A model generated the notes under the pieces. It had not been told where the DNA came from and did not search any database. It saw only the letters and a program-made list of their open reading frames with translations. A stretch of DNA of 64,000 nt, taken from the NCBI GenBank assembly GCA_034190875.2, contig CM067343.1, positions 22,309,076 through 22,373,075 on the forward strand, read 5' to 3'. Of this stretch, positions 1 through 64,000 are shown one piece after another; within the stretch, counting starts at the first letter, position 1, and each line of letters opens with the position of its first letter. The DNA is from Urechis unicinctus (lineage: Eukaryota; Annelida; Polychaeta; Xenopneusta; Urechidae). The translations under genes and the position numbers were made by a program.

Positions 1-57
1 CCACCAAATCAAGAAGCTGCATTGTCGGTTGATGGGGTGCCCTATGCAGACGTATGA
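1..57 (+). CDS. Possible 3' end of a coding exon cut by the window edge
   Basis: The window opens in a frame that stays open for 18 codons and stops with TGA at 55-57. The peptide ends in GVPYADV, which looks like a cytoplasmic tail with a tyrosine motif. No 5' context is available, so the protein cannot be identified. An open frame this short can arise by chance. Confidence 0.25.
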   Translation, partial: PPNQEAALSVDGVPYADV

Positions 58-829
<772 letters not shown>

Positions 830-830
<1 letters not shown>

Positions 831-1424
831 CTTCTTGGGGATGATCTTATTCAGCCGATAGAAGTGGCCTAGATTTACTTCAGGCGGCTCCAAAGGATTA
901 GTTGGACGTAGTTTCATACTGCCGTTGTATATGTCAATTTCAATAAGAGTGATACTACAGTACAAGTCGCCCCTCTCTTTGGAGTGGCTGTATAAAAGTT
1001 TATAGGGTTGACTTGTTCCAGCTGTAAAGGTTGGTCCAAAGATATTACAACAGCTTGTTGGTCAGCAGGCTTCCTTATTCACCAGTACTAGTGCTCACAC
1101 CAGGCCAATGATCTTACCATTAGATAACATGGTATATCCACAGCTTATGTCAAGTGAGTCTCGACCCCAATCACCGAACGACCACTTATATCCTATGCAA
1201 AGGGCACCACTTACTTCTGCCCAAATAGTAATGAGGTAATTCGTTTGCGAGTTTACGTGTTGTCTCAGGTCCCTACGTTGCCGTTTGTATTGTGCTTCAA
1301 CATACTTTTTATTAACAGCATCGTTATGCGATATTGGGTCTCCCAAATGAACGATTTTATTCTCTCTCATTTCAAGGTCACCAGTCATAATATCACCAGA
1401 GTGGTTTTTTTTGCCTTGGTCCAT
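830..1424 (-). pseudogene. Relic of a virus-like structural protein with a tail-fibre motif
   Basis: An open frame at 1424-1095 (109 codons) contains the pattern GDIMTGDLEM, then NKIVHLGDP, then DAVNKKYVEAQ. This pattern is widespread in phage tail-fibre proteins and also occurs in structural-type proteins of large eukaryotic DNA transposons and related viruses. Below 1095, after a stop, further protein-like sequence continues in another frame to about 830, with motifs such as LIEIDIYNG. At least one stop and one frame change separate the parts, so the gene is broken. Assignment to a Polinton-type element is inference, supported by a Polinton polymerase relic at 17.5 kb. The product would have been a virion or surface component, not a host protein. 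Confidence 0.5.
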
Positions 1425-1549
1425 AAATACTCGCTTTTATTGACATTTTGTAAAATGAAGAACAACACAAATAGGAAAGTCGTGATTGTTCAATAGATGT
1501 CCCTTATTATGCCTTCCAATGACATACTGTGTTCGTCAGAATTGAATTT

Positions 1550-1966
1550 TTGTCTAGTCTAGGTTTTTCGGGATTTTCTACGGAACGGTTGGACATATCA
1601 ACATGAAATTTAATGGGAATGATTGATCAAGTTAGGACACAACTACCAATCCAATTGCACGTGGATGCGTGGTGTTGGAGGCTTATGGGATCGGTTTTTC
1701 GTTGATTTTTTCTGTAACTATCTCCTTCATAACTACTGAAATTACAAACATATGAATTATATGGTTGTAACAAGCAATTATCGTAGCATGGAATAGGTGA
1801 AACAAATACTTGTTTACACCATTTGTACTTTGTATAATGTCATGTATTTTAGAGTATCTTTGTTACGAGTTCTCTCCTCGCTGATATTTCGGAAACGGCT
1901 GCATTTAAGCATTTACCGTATTAAAATTCAGTAAAAAAGGACGTTTGGTTGGAATGTTTTCTACTT
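1550..1966 (-). repeat. Dispersed poly(A)-type retroposon, copy 1
   Basis: About 410 bp match 24,858-25,353 at clearly related but diverged sequence, for example the shared stretches 'acatatcaacatgaaattt' and 'aattatatggttgtaacaa'. The 25-kb copy is bounded by a long T-run on the plus strand, which would be a poly(A) tail if the element lies on the minus strand. This copy lies between the two structural-protein relics at 830-1424 and 1961-2389. Confidence 0.6.
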
Positions 1967-2389
1967 TTTTGACACAGGATTAGCGATATTTGTGGTTATA
2001 CTATCACCAAAAGAGCCCTCATGGCCAACAACTTCAAGAAGCGTAGGGGGTGCTCCATCAAGCATATTGTGCGTGGTACTGACTTGATCGAGGTGGACGT
2101 AAAGTGGGTTACAGACGCTAAAGCCAGGGGCCATCATAACGATCTGAAGGAATCCATCTTCCAACCAGAGTTGGCTTATCAAGACCAACGTTTTTAACAC
2201 ACCGTAGCCACATTTTATAGCCCAATCATCAGGAATTGAGAGGCTGATATTCCCATCATGAGCATTATTCTCCAAAGTAAACCCTAGAGTTGTAAATCCA
2301 TCCTGCAGAAGTTTGAAGTTCAAGAGGCCAGGGGGCAAAATGACTCCTTCTTCTTTTCCTGTAGAAATTTGCCTCATTCTAATGGACAC
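1961..2389 (-). pseudogene. Relic of a second virus-like structural open frame
   Basis: An open frame of 142 codons lies on the same strand just upstream of the tail-fibre-like relic. It carries VILPPGLLNF near its start, IPDDWAIKCG in the middle and LDGAPPTLLEVV near its end, followed by a stop inside the border of the 1550-1966 retroposon. The composition and the 'LDGAP.TLLEV' segment resemble minor capsid or penton-type proteins of Polinton or adintovirus-like elements as I know them. I cannot confirm that without a search. The C-terminus appears to have been truncated by the retroposon. It may originally have formed one gene or an adjacent pair with the 830-1424 relic. Confidence 0.4.
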
Positions 2390-2564
2390 ATGTTTTAGTC
2401 AAAGATCTTGTTATAATAAGATACCCGACTCGGCAATTCGCACGACTAATTCCGTGACGCCGTGTAGGCAGCGCCCCCTACGTTTGTGGAAGCTACACGA
2501 CGCGCAACAGCCAACCAACTTCGTTATGACTCGCGAGTATGTTTGACAAGAAGTCAAACACAAA

Positions 2565-2830
2565 TGGGTATTTCTGCGCTGCAATTAACTGTTATAATTG
2601 AGAAGGGCCTTTCCACCCATGAAGTGAATGTTCTGTCACATGTTTCTGGCTATATTGCCCGGAAATTAAGTTGTGTGCAATATGCATAAACACAATCTCT
2701 GTAGTCAATGATATACATGACCAGAAGAATTACCGAAGTGCGAAGGAAGGGCTCGTTGTCCCAAGCAAATCACTAGTAGATGCATTATACAGGCTTAAAG
2801 AACATTGTCAGTGGAAGCCTGTGTTGTAAG
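2565..2830 (+). pseudogene. Fragment of a P-element/THAP9-like transposase C-terminal region
   Basis: Two partly overlapping frames read like the C-terminal zinc-binding part of P-type transposases. One has NVLSHVSGYIARKL. The other has a CAIC cysteine pair, then KEGLVVPSKSLVDALYRL, and stops at about 2828. In THAP9 and P transposases a 'VL.YI.G(F/Y)' segment is followed by a CxxC pair and a 'GGL..PS..V' stretch, which is the resemblance used here. A frame change between the two halves marks it as decayed. No terminal repeats were found around it. Some other THAP-class transposase is possible. Confidence 0.4.
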
Positions 2831-3289
2831 CATTCTAGCCAAAGATATCTCATTAGAGAAACGCCAATGTGAATCATGCAGGTGTCATTTTTCTGTGATA
2901 TGTACTATGGGGAACATCAGGTTGAACCATTCCTTGTAAGTTAAGGGACCATAAGGAGAGAACAAAATCGTAAGATATTGACATTTTCCCACACAATTTG
3001 TGCTCTTATTTCTTTTAGTTGATGTTGTATGTGTAGATTTCCGAAAATCCAATTTGTTTACTCAGTTCCTTGAAAGCCCTCTATGGCAGATGTTCAAGGA
3101 CTGTTCTATCATAAATCCACACCAGTATATAGGACTACAGCACTTTAGATTGTAGTGGTGGGGAGAGCCTTTCGAACAGGGTGAGCAAACATCTTTTATA
3201 AGCTGCCAAGGGGGGAAGTAGTCACACGGGTGAGGTTGCGTCCCATAACCGCTACCATGTATACTACTACTACATAATGAAATATGTAT

Positions 3290-4150
3290 TCAAACTACTC
3301 ACGCCGTTACAAAATAATCCCTGTATTCGTTTGTATTAAGGTATGCTCCCTGTATCATTGAAACTAGGCCGGGGCTTCCGGGCTTGATCTCCATTGATCT
3401 TAGACACTCTAATACAGGTGTAATCTGGCCCAACACAATCTTTTGTAACCCAAGTTACGGTAAGGGGCATGGTAGCTAACACAAAAACACATGGCACATA
3501 AAATGATATTGTACAATGTGAAGAATGATTTAACAGTCAGGGACTACTCCACAAATGCTGATGCATCCTCATTGAGCTGTCACACGGTTAGAACTATATT
3601 ACATTACTCACGGAGGGGTATCTCAACCGAATGCGAATTCGCCAAGTTAAAAATCTCACCTCCCTTTCCACGATTAAAGACCAGTTTGGTGCAACAGAGG
3701 ACTATTAACATGATGAGGTTGCATGGAAGGCATGACCAGCCTGAAGCAGTGCTGATCAATGCGGAAATGGACCCAGCTTTCCACGTATGACCCTCTTTTC
3801 CATACATAACAAATTATGGATCGCTAGCCTTAGCTACCCACCTGTACAATATCAAGCGTGAAACCCGCTGATCTAAAAAAACCTTCGTGACCGGCTGACT
3901 TTGCTAGAGCGTAACTTCAAGTAGTTTGTGCAGAAATGCACTCACTGCGAACACATTGATCGAAACGTCATTTGTAATACAACCCACATAAAATAGGAAA
4001 TCTCTCCGAAGTGTCAATATTAAAGAGCTTGACCGGGCTGGATGTTGTTTGTCTGCCATTCTGTCTTAGTACCAACGGACAGCTAGACAAGTTAAGATGG
4101 AACAAGGGGAATTCTATTGAAATATTTGCTATTATGAATAAATAATGTAT
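3290..4150. repeat. Dispersed 0.86-kb repeat family, copy 1
   Basis: The segment closely matches 26,449-27,333 over its full length. Shared landmarks are 'aggccggggcttc', 'acatggcacataaaatgat', 'tctcacctccctttcc' and 'gcttgaccggg'. A third, more diverged and partial copy lies at 21,960-22,560. Copies contain a roughly 90-codon open frame in places, but it is not maintained between copies, so I treat it as non-coding. Confidence 0.8.
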
Positions 4151-4479
4151 TTAGTAGTATAGAGAGTGGTGGTTCCGGCACCGTACCTCATCCACACTAC
4201 TCACCCCTCTGGCAGCTTATACAAGATATTTTTGCTCACTGTAAATAGCCTAGGACCCGACCCGCCAAACGGGACCGAGGGCCCTGCTAGTTTGTAGGTA
4301 AACTAGTGTGCCTATAGGCCAAGGTTTCTACGCCGAATATGACTAGCCCTTAGTCTTTCTTTGTCTTTAGGGTGGCTTTACACCTGTACGAATATATTTA
4401 GCCCCGGGATATCCTCTATGGTTTTTGCGTTTTGCCTGCCGGATAGACGGACTTTTAGATCACGGGTGCACTTCTTCAA

Positions 4480-5127
4480 CAGTTTGCCTTTCACAAGCTC
4501 GTGTGACACTTGCTAATAAGTACCTCTTGGCGATCCACTCGCTCCATAATATCATCGTTTTTAACCTACTGATCTCTCACCATGTCCTTCAGTTCCACAA
4601 GGTCATTGTAATTAATCTCCATATCAACATCAATCAGTGTCAGATCTATTATATCGTCTTCTATATAATCTGTATCTTACTTCAACTCATTAACACAACC
4701 TTCAAGTTCAGTAATACGCTCTTCGGTGTTCATTTCTGTATCTCATACCCTCGTTTATTCAATAGATCAGTATATACAGCATGCAAATGTCCGCGCAATT
4801 AAAATTATTCTGTATTGAGGCGGGTCAATATCATTAACAGTCGGCTCAATGGCAAAGAAGCACCCAATTTATGTCATATACCTTCCAATGGTTTGTCCTT
4901 TCCACGTTGGATCAGCGCCTTTTTTCATCAATTGAAACAGTCCTTTGCGCTTTTACAGATGTAGCCTTAATTTTGCCCTTCATTTGAGTATATTTTGTGA
5001 TCTCAGCTAAAATGATTTTAAACTCATGATCCGAGGTATTACCAGCTTCAAGTGCTGTTGATACAATGTCAGCAATGGAATTCATTTTGCTCTGCACTAG
5101 AATGCAGATCTGATCATGTTTTTTCAC
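4480..5127 (-). pseudogene. Relics of two small coiled-coil proteins of a Polinton-like module
   Basis: Minus strand 5127-4912 is an open 71-codon frame beginning KKHDQICILVQSK and continuing with NSIADIVSTALEAG. It resembles a small protein found near Polinton-type genes in invertebrates ('KHDKI..LAKSKLNSI' pattern), recalled from experience rather than searched. Just downstream, about 4728-4480 reads as an acidic coiled coil starting with MNTEERITELEG but interrupted by stops. The order and spacing fit consecutive small genes of one decayed element, together with the 0.8-2.4 kb relics on the same strand. Confidence 0.35.
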
Positions 5128-5129
5128 CT

Positions 5130-6500
5130 TGTCATTTTACTTGGCTTGCGCTTTCATAATTGTCGAATTTCTAGTCCATTTCTGCTATCTTGGATTAAAT
5201 AGAACTCAACATTATTTTTTAACTGAACTAAATAATTGTTGTTAAAATGTATTATTTATGATTTACATGTCAAATTTGGTGCTGAGTTCAATTTGTTTTA
5301 CCTGGTAATTAACGAATGCATTGCATGAATATCCTGTGCATCTCTGGGTTTGGTTATTGTGGCAACTGATGTACTTTACATAAAAATAGCCTGTTATTTG
5401 TAGTAGTGCAAGAGCAAGGGCCAAATGTTAATGGGATAAGCGAGATCAGAATTACCAAAAGTATTCAAACTGTGACTGGAGACATGTTGTATATATGAAT
5501 ATCATCTTTCATGCGCTCTATGCTTGTCAGACAATGCAGGGTGTCCAAAAAGATATATTTAATAGACAACGGTAACGACATATATGTCATTATTTTCTTA
5601 AATCGGCTTGCAATGCATAGGACTAGATTAAAAAACAAACGGAAAGGAAATTATATTTTAATTCTGTTTCTTGATGTATCTTGCGGAAAAAAGCACATTG
5701 AAACCTAATCAGTCACAAAGCTTGTGTCCGACAATTGCATCCATAATGTCCTAAGAGTTAAGATTACCGATTACCAGGCAGTGCCAGAATGTGACATTGT
5801 GACTGTCCGCTTCATTCTGTGTCATAATATAGTTCCAAGTTTTTCGCCAATACGTTATTTTACTAGAAAGTCTTACGAAATATAATATGAGCGAAAATTT
5901 GAATATTTATCAGCATGTCCGTTCGTTTACACGACGACGTCAGTGACCACAAAGAAATTTTGCTTTAATTCAGCCGCTGTTAAAAAGTTACAAAATTATG
6001 GGGGACCTTTTCAGTAAAATATCAATGGCTAGTCGCCACCCGAGGTAAGCTTTGATGCCAAGTCCCACATCTGAGTCTAGATGTTGGGGATTGCAAATCC
6101 TCTTCTTTATTGCCTTCGAATTGAACAGACAGAAGAATTGTTCGTTGAATACAGACACATGTGTTTCGTTTTGCTTCTTTTCACAATCAACGTTAATTTT
6201 GTTACCTTAACCGCATTGGCGCGTTGTTATAGCTTTGAGCTGTGGCACAATGACTTGATCATGCGGAAAATAGCAACTCTTCAGAACGTGCAGGATCTCT
6301 AATTTTATAAGATAATCATTGCAAAGTGTTCAACGTATTCGCCTTTCTTCGTCCAGTACATACACTGACCAACGACGACTGTCTGAAATCGGTGTATATT
6401 GATAAATACGAACTTATAACTGCACAGTTGTAAAATAACTCCAACATAGAATAATTGCAATTAACTACCCGAAGTAAGGATCCAGGGACTACCGTTATTT
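5130..6500. other. No gene seen
   Basis: AT-rich sequence with only short open frames of no recognisable character. I found no repeat shared with the rest of the window. Confidence 0.5.
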
Positions 6501-6609
6501 GATGTTATAAGCATTTTAATGGCGATTGCAGAGTATTCCTTGATAAACACGGGACATATCCCCGTTCTTCAGAGGATCAAATCGTTTTGTTGTGAAGAAG
6601 GCAAACATA

Positions 6610-7980
6610 TTGATGCGATGCCAAAGATGTTGTTGTTCATTGCAACAAAAAGAATCCCTGAAAGCATAGCTTGGACATTGTTTCATATTACGATGTACAA
6701 AGTCAAGATAGGACTGGAACGACCACGGGCTTTGTCACAATGAACTCAAAGCCGAGCATCCCTGAGGGATTTTGTGGCGGAATACCTCTGCACAGTAGAT
6801 TGGCTGAGACCAAAGATGTAGACAAAGATCACAGTGCCGACAAATATGAACCTAGCCGTGGATAACGACACCAAGTAATACATGTATGATATTGTGATGA
6901 TTGTCCGTTCAAGGCTGTTAAATGAGTAGTGCGTTATTTGTGAGGTAAAGGTTGTAATAATTGCTTATTTGCATAATTAATTATTAACATTTGGTTCGCT
7001 TGGCCGCTGTGCTTTATAAACTCAGCCTTTCATGTCTATACCGGCATTTATTGAACCTGTAAGTCGACCTTTTGTGTGAGATTTCAATACAGCACTCACC
7101 ATGACGCGGACGCCAAATATTCCTAAGAAAAACGGCGGCTAATACTTGCTAATATTTCACAAACATTTCGAAGCATTAATGAACCCATATTTTCTACCTA
7201 CCATCGATGTACCTACTCTCTCGTCATTGCTTAATCATTTCATCTAACTTATGCTGTGTGGGCGTTTTTGACGTGATATCAATGGTTGATGCTGACCATG
7301 ATTGTATTGACTCCATGGCTATCATGATATAAATCATCTGTTCTTACACTCATTGTGTAATTTCATATATTTTAAATAATGATATAAATCCATTGACCTA
7401 CAATCCAACTCAAAAATAGCAACGCTGTAGTTCTTTGACTCAACACACGAATATCACAAATGTCTTGGCTTCATCTCAACAAAATTTAAATGGGCCATCG
7501 TCCAAAAAATACCGCCGTTTCTCAGTGGATGGATTACTTCCGTGTGGCGAGGGCGAAAGTGTGCATGCACAGTTTACTGTTACATACACCCTCAGCTGGG
7601 AATCTCTCTGTGATTCGGTCGTAGAACACCTCGCACTTAGGCTTGGTATGGTAAAAATGTGTAAACAAATGACAAGGTGCTGCCAAATGCATATTTCCAA
7701 AAAGTGACCTACAGTTGTGATGAAGTCAAGTATATTGATGCCCGAGATGCCGTTGATCACACTTATCATCGCAGCAAAAGGAATCCCCGAAAGGATAGCT
7801 TGGACATCGTTTCATATTACGATGTACAAAGTCAAGATAGGACTGGAACGACCGTGGGCTTGGTGACAATAAACTCAAAGCCGAGCATTCCTGAGGAATT
7901 TTGTGGCAGAATACCTCTGCACAGTAGAAGACATCACGTGGCCCCAATAGCTCACTACCAGAATCTCCTATCTAGATACT
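6610..7980. repeat. Repeat block, first copies of two duplicated segments
   Basis: A segment around 6620-6800 recurs around 7760-7935 (shared 'tcatattacgatgtacaaag' and 'aaagccgagcat'). The segment 7130-7715 recurs at 8520-9110, offset by about 1390 bp (shared 'ctaccatcgatgtacctac' and 'cgtccaaaaaataccgccg'). The open frames inside are not conserved between copies. Confidence 0.75.
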
Positions 7981-8049
7981 GAAAAGGAGATAGAGGACAT
8001 TTTGCCTATCAAATTATTTCGAATCTTTACATCAATCAACGAGTAATTA

Positions 8050-8381
8050 TTATGGCTGCTTTACTAGAAATATATTCGCCCACTTTAATGGACACAACCA
8101 CGGAATCACGAGCCGCTCGATTACAACTAGAGCCAGTACAACTGCCAGACAGATGCCAACCGCATACTCGACGTCATAATTGAACATCTCAGCGGTGGTG
8201 GAAAGGACCATAATGGCGGACAGGAAAGACATCTGCAGACGAGCATTGTAGGCAGAATTCGGAATTGAAGGATTTCAACGAGGAATTGTCTAGTGGTGCA
8301 CTGTCGTCCCCAAGAGAATGCATGGTAGGCATCGATTAACAAGACGATCAGGAAGATGACGAAGACGATGTATTCAGACAA
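8050..8381 (-). CDS. Two short frames with predicted membrane helices, unrecognised
   Basis: Minus strand 8381-8127 begins SEYIVFVIFLIVLLIDAY, a plausible signal anchor. The overlapping frame 8232-8050 has VGICLAVVLALVVIERLVI, a plausible transmembrane helix. Together they could be exon pieces, or a frameshifted small membrane protein, located in the spacer between the two copies of the 7130/8520 duplication. I recognise no family. Hydrophobic frames are common by chance in T-rich sequence, so confidence is low. Confidence 0.2.
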
Positions 8382-8519
8382 GTGTTAGGCGTTCATTTCG
8401 TCGTTATCTACAATTATGTCATGATCGTCATATTCTCTTTCACCTTAATCGAGCTTGGATGTCTTAGTAAATCATCGTCGTGTAATAAATATATACCAAT
8501 GTATGTTTCTTGACCTCTG

Positions 8520-9110
8520 AAAAGGCGACTTATACTTGCTAATATTTCACAAACATTTCGAAGCATTAATGAACCCATATTTTCTACCTACCATCGATGT
8601 ACCTACTCTCTCGTCATTGCTTAATCATTTCATCTAACTTATGCTGAGTGGGCGTTTTTTTGCGTAATATCAATGGTTGATGCTGACCATGAGTGTATTG
8701 ACTCCACGGCTATCATGAAATATAATCATCTATTCTTACACTCATTGTGTAATTTCATATATTTTAATTAATGATATAAATCCATTGACCTACAATCCAA
8801 CTCAAAAATAGCAACGCTGTAGTTCTTTGACTCAACACACGAATATCACAAATGTCTTGGCTTCATCTCAACAAATTTAAACGGGCCATCGTCCAAAAAA
8901 TACCGCCGTTTCTCAGTGGATGCATTACATCTGTGTGACGAGGGCGAAAGTGTACATGCACAGTTTACTGGTACATACACTCTCAGCTGGGTATCTCTCT
9001 GTGATTCGGTCAAAGAACACCTGGGTACTTTGGCTTGGGTTAATCCAAATGTGTAAACAAATGACAAGGTGCTGCCAAATACATATTTCCAAAAGGTGAC
9101 CTACAGTCAG
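8520..9110. repeat. Second copy of the 7130-7715 segment
   Basis: Direct repeat of 7130-7715 with scattered substitutions and small indels, separated by about 800 bp of unrelated sequence. See the block entry at 6610-7980. Confidence 0.8.
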
Positions 9111-9119
9111 ATAACAAAA

Positions 9120-9879
9120 AAACAACTGAACATGGAAATTATTATATGAATAAATAACCGTTGGTGCATATTACGTGCTTTACATGATCCTGTTGCAATG
9201 AAATGTCCATTTAGTGGACCTACTACGACCCAGCCCTAAGATAACAAAGAAGTACAATATTTAAGATATTTTGGAGACTGGACTTGTAATATGGTCATAT
9301 GACTGAGCCACATTGTAAAGTGGTGAACATGTGATGTTGTCATATGTTTGAAGATGACCCGTTAATTCCATGGGTAACATATAGGTCCTCCTAGCTTTCC
9401 GCATATTTCTCACATGCTACGCTTTCAATATCTGGCCAGCCTTAATGATGAAGCGTTCACGCTTCATGAAAAGGGGAACAAAGTTAACGCGTTGATTGAG
9501 CATACTTCATTAGGACTAAATCAATTACATAATTAAACCATCATTGATCAATGTAACATTTATTGCATTACTTAACTCTCAATGAAAAACATAAAATCAA
9601 CACACGAACAATACGTAATCAATTACTTTAACAACCATCAGTGAGTTAAATAAAAGCAATTGCTTAACCACTGAAATATACAAGGGTTTCCTCTTTTCAA
9701 ATAATCCAAGATAAAGTCAGCTCATCTCAACAGAGACTGGATTTCATGCAGTGATGTGTAACTAACTTCTTTCACTGAACGAACCACGTTGTTTGCTACA
9801 CAGTTGCTATTGCTACATGAAAATGAGCTGATATGGTTTGCAAGGCCATTGTCTAGCAAGTATACTGGATCACAAACAA
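9120..9879. other. Spacer downstream of the NLR gene, no gene seen
   Basis: AT-rich spacer lying 3' of the minus-strand NLR gene. It probably includes that gene's 3' untranslated region. I did not find a clear repeat or coding signal. Confidence 0.5.
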
Positions 9880-12800
9880 CTAAGCATGAGAAAGGATACA
9901 TAAATTATCGATTAAACGTTTCATGTGGCTAGGGACGTCTGGCATTAGGTAGCTGCTGTGAATTAACAGCGCGTAATATATACTCATTGGATTGCTTTCC
10001 ACAGTCAACAGACTGCCTGACCAGCCGGCTGCTAGACTGTCATCAATGACATGCCCAGAATGTCGTGTTGCGATTAGATGACTGAGGCGAGTGCACCTGC
10101 GCTCTGTTAACTCGTCAAGAACTTCATTTATAATCACTGTAACACCTATGCCCATTAGTGCCAGGCGGGTGAGTTTGGGATGCCTCGCTGCTAGTCGTCC
10201 TATGTCTCTTAGCAGTGATTTGGATGGTGCACTGAACCAGAACGTCACCCAAAGCTCCTCTAAATGCAAAGCGCGTTCGAGCAGGCGGAGTAGAAGGGCT
10301 CGGTAATCTGATTGGCTACTTAGTACAAATGTCAACGATATGGATTTCAGTTCGTGGTTACGACATATAATATCGCGCAGACATTCATAATCTGACAGAC
10401 GAAAGCAACACATCCGTAGTCCCATGGCGGGTAATGTCGCCGTGTTCAGCTCAGAACATGCGAGGACGCGTCCTCCATTGCTGGAAAGAGCTTGCTGCGC
10501 CGTGACGTTAAACAATACAATATCCCGGCCCACATGCATGAACTCTGTGACGTTTGCCAGACAAGAAGATGGCGGTATGTGACAATTCTGTGAAACGGAG
10601 AGCCAAGTCTCACCATTGGCAACAAGCATTAAAACAGGCTGTAAATTCACAGTGTTTCCAAAAAGCTATAAGAGAATTGTCGACTGAAGAGATTATCTGA
10701 GGCAACATGCCTCATGTGAAAATGGCAAGACCGAAGGAACTTTCAAAGGCGATAAAAAAAGACCGTGAGGTATTGTTAAGATACGGCGGCAACAGCTAGC
10801 GTCAATTTGAATAATGGAACGGATGGAACTTCAGGTTAGTCAGGTCAAATTGTGAAACAAATCCGTAATACTTACATCGTTTCCGGTATTGTATAAGCTA
10901 AGTGCTCTACTTCCAGTTGACTCTATCAGCCGAATAGTGGCTGCCTCGTTTAACCTCCCGTGCACAGCCAACATCTGTATCGGGACTCCCATCGCGGCTT
11001 CGCATATCCCATCTATATTCAAATCTACACAGCAACAACTCGCATTAGTTTCAAACTATTATTTTCTCCTCTTGAATGGCAGAAGTCATACAATAATTGA
11101 GACAGAAATCCCCGATGTTTTACCTCGACCGTGGATGAACAAGAATAGATTTCCCAGTTCGCTCAAACCTGACAGAAGAGCTTTCATTATGACTATGTCC
11201 ACCTCACAAGTGACTTCTGCAACAGCAGTTACAGATGGGGAAGGATCGACGTTTGACTCTCTGTGTACCGCCACTTCCCCTTCAAGCAACAACAGGACAG
11301 ATATGATCACCACTTGGACTATATCATTAATAAACAGATATATCTTGGGGTAAACCAACACAAAAAATACACTCCTGATTAATGCACGGGTGAAAATAAC
11401 GCATATTGCACGGAGGCTTATACACTGCCTCATACACTTCACCTCAAAGAGCCTCATACACTTCACCTCAAAGAGCCTCATACACTTCACCTCAAAGAGC
11501 CTCATACACTGCACCTCAAAGAACCTAGTACACTGCAACTCACAGAGCCCCATACACTGCACATCCAAGAACCTCGTACACTGTACCTCACAGTGCCTCA
11601 TAAAATGCACATCAATGAGCCTCATTCACTGCACCTCACAGAGCCTCACATACTGCATCTCAAAAACATCGTACACTGTACCTCAGAGCGTAATACATTA
11701 TCCACCACAAAGACTCAAAGTATCGTACACTGTACCTCACAGAGCTTTGTACATCGTACCTCACAGAGCCTAATACATTGTACCTTACAGAGCCTCGTAC
11801 ACTCTACCTCACATAACCTTATTTACTCAACACCGTGTCTCACAGATCCCCTTACAGAGCTTCATCCACTGGCCCTCTCGTGTCATCATATTAAGTATAA
11901 TTTTAATTTTAATTCACCGACCCTTATCCTCAATAACAAGACAGATTTTTTTTTATATACAGATTTATGAACCTGATTTTACTCATAGCAATTAGCAAGT
12001 AGGGTGCTTACATCCGTTTATTGTAATATGTTGGGTGATGTCCTGTCGACACACGCCTGAAACAACCCACTGCAGGAGGGATACGTCCTCTCCCCCCAAC
12101 CATACTAATGAGACCATCCTCACGGTGGTCGAGTAGTCGGTGAGCTTAATAGTAACCAGCGTTGCACCTGTCACAAATATCACATAGCCGCTGCACTCAA
12201 TGCCTTTATATAAACAGGTAATGAGATTATTAATCCTGATTGTGTAAAACATGTTACACCGATTTAAATAAAACAGAGGCGTCCTGTAACTTAACCGAGC
12301 CTGATATACTCTTCACTTATCTCAAATGACATGCCAACACTTGATACCTTTTCGGTGCACTTTGAGTCTGACCTCCCCAGTATTGCGACATAATTGTGTT
12401 AAGACGTCCTGCAGTATGCTTGCTGGCACTCCGTCATTATATACCACCGATGTAGATAGATTGCTAGAATTCTGTCCGCGGTACGCCTTGATTGATTCTG
12501 TGTAAGATTAATGTTATTTTGCATTATGATATGAACGCTAGAAGGCGGGGAAAATGAGATAAATTAAGGCTCTGTTCTAATGTACACCGCATACTACAAC
12601 ATGCACAAACCTGGTTCGAGGATAATGTTGAGACTAATTCTGTCATTGCAGAGCCAGGCCAGTATTCCTTGGATGACAGTCGTTGACTCTTTGCCACTGT
12701 GATAAGCCACAGTAACTGACAAACTCCGACCGTCTAAGAAAATCGTTCCTATACCTGCATGCATGGATGCATGTTAATGTTGGACCATCATTTTCTTAAT

Positions 12801-15800
12801 TGTTAATAATACAATGCATGGGAATAAGCAAGATAATCCTATTCAAAGTAACAAGTCATTTTGTTACCTGCAATCTCAATCCTATCCAGGCCATGCAACT
12901 TGCTTACTTCTCGAAGCATTTTCTGTACCATTTGTGTAACCACGCCGTATTTGAACTGTAATCTCACCACTTCAAAAACTTTCATGTCATGCCTATTTGC
13001 CTGGGACTGAGTCTCGAACATTGCATTTATCTTCGACACGAGATATCTGCTGGTGTGATGGTTATGCAAAGTCAAACTAGTCAATTGAAGCACGCCTGCC
13101 TCAGGTGACAGTAAGGGCAGCAAAGGGTGGGGATCTTGAAACTCACCTTCACAAAATAATTCTATGGCATACATTGGCCCTCCCGGATTTTTGCACCTTT
13201 CTGATTGAACTATTGCCCTCAACATCTGGTCGGCCTTAGTCAGGCAGCGATTACGCGTCATGCCATATAAACATTTCAGGATGTGCTGTCCATCTTTGCT
13301 TCCCAATAAACCAAGCGCAAACAGTAAGATAACATCAAGGTGGCCGTTATTGTCTTTGATAAGCGTGTCTATCTGTGCGACAGAGCAGTGCACTATGTCA
13401 AGCCCACCACACCACTCTAAGTTGGTGAGATGGGTGAACACATAAAAAATGCTGAAGTTATTGCCAGGATGTAGAGCGTCTTGTTTCTTGAATGACGTCA
13501 TGAGGGCACACGCTGTGATTTCCTCCACGGTTAGTCCACAGGATTTAACATCATCGTCTGTAAAGACTATGTGTTTCTTGGACAGTGACCCAAAATATTT
13601 CCTGACCAATTTTGTGAGTTTAAACAACAATTGTTTTACATGTGGATGCTTCCAAACTCTTTTGACGTCAAGCATTACAATACCCTTGAGTCTCAAACAT
13701 TGTTTAAGGACAGGTAGCATTTGACTTGAGTACAATGTTGATTTTGAATATGGTAGTTGATTCCAAGCATTTTCTGCACTTTGTGAAAGCCAGGAGATAT
13801 AAGAAAGCATTTTTTGTGCGTTGACAGGTATTCGAATGAGGCTGGCGATGTCGTGATTTGCATTTAGAATATTGATGTATTCATTCGCTAGTTCGGTTGG
13901 GAGGGTTTTTTGAACCAAAGATGTGACTGATTGAGAAGATAAGCCTGACAGCTCTGCCGTAGCATCAACAGGAAACTCTGTCTTTTCACATGGTCTGCTC
14001 GTCAGCAAAATCTGTGCCTTTGGGAAGAGGCTTCCACGGACGAGATTTGCAAGAATGACTTGGGGGTCTGCAATTGTTGTGGAATGGGCTACCTGTAATG
14101 AACAGGTCATAAAATCCTCCGTTTCGTCGTATCCATCTAAGATAAGAAGACACGTGTCCTGGTGCTCATCGAGCTCTGACATGAGTTTCGGTTTTTCTTC
14201 AATGCTAACAGACACACCGCAGTGATCCAACAGTAGGTCAGCTAGCGACAATGGAGTCATTTTCCCAAAATCAAGCTCCTTCATCGAGGTAAAGAAAACA
14301 TGCTGATAGACTTTCTTCCATTGGGCACGAGAATAACGATCTAAGATAGCTAGACAAAGAGACGACTTCCCCATTCCTGGCCCTCCCAGTAAAAGTACTG
14401 AACGAGGACGAGATTTTTCTTCAGGCGCCAGGAGTTCAGTTAATGTGACCTTGGTGCATGGTTCCTCTGCTATGGAAAACTCATAGATTCCTTGGCGGCT
14501 TTGGTAATCAGGCTTTGTTTTGCCATATGAAATAATGACAGGCTCGTGGTGCGCTATCTGCACCACATTGCCATATTGTCTGCGTTCAGCTTCGTCACTT
14601 TTGCGAATGCGTTCACAGTATTGCATCTTCAAGAGAGTTTTGAAAATAGCTAAACTAGTTATGTCTATGAATGGTGGGTATCGAAACAGCTTCTGCTTCA
14701 ACGCCGGCGGCAGTGTGACCAACTGCGTCTGCTCAGTGTGGTAGAATAGGGCAGCAAAAAAATGCCTACATGCCTCTTCACCTTTTTCCTGTAGAAACTC
14801 AACAAGTTTCCTGTTCTTCTCACAAGCTGTCTTCTTCTTGGACACACTGATTTGCCTGCGTGTAAAACTAACAATCTTCCTACATTTAGACACCAAAGTC
14901 TCTTCTTGAATTCTTTTCTTTTGCTCCTGTGTCAAAAGTGGACCCTTTAATGCCACAAGATAGTCTAGGATCTCACTTAAGCCGGTCAGTTTGTCGATGA
15001 TATTTTCCTTATTTGTAATGAGAAGGTCAAAGAACGTCTCATTGGTTTCCTGCAAAAGGAAAAAAAATAACAAATACTGCAACCGGTATACGTTAAATAT
15101 AAAGGCCCTCTCTTGATAAAATGCGATATTTCGAAGATGGTGCGGCTTTGGTGGCGGTGCTCGAGAAGCATGACGAACTGACAGCAAAGGATGAGAAGGA
15201 ATCAAATACTAGATGATGTCAGGGACAGGGTATGATTGATCCGATGTTACAATGAAACGGCTGATTTGGTGCATGAATTGGTATATCACATGGGTGGGGG
15301 AATTACCGTGATGAGATCGGATGGTATGAGAAGCATGATACATTAGGGCAGTAGTTTTGCATGAAGTATGAAGCATGGACGATGAAACGAAAGAACACAC
15401 AAAGGTGAGAGCGGCGATGGCCGAATGGCATAAAAGGCTTAAATAAACAAAACAGACAAACGTCAGCCATTGGCCGTTCTGGTTGTTTCTAAGTAACATC
15501 ATAGAGCAACAAACACCATTCCGACTAACCTGTGTCCCGTGATCAACACCAGTATAAGGCGAGGGTGCATGCGTGCCTTGCATTGAAAATTCCCTGTAGT
15601 TATCATCGTCACTATCCTCATCTGTAATGGCCATCCACTGAACTTCATTTCATTCAACAACCAACGAAACCACTTCATATATAAATTAAGCACCATTAAA
15701 TATATGTTGCATGTTGGATCCCAGACTCAATAGAACAAAATATTTACAAAAATGGTGCCAGATTTTAACCACAATATCGATAACTGGTGCCACATCTCAG

Positions 15801-17191
15801 ATCGCTAAAAAGGTGGTATTTGCGTCGCAAATCATGTACCTTTGTGCGGTAAAAAAGGAATAGGTACGGTATAAAACGTGGGTATCACAAATACGAATAG
15901 CAAAGCCACTATCAATCTGATCTCAAATAAACCCTTGTGGGAGGTACGTGTGAGACCAATTATAGATGGAAAATGAATGGTATTAGCCTAGATGTTTAAT
16001 TCTCTGGAGCTATGCCATCAATTAAGCATGATATCAAAAGAAACTGTGGTGTTAACAATATTAGCTCACAAGAATATTCTCTATGGAGTACGTACATAGG
16101 TTTATTGCCTCATATGAGGCTTCATGTATCACATCAAACCAGGGCATCGTTTGAATAAACGGATAAATCAACTTTGAAAATAATAATGTTATCAATTTAC
16201 CAGAATCCCACCAATCGGCCTGGAGAAACCGACGGAGTAGCTGGTTTTGCCGGGTGGCAGCCGCGGCATCGCAGAAAGCCTCGTAATCTGCTGGGGTCCT
16301 TGTTAGAAGATAGTCTAACAAGCGACGAACTTGCTCCTGCCGAGTGTCTGCCAGCTGGAACAACAGGCAATCAATCAATATCTTATAGCAGATAATGGTG
16401 ACGGTGTTGTGTTCTCGATAACATATGTCTTATGTTCAGAGCATAAGGTGGCGCTAAAATGCATCTGGTCCCGCTGGGAGACAGTGATTGGCCCGACCCC
16501 TGGTGTTTTCATTCCGACAACTCACGGCAATAAAGTCTTTTATTTCTGCTGTCAGAACTTCATATCTAAGCAGGCAGTCCAAAAACTCAGGTGTTATTTG
16601 AAGCTCTTCGACCAACGCCACGCGATTTGACCGGAGAATGTTCACGAAAGCCTCCTCATGTTCGGAAGCTAGTGTAGCAAGCACAATACATTACAATATT
16701 TTAACTTGATAAGTGTTCCGTGATGTTTGCAGGGAACTAGAATCCAAAACGGATTTGGCACATACACATGACCACCAAAGAAGAAACATGATGCTCACAT
16801 GCGTCATGATCCTGGGTCAGAAGATCAACCATGTGACGCTGACCATCGTCAATCAGAGCTTGTATGAATCGATCCAAATCGTCATCCGAGCGTTTTTCAA
16901 TGAAGTCCAACAATTCACCCACCTGCTCCTTTCGGGTACGATTGAACTAGGAGGCATATATACGATCATTGAACATGCAGTACATATAACTAACAAACAT
17001 GGATGGATTATACAAACGCTGCTTGATAGAAAACCTACCTTTATTTTGTTTGCCAGTGCGACTGTTATGACTTTTGTTTCAATCAGCCGATCCCACAGTG
17101 ACGTCAGGGAGATCTTATCAGCAAGTTTCACCCGATGTATGAGCAGCTTCTCCCTCAATTCGTCCCACATTTTGGCCTGATGGAACATCAT
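9880..17191 (-). CDS. NOD-like receptor: CARD-CARD-CARD-like-NACHT-LRR, 11 exons
   Basis: A cytosolic innate sensor by family; CARDs recruit CARD kinases or caspases. Exons (minus): 17191-17039, 16946-16799, 16668-16526, 16354-16201, 15621-15530, 15049-12868, 12755-12611, 12497-12348, 12203-12012, 11024-10876, 10665-9880; borders are GT/AG and phases agree. About 1430 aa. CARD1 is exons 1-2 (LWDRLIETKV, EQVGELLDFIEKR). CARD2 is exons 3-4 (EALV-type helix, EQVRRLLDYLLTR). Exon 5 is an acidic linker (DEDSDDD). Exon 6 opens with a third CARD-like fold (residues about 231-345), then NACHT with Walker A GGPGMGKSS (about 452-460) and Walker B LLILDGYDE (about 531-539). Exons 7-9 are phase 1-1 leucine-rich units; the tail is diverged. 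The start is M1 at 17191 or M8 at 17170. Exon 7 carries an apparent 1-base frameshift near 12,720, so the allele may be defective or the base may be a sequence error. Confidence 0.85.
11430..11835. repeat. 24-bp minisatellite in an NLR intron
   Basis: About 16 tandem units of 24 bp (type 'cctcatacacttcacctcaaa' plus 'gag') lie in the intron between NLR exons 9 and 10. Because 24 is a multiple of three, the array stays open on both strands (an MRLFEVKC octapeptide repeat on minus). The best-conserved units are at 11,440-11,520, and units diverge outward. Confidence 0.9.
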
Positions 17192-17480
17192 CAGTGATTA
17201 GCTCAACGTAAATTATGCATTGAAATTTCTTTCATTTGTGGTGGAACTTGACTTTCGAGATCTACCTTTACATCAAAAATCTGTTAAAAGCATTTATCAC
17301 AACAATGTCGACTTGCTCACTACGCCGATGCATTTCAGTAACCACAACCATCCACTGGTGAGTTAAAAGGTGCCTACAATGGTGGTTGAAAATACAAAAA
17401 CGATGAGAATCAAGAATTCAAAGAAACTTAAATTGAACCCGGTGGTATAAATTGAATTGATTTATGTGAAATTTATAAAC
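17192..17480. promoter_or_regulatory. Probable 5' flank of the NLR gene
   Basis: Non-coding AT-rich sequence between the NLR start and a Polinton relic. An AG acceptor-like site lies just inside the start region (before GCCAAAATG), so a further 5' untranslated exon is possible. I identify no specific promoter element. Confidence 0.3.
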
Positions 17481-17496
17481 AAAGGAGTATACCCCT

Positions 17497-17990
17497 ATGA
17501 TTTCATTCATAGACGGCTGGGATATGTTAAGTGCCCCGCTGCCGCCGATCCAGGAGTTCTACAGCTAGCTGTCTGAGCAGGGCATTTCTGCACAGAAGGT
17601 TTGGGACATATTCGAGTGCGCCAATATGGGTGACTACCACGACCTGTATCTGCGCACAGACATGCTGCTCCTGGCAGATGTGTTTGAAATATTCCACAAG
17701 ACATGCCTGAAGTAGTACGTCTGGGTCCAGCCCACTAATTTACCAGTCCAGGACTGTCATGGGATTTGCTGCTGAAGAGCACAGGTGTTTCACTTGAGTT
17801 GCTAACCGACTATGACAAGCAGCTGTTCATTGAGAAGGCCCTACGTGGTGAGATAAGCATGGTATCGCACCGCCACGCTTAAGCCAATAACCCACACGTG
17901 GAGGGTTTTGACAAGAATAAGCCAGCGAGCTACATCCAGTACCTCGACGTTAACAACCTGTATGGGTGGGGGGAGTCCAGCCCGTCGGGG
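17497..17990 (+). pseudogene. Relic of a Polinton (Maverick) DNA polymerase B
   Basis: Frame fragments match the protein-primed family B polymerase of Polintons: LPPIQEFYS, then QKVWDIFECANMGDYHDLYL, then LLLADVFEIF, and in another frame YIQYLDVNNLYGW, which is the polymerase motif A region (Asp and the LYG turn visible). Stops and frame changes break it within 500 bp, and the exonuclease and C-terminal parts are absent. The family replicates large self-synthesising transposons related to adintoviruses. It lies about 300 bp upstream of the NLR start, in the opposite orientation. The local GC content is higher than its neighbours, consistent with foreign origin. Confidence 0.8.
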
Positions 17991-18580
17991 GTCAGACTCG
18001 ATCCGCCTTTTTTCCGCGTCCCTCTCATAGGGGCCATGGAACCCGAAAAAAGGATCCTTAGTAATCCGTTATGAGCCGTGTAGTACAGGTGAGGGGGGGG
18101 GGAGGGGCTGCGCCAGAACCGCCACTTCCTATACTACTTCTTAAACTATTATTATGCTGTTTCTGTAGTTTCTGCTCATTTTGTTACAAATGAATACTTT
18201 GGCCTACTCAACCAGCGTATTTAAATTGGCTCGAGCGATTGGTCAGATCTTATATAACTCGGCACTAAGCTTAGGACTAAGTTTTGTCGCGTCCAGTAAA
18301 CAGGAAGACACAAGAACAACAAGAGGCCCATGGGTAAATGAGAGATCTTGGCGAATAGTAATTATTCAAATCGGCCAATAATTGACCAAGTGAGGATGGC
18401 ATTTGAATTAGGCTTTCATAATATGCACAACTTATTAAACGAACAATTCTTCAGGGCGATATTAATGATTGGAAGTTCCTTTTGATGATCTTGACCTTGA
18501 TTTGAAGTCAAGGGAAAAACCAATGCTCTGGGTTATGCGCATCATCTACAGGTTTTACATTGGATTACGTTGTTGTGCAA
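17991..18580. other. No gene seen
   Basis: The segment begins with a G-rich run at about 18,091-18,110 and continues as unremarkable AT-rich sequence. I found no coding similarity. Confidence 0.45.
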
Positions 18581-18589
18581 TTGTTGCCA

Positions 18590-18915
18590 TTGATACACTC
18601 GTTACATTTAATACAGTTAGTACATTGGGTACACTTACTACTATATACAGTTGCTACCCTCCATGCAGTTTTTACACTAGCTACAGTTGTGACTCTGGTT
18701 AAGAAGGATATATTTTCGTAGTTATTACACCGAGTGTATTTTTACATAGTCGAGTTACAACTCTGGATATAGTTATTACCCTGATTAAAGTTGTTACCCT
18801 AGGTGCAGTTGTTACCATGGATATGATTGTAACCCTGGTTACAGTTGCTGCCTTGGTTACAGTTGTTACCTCGGGTAAAGTTCTTACCCCGAGTAAATTT
18901 GTTACACAGTTATTA
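18590..18915. repeat. Degenerate short-unit minisatellite
   Basis: Irregular tandem copies of an approximately 12-bp unit of type 'acagttgttacc' with variable spacers ('ccctgggt', 'cctggtt'). The minus strand reads as a Val-Thr-Thr rich open frame (18,699-19,028), which is an artefact of the repeat. Confidence 0.8.
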
Positions 18916-19121
18916 CACCGCACAAACATATTTATTCGCTGTAATGTTGCTCTATGTGCCGACATACATAACTTGCTCAAAAACACATACTGAAAATGTA
19001 GATTCTTATTAAATATGCAATGGAACATTTATCCCTATTACAATCATTCGGTTTATGTCCACATGAAATCATTTGATCTCAGTGGAGATATTCAGAAATT
19101 TGATGCTGACAAAACTGACGG

Positions 19122-19395
19122 TTGAGGGTGAGTATAAGGTTTAACGGCAAACCAACACTTATTTGGCGTCTAGAAAGGTCAATAGATAAGTTTGACCTGA
19201 TTAAGCAGCCGTGTTCTAGGATAAATGGAAAAAAGACGGAAAACACATGGATGACGATGAAAAACAAAAAAATAAAAACGATTATCCTAGATCAAGTCAC
19301 CACTAGCCGATTGACTGGACCAGGCGATCCCAGCATATCGTTTTGGCGAAATTCTGACCAAAGTGGTGTGTTGCAGATGTGGCCCTTGCAATAGG
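19122..19395 (+). repeat. SINE-like dispersed repeat, copy 1
   Basis: Matches 39,321-39,620 with shared blocks 'gtgagtata', 'gatttaacggca'-type, 'ctgattaagcagccg', 'cgattgactggaccagg' and 'tgttgcaga', ending near 'ggcccttgca'. The size (about 270-300 bp) and dispersal suggest a SINE. I see no clear A/B box or poly(A), so the class is unresolved. Confidence 0.65.
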
Positions 19396-20450
19396 ATACA
19401 GTTCTACCCCCGGACACACAAGGGTGGACAAAACTGACACACGATGTCAAGGACAAGCTTTCGCAATATTGTGGTCTAGTGCATACCAACTTTGTATGCT
19501 TTTCGTCAACGGTATTTGTAGTTAACGATCCTAAAATAAAGCTGATTGACCATTACAGAACTCTTCAGTGGTCACTAAAGAGGACGTGACTCGAATACAC
19601 AGGAATGTGGTGCGAGGTGAGATATTACAACGTCGGGTAGATATATACAATGAGACGTTCTGTTTTAAACACAATGACGAGGAAAATAGAGGATACAATA
19701 CACATTCCATATATGACAGCATTAATTAAGTTCTCTCTTTAAGTAATCAGTCCTAGCGGGAAGATGTGCTAACATAGAAGTATTTATCTCATTTATTATC
19801 TCGTCAGCTTTGTCGACACTCTGGCATACACTCTAAAAGCATACATTTATTCACAGATGAGTCCTTTTGAATAAATAATCATGAGCTTGTAGCGCCATTT
19901 AGTCAATGCGATCCTTGGATTCGCTTATTAGCATACTGATCTATGGAGATACACAAATGCATGAAATAATTTCCGCACCCCATCAGACTCCTATATCGAT
20001 GTCAAGCTCTTGATTAACGACCTATTCTGGTGCATTTATGTTGCCAATCAAACGATGCCCAGATGAAGAGCAAGTGCTTGACATCGATCTTTGCCAAGCC
20101 CCTCCCCCATGACAATTACATTCATACTATACAATTAAAAGATTCGAATTGCGCTGTCCATGACAACAATGGACCCAACTTTTATGACCATTAGAGCATT
20201 ATTTACGATTTTATAAGCGCTTGGTGGTTTTTCACCCCGTGTATAAACAGTTTTCCCGTTTTTAATTTATCAAAACAAAAAACAAAGCGAATAACAATAG
20301 CGAAACCGTAAACCGTTTTTTATATGCGACTACGCTTAACATATTACATACATATGTTCAGAAAGAGTTTGCAATGGAATTACTCTACAAAATGATGTAA
20401 AGTCTATAACGAACCAAGGAGTTATATAACCTAAGAAGGAGTCGCAACGC
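19396..20450. other. No gene seen
   Basis: Ordinary AT-rich sequence without shared repeats or coding signals that I could support. Confidence 0.45.
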
Positions 20451-20913
20451 CCTTTGAAGTCGCCGCCGAGGCGCTCGCGTGCTTGCCTCGGCAGCGAGTG
20501 TTTTCATAAGCTCGCGCTTGGCGGCGCTAGGTGTACTTGGTATTGCGACATCAAGCGAGCCAGCGAGGAAACCGGAGGCCTTGACCCGAAGTCAAGTTCG
20601 CGGCGACATAGGCGAAATGGCATGGATGCATTTGCAAGTGTCAATAGACAAGTTAACAACAGCAGGCGGTGTACTCGATTACACAATGTCATTAACTATG
20701 TCCTGTACGTGCCTTGCCATCACATTGTCCGAGTCTGAGGTAAAATATCAGTACTTGCGCGAGAATTGGCTGACACAACTTCCAAAGACGCGGCACCACA
20801 AAACGCGTTGCCATGCCAGGAGTTTCGGTGACGCGCGACGCAAATCTGACGCGCAACTTCAGTTCATTTTGATTTACTCGGAGCACATCTGGTCCGCTAG
20901 ACAGTGGATATAA
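20450..20913 (+). other. GC-rich island with a 144-codon open frame, unrecognised
   Basis: The composition shifts sharply to GC-rich (many CG dinucleotides) between about 20,450 and 20,900. A plus-strand frame from 20,479 to 20,913 stays open, and other frames are also long, as expected in GC-rich DNA. The peptide has no motif I recognise. It may be a non-autonomous mobile element, a CpG island or a captured gene fragment. Confidence 0.25.
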
Positions 20914-21950
20914 GGACGAATCGTTTTAATGTGGAGACATTTTCACTGAAGCATCTTCCAAGCCAGCCTGGTTGTGATAGAATGGCTCGCAGTTACCAAC
21001 ACATAATATTTATCCATTAATCATTCAACCAAATTAAATTCATGATACACATGAGTCTACAAGAGCACTAGACACAAAGTACAAATTTGCTGGGACAAGA
21101 CTCATATTCCAAGTTATAGTTAGTTATATATAAGTATTCTGACATTGCATTAGTATGCCACCGGTAAGTAATACAGGAATTAGTTGAACAAACTTCTTTC
21201 GAGTGAAATTAAATCTACGATATGATCATTAAAGACGGAGAAACGACACGTTTACTTCAGATTTCAGTCCCGTTTTAACTTTGATTCGTTCGTTACTGGA
21301 TGTGACGAAATCGATATCCATCAATTTAACAGATTAGATTCGTGCTGTCGATGACAACAACTGGTCCAATTTGTATGACCATGGAACCGATATTTACTAT
21401 TGTATAAGCCATCGAAAGTTTGACGATGAATGTGCATGTCGAACGTTTTCCCCAAAATGAACGGGCTTAGAATACGACTAATATTTTGATAGCATATTTC
21501 AATAGTCAAAATTTGGTAAATAGTAGTTGAATTCGCGATTTTATGAAACAATGCATCCTCGAGGATTCTCTATCGGTGTTCGTTATTATAAATATATTAT
21601 TTCCCTCTATATCTCGTAGAATATATAAGATATTTATGTTACAGTAGAAATACTATATATATCTTTATACCATCTCTCCTATCGATATATAGAGAGATAT
21701 GTGTGGACTGTTAGTGTCCCTATCTCCATCGCTTTCGTGATTCGTAGGATCTACGTAGTATATATGAATACTTTTCTGCTTGATCTTCTATGTATCATGT
21801 TATATAGATATTAGGAATATAAAAATGCGTATATAATACGGCTGAGATATTATATACTGTGAGTAGTCATGAGCAGACACTATGGCCTTATTAACCGCTT
21901 TACATAAATCATTAAAGGTGTAAACGGTCTATGTCACCAACTTGGCCCTA
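20914..21950. other. AT-rich spacer, no gene seen
   Basis: Contains a TA-rich stretch at about 21,590-21,860 with several short self-complementary runs ('tatatagagagatat'-like). Nothing coding is evident. Confidence 0.45.
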
Positions 21951-21959
21951 CATAAGAAG

Positions 21960-22560
21960 CTTAGAGGCATCAATAGTATACAACTCATTAATTTACTCCA
22001 CAATATATTAATTAAGAGTGTATCCCTGTGTTACATAAATTAGGCCGGGGCTTGGGACTTAACTCCATTTATCTGCAGCACATTAATTACAGGCATGTAC
22101 ACAGGCCCCCCCGGTTTGTTTCTTGAACTACAATCAATACATTCATTTTATTACAGGTGTGCGTTACATGGCTATTTGAAAAGGTCATCGACAAGCAGGA
22201 TAAAACCTTCATTGTATTAGGGAGTGATTCATTACAGGTATCAATGCTACAGCACAAATGCGAACTCGAATGATTATACACTGCGTAGAGGAATATAGTT
22301 ACAGTCAGAGAACAGGGTTATCTAACCACAAAGCCAATGCCACAGAAAGAATATGTACCAAATGTGAGTGAAATGATAAACAGTCAGCGGACGACATTAA
22401 ATGCGGATGGCCCCCTCACAGATGAGTCAATTAAAGACACGGATAATAGAAGAATCATAGTATCAATGTATACAAATGGATCCCAACGCTCCAAGCTATA
22501 CGCACTTTTACGTATATCTCACTTTAATTTATGACCTGGGGCGACAGGGAGGTAGTGAAA
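21960..22560. repeat. Diverged partial copy of the 0.86-kb dispersed repeat
   Basis: Shares 'aggccggggctt', 'cttaactccatttatct' and 'gactacaatcaataca'-type blocks with 3290-4150 and 26,449-27,333, but is much more diverged and rearranged. Confidence 0.5.
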
Positions 22561-23190
22561 TCAACTATTATAAAATAACTTGTCAATGTTATACATAAAA
22601 TATATGAGTAATCTACTTCAAGTGACAATGCGGAGATGGATGCGCTCACTGCGATGACCCACATTATCCGCAAATATTCATATTGTAATCAACAAACTGT
22701 GCATATAAGGTAGTGAAATCCTACAATCTAAAATAGAGTCGTGAATATAAAGATCTTTGCATACAGATAAATGTAAGTCAAGTGATTCGGTGTACCATGA
22801 TAGAGCTCCATACATAACACAGAGATTTATCGAAACAGATATTGTAATATATGATAATTCAAGATGAATAAGATTCTCATCTTTGAGAGATTACATCGAA
22901 GGACAAGATACTGTATAGCACTGAATTTATATCCATATAAGCAAGCTGAAGCCGGGGGGGGTGCTTGTCTATATGTAATATACACAATAGTGAATAATGT
23001 AAAATACCATGGGGATACTGCCATTGATAGCTATACTATATCATCGCAAATTGCCATATGAACTGTGCATATAATACGAAAACAAATGAACTTACGGCTA
23101 TTTCTATTATACGCATATGATTTGGGCTATTGTTGTCCACGCAACAGTATCGCCGCTCAAAATGGTCATTACAACTCTCCATTACGTGTA
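22561..23190. other. No gene seen
   Basis: AT-rich intergenic sequence without a supported feature. Confidence 0.4.
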
Positions 23191-23194
23191 GGAC

Positions 23195-23405
23195 TTATTG
23201 GGTCGAGCAGACGTGCACTGGATGTACATAAAGCGTGTATATATTCACAAACACGCATACACGCACATATAACCTCTTCGTTAGAGGTAATTATGTATAC
23301 ACACGTTTGTCCGTACCAAGCTTCCGAGCGCCCAGCAGCTATCTATAAATAGCATCTATATGTCTATATTTATAAGTGTGTGTGTTTTATATACGTATAT
23401 ATCTA
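23195..23405. repeat. Repeat pair flanking the TA-rich block, left copy
   Basis: About 200 bp shared with 25,640-25,830, including 'acacgcatacacgcacata', 'ccaagcttccgagcgcc' and 'agctatctataaatagc'. The two copies are direct and about 2.4 kb apart. Confidence 0.75.
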
Positions 23406-24135
23406 TATATATATATATAATACACGAGATAATATATATATATAAATATATATATATACATATATATATATATACATATAATATACTATATACATACACT
23501 ATCTGTCTATATATATATCTATATATGTATATATATATCATATTATATATACACAATATCACATATATGTATATATACACCTATATCCTGGAGCAGATAT
23601 ATAATACATACATATGGTTCAACATATATAGTATACATATATAAGCTAGACCTATATACATATACATATAAATAAATATATCATATATATATATACATTT
23701 ATAATACATATTTATCATCGACATATATGGTATACATATACAACATATATATGATATAAAATATATATGTATATAAATGCATATCTATACATATTATATA
23801 TCATATATTATATATATATATATATACTACATATATATATATACTATATTATCCCTTGTTGTTATATATAAGACATGAGTTGCGCAAACTCTATATAAAC
23901 CTATAATATATCTATACCTACTCCTATCTATATAGTAGATTCCATATATTTATCTATACTCTAGTATCTCTATATACATTATACTCTCTATACATCATAT
24001 ATGTCAATATAATAAAGAAATATATATAAATATATATATCTCTATATATATATATGTATATATATATATATCTCATATATCTATATATATATATATATCA
24101 TCATATATCTCTATATCTATCTCTATATATTTTGT
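23370..24135. repeat. Long degenerate TA-rich tract
   Basis: Roughly 760 bp of TA-dominated sequence with scattered C and G, unlike the pure (TA)n tracts elsewhere in the window. It is likely an old, mutated microsatellite. Open frames here are Tyr-Ile artefacts. Confidence 0.9.
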
Positions 24136-24289
24136 TTAGGATGTCTCCTATTGTTTGTGTTAATAAATTGTTGTATTGGGTACCGTATTGCTGGTCGTCC
24201 AGGCTTGCCGTTGGAAGACATGCCGTTGGCGCTTGTGCCAACTCAAAAAAGTCCAAACCTTACGTAATCGACCAGTAACGTGGGTGTGT

Positions 24290-24552
24290 GCGTGTTTGTG
24301 TGCATCGAAACATATTCGTATTTAGCAACTAAGCTATGTACGACTACAATTGAGTAAATTACTCTAAACTGGTCACTGCTACGGAGCACGTCGTCCTCAA
24401 AGGATCTTTTACATCCTTTTTCAAAGATGTGACCACCATTTGTACGTGATCATCCGAGTCACGAGTCAGGTTGTCACACCTTGGAGTCGAACCCACAGCC
24501 TGTGGATCAAAAGGTAAAGCAGTAAACCACCAAGCCACTGAGACCGGCTTAG
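24290..24552 (-). repeat. tRNA-derived SINE
   Basis: On the minus strand, 24,545-24,480 reads as a tRNA-like head. An A-box-like TGGCTTGGTGG follows GGTCTCAG, and a good B box GGTTCGACTCC lies about 35 bp further on. The sequence continues (TGTGACAACC and on) for about 190 bp of unrelated body. A lone tRNA gene is less likely because no acceptor stem closes after the B box. These are internal RNA polymerase III promoter elements. Confidence 0.6.
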
Positions 24553-24579
24553 TGCCATTCCCTCGGCTTTGTATTGACT

Positions 24580-25570
24580 TGGTTAAGGGGTCATGTCAAA
24601 ACATCGGCTAAGGGGTCATATCAAAACATCTAAGGGGCTGCAGCTTATGACATCTATCGAAAAATAGTGCGCGTTACCAACTCCCCTCGCTGACATCTAT
24701 CGTAAACGTGTGCTGCGCATAGGGTTTCTTAACAAGGCGCAATCACAGACCCGATTGCTTGCCATTGGAAGACTTGCCGATGGCGTTCCTGCCGAATCTA
24801 GTTATGTCTTCCAACGATAGATAGTTAGTATTTTTTTTTTTTTTTTTTTTTTTTTTTCTCCAGCCAAGGTTTTACGGGCTTTTCTCCGGAACGGTTAAAC
24901 ATATCAACATGAAATTTTGGGGAATGATAGATCAAGTTGAGACACAACTGGCGATCTAATTTGACGCGCATGCGCAGTGTTGGAGGCTTATGGGATGGAT
25001 TTTTCGTCGATTTTTTCCCCCATTTTCTGTAACTATCTCCTCCATAACTACTGCGGTTACGAACATATGAATTATATGGTTGTAACAAGCAATTATCGTA
25101 GCATGGAATAGGCGAAAAAAAATACTTATTTTCACCTTTTGTACTTTGTATAATGACATGTATTTTAGGGTACCTATCGCGATTTTTGCTACGAGTTCTC
25201 TCCTCGCGGATATCTCTGAAACGGCTGTATTTACGGACATGAAATTTTGTCAGTATTTAGAACTTGGCCTCGTGATAATGATTGTAACAGTATTTTTAGC
25301 ATTCACAGTAACAAAAAACAGCAAAAAGGACGATTAGTTTCAAGGTTTTCTACTGCAGCAGCTTAGCGGCAGGCTAACAGCAGTTCGTGTTTAAGTAGGC
25401 CAAATCTTACGTAATCGACCAAAGGCCTTGGCTGGGTTTGCATTGACTTGGGTAGGGGGTCATGTCAAAACAGGCCAAACCTTACGTAATCAATCAGCGG
25501 CAGCATTCATCGCTTTCGCGGTGTATTGACTTGGTTTAGGGGTCATGTCAAAACATCTAAGCGGCAGCAG
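24580..25570. repeat. Interspersed short motifs around the retroposon
   Basis: The motif 'ggggtcatgtcaaaacatc' or close variants occurs near 24,588, 24,612, 25,459 and 25,540. The motif 'cttacgtaatcgacca' recurs near 24,259, 25,408 and 25,480. They flank the retroposon copy at 24.8-25.35 kb and suggest rearranged copies of one older element. Confidence 0.5.
24832..25353 (-). repeat. Dispersed poly(A)-type retroposon, copy 2
   Basis: An uninterrupted T-run at 24,831-24,857 leads into about 490 bp that match 1550-1966. Read on the minus strand, this is a retroposon body followed by a poly(A) tail. The better preserved tail makes this copy likely younger than the one at 1.5 kb. Confidence 0.65.
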
Positions 25571-25639
25571 CTTGTGATCTTATAATAGTGCGCGTTACCA
25601 GCTATTATCGGTCCGTGTATATACTGTCTTTATGTCTCA

Positions 25640-25826
25640 GCGACAGTGTGCACTGGATGTCCCGGTGCAATCAAAGCGGGTATATACACGCAAACACGCA
25701 TACACGCACATATATATATATGTATACACACGGTTTCCGATGCCAAGCTTCCGAGCGCCGAGCAGCTATCTATAAATAGCATATATATGTGAATATTTAT
25801 AAGTGTGTGTGTTTATATACGTATAT

Positions 25827-25863
<37 letters not shown>

Positions 25864-25865
25864 TT
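25640..25865. repeat. Repeat pair, right copy, plus (TA)n
   Basis: Right copy of the 23,195-23,405 repeat, ending in a (TA)n tract at 25,820-25,862. Confidence 0.75.
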
Positions 25866-26210
25866 TTTACGATCGGACTATAATTAGTAAATTTATTCCG
25901 AAATTTAAAAGTTTTGATATTTAGGCTACCAGAAATTTTCGACCTGCTAGTATTTTTTTTTTAACGATGTATTATTTACAATTACATATATCAAGAAAAA
26001 GTTAACAATTACATTTCACTTTAAGAATATGTAAACTGTTTTAAAATCGAATTCTAAAGAATGGAGGTATTAAGCATTGAACTGTTTTTGAACCGGAAAT
26101 GACGTCATCGACATCCATGAAACCTACGAATCCGACTTAAGATGTCAAGGAGAACACGTGACCCAAATTCTATTTCCATCGGACATGCATTAACGGTTTT
26201 ATTGGTGTTC

Positions 26211-26322
<112 letters not shown>

Positions 26323-26448
26323 CAATCAAAACTATGTAAAAGAATACAACCTGACTTCTGAATAGCTCAAGGTAGACAATATATGGCCATTTAAACCAAC
26401 ATAAAAAATTAAGATGTAGACATAAGGAATATGTATACAAACTGATGG

Positions 26449-27333
26449 CCCTACTCACGCCGAGTTAAAGCAAGCCAGGTTGTTACAAAATGATCCCTGT
26501 ATTCGTTTGTATTAAGGTGTGCTCCCTGTGTTATTGAAACTAGGCCGGGGCTTCGGGACTTGACCTCCATTTATCTTAGTCATTCTATTACAGGTACAAT
26601 CTGGCCCAGCTTTGAAACTCGAACTACAATCAATACAATCTTTTGTTACAGTAAGAGACATGGAAGCTAACACAAAAACACATGGCACATAAAATGATAT
26701 TGTAAAATGTGAAGAATGATTGAACAGTCAGGGACTACACAACAAATGCGGATGCACCCTCAATGAGTTGTCACACGGTTAGAACTATATTACATTCCTC
26801 ATGGAGGGTTATCTCAACTGAAAGCGAATTCGCCAAGTTAAAAATCTCACCTCCCTTTCCATGATTCAAGACCAGTTTGGTACAACAGAGGACTATTAAA
26901 GTGATGACGTTGAATGGATGGCATGACCAGCCCGAATCAGAGCTGATCAATGCGAAAATGAAACCAGCGCTCCACGTATGACGCACTTTTCCATATATTC
27001 CGCTTTAATTTTCCACCTGTGCAATATCATGCGTGAAATCCACTGATCTAAAAATAACTTCGTGACCGGCTGACTTTGCTAGAGTGTAACTTCAAGTGGC
27101 TTGTGTAGAAATGCGCTCACTGCGAACACATTTATCGAAACGTCAATTGTAATACAAACCGCGTAAAAATAGGAAATCTCCAGCTAACCCGGAGTATCAA
27201 TAATAAAGAGCTTGACTGGTTTGGATGTTGTTTGTCTGCCATTCTGTCTTAGTACCAATGGACAGCTAGACAAGTTAAGGTGAAGCAAGGGGAATTCTAT
27301 TGTAATATTTGCTATTATGAATAAATAATGTAA
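26449..27333. repeat. Dispersed 0.86-kb repeat family, copy 2
   Basis: Full-length counterpart of 3290-4150 in the same orientation. It includes the segment 'gagcttgact' to 'gaataaataatgta' at its right end. The open frame of copy 1 is interrupted here. Confidence 0.8.
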
Positions 27334-27653
27334 CTGTTTAAACTTCTTAATTTAATGTCTACTAGGCCTGCTGAAGCCGCGATACATAAAACACAACTCA
27401 AAGGTGGTTACTTGCTAACTGCCATTCGTTTTAATTGTGTCAAAACAGCATTGCCGTCAACTGGCACCTTCATACGTCGCAAAACAAATGACGTCACACA
27501 TATAAATACATAACACTTAATGATTTGGATGCCTTGTTCACACAAAGTAATCGATGCTCCCTTTCTCATCCAACTCTCCCGCTCTCGGTGGTAGTAATTA
27601 AAACACGAACGTGCTCGTCTGATGTCTTCGATCTAAACTGAGGTATTCAACAA

Positions 27654-27785
27654 ATCATCGTGTTCAATGTTTTATCAATTGAATTGATCATCGTGTTCAA
27701 TGTTTTATCAATTGAATTGATCATCATGTTCAATGTTTTATCAATTGAATTGATCATCGTGTTCGAGGTTTTATTTCAATTGTTC
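27654..27785. repeat. 33-bp tandem repeat, about 4 copies
   Basis: Unit 'atcatcgtgttcaatg' plus 'ttttatcaattgaattg', starting at 27,654, 27,687, 27,720 and 27,753 with one or two substitutions. The fourth unit is degenerate. Confidence 0.9.
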
Positions 27786-28340
27786 TAGTGGCCTTTAATT
27801 GAAAATAAATTTAAATGGACAAAACTTATTTTTCATTATTGGTTTAATGTCATACACTTTTCGTCCCAATTCCTCCATATGATTAAATATATTATGAAAT
27901 ATCCTATCAAATTAATCGTATGCCATAGGTCACTTTAAGAAAAAAGAATATTGGATGCAGTTGTTCCTTACCGCTACATCTTAAATACATATTTAACTAG
28001 GTCAAGCTTTGTCCTCGTCTAATGTAAAATTGAAAATCGGGTTTCCCCTTTTTTCCCCAAATAGTCATGATTAATTTCATACTAGGTTTAATAGTGCATG
28101 ACTTTGCCTCATTTCAGTATTCAATTCGAAGACCTTGGCATTGAAACACTTCAAGACTCGGACAAAATTATGACTAATTTTGTTTCATCAAATCCAGTTG
28201 GCCCACCAATCGCTGGTAGTGAACATTTTACTCCCAAGGCACATCATCAGAACAAACATTGTCAGGAAATCATTATTTGAGCCGTACGTGTTCCATAACT
28301 TTCACCACTAAGACAGCTAAACGGCGTCCCAAAAATCACA
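27786..28340. other. No gene seen
   Basis: AT-rich sequence. A 60-codon open frame at 28,098-28,280 has no recognisable motif. Confidence 0.4.
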
Positions 28341-28344
28341 ACGG

Positions 28345-28770
28345 GACCATGATTAAATGAGGTTCATGCTACCGTCATTTCTATGACAACTTTGATCTGA
28401 GGCGACACATAAAGACAGTGCATCAGGGCATAATGCTTTCATTTCCATTGCAAAAAGATCTACTCAACCAAGACTGCCCTATAGAGATACATTGAATCTC
28501 ACACAGGAAAGTTCAAATACCAGCGTGAGATATCTGGCTGCGGATTATCATACTTGCACAAGTTTTCAGGACATTTGAATATTCACCATGGATTGGAAAA
28601 AATGCGATAAATGCCAGGCATCTTGATTTCCATGTAACCATTTGTGGCAAACACACTACCATCGGATGTAAGTTTTGCAATGAAAAAATATCTGAGACTG
28701 GAAATATCTAGTAGACAATATGTACATCCCTACATCACATGGAAGTACCAGCGTTCCCATATATTGTAGC
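28345..28770 (+). pseudogene. Decayed C2H2 zinc-finger gene fragment
   Basis: Several zinc-finger-like pieces appear in shifting frames: YDNFDLRRHIKTVH (the F-x5-L-x2-H-x4-H half of a finger), then SYLHKFSGHLNIHHG (again a Leu-x2-His helix), then CKFCNEK with a CxxC knuckle. Key cysteines are missing in the first pieces and stops intervene. This resembles an intronless or processed relic of a multi-finger DNA-binding protein. The parent gene cannot be named. Confidence 0.45.
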
Positions 28771-29449
28771 ACCAGTCAATCTCTAAATGACTTTGTAATT
28801 TTATTATTTATCCTTTTCATAGTTCTTGAAATATGAACCCCCAGACGTGATAGGAATGCTACAGAGAAAAGGAGCCAATGAAGACTTATCAACGATGTGA
28901 CGTCACACTTTGCAGACCGGGCGTATAAATTTGGTAGCAGTATTTAGTTATCATTATCAAGCAGGAGATGAGTTTCAATCACCATCCCACGTTGTAGATA
29001 ATGTAGCTCCATTGTTCGTTCTCTAGGATAAAAGTAGCCCGACGACTAATATAGGCGGTGTTTACAAGATGTCAATACAGTATGATTCATTAGGGAAAGG
29101 TACAAGTGCTTATTCAAACAGCGCATTTTGTGTTACGACCCATCCTCCTAAATGAGCCGCCACTGACGCCCTGTCATAGCCCACATCCACCCTCGACCTA
29201 AAGTAGTCTGGTATATCACGTAATATCATCAGATGTAACACAGCAGAACAATGTTTCAATATTCGAGGCTGTTAATGCATAATTAAGATACATTCTTATA
29301 TAAATGATGTATAAATGACCAAGGTCTTAGTATACATTATTGAATTAGTGGATGGTGCAGCATATTTCTTCTCAGAATGTCATACCCACCGAGGACATCG
29401 TGGTATAGTCGCCATACTCATAAGTTAAGCTTTACGCGAATACACTCGA

Positions 29450-29560
29450 ACTTTACTCAAAATACCCCTCGCCACAACAATATAATGACATTGACCTATT
29501 TAACGGGTGCCTTTGACACCACAAATCACTGTGTGCTTTGTTTTCGAAGTCATGGCCCAA
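29450..29560 (+). pseudogene. Possible LINE reverse-transcriptase scrap
   Basis: The reading TYLTGAFDTTNHCVL resembles the conserved 'L.DLS.AFDT..H..L' segment of non-LTR reverse transcriptases (catalytic Asp motif region). Only about 30 codons are recognisable, so this is tentative. Confidence 0.3.
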
Positions 29561-29946
29561 TATTTCTTCGCTGATCTTAGCCCCGGTCGGACGGTAATAT
29601 AAATATATACGTCTTCTCAGACGTCCTCTGGGGCTACGCCGAACTCAGGCGCTAAGGCGTGCGAAACATATGCTCCGCGCTAAGCAGCTAAGCAGGACTT
29701 CGGTCAGCAATTTTTCGAGCAAGAAATGATGCACGGCCTGCAGCAGTAGGCGGAAACGCTCCTCCATATTATGGTATAAGGCTGCCAAAGGTTATTGACG
29801 TAAGCCGACGTGGCCTTCACCTTCACCAAAATATAAACACAAATTCACATCTGTGAACTGCTGTGTGAACAGCGCAGTATCTTCCAAGGTCTCGTAACAC
29901 ATCGACGTAACGCTGTCAACTGACACGACCTTCAATATTGCAAAGA

Positions 29947-32900
29947 ATGGACATCCACGAGTTATTTCTGGCCTGTCGGCGAGGTGATATAGACCATGTA
30001 AGGTAAGAAAATAAGCAGATTAAGCTTCCACATTTCAACTAGCTCCGGTCATAACGGTAACATGAATTTATACCTACTCGGACGTCTTGTAGGGCTACAT
30101 TTCAACCATCATTACCATGTAAATTGTAATGCACTGACGCATGTTTACAGGTTTATTATCAAATCTTCACTACTGATATTAAATTATCTCAACTGACTAT
30201 AGCCCTAGGTAGGCAAAGAAACTCCGCCTCTGACAGCGCCGCGCTATTTACCACTTTCGATCTCTCATATCCGCGCTGTAAGTTGGCATCAGATCATCAA
30301 AACACCAGGGGCGAGTGCCTTTGCACCCGGGGGGGCACTTGGCCTTATTCTGGATAGGGGTGTGCCGCGGGACCTCAAAAACCTGTACCCGTCGTACAAG
30401 GTCAAAATGGCCAAAAAGCATACCCCGTCGTACAAGGTATTATGCAAATGTATAACCCGTTGTACACATTGAACCTGAAAAACATACCCCGTCGTACAAG
30501 TATGAGGCACAAAAACCCGTCGTACAAGTCGAGAGGCCCAAAAAACATCCCCTGTCGCGCGGCACATATATACTACCTCTATACTCTTAAGTGCCCCCCC
30601 CCCCCCCGGGGCCTTGCCTAAGCCGTAGGTGGATATATCATTTCATCTGTTCGTTATAACCAGATAACATCTACATAGAGGTCCTGTATTGGGCGAAACT
30701 GACTTCAATATCATGGACAAAATGGTTGTCTCATCGGATCCAACTAAAAACCAATGTTGTACCCCCTCCACCCACCAATCAGCAATTTTTCAGTCTGCTC
30801 TTATGCATGCATCTGAGGTCTGAGCTGATGCTATACCTCTACCAACCTAAAATAAATAAGATTAAGAAGCAAGCTATCAATATCAGAATTATCACAGGTC
30901 TCAGTTACTAGGTCCAGACTAGGCCGGTGCTGTCAGTTCAAAATGATGTCCAGGATAATGGTGGCCTCACTCGTGGGCAATAAACCCCCTGAACCATTGG
31001 ACATTTTGTGCAGGGTTAAGATTTAGAGAAAAAACCCTTTATTGCCCAAGAACAAAAGCGTACCTTTAATTTAGAGAAATAGTGTTAAGGTGGTTATGTG
31101 ATTGGTGACAATGTAGACATCCTGTTTAGCTTTGTGTGGACATCTTCTAAATGCTGCATTTGATAATTGGTCCCCATGACATTGACATCAAAGAAGATTG
31201 CTTTGAACACTACAAGTAAGCTGTTTTGTCGGCGGTCAACAACCCCGTCTATCACTATCAGGAGTGTCGATGCTTCAGTGTCTATGTTGATAATTGACAG
31301 AGGGCTTGATGATCAGAGCATCATGCTATTATTGAAACATGACGGATTAGCTGTAATAAGGTACCATAGGTTAACCCTTAGCTTGTTGCAAACCTGTCCC
31401 TCAAACAGAATATCAAGAGTTTAAAGCAGTCAGGCCCCCTGGGCCATGGGATGATCTGTTAAGGTAAGTATAGGGTTAAACAGGATATCCGACCGTTCTT
31501 GTCTGCGCACAATGCTAACCTTATGAAGCTGACTTGATCAATTGCTCAATTGATTTTCTGCTGTTACATGTCTGCATTGGTCATTTGTCTCAGGTACTTG
31601 GTGGAGAAGAAGGATATTGAACTCAACATGCGGGATAAATGGGACAGCTCTCCTTTGTAAGTTACCTTTTTGCTGCATTCTTGTTCTCATAATAAATGCT
31701 TGATCGGCAATGAGGATTCAGTGAACATGAGCTCATAATTTGCTTCTTTATTTCCAGATACTATGCTTGTTTGTGTGGTCACACTGAAGTGGTGCAGTAT
31801 TTGATGGAAAATGGTAATCTACACCACAGATATTGCACTAAATGTAGCATTTCCTTCAGTTCTGGAGCGTTTGTATAGCTCCGGTGCGACTGTGATATTG
31901 GTATTGCTTTTACCAACAACACAGATTTCCTGCAGTGCATATGTAATATTTACCTCATGTTTGTGGTAAATGTTGACATAAGTATGGGCACCAGTGAATA
32001 TAAACACCCACACTTGTGCCAATTTACCTTTTGATCACCTCAATCTTGATTCTCAATGCTTGTACAATGACGTGATCGCTAACTTGTAATCGTCTGCTTT
32101 GAGTATTGTATGGCTAATATTTGCAGGAGCCCGATGTGAAGCAAACACTTTTGATGGCGAGCGATGTCTGTACGGAGCGCTGAGCAAGGACATTCGGGAT
32201 CTCCTGAAGAATTACAAAGCTGTCACTTCTAGTACGATGAGAAGAGATGTGTACCATGAGTTCCTGAGAAGGTGAGGGTGAAGATTATCAATTATCTCAT
32301 ATCACTGGTTAGGCATATGGCTCATGTTGGAGGCTTCAAATATGTAATCCCTATCAGAACTGCTTATCGGTGATGTACACACCAGAGAGTGGTTCTATAG
32401 TATGGCCACACACGGAAATATAACTCGTAACTGTAATATAAAGGAAGGTCCAAATGGCTGTGACATGGGTGGAATTGGCAGCCTTAAATGAGAGCTAATA
32501 TGAAATATAATTTCCCAGAATCCTCGGTAGTCCGTGTCATTTTCCCACTCCTCTACCTCAGCATAGCAGATGGTAGATTGTGCCATATAACGTACTTTCT
32601 CACACACAGCTAACAATAGCGAAATGGAATATGAATGGTATTATAAGATTGTATGTCCCTAGCTAATGAAAAGAAACTTTGTAAATAACACTTGCACGGC
32701 CTGTTTTGTAGGCAATATCTATACAATATCAAGTCCAGCATGGAGTTGCAGCTCTGTGTGTCTGACCACTCAACTCTTGTATATTCAACATTACTAGATT
32801 CATTTACACAGCTGATTCATTGCATTTGTATGGTACTAATGTCAACTATCTTTGCCAGTACATGTTCCTTTGAGCTTGCATTGTTTAAAACAATGATGAA

Positions 32901-35900
32901 CTTGTTTGGAAAAGGAGGCAATTGTGAAATGGTTGGGTGTTTTTATAAGAAGAATGCTGCGATAGATGGAAATATTACAGGTGCAATTCCTCCCAGTGTT
33001 AATGTAGCATTACCACCGTCAGGTTATAATCGCCCTCCTCATATCAATACTGATATATCAACAGTGCTGTTGTATAGATCAAAGAATGGCATAGCTTTAT
33101 GTAAGCAAGGTATGACATTAATTCAATGTACCATGGAATTGATCTTTTTGAAATATGTCCAAGAAGAGTTTACATATATTTACGATGTCTTTGTTCCATC
33201 AGGTTGTCTGAGCGCGGTGAGTTTGCGGACATCACCTTTATCGTCCATGGCGAACACTTTCCAGGACACAGGAGCATTCTAACGGCACGGTCCGAGTATT
33301 TCGCCCGACTACTGCGGTCAAAATGGAGCAACAAACGGACTGTCACTCTCACAAATAAATTGGTAACGTGCCAATATTGAATTTGGTCTTGAGCTTCGCT
33401 ATCGATTCTGTAGAAGACGCACCAGACCAAACGTGGGGATGCCCAAAATATATTGATGTGCATGCTGTTGCTGTGCTGTGTATAGCTGAGGCCAGCAGCT
33501 TTCCGTGCTATACTTCAGTACCTGTACACTGGCAGTATGGTGGTGCATGTAGATCAGATACACGATGTACTCCGGCTAGCCAAGTTCTGCAACTTGTCAC
33601 AGCTCATGCATCAACTTCAGGAACGAATCAAGAGGGTGGCCTCATTTGGTAATGGTGGCTGATTTATAATGAACCCTCAGTGATGAAACAAGGCAATTCG
33701 TCATCGTCATTTGTAATCATCACGAGATCTGTATTGCGGTTTTAATCAGGGTAACAGCCGCTGTATATTTGTGATCAAACATGGCAATTTGTCATCGTCT
33801 TTGTAATCATCACGAGATCTATATCGCTATTTCAATCAGGGTAACAGCCACTATGTGTTTGTGATCAAACATAGCTATCTGTCATCGTCATTTGTAATCA
33901 TCACGAGATCTATATTGCTATTTCAGTCAGGGTAACAGCTGCTGTATGTTTGTGATCAAACAAGGCAATTTGTCATCGTCATTTGTAATCGTCACGAGAT
34001 CTATATTGCTGTTTTAATCAGGGTAACAGCCGCTGTATGTTTGTGATCAAACATGGCAATTAATCATCGTCATTTTTAATCATCACGAGATCTATATCAC
34101 TATTTCAATCAGGGTAACAGCCGTCTTTGTAATCATCACGAGATATATATCGTTATTTCAATCAGGGTAACAGCCGCTGTATGTTTGGGATCAAACATGG
34201 CAATTTGTCATCATCTTTGTAATCATCACGAGATCTATATCGCTATTTCAATCAGGGTAACAGCCACTGTATGTTTGTGATCAAACATAGCTATTTGTCA
34301 TCGTCATTTGTAATCATCACGAGATCTATATTGCTATTTTAATCCGGGTAACAGCCAATGTATGTTTGTCTGAAACCAGAATCTACAAAGCCAGGTGTCA
34401 ATGTGACTATGGTGGGCTTGGAACATGATCTGGGTGACAACTCACTGAACGAAGACCTGGGTTCGCTGGCTTCGCGGGCGTTGCCTGCCGGATACTGTGG
34501 ACTGGTAGGCATCTTAGCCATCGTAGACTGATATCAAGGTTTTAAGACAGGGTATGACTTTTGTAGCCATCAGAATTTGCGGCAAGCTTCACCTGTTAGT
34601 CCTTCCTTCAAATTGTACTCAATAGATGTTGTGTTGATATAAATTTCCCTCTGCTTTATGAATCAGTCTGGTGAAGGCTTATTTGATCATGGACTTACAG
34701 ACACGTTGCTGGGTGATAAAGCATTGTGTTCATTGTGACAGGAAAGCATTGACTTACCGTTTCCTCCAGAGGAGATTGATACTTTTGCTGATGTCATTTT
34801 TGCGGTAGAAGGACATCATTTCAAATGCCACAAGGTGAACGTACTCTGACTTTAAGATAATGGTTTAAATGTGATTTGTCTTTAAATTCAACCTTTCTTT
34901 AAACTGAGGCTGTCATTTATAAATAACCATTCTGTATTATGATAACCAATCTTGAGGAGAATGATGTTATCGGGACTTATTTACATCAGCAGAAGTTAGT
35001 GACTGATGTTGTCTGGGTGTTTTATGTCGGTGTAGATGTTTTTCTGCCTGAGGAGTGACTACTTTAAGGCGCTGTTGGAGGATCACTTTGGGGAAAACAC
35101 CATGGATGATCACGACCTTCCCATTGTTCACCTTCATGACATCACGGCGGCCATATTCATTCATGTCATGAATTACATCTACCAGGACTACTGTGAAGTG
35201 AGTATTTAATAGTACCAGTGTATTCAACTCCCCTGTTGGCAAGCTATATAATCAATATTCAGTGTCTATCTATCATTTAAATGAACGTAACCGTTGAATG
35301 TGGCCTGCAGCTGAGCAGTCAGACTGTTTTCGACACCCTGTACGCTGCTGAGCTTTATCTTCTCCACGGCTTGAAGCGCCACTGTGCTGCCACCATAGCT
35401 CAGCTGCTGGATGTGGACAATGTGGTGATGGTGCTACGGACATGTCGCATGTTCAACCTGTCGCGACTGGAGGACCAGTGTGCAGAGTTCATCGCAGATA
35501 ATGTGGACAAAGTGAGTTGTTGTAAGCATGCAAGTGTAGAGAAGTGTGGTAAGAATTTGTTTCCTGGGCCATGTTAAAGTGTTTGTGGGTCGGTATTGTG
35601 TACACTATTTGTTTATGTTCCATGATTTGGTTGTAACCCCCCCCCCCCCCCCCCCCCCATTTTGGTAAAACACATGGGAAATTACCCCGCCATCAAGACT
35701 ACATACTGCAAGTAAATACAAGGTCGGCAGCATGACTTAGTACGTTCCAAAATCAGCTAAATCTATGGGGCTATCATTGCTGCACCTACTTCAATGTTTA
35801 TTTGGTGAATACAAGGAGATCTCTCTATAAGTGAGCAACTCAGCACTCCGCACCCCCAGTCCACTGACCCGTCATATGTATGAGAGCGGTGGGTCCTATC

Positions 35901-36489
35901 AAGTGTCAACTTCACCTCTGACGAAGTCTGGTCTATTCCGGGGTAACACAATCCAGGACAATGTAACTTGCATATACAGCACATTAAAGAAGTGGAATGG
36001 TGAGAGGGATTGGAGGGGATGTGGTGGGGGTTGGGGGGGGGAGAGAGATGGGCCAGGTAGCTGTGTTGCGGAAGCTGTATCTCAACGCTGGTATTGATGG
36101 GAATCTATTTTTACATTCATATTCTGGACGTGATCTCCTAACTGGGTTCAGAGATCACATCCCCTTCTCGTCCGACATTGTGTGACCGAGCAAATACAGT
36201 AATCTTTATTTTGCCATTAAGTATGTATACAATTTTGTATGGTGTAATAGGTAATAACTCCTCCTATTGTGTGGCCCTTCAGGTAATACAAGAAGAGGAG
36301 TTTGCATCGTTTGTGCGTGAGGATGCCGCGGACGTTCACGGCAGGGAGGAAGCAGACACCCTACCCATCATAGATGATGTCCGCTTCCACATAACCAACT
36401 GTGTACAGACCTACAGTGACATGTACGAAGCCGATGAAAAGCTCGCTTTGATCGACCGATTCCTCGAAAACCTGGGTCTTGAAGGCTGA
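29947..36489 (+). CDS. ABTB1: Ankyrin repeat and BTB/POZ domain-containing protein 1, 11 exons
   Basis: Exons: 29947-30002, 31594-31656, 31758-31813, 32127-32271, 33203-33362, 33486-33648, 34380-34504, 34742-34834, 35036-35197, 35311-35511, 36283-36489. All junctions are GT/AG, phases match, and the sum is 1431 nt or 476 aa (human ABTB1 is 478 aa by memory). The N-terminus MDIHELFLACRRGDIDHVR and the following LVEKKDIELNMRDKWDSSPLYYACLCGH (read as two pieces here) form the ankyrin repeats (exons 1-4). Exons 5-6 encode the first BTB (GEFADITFIVHGEHFPGHR, LQYLYTG). Exons 8-10 encode the second (FADVIFAVEGHHFKCHK, FFCLRSDYFKALLEDHF, LYLLHGLKRHCA). Exon 11 has DDVRFHITNCVQTYS. The family is a cytoplasmic BTB adaptor linked to CUL3 ligases, eEF1A binding and PTEN signalling. 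The frame is intact. Confidence 0.95.
30205..30326. repeat. Small dispersed element, long version
   Basis: Shares 'aaagaaactccgcct' and 'ccaggggcgagtgcct' with the 74-bp insertion at 42,732-42,805, but with about 50 extra internal bases. It lies in ABTB1 intron 1, directly before a GC-rich foldback element. Confidence 0.55.
30327..30613. mobile_element. Foldback/MITE-like element with GC-rich ends
   Basis: Starts CCCGGGGGGGCACTT and ends AAGTG followed by a C-run and GGGG, so the termini are inverted repeats, with the subterminal GTGTGCCGCG/CGCGGCAC pair also inverted. The interior holds 4-5 copies of 'aaccccgtcgtacaag'-type units (for example 'cataccccgtcgtacaagg'). No open frame encodes a transposase, so it is non-autonomous. 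It lies in ABTB1 intron 1. No clean target duplication was seen. Confidence 0.6.
33690..34370. repeat. 90-bp minisatellite in ABTB1 intron 6
   Basis: About eight units of roughly 90 bp (landmark 'atcatcacgagatctatat', then 'gggtaacagccgctgtatg'). Unit starts judged by 'cacgagat' lie near 33,721, 33,811, 33,902, 33,992, 34,084, 34,137 (shortened), 34,228 and 34,318. The array ends within 10-15 bases of the exon 7 acceptor at 34,379/34,380. Confidence 0.9.
35637..35659. repeat. Poly(C) run in ABTB1 intron 10
   Basis: A homopolymer of more than 20 C, likely length-variable and error-prone in assembly. Confidence 0.9.
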
Positions 36490-36660
36490 AATCTAACACT
36501 TGCAGTTTCCTGTGCAATACAGCAGATGATATGACGGACAATTACTTGATTTTCTCTTATATTTTAAGAGATTGATGGTATAACTAGTTATGGATCTTGT
36601 CAATGACACTTAGATACTAATGGAATTCATGATATTGATATTACTGTCATGACTTAGCCC
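36490..36660 (+). other. Probable ABTB1 3' untranslated region
   Basis: AT-rich sequence directly after the ABTB1 stop. I did not see a clear AATAAA signal before the MITE. Confidence 0.35.
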
Positions 36661-36667
36661 GGCTTAA

Positions 36668-37236
36668 AGAGACTGTTCAGCCCCATATAAGGCAATCGGG
36701 GATCGTTTCGTTATTACATTATAACATTTAATGCAGACGTAAGTAATGCCATCTTCTAATTTTTGCCGCAAAGTTTACATGAGGGAAAATCTTGATAAGT
36801 TTTTAACATTATTATTTGACTGGAAATATTCATGATCTACTGTGGAAATCTGTTTTATTCAATTATGTCGTTCCATTGGTAACGGTGCCTCCCTAAAACC
36901 ATGAACCACATGAATAGTAGCTGTAAATCATAACGCGCTCTGAATTTACCTCACTATCGATGTGTATTCTTCCGCTTTGTTTACATAATGTAGATTTCAT
37001 CTAATCTTCACTCATTCAAGTTGTGGGCATCTTTGCGCACACATTAGACCGACAAGCAGGCAGGGTAATGTCCGACAACATAAATGACGACAGCCGAAGT
37101 AAGGAACTATTTTCTGAGACCACAGCGCCGCGTAGCGACTGAAAGTCTGAAAACTTAACACTTTTGGTTTCCAAGGTGCGGTTTCCAAGCAGCTTGCTAG
37201 GCAACCTCGTTCCAAACAAGGGGCTGAACAGTCTCT
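36668..37236. mobile_element. TTAA-flanked MITE, 569 bp
   Basis: The termini are perfect 17-bp inverted repeats AGAGACTGTTCAGCCCC, bounded by TTAA on both sides (36,664-36,667 and 37,237-37,240). TTAA duplication is the hallmark of piggyBac and Kolobok elements. There is no transposase frame, so it is non-autonomous. It lies in the intergenic space between the convergent 3' ends of ABTB1 and TEX264. Confidence 0.85.
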
Positions 37237-37240
37237 TTAA

Positions 37241-38168
37241 TATGACATGGTTAGATAGCGTTATCCCTATGCAACAACGAACGGTTGCCATCTTCTGAAT
37301 TGGCCAGCGTATTCTGATATGGCCACACTCCCGGTGTGTCTGCTTCTGTTCAGCTAGCTGCAGTTTCTTTTCTGTCCATCTTCCTCACAGCAATATTTTC
37401 AGGGTAATGTATCATCCTTTAACATTACCACCAGATGTACTAGTAATCTTCAAACCTATGCATTGCAGTTTGGTCCATATAGCACACATGTTGTATGAAG
37501 TTTTTGATTTTATTATGAATTTTAGTGTTTGGTTTTAAAAAAAATGTTATGCATTGTTAGTTATTGATGACAAACTGGCACTGCAATTCGCTGCACCCGT
37601 GGATATGTTGCCTGGAACTTAGGCATATTTATTGAAAGCTATCACCATACAGAGTGAACTAGCTGCAGGAATAGTATGTACAACACGTACAAGTGTACAT
37701 AGATTCATAACTCATGTCTCATATTACACACCAACCATGACAGGCAACCGGAAGATGAAACACACAGTACAGCTACTAGAAGACCCTGTGTCTGTAAGCT
37801 GTGACAAATGTTTCAATCTGTAATATTAACATCACACATAGCATTATAAATAACCCAATTAACTATTGGGAAGTGCACACATACTATATAACAGTACATC
37901 ATACATCTTACATCACTGCTTTAACACAGACTTGATAAATATGGTTGCAATATATTTCTCGATCATGTATAACAATGTGTTGATAGAATCGACCAGAACC
38001 CAACCGATTCATTGGTTTTCGTCTTAAATCTCGCATATCATGTTTAATATAATACATCTATGGTAACCCTTTCTGCTGTACAGCTGTATAAAACTAACCA
38101 CCTATTTTAAGTTGAAAATAACAAAACATGTCTAGGAAAACATAGACTTCACGTTTTCTTCGTTTCCT
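37241..38168. other. Spacer between convergent genes, no gene seen
   Basis: Probably contains the TEX264 3' untranslated region on the minus strand. Nothing else is supported. Confidence 0.45.
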
Positions 38169-40106
38169 TCAAGTATCCAGCAATGCACTAGAGGCGAGTT
38201 CTTTGATTCTCTGTTTTCTATCTGATAACACAACCGACTCTGATTGACTCCTGACTTTCCTTTGTCGTATGTCAGACTTTTCAAACATGTAAGGCTTGTT
38301 GGTGACATCTCCAGCACCTCTATTTAGAGGGGGCACCTCTGGTAATTTCTCACAAGCATTGTTAGTATATTCTTTACCAGTTGCATCTCCAGTGGAATTA
38401 CACAATATAAGCTTTGTTTGGTCAGAGGAGACAGTATCAGTCGGTATGGATGTTGCATCTTCATCCAAGACGCTTTCATCGTCGGTGCTCATATTTACCA
38501 ACGAAGCTCCATGTGAAATGTCGTTATCTAATGATGATGTCGAGTCAAAGCTGTCATTTGAGAAAGATGTATCTGGTGACCGCTCAATCAAGTCAGAAAA
38601 CTCGCTCTCGGTTTCTGGCACATAGAATTCAACTTGCTTGGCAAGTGGAGCCATGTAGTTGATGATATGGTTGTCATATATTTCTATCCATGGATGAGCG
38701 CATAGTTTCTTCTCCTGGTGACAGAGTTACAACGGTTATCAAATAGTAAGTTACTGACAATGTATTATAAATAACTCGTTACATAGATTTTATTTTTTTT
38801 TGCAACTGATGATACTTTCATGAGGATCAATATATGAAATCAATAGACAGATAAGAAAGCATTGTGGCCCTAAAAAATATATTGATATAGATATACTGTA
38901 TCAGACATCAGTTTTCTTAATCACAACCAAAGAAAGCATGATCACCTGGACAAATGCAGAGAGATGGGGATAGACTCTGTAGATGCCGATCAGTATAGAC
39001 AACTGCGATGTGTACGGGAAACTCGTCTGGACAGCATGGTTGACTCTCGGGAAAGTGAACTGCTTGAAGTCCTTGTCCAGGAAGGTCTTGACTAGGTTGG
39101 TGTCAGGTTCCTCTGTGCCCTCAGCAACGATACAGCCAACCAACCACCGTAGATTCTCTGTCTCGACCTGCATTCAACAGCATCAACTTCAATCTTCCAA
39201 TGATGGTCAAGGTTGGGTGTGGAAGACACTTTGATTGAGTCAATATTTACATGAAATATGTTTCAATATTTTATATAATATAAGCAATAGCCGTCACTGC
39301 CCCACCCTTTGCCAAGGGGTGGGTGAGTGAGTATAGGATTTAACGGCACACCAACATGCATGTGTTATATGGCGCCTAGATAGGTTAATAGTTAAGTTTG
39401 ATCTGATTAAGCAGCCGCCTTCTAAGATAAATGGGAAAAAGAGGGACATACAAGTGGATGATGATGAAAAAGATACAAATACAAATAGTATCCAGCCGAT
39501 TGACTGGACCAGGCCATTCCAGCTTCTCGTCTAGGTGAAATCCTGGCCCAAGTGGTGTTGCAGACATGGCCCTTGCAAGGACCACTCCGCTCAACCACCA
39601 GGAACCCATTGCCAACCGACACGAGTTGCAACCCACGGCCAACAGGTTGCCCCCTATTAGTTACCTCTTAAGAAATGCAGGAGGATACCAGCTGATACAG
39701 TGGACCTATTCCACCCTCGGACCCACAAGGGGAGGCAAAGGGCGGGACAGTGACGGCTATTTTACCCTAGACTTCGGGATGTTTGATTTTTTAAACAAAT
39801 AAAGAACTGATAAAGAACAGGATTTACCTGCTGAGGGTCATCATAATAAACACCAAATGTTCTCGCTCTCGGTGCTATCGACACGACCTCGGTAAAGACC
39901 GGTCCCGCATCTTTGTAAGAACCTCGACCAAATTTGTAGAGACCAGTAAAATTTTCAATGGGAGGTTTCCCGGCAGTGACTTTAATATCTGCTAAGAGTC
40001 CTGAGTACAATATCAATAATGAAATAGTTAACATAAGTAGACAAGTTAAGACAATAATGCCAATTATATACACAGTTGACATGTCCATTGTGGTTATTCG
40101 AACCAC
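38169..40106 (-). CDS. TEX264: TEX264-type ER-phagy receptor, 3 exons
   Basis: Exons (minus): 40106-39828, 39167-38946, 38714-38169, all phase 0 with GT/AG borders, 348 aa if started at the first Met (Met7 or Met9 are alternatives). Residues about 11-35 form one membrane helix (STVYIIGIIVLTCLLMLTIS). The gyrase-inhibitor-like domain follows: LLADIKVTAGKPPIENFTGL, FTEVVSIAPRARTFGVYYDD, then WLVGCIVAEG, SFPYTSQLSILIGIYRVYP, KLCAHPWIEIYD and a FYVPE end. The tail is long, acidic and Ser/Asp-rich. By family it is a single-pass ER protein that binds ATG8 through a LIR motif during ER-phagy and recruits p97 in DNA-protein crosslink repair. A LIR candidate FSDL lies at residues 206-209, right after the folded domain. 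The frame is intact. A transposon sits just upstream of the start. Confidence 0.93.
39321..39640 (+). repeat. SINE-like dispersed repeat, copy 2, in a TEX264 intron
   Basis: Second copy of the 19,122-19,395 repeat, inserted in TEX264 intron 1 in the orientation opposite to the gene. Confidence 0.65.
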
Positions 40107-40226
40107 CGGTGTGATGCTGACGCAAAAAAGTAGAACAATATAAGAGCCCGACGGGACACCATGTATCTGATATAGCTAAGCGGCAAATAGCTTACGCCGA
40201 ACTTTAGCATGTAAACACAGATCAGC

Positions 40227-40234
40227 CTATCGGT
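40227..40234 (+). repeat. Left target-site duplication (CTATCGGT)
   Basis: The exact 8-bp match to 46,423-46,430 flanks the 6.19-kb element. Removing the element leaves a single copy in the TEX264 upstream region. Confidence 0.85.
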
Positions 40235-40279
40235 AGGGGTGTCAGTGATTTTTTTCAAATTCATTGTATCTCAGTGAAA

Positions 40280-40965
40280 TTTTACATGAAGATAGGTATA
40301 CTCATGAGGATTCTAAAAAGGTATGTTTCATTCTTTTAAATTAATTAGTAAAAAAGTTATTGAGGTTTCAAATTTTATGGTATTGCTCGGTTTTGTGCCA
40401 GAATTGTACGGTAAGGGATAACAGCTGCTTTATATGTCTTATATTAAAAATATAATAGTGAAATTATACCACAAGAAATGTGTAATCCAGAGGATTCTTA
40501 TAAGCTATGTTTCATTTTTTAAGTCAATTAGTAAAAAGTTATTGAGGTTTAAAATTTTATGGTATTGCTCGGTTTTGTGCCAGAATTGTACGGTAAGAGA
40601 TAACAGCTGCTTTATATGTCTTATATTAAAAATATAATAGTGAAATTATACCACAAGAAATGTGTAATCTAGAGGATTCTTATAAGCTATGTTTCATTTT
40701 TTTAAGTCAATTAGTAAAAAAGTTATTGAGGTTTAAAATTTTATGGTATTGCTCGGTTTTGTGCCAGAATTGTACGGTAAGAGATAACAGCTGCTTTATG
40801 TCTTATATTTAAAATATAATAGTGAAATTATTCCACAAGAAATGTATAATCTAGAGGATTCTTATAAGCTATGTTTCATTTTTTTAAATCAATTAGTAAA
40901 AAAGTTATTGAGGTTTCAAATTCTATGGAATTGTCAGTTTTTGAGCCAAAATTGATAGGATGACA
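40280..40965. repeat. 183-bp subterminal tandem array
   Basis: Nearly four units, with 'ttattgaggttt' at about 40,357, 40,539, 40,723 and 40,905. Landmarks are 'ggtattgctcggttttgtg' and 'gataacagctgctttat'. Subterminal repeats are typical transposase-binding regions. That role is inferred here. Confidence 0.9.
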
Positions 40966-40978
40966 GCCACTTTTCAAG

Positions 40979-41100
40979 ATACCTGTCTGACATTGCCAAA
41001 CAATACTAATCTATTGCAACCAGACACCTGTCTGACATTGCCAAACAATATTAATCTATTGCAACCAGACACATATCTGAGATTGCCAAACAATGCTAAA
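40979..41100. repeat. 45-bp triplication
   Basis: Three in-phase copies of 'acctgtctgacattgccaa' plus 'acaatactaatctattgcaaccagac'. Being a multiple of 3, it creates a repetitive plus-strand frame. The minus-strand coiled-coil gene ends just beyond it at 41,104. Confidence 0.85.
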
Positions 41101-41103
41101 ACA

Positions 41104-41497
41104 TCAGGTGACCAAAATCTCAAAATCGCCTTTAGAGATGTCCTCATCCAGACGGTGAAATGTGTACACAGCATCATCCTCGTCATATACAATATTAAAC
41201 CAATCGCTGAACCCTGGTACCTGTGACACCACCTTGGCTGGATAAGCTATCCGTTCCTCTTTGCCATGGTATCTTCCCAGGCGACACCCCATTGTCCAAA
41301 AGATCATATATGCAAAGCTTGCATTCAGTTGAGATCAAATTGTTATGATCAAAATCCTTCAAGGTCGTCTCCATCCACTCATTTGTGGTTTGAAGCTCAT
41401 TGATCTCATTTCTACTTGCTACCAAATCCGCTTGCAGTTGATTTATCCTAGCATCTAATGCATTGTTATACGTACCAACTCCCAAACAAAAATACAC
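41104..41497 (-). pseudogene. Coiled-coil protein exon of the transposon, frameshifted
   Basis: Minus strand 41,497 onward reads as a coiled coil (ARINQLQADLVASRNEINEL, then LKDFDHNNLISTECK). It then continues in another frame as a compact domain with YHGKEERIAYPAKVV and DWFNIVYDEDDAVYTFHRL, ending LVT and a stop at 41,104. The two parts meet near 41,265 with a one-base frame change, so the copy is probably dead. The family is not recognised. The WFNIVYD module recalls small chromo/Tudor-like barrels, but that is a guess. It lies near the left end of the element. Confidence 0.45.
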
Positions 41498-42409
41498 TTA
41501 TAAACTATTGTCCAATAGTTATCAGCAATAGCATGTATTAACTAAACAGGCAGATAAAATGTCCTAGCAGCCTAACAAAATTTTCCTGGTCCAGACAAGT
41601 GCCATGCAACTTATTTGCCACACCCTTTATAAGATCGTTGAAATCGTCAAGTAACGATGAGAGATATATGGTTCGATTAAACCAGTGATGGTTGCAAGTC
41701 TGAGGTCACTCGCGTCTTAAAGCAAAAAAATTGTCAGATAGAGATTCAAATGCGAATTGTTTAACCGCAATGGTTATGAATATTTGGGTGCAATTACGCA
41801 GCTTATATAACACTGGGGCGAATGATAAACTCGGGATGTACTCCGTGAACGGATCTGACACAAAACGTGGTTAACATAATCTCTTTGATGTGTTAAATCT
41901 TGGTGGTGCCCTTGGTGACGAGCGGCTCGAGCAACCGTCGCAGTAACTGTCGGCAGCTCAACATCTACTCCGTCAACCCTAACTGCCGAATTCCACGCGC
42001 CAGCGCAAGCGCCATTTTGCCTTTGAAGTTACTGGCCTGTAACGGATATTTTTTTGAATCTACAACACCAAATAAATAAATCAGGTACCATATCCGTGAC
42101 CTTTTAAAGGTCAACTACAAAGATTTTTTTTATTCCATTTTTCCAAAGTTCTAAAAATTTTAAAAGGGTATCGTGACCAAAATAAGGTGACTGCGCGCTT
42201 TTTTTCTTTAAGAAAAATGATTTTTAAATGTATATTTCCCACGTCAAATCTGACAAGATACCGCTCGGTAAAATTCGTGAATTTCCGTACAGTGACGTCA
42301 TTCAGGTTGTTTGCGAATATTCATCGCCATCTTTAGCCTTCCCGGTTGGTTGACAGCGTGTGACTAACTCGTCTTTCTTCACGGTCTGGTGCGTTTCTTG
42401 GTGTGGATT

Positions 42410-43970
42410 ATGCCTTATTGTTGTGCGTTTGGTTGTCGGAACAATGAGAAGTCAGGCGTGATTTTATTTTGTTTCTAAAAGGCATATGCGCCGCATATGG
42501 GTGTCGAAAGTCAAGCGTAAACACTGGAGTCCTGCCCTTATAGTTATACGACAGTTCTATGTTCTGATCATTTCGAGAAAAGTGCTTATGAGACTGACCC
42601 AGAGCTGCTCAAAAGTCTAGGATTTCGTAAGAAACCTAGGCTCCGAAATGGTATTGGCAGCTGAGCAGATAGATAAATCAAGTGACAGTGGTGAATCACA
42701 GACCGAGGTGTCACACTCAAGTACTGCCGACCTAGGCTAGGCGAAGAAACTTCGCCTGTCAGCGTCCCGCGCTGTTTGCTACACCAGGGGCGAGTGCCTT
42801 GCCGTCTGCCGACCATGAAGCTTGCTCTCACTTGTCATTAGGGGTGCAGGCAAATGTTTTGGTGAGTGTCACAAGGCAACTGCATTATTATATATGATGA
42901 AATGCATTGGCAGGGATAACTTCTGTTGTATGTATCCATGTGTCTTTTCAGAGTCAATTTGTAAACATTTACATCCTTAAAGGCTATGATGAATGAAATT
43001 GTAGCATACTTATTGTATTGATACCATAGATGGCTGACAAGTCTCTACAGACTCAGAGTTCTATCTTTCCTGGCATAAAGAAATATTCAAGAGGTACCCA
43101 AGTTGGCCCATCTCACCAAAAGTGTCACCAGGGGCACCCAATATGAGCCCCAGGAGGAATCTGTTGGACTGGTGGACAGCGATGATGAGATGGAAACTGA
43201 CCCTGACTATGACTTCACTGACAAAGTGATGATGCTGAGATGGAAACTGATGATGACATGGCGTTTGAAGAACTGTTAGGTAAATATTGTTTTGTTTGTA
43301 GTGTAATCACATGGTTTTATTTGATGGAAGAAAAATTTAGCTCACAGAATGCTTATGTACAGTGGTGTTGATCTGGAGGATGGCCCTAGTCAGAATCAAA
43401 GATACCGGGGGAGTTTTGCTTGTTTTGAACAAATCGGCGTGAATGGACACCGTAAGATGTGGGATTGCCAACTTTTTACAGGAGCTATGCCCGCAGGGAA
43501 TTTGTTTATGGCTTCAGGGATTTTGTTAGTGGCAGTAGTGCTATTAGAACACTGAACATGTTCAGGTATGGGAAAATCCCAAGCCTGTCAAAGTACCAAT
43601 TTCTTTTGGTGTGAACATGCATTAATCTAAAATGAGACACATGTTATTTTGACATTTATTACCAAAACCTGAATAAGTTTCATTTGCACAAACATTGTTA
43701 CCCAATTAAAAATTGGCATATAATATAACTTACTTATTGTATGACTATCATAAAATATGAATATCATTGATTTGCTTCAGACTATGTACATCAGGTGCTT
43801 GATCTAAGGCAAAAATATCCAAGCTACAGACTTGCTGAGGTCCTTGCAGATGACAGGACTGTCCCACCACCTATTGCCTCCCAGTACGAGAAACCTGAAA
43901 AGGATCTTCTCGTAGGTGCTCACAGGTGTCGATTCAACCTGACAAAGAAATCTTCCGCTCCATTGTAGAT
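42410..43970 (+). pseudogene. THAP-domain transposase-like gene, multiply broken
   Basis: The frame starts at ATG 42,410 with MPYCCAFGCRNNEKSG, the C2-type opening of a THAP zinc finger (Cys-x2-4-Cys). After a frame change, SDHFEKSAY and GFRKKPRLR give the second zinc pair and the basic end. A Ser-rich linker (SSDSGESQTEVSHSS) is then split by a 74-bp insertion. Later pieces are an acidic exon (SDDEMETDPDYDF, 43,030-43,290), GHRKMWDCQ and GAMPAGNLFMASGILL near 43,435-43,560 with a frameshift after, and LAEVLADDRTVPPPIASQYE near 43,783-43,966. The GHR.(M/L)WDSQ...G.PAGN pattern occurs in THAP-type transposase-like proteins of invertebrates (recalled, not searched). No catalytic triad was placed. 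Confidence 0.65.
42732..42805. mobile_element. 74-bp nested insertion with 8-bp duplication
   Basis: Flanked by CTGCCGAC at 42,724-42,731 and 42,806-42,813, it interrupts the THAP gene. It matches the ends of 30,205-30,326 (AAGAAACT hairpin and CCAGGGGCGAGTGCCTT). This is a miniature element in a very short form. Confidence 0.7.
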
Positions 43971-45096
43971 AACCTGTATATTTGCCGCCTGGGTCAGGGA
44001 AGGATTTTCTAACAGCTGTTACCACACAGGCTGCCAGACACTTTCCTGTTTCTTTTGCCCAGTCTGTGCCATATCCAGAGTGTAAACTGGCAGTAAGCTA
44101 GATACCTGAATAATCTGAAGCAATATGTCAATTAGTTGTCTATGGTTTTAAAATAAGTTGTATAGCTAAAAAAACAATTGTCATTTGTCAACCATTCCCT
44201 CACTTCATAATTTTATTGTAAGCTCTGCCTCTGGAGTTCATGTAACTGGCATTATTTATTCTTGGCTATGTAAAATATATTGTAGTTCATCAATATGAAC
44301 ACTGAATATTTTACACAGTGGAATTAATGTTCCCTTTGTAATAAATATGATTGTTCAACCTCAAACCATCCTTTTGGGTAGCAATAATGGCTAACTTACT
44401 CATTGTAGAGACCTCATCTCCAACAGGTCTGTCCATTTGAATAGATTCAAATTTGGACACTTCCAGCACATTTTTATTCATGCAGCTAGCCAGGAATCTG
44501 GGATGCTTGGTGATGCATGTCCATTCCTCCGTTAGAGCCATCACTCTCTCCAAACTTCTGTGGCTGTGTTCATTGGGATGCAGTAATGACATCTACACCT
44601 AAGTTAGAGAAATAATTAAAGAGTCATTGTAAATTTATATTTGTGGTACAATGAATGAATATAAAAGGAAAATACTTTATAAACTGCATGCAAACATCTG
44701 TCCACAATATTCAATGTGCTCAGGGTACAATGACAAAGCTACATTCACAAGCCAAGTACTATTTGTTGTAGTAGTTAGGTCTGTCAACATACCATCCTCT
44801 ACTTACAGAATGTGTAAATTTATTGGGTAAATGAAACTAACGATTATTTTTTACCAGTTAATATAGTTCAATAAAGCTTGGGAAGTGTATTCTAAAACTT
44901 ACCATTCAACGAAATCTTTTGTTGATTCTTCATCCGAAGCGGACCCTTGAGTTAGACTTAGAGCTCCCGGTGTCATTTCGTAGTGTGACTTGGATTTTTC
45001 AACTCCCGTCCGTATTGGCTCTAATAAATAGTCATGGACATGATTTGCCCCAATGTTATGCTATGGGGACTCGTAAACTTCATCAGAAGACGACAT
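43804..45096 (-). pseudogene. P2X7 intracellular-domain-like gene (no channel part), broken
   Basis: Three exon-like pieces on minus. Piece a (45,096-44,903) opens MSSSDEVYESP, hits an in-frame TAG at codon 12 and continues acidic to a TG|gtaag donor. Piece b (from 44,598) completes a Trp codon and gives CRCHYCIPM, then in another frame EEWTCITKHPRFLASCMNK. Piece c (from about 44,105) gives YLAYCQFTLWIWHRL, then after a frameshift CVVTAVRKSFPDPGGKYTGY. This is the order of the zinc-binding cysteine domain at the C-terminus of P2X7 (CxCxxC..M, CIT.HP.F...C, AYRQF..W, C...IR..FP...G.Y.GF). There is no P2X channel sequence. Free-standing relatives are abundant in some invertebrates and fish. One stop and two frameshifts mark this copy as dead. 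Confidence 0.75.
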
Positions 45097-45404
45097 GGCT
45101 TGTCAAAACGGTGTAATTTTAAAATCCAAACAATCGTTTTTCGCTTCGCTCGCTCGCAGTCAAATTCTCTTGGAGGCAGCGCAGCAGGAATGACGTCACG
45201 CAACGTGCACCTAGCGGCCAACTGAGGCAAAATGGCATCGAGAAGATGGCTTCGTATTTTCTTCCGAATGAAACCTTATCGGTGGATTTTTAGTACTTAT
45301 GCATGCCGTTGCAATGAATAATGGGTCCCCGTTGGTTTATGAGTTATTAATCTTCAATTTGAAACACATTATAAAGAAATGATGAAAATCGTTGTAGTTG
45401 ACCT

Positions 45405-45752
45405 CGATTCGAAAATAAACTTTACCAAAGTGTTTCACTAAACTTGAATTATCCCCGTATATAGATGAATGTTAGGGGTCAGACTAAAAAATGAATGAAA
45501 ATCGACTTTTTCTGACCCCACGCAACAGCCGCGTAAGCGATCTTGAGTTGGCCGTGTGAAGGCAAGATATGCGCTCTCCCGGCGCGGGTATGACAAAATC
45601 GAACATTTTAAAGTTTAAAATTCAACAAAACATTTCCAATCGATTCGAAAATAAACTTTACCAAAGTGTTTCACTAAACTTGAATTATCCCCGTATATAG
45701 ATGGATGTTAGGGGTCAGAATAAAAAATGAATGAAAATCGACTTTTTCTGAC
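45405..45752. repeat. Right subterminal repeat, two copies
   Basis: A 110-bp segment at 45,405-45,515 recurs at 45,643-45,752 (shared 'aaataaactttaccaaagtg' and 'gaatgaaaatcgactttttc'). It is the counterpart of the left subterminal array but unrelated in sequence. Confidence 0.85.
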
Positions 45753-46422
45753 GACGCACAATCAACGGTGGTTGCGAGCGTGCGCAGCCGTGTTGAGTGA
45801 AGGCAAGGTTGACCCTGATACGGGCGCACGCAGCGAGCATGAGATGATTGGACGACATTTTGAAGTGCAAAATACGACAAAACATTACCATTTAATCTGG
45901 AAAAAAAAACTCACCCATTTGTAACATCATACTTATATTTGTCAAAAGTGAGCACCTATTTCGCGGGTGTCTGATAAAATTGGGAAAAAAATACATTTGT
46001 TTGCACCGTAATATTTCGTAATTAAATAATATTATTTTCCCTTTGGCCAATTTTTTTAGATTTTATATGATCATGAACATTAGAATGTCAGCTTGTCATT
46101 TACTAAACAATAAAAACGATAAGAGTAACGAATACGAACCGATATAGAGAATTAAAAACGGAGTGAATCTCGAAAAGTCAAAAATGCTCGCCGAGAATTT
46201 TAACGTATTGCTCCACAAACACACATTTTTTATGGTTCAAACGGAGTAAAATGCGAAAAGTAAGACAATATTATTGAAATTCAATACGTTAGCTGTCGTT
46301 TGATATATAATTCGTCCATGTATCTTAAATATGAATGCCCGTCATAGCAAGTTGAAAAAACTTGGAAATAACATTGAGGCACAAGCGCGGCCGCCTGTGG
46401 CGGGGTTCGGCTGACACCCCTA

Positions 46423-46430
46423 CTATCGGT
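46423..46430 (+). repeat. Right target-site duplication (CTATCGGT)
   Basis: Exact partner of 40,227-40,234, directly after the CTGACACCCCTA end of the element. Confidence 0.85.
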
Positions 46431-47585
46431 CGGCTGGAACCAAATATAACGATTTAAAGCTTATTTAAACAGAATGATCAATTAAAAAGAATATAAATAC
46501 GCATTATCGGGAATCATAACCCCATTCAAATGAACTTTGGCAAACAAACACGTCAGTCAAAAATTCTACACGATCCGTGACGATAACAATGAAGTTGATT
46601 TGAAGTTCTCGTACATATGGCCCGACTCGACAACAAATTTGGGAAGGAACACCAAATATAACACTTGTCTGGTACCAGACATCCACTAGGATACCCAAAA
46701 TGTATTTAGTATACCCCCATCGGCGTTATAACCATCTAGAATCATTTAGGAAGCTATGGAGTAAACATAGGGTCCACATCCAAGACGCGCGTAAACGTAC
46801 GGAGAAAGGTCCACCATTGAGGGGAAAAGAACCCGCCCACTAAAAATCCTGGATACGGGCCTGATAAGGCAGTGCTTCTTAAATAACTTCAGTATTATTC
46901 ACCTTCAAGTTATATCGCATTCACAAGCGACAAAATTTTCTTAAGTTTTTCTTTATTTTCGTCAATCCCTTCCTCAAATTTCATTAAACCTAAATAATTT
47001 CATTCATCTTTGCCTTTGGGTCACTTAAAAACATCATATTTAGAGGAATCACGTTATGATTTAGGACAAGGCAATGTAGTTTGAAATCATGACGCTCAAA
47101 ACACGTACGTATTCCTACCCGAAAGGCGGCGCTCCATACCACAGACCGCTTTTTGTCATGTGCCATGCAAGGAAGTTTTATATAGGGAGTCAAGACGGAG
47201 TTTCTGTCGCTGTCTTTAGCGACACTACTAGTAAAAAGACGACTTTGTTTTCCAAAGGTTCACTGTCTTTATATTTTCAGCCACATTCGCCGCCATTGTA
47301 GCTACAGTTACGTCATCGATCTGATGTCGCAGAATGCGAACAATAGGCAAGGCAGATAAGAAACGCATAGCTCTACAGATAAGCTACTTCAGAATAGAAA
47401 GAAGAACGTAAGAAAACATGGCGACGAGAATGTGCACAAACGTTGCCTTTCAAAAACTATTTATTTTGAACAGGTGATCAGTTTGAAGAATATTAATCTG
47501 TATATTTGTTACTGTTATTTACCTGAACCATCAATTCCAATGTTACAAGTCTATAAAGATAATGTGCCATTTGTAGATGAACATT
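46431..47585. other. Original TEX264 upstream flank, no gene seen
   Basis: Before the insertion this sequence was contiguous with the TEX264 promoter region. A slightly GC-richer patch lies at 47,090-47,330. No exon is supported. Confidence 0.4.
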
Positions 47586-47589
47586 ACAC

Positions 47590-49260
<1,671 letters not shown>

Positions 49261-49555
49261 CGTTGAATAACACATTTCTGGTTCCCTCGTATGGCAATGC
49301 CGCAGAATAAACGCTTGACTGAAGCTTTCCACTAGTTATATGTTAACCAAGAACTAGCTGGGTCAAATTACCTTATCCGTAGCAAGTCATCGAAAGATTT
49401 CAGGCCATATCTCGCCGTGGTTCATTTGGCTATTTCGAGCGTGTCATTATGCATCGATAATGTGCCTGCCGAAGTTGGGTGTGTCCGCGAAAAATGTATC
49501 ATTGTTTTGAAAGCGCAATAGCTCTGACATTGGATTTACTTTGTGTGTAGATAAT

Positions 49556-52500
49556 ATTATATATCCGTCAACGATTTCGGAACAAATTTCATTTTGTGTA
49601 ATGAATCCATCATATTGAAAGTCTCACCTCCGAAGCCCCAGGCAATCCGTAGCTAACATAAACTTCAGACATGGCATTCCATTAATATCATGATATTGAC
49701 AAGTAATTTAACTGACTGGACTCTGAGAAATGACATTCCATTAATATCATGATATTGGCAAGTAATTTAACTGACTGGACTCTGAGACATGGCATTCCAT
49801 CAAGGGCAGATATCGTGAAGTACAATGAATTGGCTAAATCAGCACAAGTAAAAATCATTGATTCATGATATTGACGAGAACTTCAATTAACTTGACTAAT
49901 AGATATCGGAAGTCTATTTGTTCCGTGTATCTTGTGTCGTTGACACTCTAGCAATAAACTCGTTCGTAACTCAATCAGTTTACTGTGTTCTGCTTTTTGC
50001 CTTCAGGTCTGTGATAAATCAAAGACACACTGTAATAAAAACAATCATCTATTATTTGAAGATAAGGACTGGTAAATGAGTGCCTTCCATTAATCGCTTA
50101 CATTTAAATACATTGGTATAGAATCACACCCCGCTCTTGAAATATCGGACAAAACACAGTCCATTTGATTAATTGCCACACTTGCCCCCGAGCCACTGCA
50201 GCACTTACCATGATGCATGTCCCATTAATTTGTATCACCCGAGGACACGCTCTTGGCCCTTGAAATTGTAAAACTTGACCTTTCCTCTTTTACTGCTGAA
50301 TTTGTCAACTAAAAAGACTCTAATTACATTGAGCCATTAAGTGCATGCCTGCTATGTATTTTCGTTGTTTAACGAACAGTTGCAGTGACAACAATGCTGG
50401 ATTGCTCATTGTTAGCGTGGTATATTTTGATTACATATCAATGCTATATAATTTGATCAAGGTATGATAGCGTAGCTATTTGTCCATTGTCTTAGTACAC
50501 GCGACAATGTAGTCATTCTCTACTTGAATGTCTGCATGCGTCCCAGGATATTATATGCTATACACGATTATACCTGCTTGCTATCGATTGTATAGGGGTA
50601 TAATGGGATTACCATTTGAGTTGTAGCCCTGGGGGCTTGTGGTGCGCCGTAAACTTAACTATCACCAGAGCTTTGAAGAACGGGGCATCGTCATTTGAGC
50701 AGGCCGGTTTGCTCACTTTGATGAAGTAAATGTGACCTTTGCCTGGTACAGCTTGAATAGGTATGAAAAAGATTCAACATGACGAGATGCATTACCTGAA
50801 AGAGATAACAATATCAATGACACAATAATCAATAAGATTGGTAGTTCAAGTAATGGAATGATCATGGAGACTCATTTGTGAAATTTCACTGTAATATCTT
50901 ATATATTGAAGTTATGCTCCAAACTACAATTCAATCGTACTATTATGCATACCTTGAAAACCATTTATAAGAAGTAATCAGCGAACTGATTGGACCGCAC
51001 ACGAAATCTATCAATTAATTCAATGATTGGACCAACCGTCCCAGATTTTCTTCCTGATTATACGTTCGATATTTGTTTTGGTAGCACAATTAATTCTGGC
51101 CTTTCAATCCATCACGCTGATTGTCTCACCTCTAAGACCCCTGACCAATGGAATGGATAGCTATCCGTACTTCACATAGACCACATATATTCGTACTTCA
51201 CATGGACCACACATATTCGATTCAATCAAACGACAGACTTGAGGTTGGTCAACATAGCACAAGTAAGAATATGTTGTGTCAAGATTTAACCAGAATACTA
51301 GTAAAAACATTCCCAGCAGAAATCGAACCACAGCGAGATTGCAGCTAATTTCGCGGTCGGATACATGTCCGTTATGACAGCGGAGCTATTTGTCCACTAA
51401 CTTAGTACTCGCGTCAAAGTGATTATTTTCTAAAATGGATATTATGTACTAATCATCGGGCTTTTTTTCTAAAATGGCACAAGAAGTTATGCTCCTCACT
51501 ACAATCCAATCGTACTTTAATGCATACCTTGAAACCCATTTATAAGAAGTCATCAGCGATAAGACCGCACACGAAACCTATCAATTAATTCAATGATTAG
51601 ACCAACCGTCCCCGATTTTCTCTCTGATTATACGGTCGATATTTGTTTTGGTCGCACAAATATTCCTGACCTTTCAATCCATCACGCCGATTGTCTCACC
51701 TCTAGGTCCTCTGCCTAATGGAATGGATAGCTATCCGTACTTCACATAGACCTCATATATTCGATTCAATCAAACGACAGACCTGAGGTTGGTCAACATA
51801 ACGCAAGAAAAAATATGGACGCTAAAGCTTTGTATTGCAGTGAATATATCAATATTTGTTATATATGTTGTGTCAAGATTAAACTAGAATACCAGTAAAT
51901 ACATTCCCTGCGGAAATCGAACCAAAGTGACATTGTAGCTGAAGTTTGCGGTTGGATACATTCACGAGGTCAGTTCATCTAATTCGTTCAAGGAGATATA
52001 ATGCTGATATTCAGAGTAAGCATTTTACGTGTGCAAAATAACTATTAAACTGTCACCTCACGTTCCCGGTTGATCTGACATCTAATTCTCACTTTACTGA
52101 TGGGATATATATTATGCTCGGCTTTCATTAAAAAATATTTCGGTCCCTGTTAAAATGCTTGTCATGCGAGGGGACGATTTAGAGATGGAAGTATAGCACT
52201 ATAGAAATATCACATGGCCTACAGACAACCGATATTTTAGCCGGTTTCTGGCTTTGGATTCTCCCGTTGTAAACTTGGGGAAGTCTCTTGTTCAAACTCG
52301 CATTGAGTATAATTCAGAAAAATTTAATCGCTTATGGGTGTCAGAAAACCGATACGCGTGTATTTTTTATTAATCATAAGTTGGAATTCCAACACGTAGG
52401 ATTATGGCAGTGAGCAGTAATCTAGAGCTCATGGTTTACCGTCGTTTATTTATTGTCCATTTATATGTTGGCCAAAAAACCTTAACCGACTTCTTAATGC

Positions 52501-55500
52501 AAAGAAAAACGAGAAATAATATTCGTCAAAGTAATCATAATATGACATTATCAGCGCGTGCGTACTTTATATTATCGCTTACACGAAAACATGGAGAGTT
52601 TCTGGGCAATCATAAAATCATTTATACATCAAATGGCTGAACTAATGGGATTGTGTATGCGATTCACTTGTAAATTAATTAAAACCATGACGCCTGTGTA
52701 TAAGTAGTTAACTTTAATTACCATGTAACATGCAAATGGCGCGCAAAACTAAACGCATATAAACACTAAGGAGGCATTAAGCAGTCACCAGGTGACCAAG
52801 TGGAGTCTATCAGTCTGAGCGTTAGATTTGATGTGTGGGCAATGATTGGACTTTTCATCTCCAAAAGGCATATTACACAATGGAATTGAAGTGCATTTAT
52901 AAGTTCGCTTTAATTGTTTCGTTTTATTTCAGTAATAAATATAGGAATTAATATTCTTAAACCAGTTCGCACCAGATCGTGTTTGAATTACAACGTTTGT
53001 GCACATTCTCGACGCCATGTTTCCTTACGTCATTGCGTCTCGCATCTTCGTTCTGTATTAACGTAATAGAACTATTGAATGATTCGTTGCTAATCTGCCT
53101 TGCCTACTGCAAATGGTGTATGCGACAACAGGAAACTTCATATAATAGAGAGACGATGAAAAACAGATTTCTGTCATGAACGATGTAATATGAAATGAGA
53201 ATGTGTCTTGTGACCCAACAATTGGTTTTCAAGTTTTTCAAGGTTATTTCGTTTTACATTTAAGTTTAAATCCTCGACGAAATGGTGACTGGTGTGCAAT
53301 GCCGCAATCCAGAGCTCGCCACATCAGACTCAAGTCTAAATCAAATCACCTCGGTGTATCTCCTGTATCTTAATGTAAAGTTCACTAGCGCCAATCAAAT
53401 GCATCTAAGTGACTTTGTAACGGAGAAATAAATGTTCACCCTAAGATAGGACATTATTTGCGGTGAATGAAACCCGAAGAAGAGAAATACGAAAAATAAC
53501 AAAAAACGTAAGGAAACTTACATTAGTGACTAACATATTCTGCTTTAAACAAAAGCAACTTATCCTTACATTAACTTAAATTTTATTTTAATATGAACAA
53601 ACTGTTCGGTGTTGGATATGCTGAATAACGATGGAGCAGATAACATGCTTAAATGTTGATTGGACTGCTGCACTGTTTACCATTCCGATGGAATATGAAC
53701 AGCCCCTGGAACCGCTTATCCATGAATAGCCATACTAAATTTGGCATATCAGAGCATTTGTAGAAAACCATAGCAACTGTAAATGAACATAGATTTCACT
53801 TATAAGCAGTATCGCACACTATCACAGGCTTAAATCTTTGTGCGGTACTAGATAACAGGCTTACCAGCAGATCTGGCAGAAGATTGCAGGGCAAATGAAA
53901 CGAATAAAACATTCCTTCTCTCGCAAATTTCAATGTAAGCTATTTTGAATTGAGGCGCATTCGACCTACAACCAAGAGGGCCATGTGTCTGCCCCGGTAG
54001 GTATAATAAGTTTCGTTTTACAACATTCCTAGACTTGCAATCATGCATTAAATATCAATGAGATTACCTACTTTGCCAAAGCCTGCCTTTGCAGGGGGAA
54101 GATTTATTGGGTCGTAGGTTTTCAGATATCTCAACGTAACGCGAGATCTACTGCATTTGACTCTCATCTTGTCAGAATTTATGCATGTTTCATAAGCTGC
54201 GAATACATATATGCTCAGCGCGACGGCGTGATAAACCATGAATAGCTTTTCTCTATAAAGCTGCTGCGTTGTTAAATGATGCGTCCATGTATACCAAACA
54301 TGAACAACGTGACTGCCCATCATTGCGCAATGTTAACTAGCAACGTCAACTGAACTTGTCAAGATATTAAAATAGACTTAGCAATACAAAAAAAACAGAC
54401 TGACAAGAATATAGAACTTGCAAAATGATACATTGTTTGATGTTCGATTGGTCTACAGCAGGTAATCAGGCGAGATGAGAATGCCCAATCTTTCAATTGC
54501 TGACTGTTTGTTTTGTACTTTCAGACATTTATAAATGGGAACGTCTACCATCTTGGTTCTATACAACACCCGTTAAGTATCTTATGTATTACAACTCAAC
54601 AATATACATGCCACGCTTTCCCTCGACTACCAATGAATAATGGTACATGCAAGTTATGGATCACGATTTAGCGCGTACGCAAGGACTTTCATTCTTGACG
54701 GGCAGTGATTCTCCGACGCTTCCTAGAATACAAGTTGTGATGATCTCCTGCCTCATGTGACAGATATATGGTCGGTATGGTGTTATTGCCTTTAGTGGAA
54801 ATGACTCGTCTTTTATCGAGATTGCCCCAATTTGAAGATTGCTGAAAGAGTTTTTCTCCGTGGTCGCTGTGTAGGAATATCTATTATGGGTGTGGTCTTT
54901 GTTGTCATCAGCGAGCGATAAACCTACTTTTCTCTCTTAATCATCCTAGATAGGGTTGTTCCTACAAAACCCAATTGTGCATTTCGGGCGTGGTTGTCAT
55001 ACCTCAATTTGATATAAGTTTAGGTTCATAGACCAACAACAAAGCTCATAACGTGCATTTTAGTTAGAAACAAAGATTTTATTATCTTATCAATATTCGT
55101 AACAAGCATAGCCGTATATTCGTGAGATATCATTGAAACATTGGCTTGGTGATGTGGGTCACTACTTTATCACGTATCATTCTGGATTGGCAATTCTGAG
55201 TAATGTCTATACACCACATGATGTAGATATTTTGTAACCAGCGGTAGTGAACATCATGTGATGGAGACAAAGTTCAACAGGACACCATTGAGCCTCCTCA
55301 GACGACATGAGCCGTTTTAATTGGGAAATGCAAGAAAAAGACCCCACTAGCTACTTGGGAAGCCTGTATTCCCATGAATGTCAACTTTAATCATGGTTGC
55401 AGCTTAAATCATCCCGTAAAACTTAATTGCTCCTGGCTAATAAATATTGGGCGTGATGATTGCTTCGTGTATCTGGGCTGCTTGTGAAGCGGCACGATAG

Positions 55501-55710
55501 AGCTTCCTCATTCTATTATCCATCATAACAAAAGTGACAAATGCAATTTGGAAATAAATTCAAAATTGTTTTATAAAGCAACGTAAATGTATGGTCCCCG
55601 ACATCATAAATAGAGAATCATTTCTAAATTAACTTATCTTAGATAAATCAAACTTTATTATCGTCCATGGACATATCATGAGACCAATGATGCTCTCGTG
55701 GTTTGGCTTC
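49556..55710 (+). repeat. Large tandem array, unit A (6.15 kb)
   Basis: Direct repeat of unit B at high identity through most of its length. Both start with 'ttatatatccgtcaac' and share hundreds of bases of near-identity. Unit A has a 60-bp local duplication at 49,673-49,797. It also contains a nested duplication, 50,910-51,370 against 51,485-51,790, offset by about 570 bp and also present in B. No recognisable protein is encoded. A 66-codon frame at 52,979-53,179 is intact in both A and B but has no known motif. Confidence 0.85.
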
Positions 55711-58700
55711 AAGATTATATATCCGTCAACTATTTCGGAACAAATTTCATTCTGTGGTATGAACCCATCGTATTGATTGTCTCACTTCCGAAGCCCAATG
55801 CAATCCGTAGCTAACATAAACTTCAGACATGGAATTCCATTAATATCATGAAATTGACAAGTAATTTAACTGACTGGACTCTGAGACATGGTATTCCATC
55901 AAGGGCAGATATCGTGAAGTGCAATGAATTGGCTAAATCAGCACAAGTAAAAATCATTGATTCATGATATTGACGAGAACTTCAATTAACTTAACTAATA
56001 GACATCGGAAGTCTATTTGTTACGTGTATCTTGTGTCGTTGACACTCTAGCAATAAACTCGTTCGTAACTCAATCAGTTTACTGTGTTCTGCTTTTTGCC
56101 TTCAGGTCTGTGATAAATCAAAGACACACTGTAATAAAAACAATCGCCAGACTGGGATCTATTATTTGAAGATAAGGACTGGTAAATGAGTGCCTTCCAT
56201 TAATCGCTTACATTTAAATACATTGGTATAGAATCACACCCCGCTCTTGAAATATCGGACAAAACACAGTCCATTTGATTGAATGCCACACTTGCCCCCG
56301 AGCCACTGCAGCACTTACCATGATGCATGTCCCATTAATTTGTATCACCCGAGGACACGCTCTTGGCCCTTGAAATTGTAAAACTTGACCTTTCCTCTTT
56401 TACTGCTGAATTTGTCAACTAAAAAGACTCTAATTACATTGAGCCATTAAGTGCATGCCTGCTATGTATTTTCGTTGTTTAACAAACAGTTGCAGTGACA
56501 ACAATGCTGGATTGCTCATTGTTAGCGTGGTATATTTTGATTACATATCAATGCTATATAATTTGATCAAGGTATGATAGCGTAGCTATTTGTCCATTGT
56601 CTTAGTACACGCGACAATGTAGTCATTCTTTACTTGAATGTCTGCATGCGTCCCAGGATATTATATGCTATACACGATTATACCTGCTTGCTATCGATTG
56701 TATAGGGGTATAATGGGATTACCATTTGAGTTGTAGCCCTGGGGGCTTGTGGTGCGCCGTAAACTTAACTATCACAAGAGCTTTGAAGAACGGGGCATCG
56801 TCATTTGAGCAGGCCGGTTTGCTCACTTTGATGAAGTAAATGTGACCTTTGCCTGGTAAAGCTTGAATAGGTATGAAAACTATTCAACATGACGAGATGC
56901 ATTACCTGAAAGAGATAACAATATCAATGACACAATAATCAATAAGATTGATAGTTCAAGTAACGGAATGATCATGGAGACTCATTTGTGAAATTTCACT
57001 GTAATATCTTATATATTGAAGTTATGCTCCAAACTACAATTCAATCGTACTATTATGCATACCTTGAAAACCATTTATACGAAGTAATCAGCGAACCGAT
57101 TGGACGCACACGAAATCTATCTATTAATTCAATGATTGGACCAACCGACCCAGATTTTCTTCCTGATTATACGTTCGATATTTGTTTTGGTAGCACAATT
57201 AATTCTGGCCTTGCAATCTATCACGCTGATTGTCTCACCTCTAAGACCCCTGACCAATGGAATGGATAGCTATCCGTACTTCACATAGACCACACATATT
57301 CGTACTTCACATAGACCACACATATTCGATTCAATCAAACGACAGACTTGAGGTTGGTCAACATAGCACAAGTAAGAATATGTTGTGTCAAGATTTAACC
57401 AGAATACTAGTAAATACATTCCCAGCAGAAATCGAACCACAGCGAGATTGCAGCTAATTTCGCGGTCGGATACATGTCCGTTATGACAGCGGAGCTATTT
57501 GTCCACTAACTTAGTACTCGCGTCAAAGTGATTATTTTCTAAAATGGATATTATGTACTAATCATCGGGCTTTTGAAGTTATGCTCCTCACTACAATCCA
57601 ATCGTACTTTAATGCATACCTTGAAACCCATTTATAAGAAGTCATCAGCGATAAGACGGCACACGAAACCTATCAATTAATTCAATGATTGGACCAACCG
57701 ACCCAGATTTTCTTCCTGATTATACGTTCGATATTTGCTTTGGTCGCACAAATATTCCTGACCTTTCAATCCATCACGCCGATTGTCTCACCTCTAGGTC
57801 ATCTGCCTAATGGAATGGATAGCTATCCGTACTTCACATAGACCTCATATATTCGATTCAATCAAACGACAGACCTGAGGTTGGTCAACATAACGCAAGT
57901 AAGAATATGGACGCTAAAGCTTTGTATTGCAGTCAATATATCAATATTTGTTATATATGTCAAGATTAAACTAGAATACCAGTAAATACATTCCCTGCGG
58001 AAATCGAACCAAAGTGACATTGTAGCTGAAGTTTGCGGTTGGATACATTCACGAGGCCAGCTCATCTAATTCGTTCAAGGAGATAAAATGCTGATATTCA
58101 GAGTAGGCATTTTACGTGTGCAAAATAACTATTAAACTGTCACCTCACGTTCCCGGTTGATATGACATCTAATTCTCACTTTACTGATGTGATATATATT
58201 ATGCTCGGCTTTCATTAAACAATATTTCGGTCCCTGTTAAAACGCTTGTCATGCGAGGGGACGATTTAGAGATGGAAGTATAGAACTATAGAAATATCAC
58301 ATGGCCTACAGACAACCGATATTTTAGCCGCTTTCTGGCTTTGAATTCTCCCGTTGTAAACTTGGGGAAGTCTCTTGTTCAAACTCGCATTGAGTAAAAT
58401 TCAGGAAAATTTAATCACTTATGGGTGTCAAAAAACCGACACGTGTGTAGTTTTTATTAATAATAAGTTGGAATTCCAACACGTAGGATTATGGCAGTGA
58501 GCAGTAATCTAGAGCTCATGGTTTACCGTCGTTTCTTTATTGTCTATTTATATGTTGGCCAAAAACCTTAACCAACTTCTTAATGCAAAGAAAAACGAGA
58601 AATAATATTCGTCAAAGTAATCATAATATGACATTATCAGCGCGTGCGTACTTTATATTATCGCTTACACGAAAACATGGAGAGTTTCCGGGCAACCATA

Positions 58701-61700
58701 AAATCAATTATACATCAAATGGCTGAATCTAATGGGATCGTGTATGCGATTCACTTGTAAATTAATTAAAACCATGACGCCCGTGTATAAGTAGTTAACT
58801 TAAATTACCATGTAACATGCAAATGGCGCGCAAAACTAAACGCATATAAACACTAAGGACGCATTAAGCAGTCACCAGGTGACCAAATGGAGTCTATCAG
58901 TCTGAGCGTTAGATTTGATGTGTGGGCAATGATTGGACTTTTCATCTCCAAAAGGCATATTACACAATGGAATTGAAGCGCATTTATAAGTTCGCTTTAA
59001 TTGTTTCGTTTTATTTCAGTAATAAATATAGGAATTAATATTCTTAAACCAGTTCGCACCAGATCGTGTTTGAATTACAACGTTTGTGCACATTCTCGCC
59101 GCCATGTTTCCTTACGTCATTGCGTCTCGCATCTTCGTTCTGTATTAACGTAATAGAACTATTGAATGATGCGTTGCTAATCTGCCTTGCCTACTGCAAA
59201 TGGTGTATGCGACAACAGGAAGCTTCATATAATAGAGAGACGATGAAAAACAGATTTCTGTCATGAACGATGTAATATGAAACGAGAATGTCTCTTGTGA
59301 CTCAACAATTGGTTTTCAAGTTTTTCAAGGTTATTTCGTTTTACATTTAAGTTTAAATCCTCGACGATATGGTGACTGGTGTGTAATGCCGCAATCCATA
59401 GCTCGCCACATCAGACTCAAGTCTAAATCAAATCACCTGGGTGTATCTCCTGTATCTTAACGTAAAGTTCACTAGCGCCAATCAACTGCATCTAAGTGAC
59501 TTTGTAACGGAGAAAAAAATGTTCACCCTAAGACAGGACATTATTTGCGGAGAATGAAACCCGAGGAAGAAAAACACGAAAAATAACAAAAAACGTAAGG
59601 AAACTTACATTATTGATAAACATATTCTGCTTAAAACGAAAGCAACTTATCCTCACACATTAACGAAGAGGCAAAGCCAAATTTTATGTTTCTATGAACA
59701 GACTGTTCGGTGCTGAATAAAGGTGGAGCAGATAACATGCTTAAATGTTGATTTGACTACTGCGCTGTTCACCATTCCGATGGAATATGAGCAGCACCTG
59801 GAACTGCTTTTCCACGAATAGCCAAACTAAATTTGACATATAAGAGCATTTGTAGAAACTGTAAATGAACATGGATTTCACTTATAATCAGTATCGAACA
59901 CTATCTCAATTTTTCCAGTCTTAAATCTTTGTGCGATACTTGATAATAAGCTTACCAGCAGATCAGGCCGAAGATTGCAGGGCAAACGAAACGCATTTTA
60001 TTGTAAGTTATGTTTTGTATCGAGCCGCATTCGTCTTACAACCAAGATGGCCATGTATATGCCCCAGTAGGTATTATAAGTTTTGTTTAACAACATTCCT
60101 AGCCTAGCAACTATGCAATAAGTATCAATGGGATTACCTGCTTTGCCAAAGCCTACCCGTGCAAGGGAAGTACTGATTGGGTTGTAGGTTTTCCGATATC
60201 TCAAAGTAACGTGAGGTCTACTGCTTTTGATTCTCATCTTTTCAGAATTTATGCAGTTTCATAAGCTACGAATGCATATATGCACAGAGAGACTGCGTGA
60301 TAAACCATCAATTGCTCTTCTCAATCAGGGCGCTGCGTTGGTAAATAATACGTCCTTGTATACCCTACCTGAACAAAGTGACCGGCCATCATTGCGCACT
60401 CTATGCCGACAACTTAACTTTTCAAGACATTACAAGGCTCTACGTTACTGGATACGTTCCCGTTGGTCTGCCCTTCCAGAGTTCAAGCGATTAAAAAAAC
60501 AGACTGACAAGAATATGGAACATGCCAAATGAAGCTTGACCTCGTGTTTCGTGGCTTTGGCAATAGATGATTGCATATCCACACTGGCCAATGTAGTTTA
60601 ATGTGCAGACATCTTCTACACGCACTTTATCAATGCATTAAGATGGGCTCGGCAAGATTATTCCAATAAGCATATTTTTGCACAACGAGATATTGCCTGT
60701 CGTCAATTGGACGTATCACTGGTTAGATCATTCGACACTGTAAGGTATTGGTTAGCACAAAATAAGTGGACAACAGAACGTACCAGGACCAGCGTAAGTT
60801 TGTGCTTAGGTATTGCTTTATGAGTGTGCCACACAATGCTGGAAGTAGTGTGATCAAGAAATCAGAATTGAGCATAAATAGAAATGACAGATAGATGCGG
60901 ACATGCCTCACACCACGCATCTAGCAGCTGCATAGCAAATCACTAGCAGCATGGCAGCTTGTCGGATACACTGTTTGATGGTCTGCAGCAGTTAAAATGG
61001 TAGTTAGACGAAATGAGACAGAATGCCTAATCTTTATATTGCTCACTGTTTTGTGAAGTTTCAGACAGTTATAATGGGGAAGTCTGCCATCTGGGTTCTA
61101 TACAAAACCCGCAAAGTATTTTCATTATTACAGCTCAACATAACAATGCCACGCTATCCCTCGGCTACCAATGAATAATGGTACATGCAAGTTATGGATC
61201 ACCATTTAGTTCGAACGCAGAGACGTGAAAGTGTTTGCATGTTGACCCAGTTATGTTATCATGTATCGAGCAGCTGCTTTACCCAAATCAATGGACATAC
61301 GGCTGAGGAATGAATAGGACTCCACTAAAAAGACAAAATTGTGAATGGTCACTGCCATATATCTTAACTATCCATAATAATTGAACATACTAGTAAACGT
61401 AAGCTTTATGCACTCTGTCAAATATGAAATACTAGAAGCATGGTCTAATTCATAATATATTCCGTGATAAGGGTTACCTTTGATGGTGAACTGCCTTGTT
61501 TTGTTTGTTGAAGTACGAATTAACCATACGTTGATTTCATACTGATGCGCTAATAACCTTTGATGCAAATGATATTTGCTCGCAATAGAAAAGCCCGCCG
61601 TCACAACAGTGATATATGGGCAAATATCAAGGACTTTCACTTTATGCATTCATTCTTGATGGGCAGTAATTTATAGACGCTTCCTAGAATACAAGTGGTG

Positions 61701-62950
61701 ATTATTTCCTGCCTCATGTGACAGATATATAGTCGTTATGGTGTTATTGCCTTTAGTGGAAATGACTCGTCTTTTATCGAGATTGTCCCAATTTGAAGAT
61801 TGCTAAAATAGCTTTCTCTCCGTGGTCGGTTTTTTTAAATATCTATTATGGGTGTGGTCTTTGTTGTCATCGACGAGCGATATACTTACGTTTCTCTCTT
61901 CATCAAAGTATATCATCCTAGAGGGGGTTCTTCCCACAAAAACCACTTGGCCTCATCTAGCTTGTGCATTTCGGGCGTGGTTGCCATACCTCAATCTGAT
62001 ATAAGGTTAGGAGCAAAGACGAACAACAAAGCTCGTAACGTGTATGTCTGATTTTAGTTACAAACAAAGATTATATTATATTATCTTTAAATGAGACATC
62101 TCATCAGGAATCTTCCGTCGGTATATAAAATGTTCAACGGAGAACTTGATATGGGCGTTGATTTGTTGTTTCAGCATCTAATCTTGGAAGGTGGCCTGAT
62201 TTTATTCAATTGGGTCTCCATACAATCATGTAAGACAGCAACTTCAATGTTTCTCAATCCTCGTCTCACGAAGCCAGTTCTTCTTTGCTTGTCTTGCACG
62301 ATGGGATAATAGGTAGGACAGAAGCATGTGAACGCCAATCAATATACGTTACGAACCTAACCGTATATTCGCCAGATATCATTGAAGCAATAGGTTGGTG
62401 ATGTGAGTCAGGTATCATTCTGGATTGGCAATTCTGAGTAATGTCTAAAGACATCATTATATGGATATTTGGGGTAGTGAACGTCAGGTGATGGGTACAA
62501 AGTTCAACATTACACCATGTAGTCTCCTCAGAAGACTTGGCCCTTTTTCAGGGGAAATGCTAGAAAAAGACCCCACTAGCTACCCGGGCAGCCTTTATTC
62601 CCACGAATGTCAACTCTATTAACTCGGGAATGGTGGCAGCTTTAATCATCCTGTAAAAACGTTATTGCTCATGGCTCATAAATTTCATGCGTGATGATAG
62701 CTTCGTGTATCTGGACTGCTGGTGAAAGCGGTACAATATATCTTCCTCATTCTAATATACATCATAACAAAAGTGATGGATGCAATTTGGAAATAAAGTC
62801 AAAATGGTTTTATGAAACAACGTAAATCCATGGTCCCCGACATCGTAAATAGAGTATCATTTCTCAATTAACCTTATTATAGATTAATCAAACTTTATTA
62901 TCATCCATGGATATATCATGAGACCAATGATGCTCCCATGGTTTGGCTTC
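55711..62950 (+). repeat. Large tandem array, unit B (7.24 kb)
   Basis: Counterpart of unit A with about 1.1 kb more sequence in three blocks: about 60,430-60,960, 61,215-61,630 and 62,088-62,335. The A/B junction shows the shared end 'gtttggcttcaaga' before 'ttatatatccgtcaac'. No gene is recognised; open frames of 60-100 codons are not preserved between units unless the whole stretch is near-identical. Confidence 0.85.
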
Positions 62951-64000
62951 AAGGTTATATATCCGTCAACGATTTCGGAACAAATTTTATTCTGTGTTAT
63001 GCATCCATCACATTGATTGTCTCACCTCCGAAGCCCCAGGCAATCCGCCCCTAATATAGACTTTAGACTCTGAGACATGGCATTCCACCAAGGGCAGATA
63101 TCGTGAAGTGCAATGAATTGGCTAAACCAGCACAAGTAAAAATCATTGATTCATGATATTGACGAGTAATTCAATTAACTTGACTAATATGTATCGGCGG
63201 TGATAAGACAATTATTTACACGGTAGCACTCTTGTCTATTTGTTCCGCGTATCTGGTGTCGTGGTTAAGTTATCACTCTAGCAATAAACTCGTACGTAAC
63301 TCAATCAGTTTACTGTGTCCTGCTTATTGCCCAGAGGTCTTTGATGTATTTCAGGCACGCTGTAATGAAAACTATCGTCAGACTGGGGTCCATTATTTGA
63401 AGATAAGGAATGGTGAATGAGTGTCTTCCATTAATCGCTAACATACATATATACATTGGTATGGAATCATATACCGCTCTTGAAATATCGGACAAAACAC
63501 AGTCCATTTGATTGAATGCCACACTCGCCCCCGAGCAACTGCATCGCGTACCATGATGCATGTCCTATTAATTAGTATCACCCAGGGACATATTCTCTTT
63601 TTAAAACTTCATTGGAAATAAATAGGATGCACATCAAAGCCCTTAACCCTTGAAATTGTAAAACTTGACCTTTCCTCTTCTACTGATAATTTTGTTAACC
63701 AAGAAGACTCGAATTACATTGAGCCATTAAGTGCAAGTAAGAATATGGACGCTAAAGCTTTGTATTGCAGTGAATATATCAATATTTATTATATATGTTG
63801 TGTCAAGATTTAACTAGAATACCAGTAAATACATTCCCTACGGAAATCGAACCAAAGTGACATTGTAGCTAAATTTTGTGGTTGGATACATTCACGAGGC
63901 CAGCTCATCTAATTCGTTCAAGGAGATAAAATGCGGATATTCAGAGTAGGCATTTTACTTGTGCAAAATAACTATTAAACTGTCACCTCACGTTGCCGGT
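62951..64000 (+). repeat. Large tandem array, unit C (truncated by the window end)
   Basis: Starts with the same 'ttatatatccgtcaac' border. It carries an internal deletion: sequence equivalent to unit A 50,340 joins directly to the equivalent of 51,800 at about 63,733 ('ccattaagtgcaagtaagaa'). This loses about 1.46 kb, including the first nested copy. Confidence 0.8.

Follow-up and report, generated by a model that had tools for sequence, protein, structure and literature searches.

Two nested transposons in the Urechis unicinctus genome: a P2X7-type gene belongs to the inner Kolobok and not to the outer element

Kolobok transposons duplicate TTAA on insertion and have 5'-RR..YY-3' termini, which differ from those of piggyBac, and those of the Kol0 lineage also carry a gene for KolX, a protein with the P2X7 ballast fold, as set out in passages of PMC9587614 (2022). 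KolobokP is treated there as a separate lineage, with direct terminal repeats and a His-Me nuclease. We analyzed a window of 64,000 nucleotides from Urechis unicinctus, in which a preliminary description had reported a 6.19-kb DNA transposon with a P2X7-type gene beside a THAP transposase gene. The 6.19-kb stretch is two transposons, one nested in the other, and not a single insertion. Very probably, a non-autonomous Kolobok (42108..45404) inserted at TTAA into another, unrelated transposon (40234..46422), which is hAT-like and also non-autonomous. The two units have separate copies and differing target duplications, the site is uninterrupted in other outer copies, and the genes in the window are broken. 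Two genes belong to the inner Kolobok, one for the THAP/transposase and the other of the P2X7 type.

The outer element is bounded by a 12-bp inverted repeat, TAGGGGTGTCAG, which is perfect at both ends (40234..40245, plus strand, and 46411..46422, minus strand), in agreement with the short inverted termini noticed earlier. Because the repeat is 12 bp long, the start of the element was moved to 40234, one base upstream of the position first given. The subterminal tandem array (40306..40954) had been given a unit of 183 bp; it was found again with a unit of about 182 bp and is common to other outer copies. An exact 8-bp duplication had also been claimed. There is a direct duplication outside the termini, CTATCGG (40227..40233 and 46423..46429), but the other copies set its length at 7 bp, and in the window an eighth base seems to be duplicated only because the element's own terminal T happens to match. 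As the preliminary description had proposed, the genome was searched with the outer terminus for other copies. The 30-base terminus gave 113 + 119 = 232 matches in the 1.19-Gb genome, while the reversed pattern, used as a control, gave 0 + 0, so the number of matches exceeds chance. Twenty other outer copies were fetched. The 7-bp duplication was exact in 12 of them and had one or two mismatches in three; in the remaining five, the right end was not found when duplication length was checked. Where an outer copy had several right-end candidates, the script chose the best-matching flank. For seven of the 12 exact duplications, the shift tested gave no eighth matching base, and the duplication of a further outer copy, L053, was also 7 bp.

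The inner element (42108..45404, plus strand, 3,297 bp) has the termini AGGTCAACTACAA and TTGTAGTTGACCT, and its inverted repeats lie at 42108..42139 (plus strand) and 45373..45404 (minus strand). Both separate copies and empty sites define it. In 19 of the 20 other outer copies, the flanks adjoin across the site with -2 to 44 bp between them and the inner stretch is absent; the twentieth, L019, ends short of the site and is uninformative. No blastn match of any length to window positions 42109-45403, at E up to 1e-8, was found among the 20 fetched outer copies. The closest outer copy, L009, has flanks that are 99% identical to those in the window and an uninterrupted site, CCTTTTAA joined to ATGACATAATG, with TTAA. 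Elsewhere in the genome, bases 1-3297 of the inner stretch are matched end to end at 95-99% identity at 29 or more places, taken from 40 of 2049 candidates that were scored. Ten of these inner copies had their ends read, and all 10 have an identical 4-bp duplication (TTAA in nine, TAAA in one) with unrelated flanks. The single bounded insertion of the preliminary description therefore gives way to two, since the stretch at 42108..45404 is a second transposon with its own copies, its own 4-bp duplications and empty sites in outer copies.

The window keeps the left TTAA of the inner element (42104..42107), as identified from the sequence and the empty site of L009. The right junction (45405..45531) is altered: compared with the empty site of L009, TTAA and about 25 bp are gone, and part of the 236-bp repeat of the outer element is found there instead. 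Because the right TTAA is missing, the nested insertion has no perfect flanking duplication in the window. Rearrangement with the adjacent 236-bp repeat may have caused this loss.

The preliminary description took the P2X7-type gene to be cargo or an accessory of the whole 6.19-kb element. A single pair of inverted termini, flanked by a target duplication, does enclose the gene, and in this genome the P2X7-type genes have multiplied strongly (at least 150 matches above the cut-off, from the best 150 of 2592 candidates scored), as would suit a single composite transposon that had captured a host P2X7-type gene. We regard such a composite as extremely improbable, and the uninterrupted sites and independent inner copies refute the cargo explanation. 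As described above, 19 of the 20 outer copies cross the site without the inner stretch, the other being uninformative, and that stretch has its own termini, with 4-bp duplications at all 10 other places. The absence of the P2X7-type gene from the 19 other outer copies that cross the site is an outcome that the preliminary description had itself named as refuting its idea. Of the 100 outer termini listed, only one has a listed P2RX7_C match within 10 kb, outside that copy. This proximity comparison covers listed matches; the window's own broken gene is absent from it, and broken genes would be missed. The one near miss, L053, a 21st outer copy fetched for the P2X7-type gene close to it, has its terminus at C9:65421396 with P2RX7_C about 4.1 kb away. 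A 7-bp duplication of its own, CCCCAAC, closes this outer copy at 2853 bp, and the gene is outside, about 960 bp beyond the right end.

Two other explanations were considered besides the nested Kolobok. In the first, the whole outer unit was remobilized after nesting, and the Kolobok genes are now passengers of the hAT-like element. In principle the 6.19-kb unit could be mobilized, since intact outer termini and the 7-bp duplication still surround the nested unit. A second nested arrangement, however, was not found among the 100 of 232 outer termini and 40 of 2049 inner candidates compared; within these lists, only the pair in the window has an outer terminus and an inner place within 10 kb of each other. 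We consider remobilization very unlikely. In the second, the stretch comprises two host genes, one P2X7-like and one with THAP, that lie beside transposon termini by coincidence. Host genes would suit the report in PMC7016195 that P2X7-type (ZCD) genes are syntenic with two markers across animals. Here, the two genes are contained in a unit that recurs at full length at no fewer than 29 other places with 95-99% identity, and the same KolX frame break is found in all four copies in which both frames were found. The full-length copies refute this explanation, to which we assign a practically negligible probability.

The assignment of the inner element to Kolobok was examined through its termini and its genes. 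PiggyBac was entertained because of the TTAA, but the termini rule against it: in the window, and in all 10 copies whose ends were read, they are AG..CT (AGGTC..GACCT), which has the 5'-RR..YY-3' form. Together with the transposase piece, these termini favor Kolobok. The inner element shares TTAA duplication, AG..CT termini and the combination of transposase and KolX genes with Kol0, as far as that lineage is presented in the relevant parts of PMC9587614. It differs from Kol0 in being a 3.3-kb derivative with broken genes and a THAP domain ahead of the transposase piece. The two genes, transposase and KolX, occupy opposite strands both in the inner element and at L054, a locus with an open KolX frame in a related 6.8-kb element.

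The broken KolX gene, with the P2X7 intracellular or cytoplasmic ballast domain, lies at 43950..45096 on the minus strand, probably in three exons with approximate limits. Its match to Pfam PF20478 needed a read-through with X at the breaks to reach E 6.6e-5, just below threshold (23.3 bits against a cut-off of 23.5), and the last exon alone gave E 0.037. Without read-through, the Pfam matches of the broken genes in the window are weak. In the sister copy L050, the unmended frame matched P2RX7_C above the cut-off (E 4.4e-7). A solved-structure search with the broken KolX of the window returned only chance matches, the best being ribosomal L18 (E 0.054), and no match to the element was found in phage records, as expected. 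A 6.8-kb relative of the inner element, with TTAA on both sides and an open KolX frame, is present at three dispersed loci. The open KolX frame at L054 matched PF20478 with E 7.6e-29 and a solved P2X7 structure with E 2.5e-16.

The other inner gene, a frameshifted THAP domain with the N-terminal part of a Kolobok-type transposase, lies at 42413..43611 on the plus strand. THAP was matched with E 0.031 on one piece and E 5.6e-13 on a read-through; the unmended L050 frame was above the cut-off (E 4.7e-7). In another sister copy, L049, the transposase piece is similar to proteins related to the L054 transposase; P0139 was the best match, with E 1.8e-9 for a set of 20. Kolobok transposases are DDD/E enzymes with C/DxxH. 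Only the N-terminal piece is left in the five inner copies read, and no catalytic half was recognized in them. This half was presumably lost, and a Kolobok transposase produced from another part of the genome would have spread the 3.3-kb family in trans, with KolX a likely accessory protein of Kolobok transposition.

hAT transposons usually duplicate 8 bp of target, and their transposases have a C-terminal dimerization region and an N-terminal BED finger. The outer element left a transposase relic at 41107..41479 on the minus strand, which combines a segment resembling residues 174-254 of P0002 with a C-terminal Spin/Ssty piece corresponding to residues 663-715 of the L017 protein, without the catalytic core. 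Spin-Ssty PF02513 matched the relic with E 1.9e-4, below its cut-off. Of the three protein genes on two strands reported in the preliminary description, pieces of all three are therefore present, but each is a broken relic in the window. At L017, another locus, the outer-family transposase is uninterrupted and has a Hermes (hAT)-like core, an RNase H core with a helical insertion, followed by a C-terminal Spindlin-type domain. No Pfam hAT match, including the dimerization region and the BED finger, was found in the 786-aa L017 frame, which is without the N-terminal exons. The outer element differs from the usual hAT in its 7-bp rather than 8-bp duplication and in its Spindlin-type domain. One homologue of the outer transposase, P0004, retains the four aromatic cage positions of that domain in full. 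The P superfamily, which is marked by a THAP domain, the P element fold and a 7- or 8-bp duplication, was entertained on account of THAP and the duplication length, and Galileo, in the portion of PMC2775673 that describes it, shares with the outer element both 7-bp duplications and internally repetitive ends. We regard the P superfamily as the less likely assignment, since THAP belongs to a gene of the inner element and Hermes is the closer relative of the outer transposase. Among the papers found in literature searches, none concerned a Spindlin-domain transposase, as judged by titles and abstract openings, and neither spindlin nor Ssty occurs in the main text of PMC10294476 on bivalve transposons. 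Relatives such as L017 may have supplied the Spindlin-domain transposase that mobilized the outer copy in trans. Tentatively, the outer element could represent a widespread, undescribed hAT-like lineage with 7-bp duplications, in which a Spindlin-type histone reader directs insertion to methylated-H3 chromatin, though we think this rather doubtful. Chromodomains guide some retrotransposon integrases to chromatin in an analogous way.

The P2X7 domain travels on transposons, but on Kolobok and not on the outer element. The accessory role proposed in the preliminary description thus holds for the nested Kolobok, with its open KolX frames at the three 6.8-kb loci, and fails for the outer element. 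The association is also not new, as had been supposed: an apparent new system is removed and a known one takes its place, in which the animal P2X7 domain is a Kolobok accessory protein, KolX of the Kol0 lineage, according to the sections of PMC9587614 on this lineage. Less expected is the outer transposase with its Spindlin-type domain, in which possible chromatin-guided insertion can be tested directly. In the Urechis unicinctus genome, KolX is broken and spread over many places, and it also has open frames in 6.8-kb elements. Carriage by Kolobok offers a reason for the abundance of free-standing P2X7-type genes in such genomes.

The window (C2:22309076-22373075) holds two decayed DNA transposons, one nested in the other: a hAT-like outer element (40234-46422) and an inner element of 3,297 bp (42108-45404). 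The terminal inverted repeat of the outer element is perfect at both ends (TAGGGGTGTCAG and CTGACACCCCTA). With up to three mismatches, the outermost 30 bases of the left end matched the 1.19-Gb genome (926 contigs) 113 times on one strand and 119 times on the other, and the reversed control pattern matched neither strand. The terminus was exact at 64 of the 100 places listed, the window's own included. About 8 kb was retrieved at each of 20 places chosen from the remaining 63 exact ones, and a 21st copy was added later. A 7-bp duplication was exact at 12 of the 20 and one or two bases off at 3; the right end was not found in 5. These exact and near-exact copies establish the target duplication as 7 bp, CTATCGG in the window. 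The preliminary description was correct about the inverted termini but not about the duplication, which it gave as 8 bp.

That description also read 40235-46422 as one 6.19-kb transposon with a P2X7-type gene as cargo, which was not borne out. The inner stretch is an independent transposon of the Kolobok type. At E values up to 1e-8, blastn aligned no part of window 42109-45403, however short, to the 20 fetched outer copies, and the flanks of this stretch directly adjoin in 19 of them (gap between matches, -2 to 44 bp); the other, L019, aligns only up to window 40977 and is uninformative for this site. In the nearest outer copy (L009, 99% identity on both sides), the uninterrupted site reads CCTTTTAA followed directly by ATGACATAATGCTGG. 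The inner element begins immediately after TTAA with AGGTCAACTACAA and finishes with TTGTAGTTGACCT, a 32-nt inverted repeat (81%). Used as a lone query, it matched 46 pieces, and at least 29 places beyond the window matched bases 1-3297 end to end at 95-99% identity (both from the best 40 of 2049 candidates scored). Both ends were read for 10 of these 29. In all 10, the same 4 bp borders both termini as a duplication (TTAA at nine places, TAAA at one), and the flanks are unrelated. The copy at G000:C9:75468157-75471408 has TAAA, not TTAA, on both sides. Among the outer termini (100 listed) and inner places (40 listed) that were compared, the only pair less than 10 kb apart is the window's. The window lacks the right-hand TTAA together with about 25 adjacent bp; part of the 236-bp repeat of the outer element occupies their place, which may reflect a rearrangement between repeat units.

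The THAP and P2X7-type genes described within these bounds are present as broken pieces; profile matches were scored in the window and in L050, a sister copy. KolX, the P2X7-type gene, lies fragmented on the minus strand. The P2RX7_C profile (PF20478) gave E 6.6e-5 on the window read-through (23.3 bits vs a cut-off of 23.5), 0.037 on the last KolX exon alone and 4.4e-7 on the unmended L050 frame. The plus strand carries a THAP domain and then a transposase N-terminal piece. The THAP profile gave E 0.031 on one window piece and 5.6e-13 on the window read-through; the 101-aa frame of L050, taken without mending, passed the cut-off at E 4.7e-7. The transposase piece, as read in sister copy L049, is similar to relatives of the transposase at L054, described below (best P0139, E 1.8e-9, in a set of 20 sequences).

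The frame offset between the cysteine and KHPRFL motifs is the same in all four copies in which both were found; the cysteine motif was not found in L049, the fifth copy compared. Over aligned bases, the window's inner element shares about 98-99% identity with four sister copies, one of which, L052, is without its first 55 bases. Given the shared offset and this identity, the 3.3-kb family seems to have spread with KolX already broken, and was probably moved by a transposase made elsewhere.

PF20478 matched the genome at least 150 times, all over the cut-off (best 150 of 2592 candidates scored), and matched 0 of 14 control genomes. None of the 150 matches listed lies less than 5 kb from any of the inner places listed (40, counting the window's own); since this list contains no broken KolX from the 3.3-kb family, it leaves room for broken KolX elsewhere. 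Three of the 150 loci, picked by similar scores and 169-aa frames, were fetched. They have in common a single 6.8-kb unit (96-97% identity) with TTAA on both sides, near-complementary termini (AGAGGCTGTTCAGCC) and flanks differing among loci. This Kolobok-type element occupies L054 2379-8401, running on into L057, and is also found at L055/L058 and L056/L059. Its KolX frame is stop-free at all three loci. At L054, the 169-aa KolX frame matches PF20478 at E 7.6e-29 and solved P2X7 chains at E 2.5e-16; the opposite strand carries a 299-aa transposase frame with 20 relatives, which matches the Mutator-like profile PF20700 weakly (19.6 bits, cut-off 26.5) and Stereocilin just as weakly. Because its termini are unlike those of the inner family, the 6.8-kb element is a relative of that family and not its parent.

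In line with the published KolX of the Kol0 lineage (PMC9587614), the P2X7-type gene belongs to Kolobok; the association, thought new in the preliminary description, was already in print. The P2X7-type domain across animals is described in PMC7016195, in the main text of which the string 'transpos' is absent. Near the 21st outer copy (L053), a P2RX7_C match at oriented-copy coordinates 3812-4150 lies about 960 bp outside the element; this is proximity, not cargo. Elsewhere in the window, 49726-54372 and 55825-60435 form a tandem duplication of about 4.6 kb (93% identity), with extra partial copies reaching the window's end. A 789-aa open frame at 12842-15208 (minus strand) is predicted to encode an NLR-like innate immunity protein (NACHT PF05729, E 9.4e-21; CARD PF00619, E 1.2e-6).

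The outer-element transposase, which combines a Hermes-like core with a Spindlin-type domain at its C terminus, is encoded on the minus strand of an outer copy (L017:712-2856) and survives in the window as a relic at 41107-41479 (minus strand). Its family makes a 7-bp target duplication, and homologues occur in bivalves and other animals as well as in metagenomes. The remaining interest of the locus lies in this transposase.
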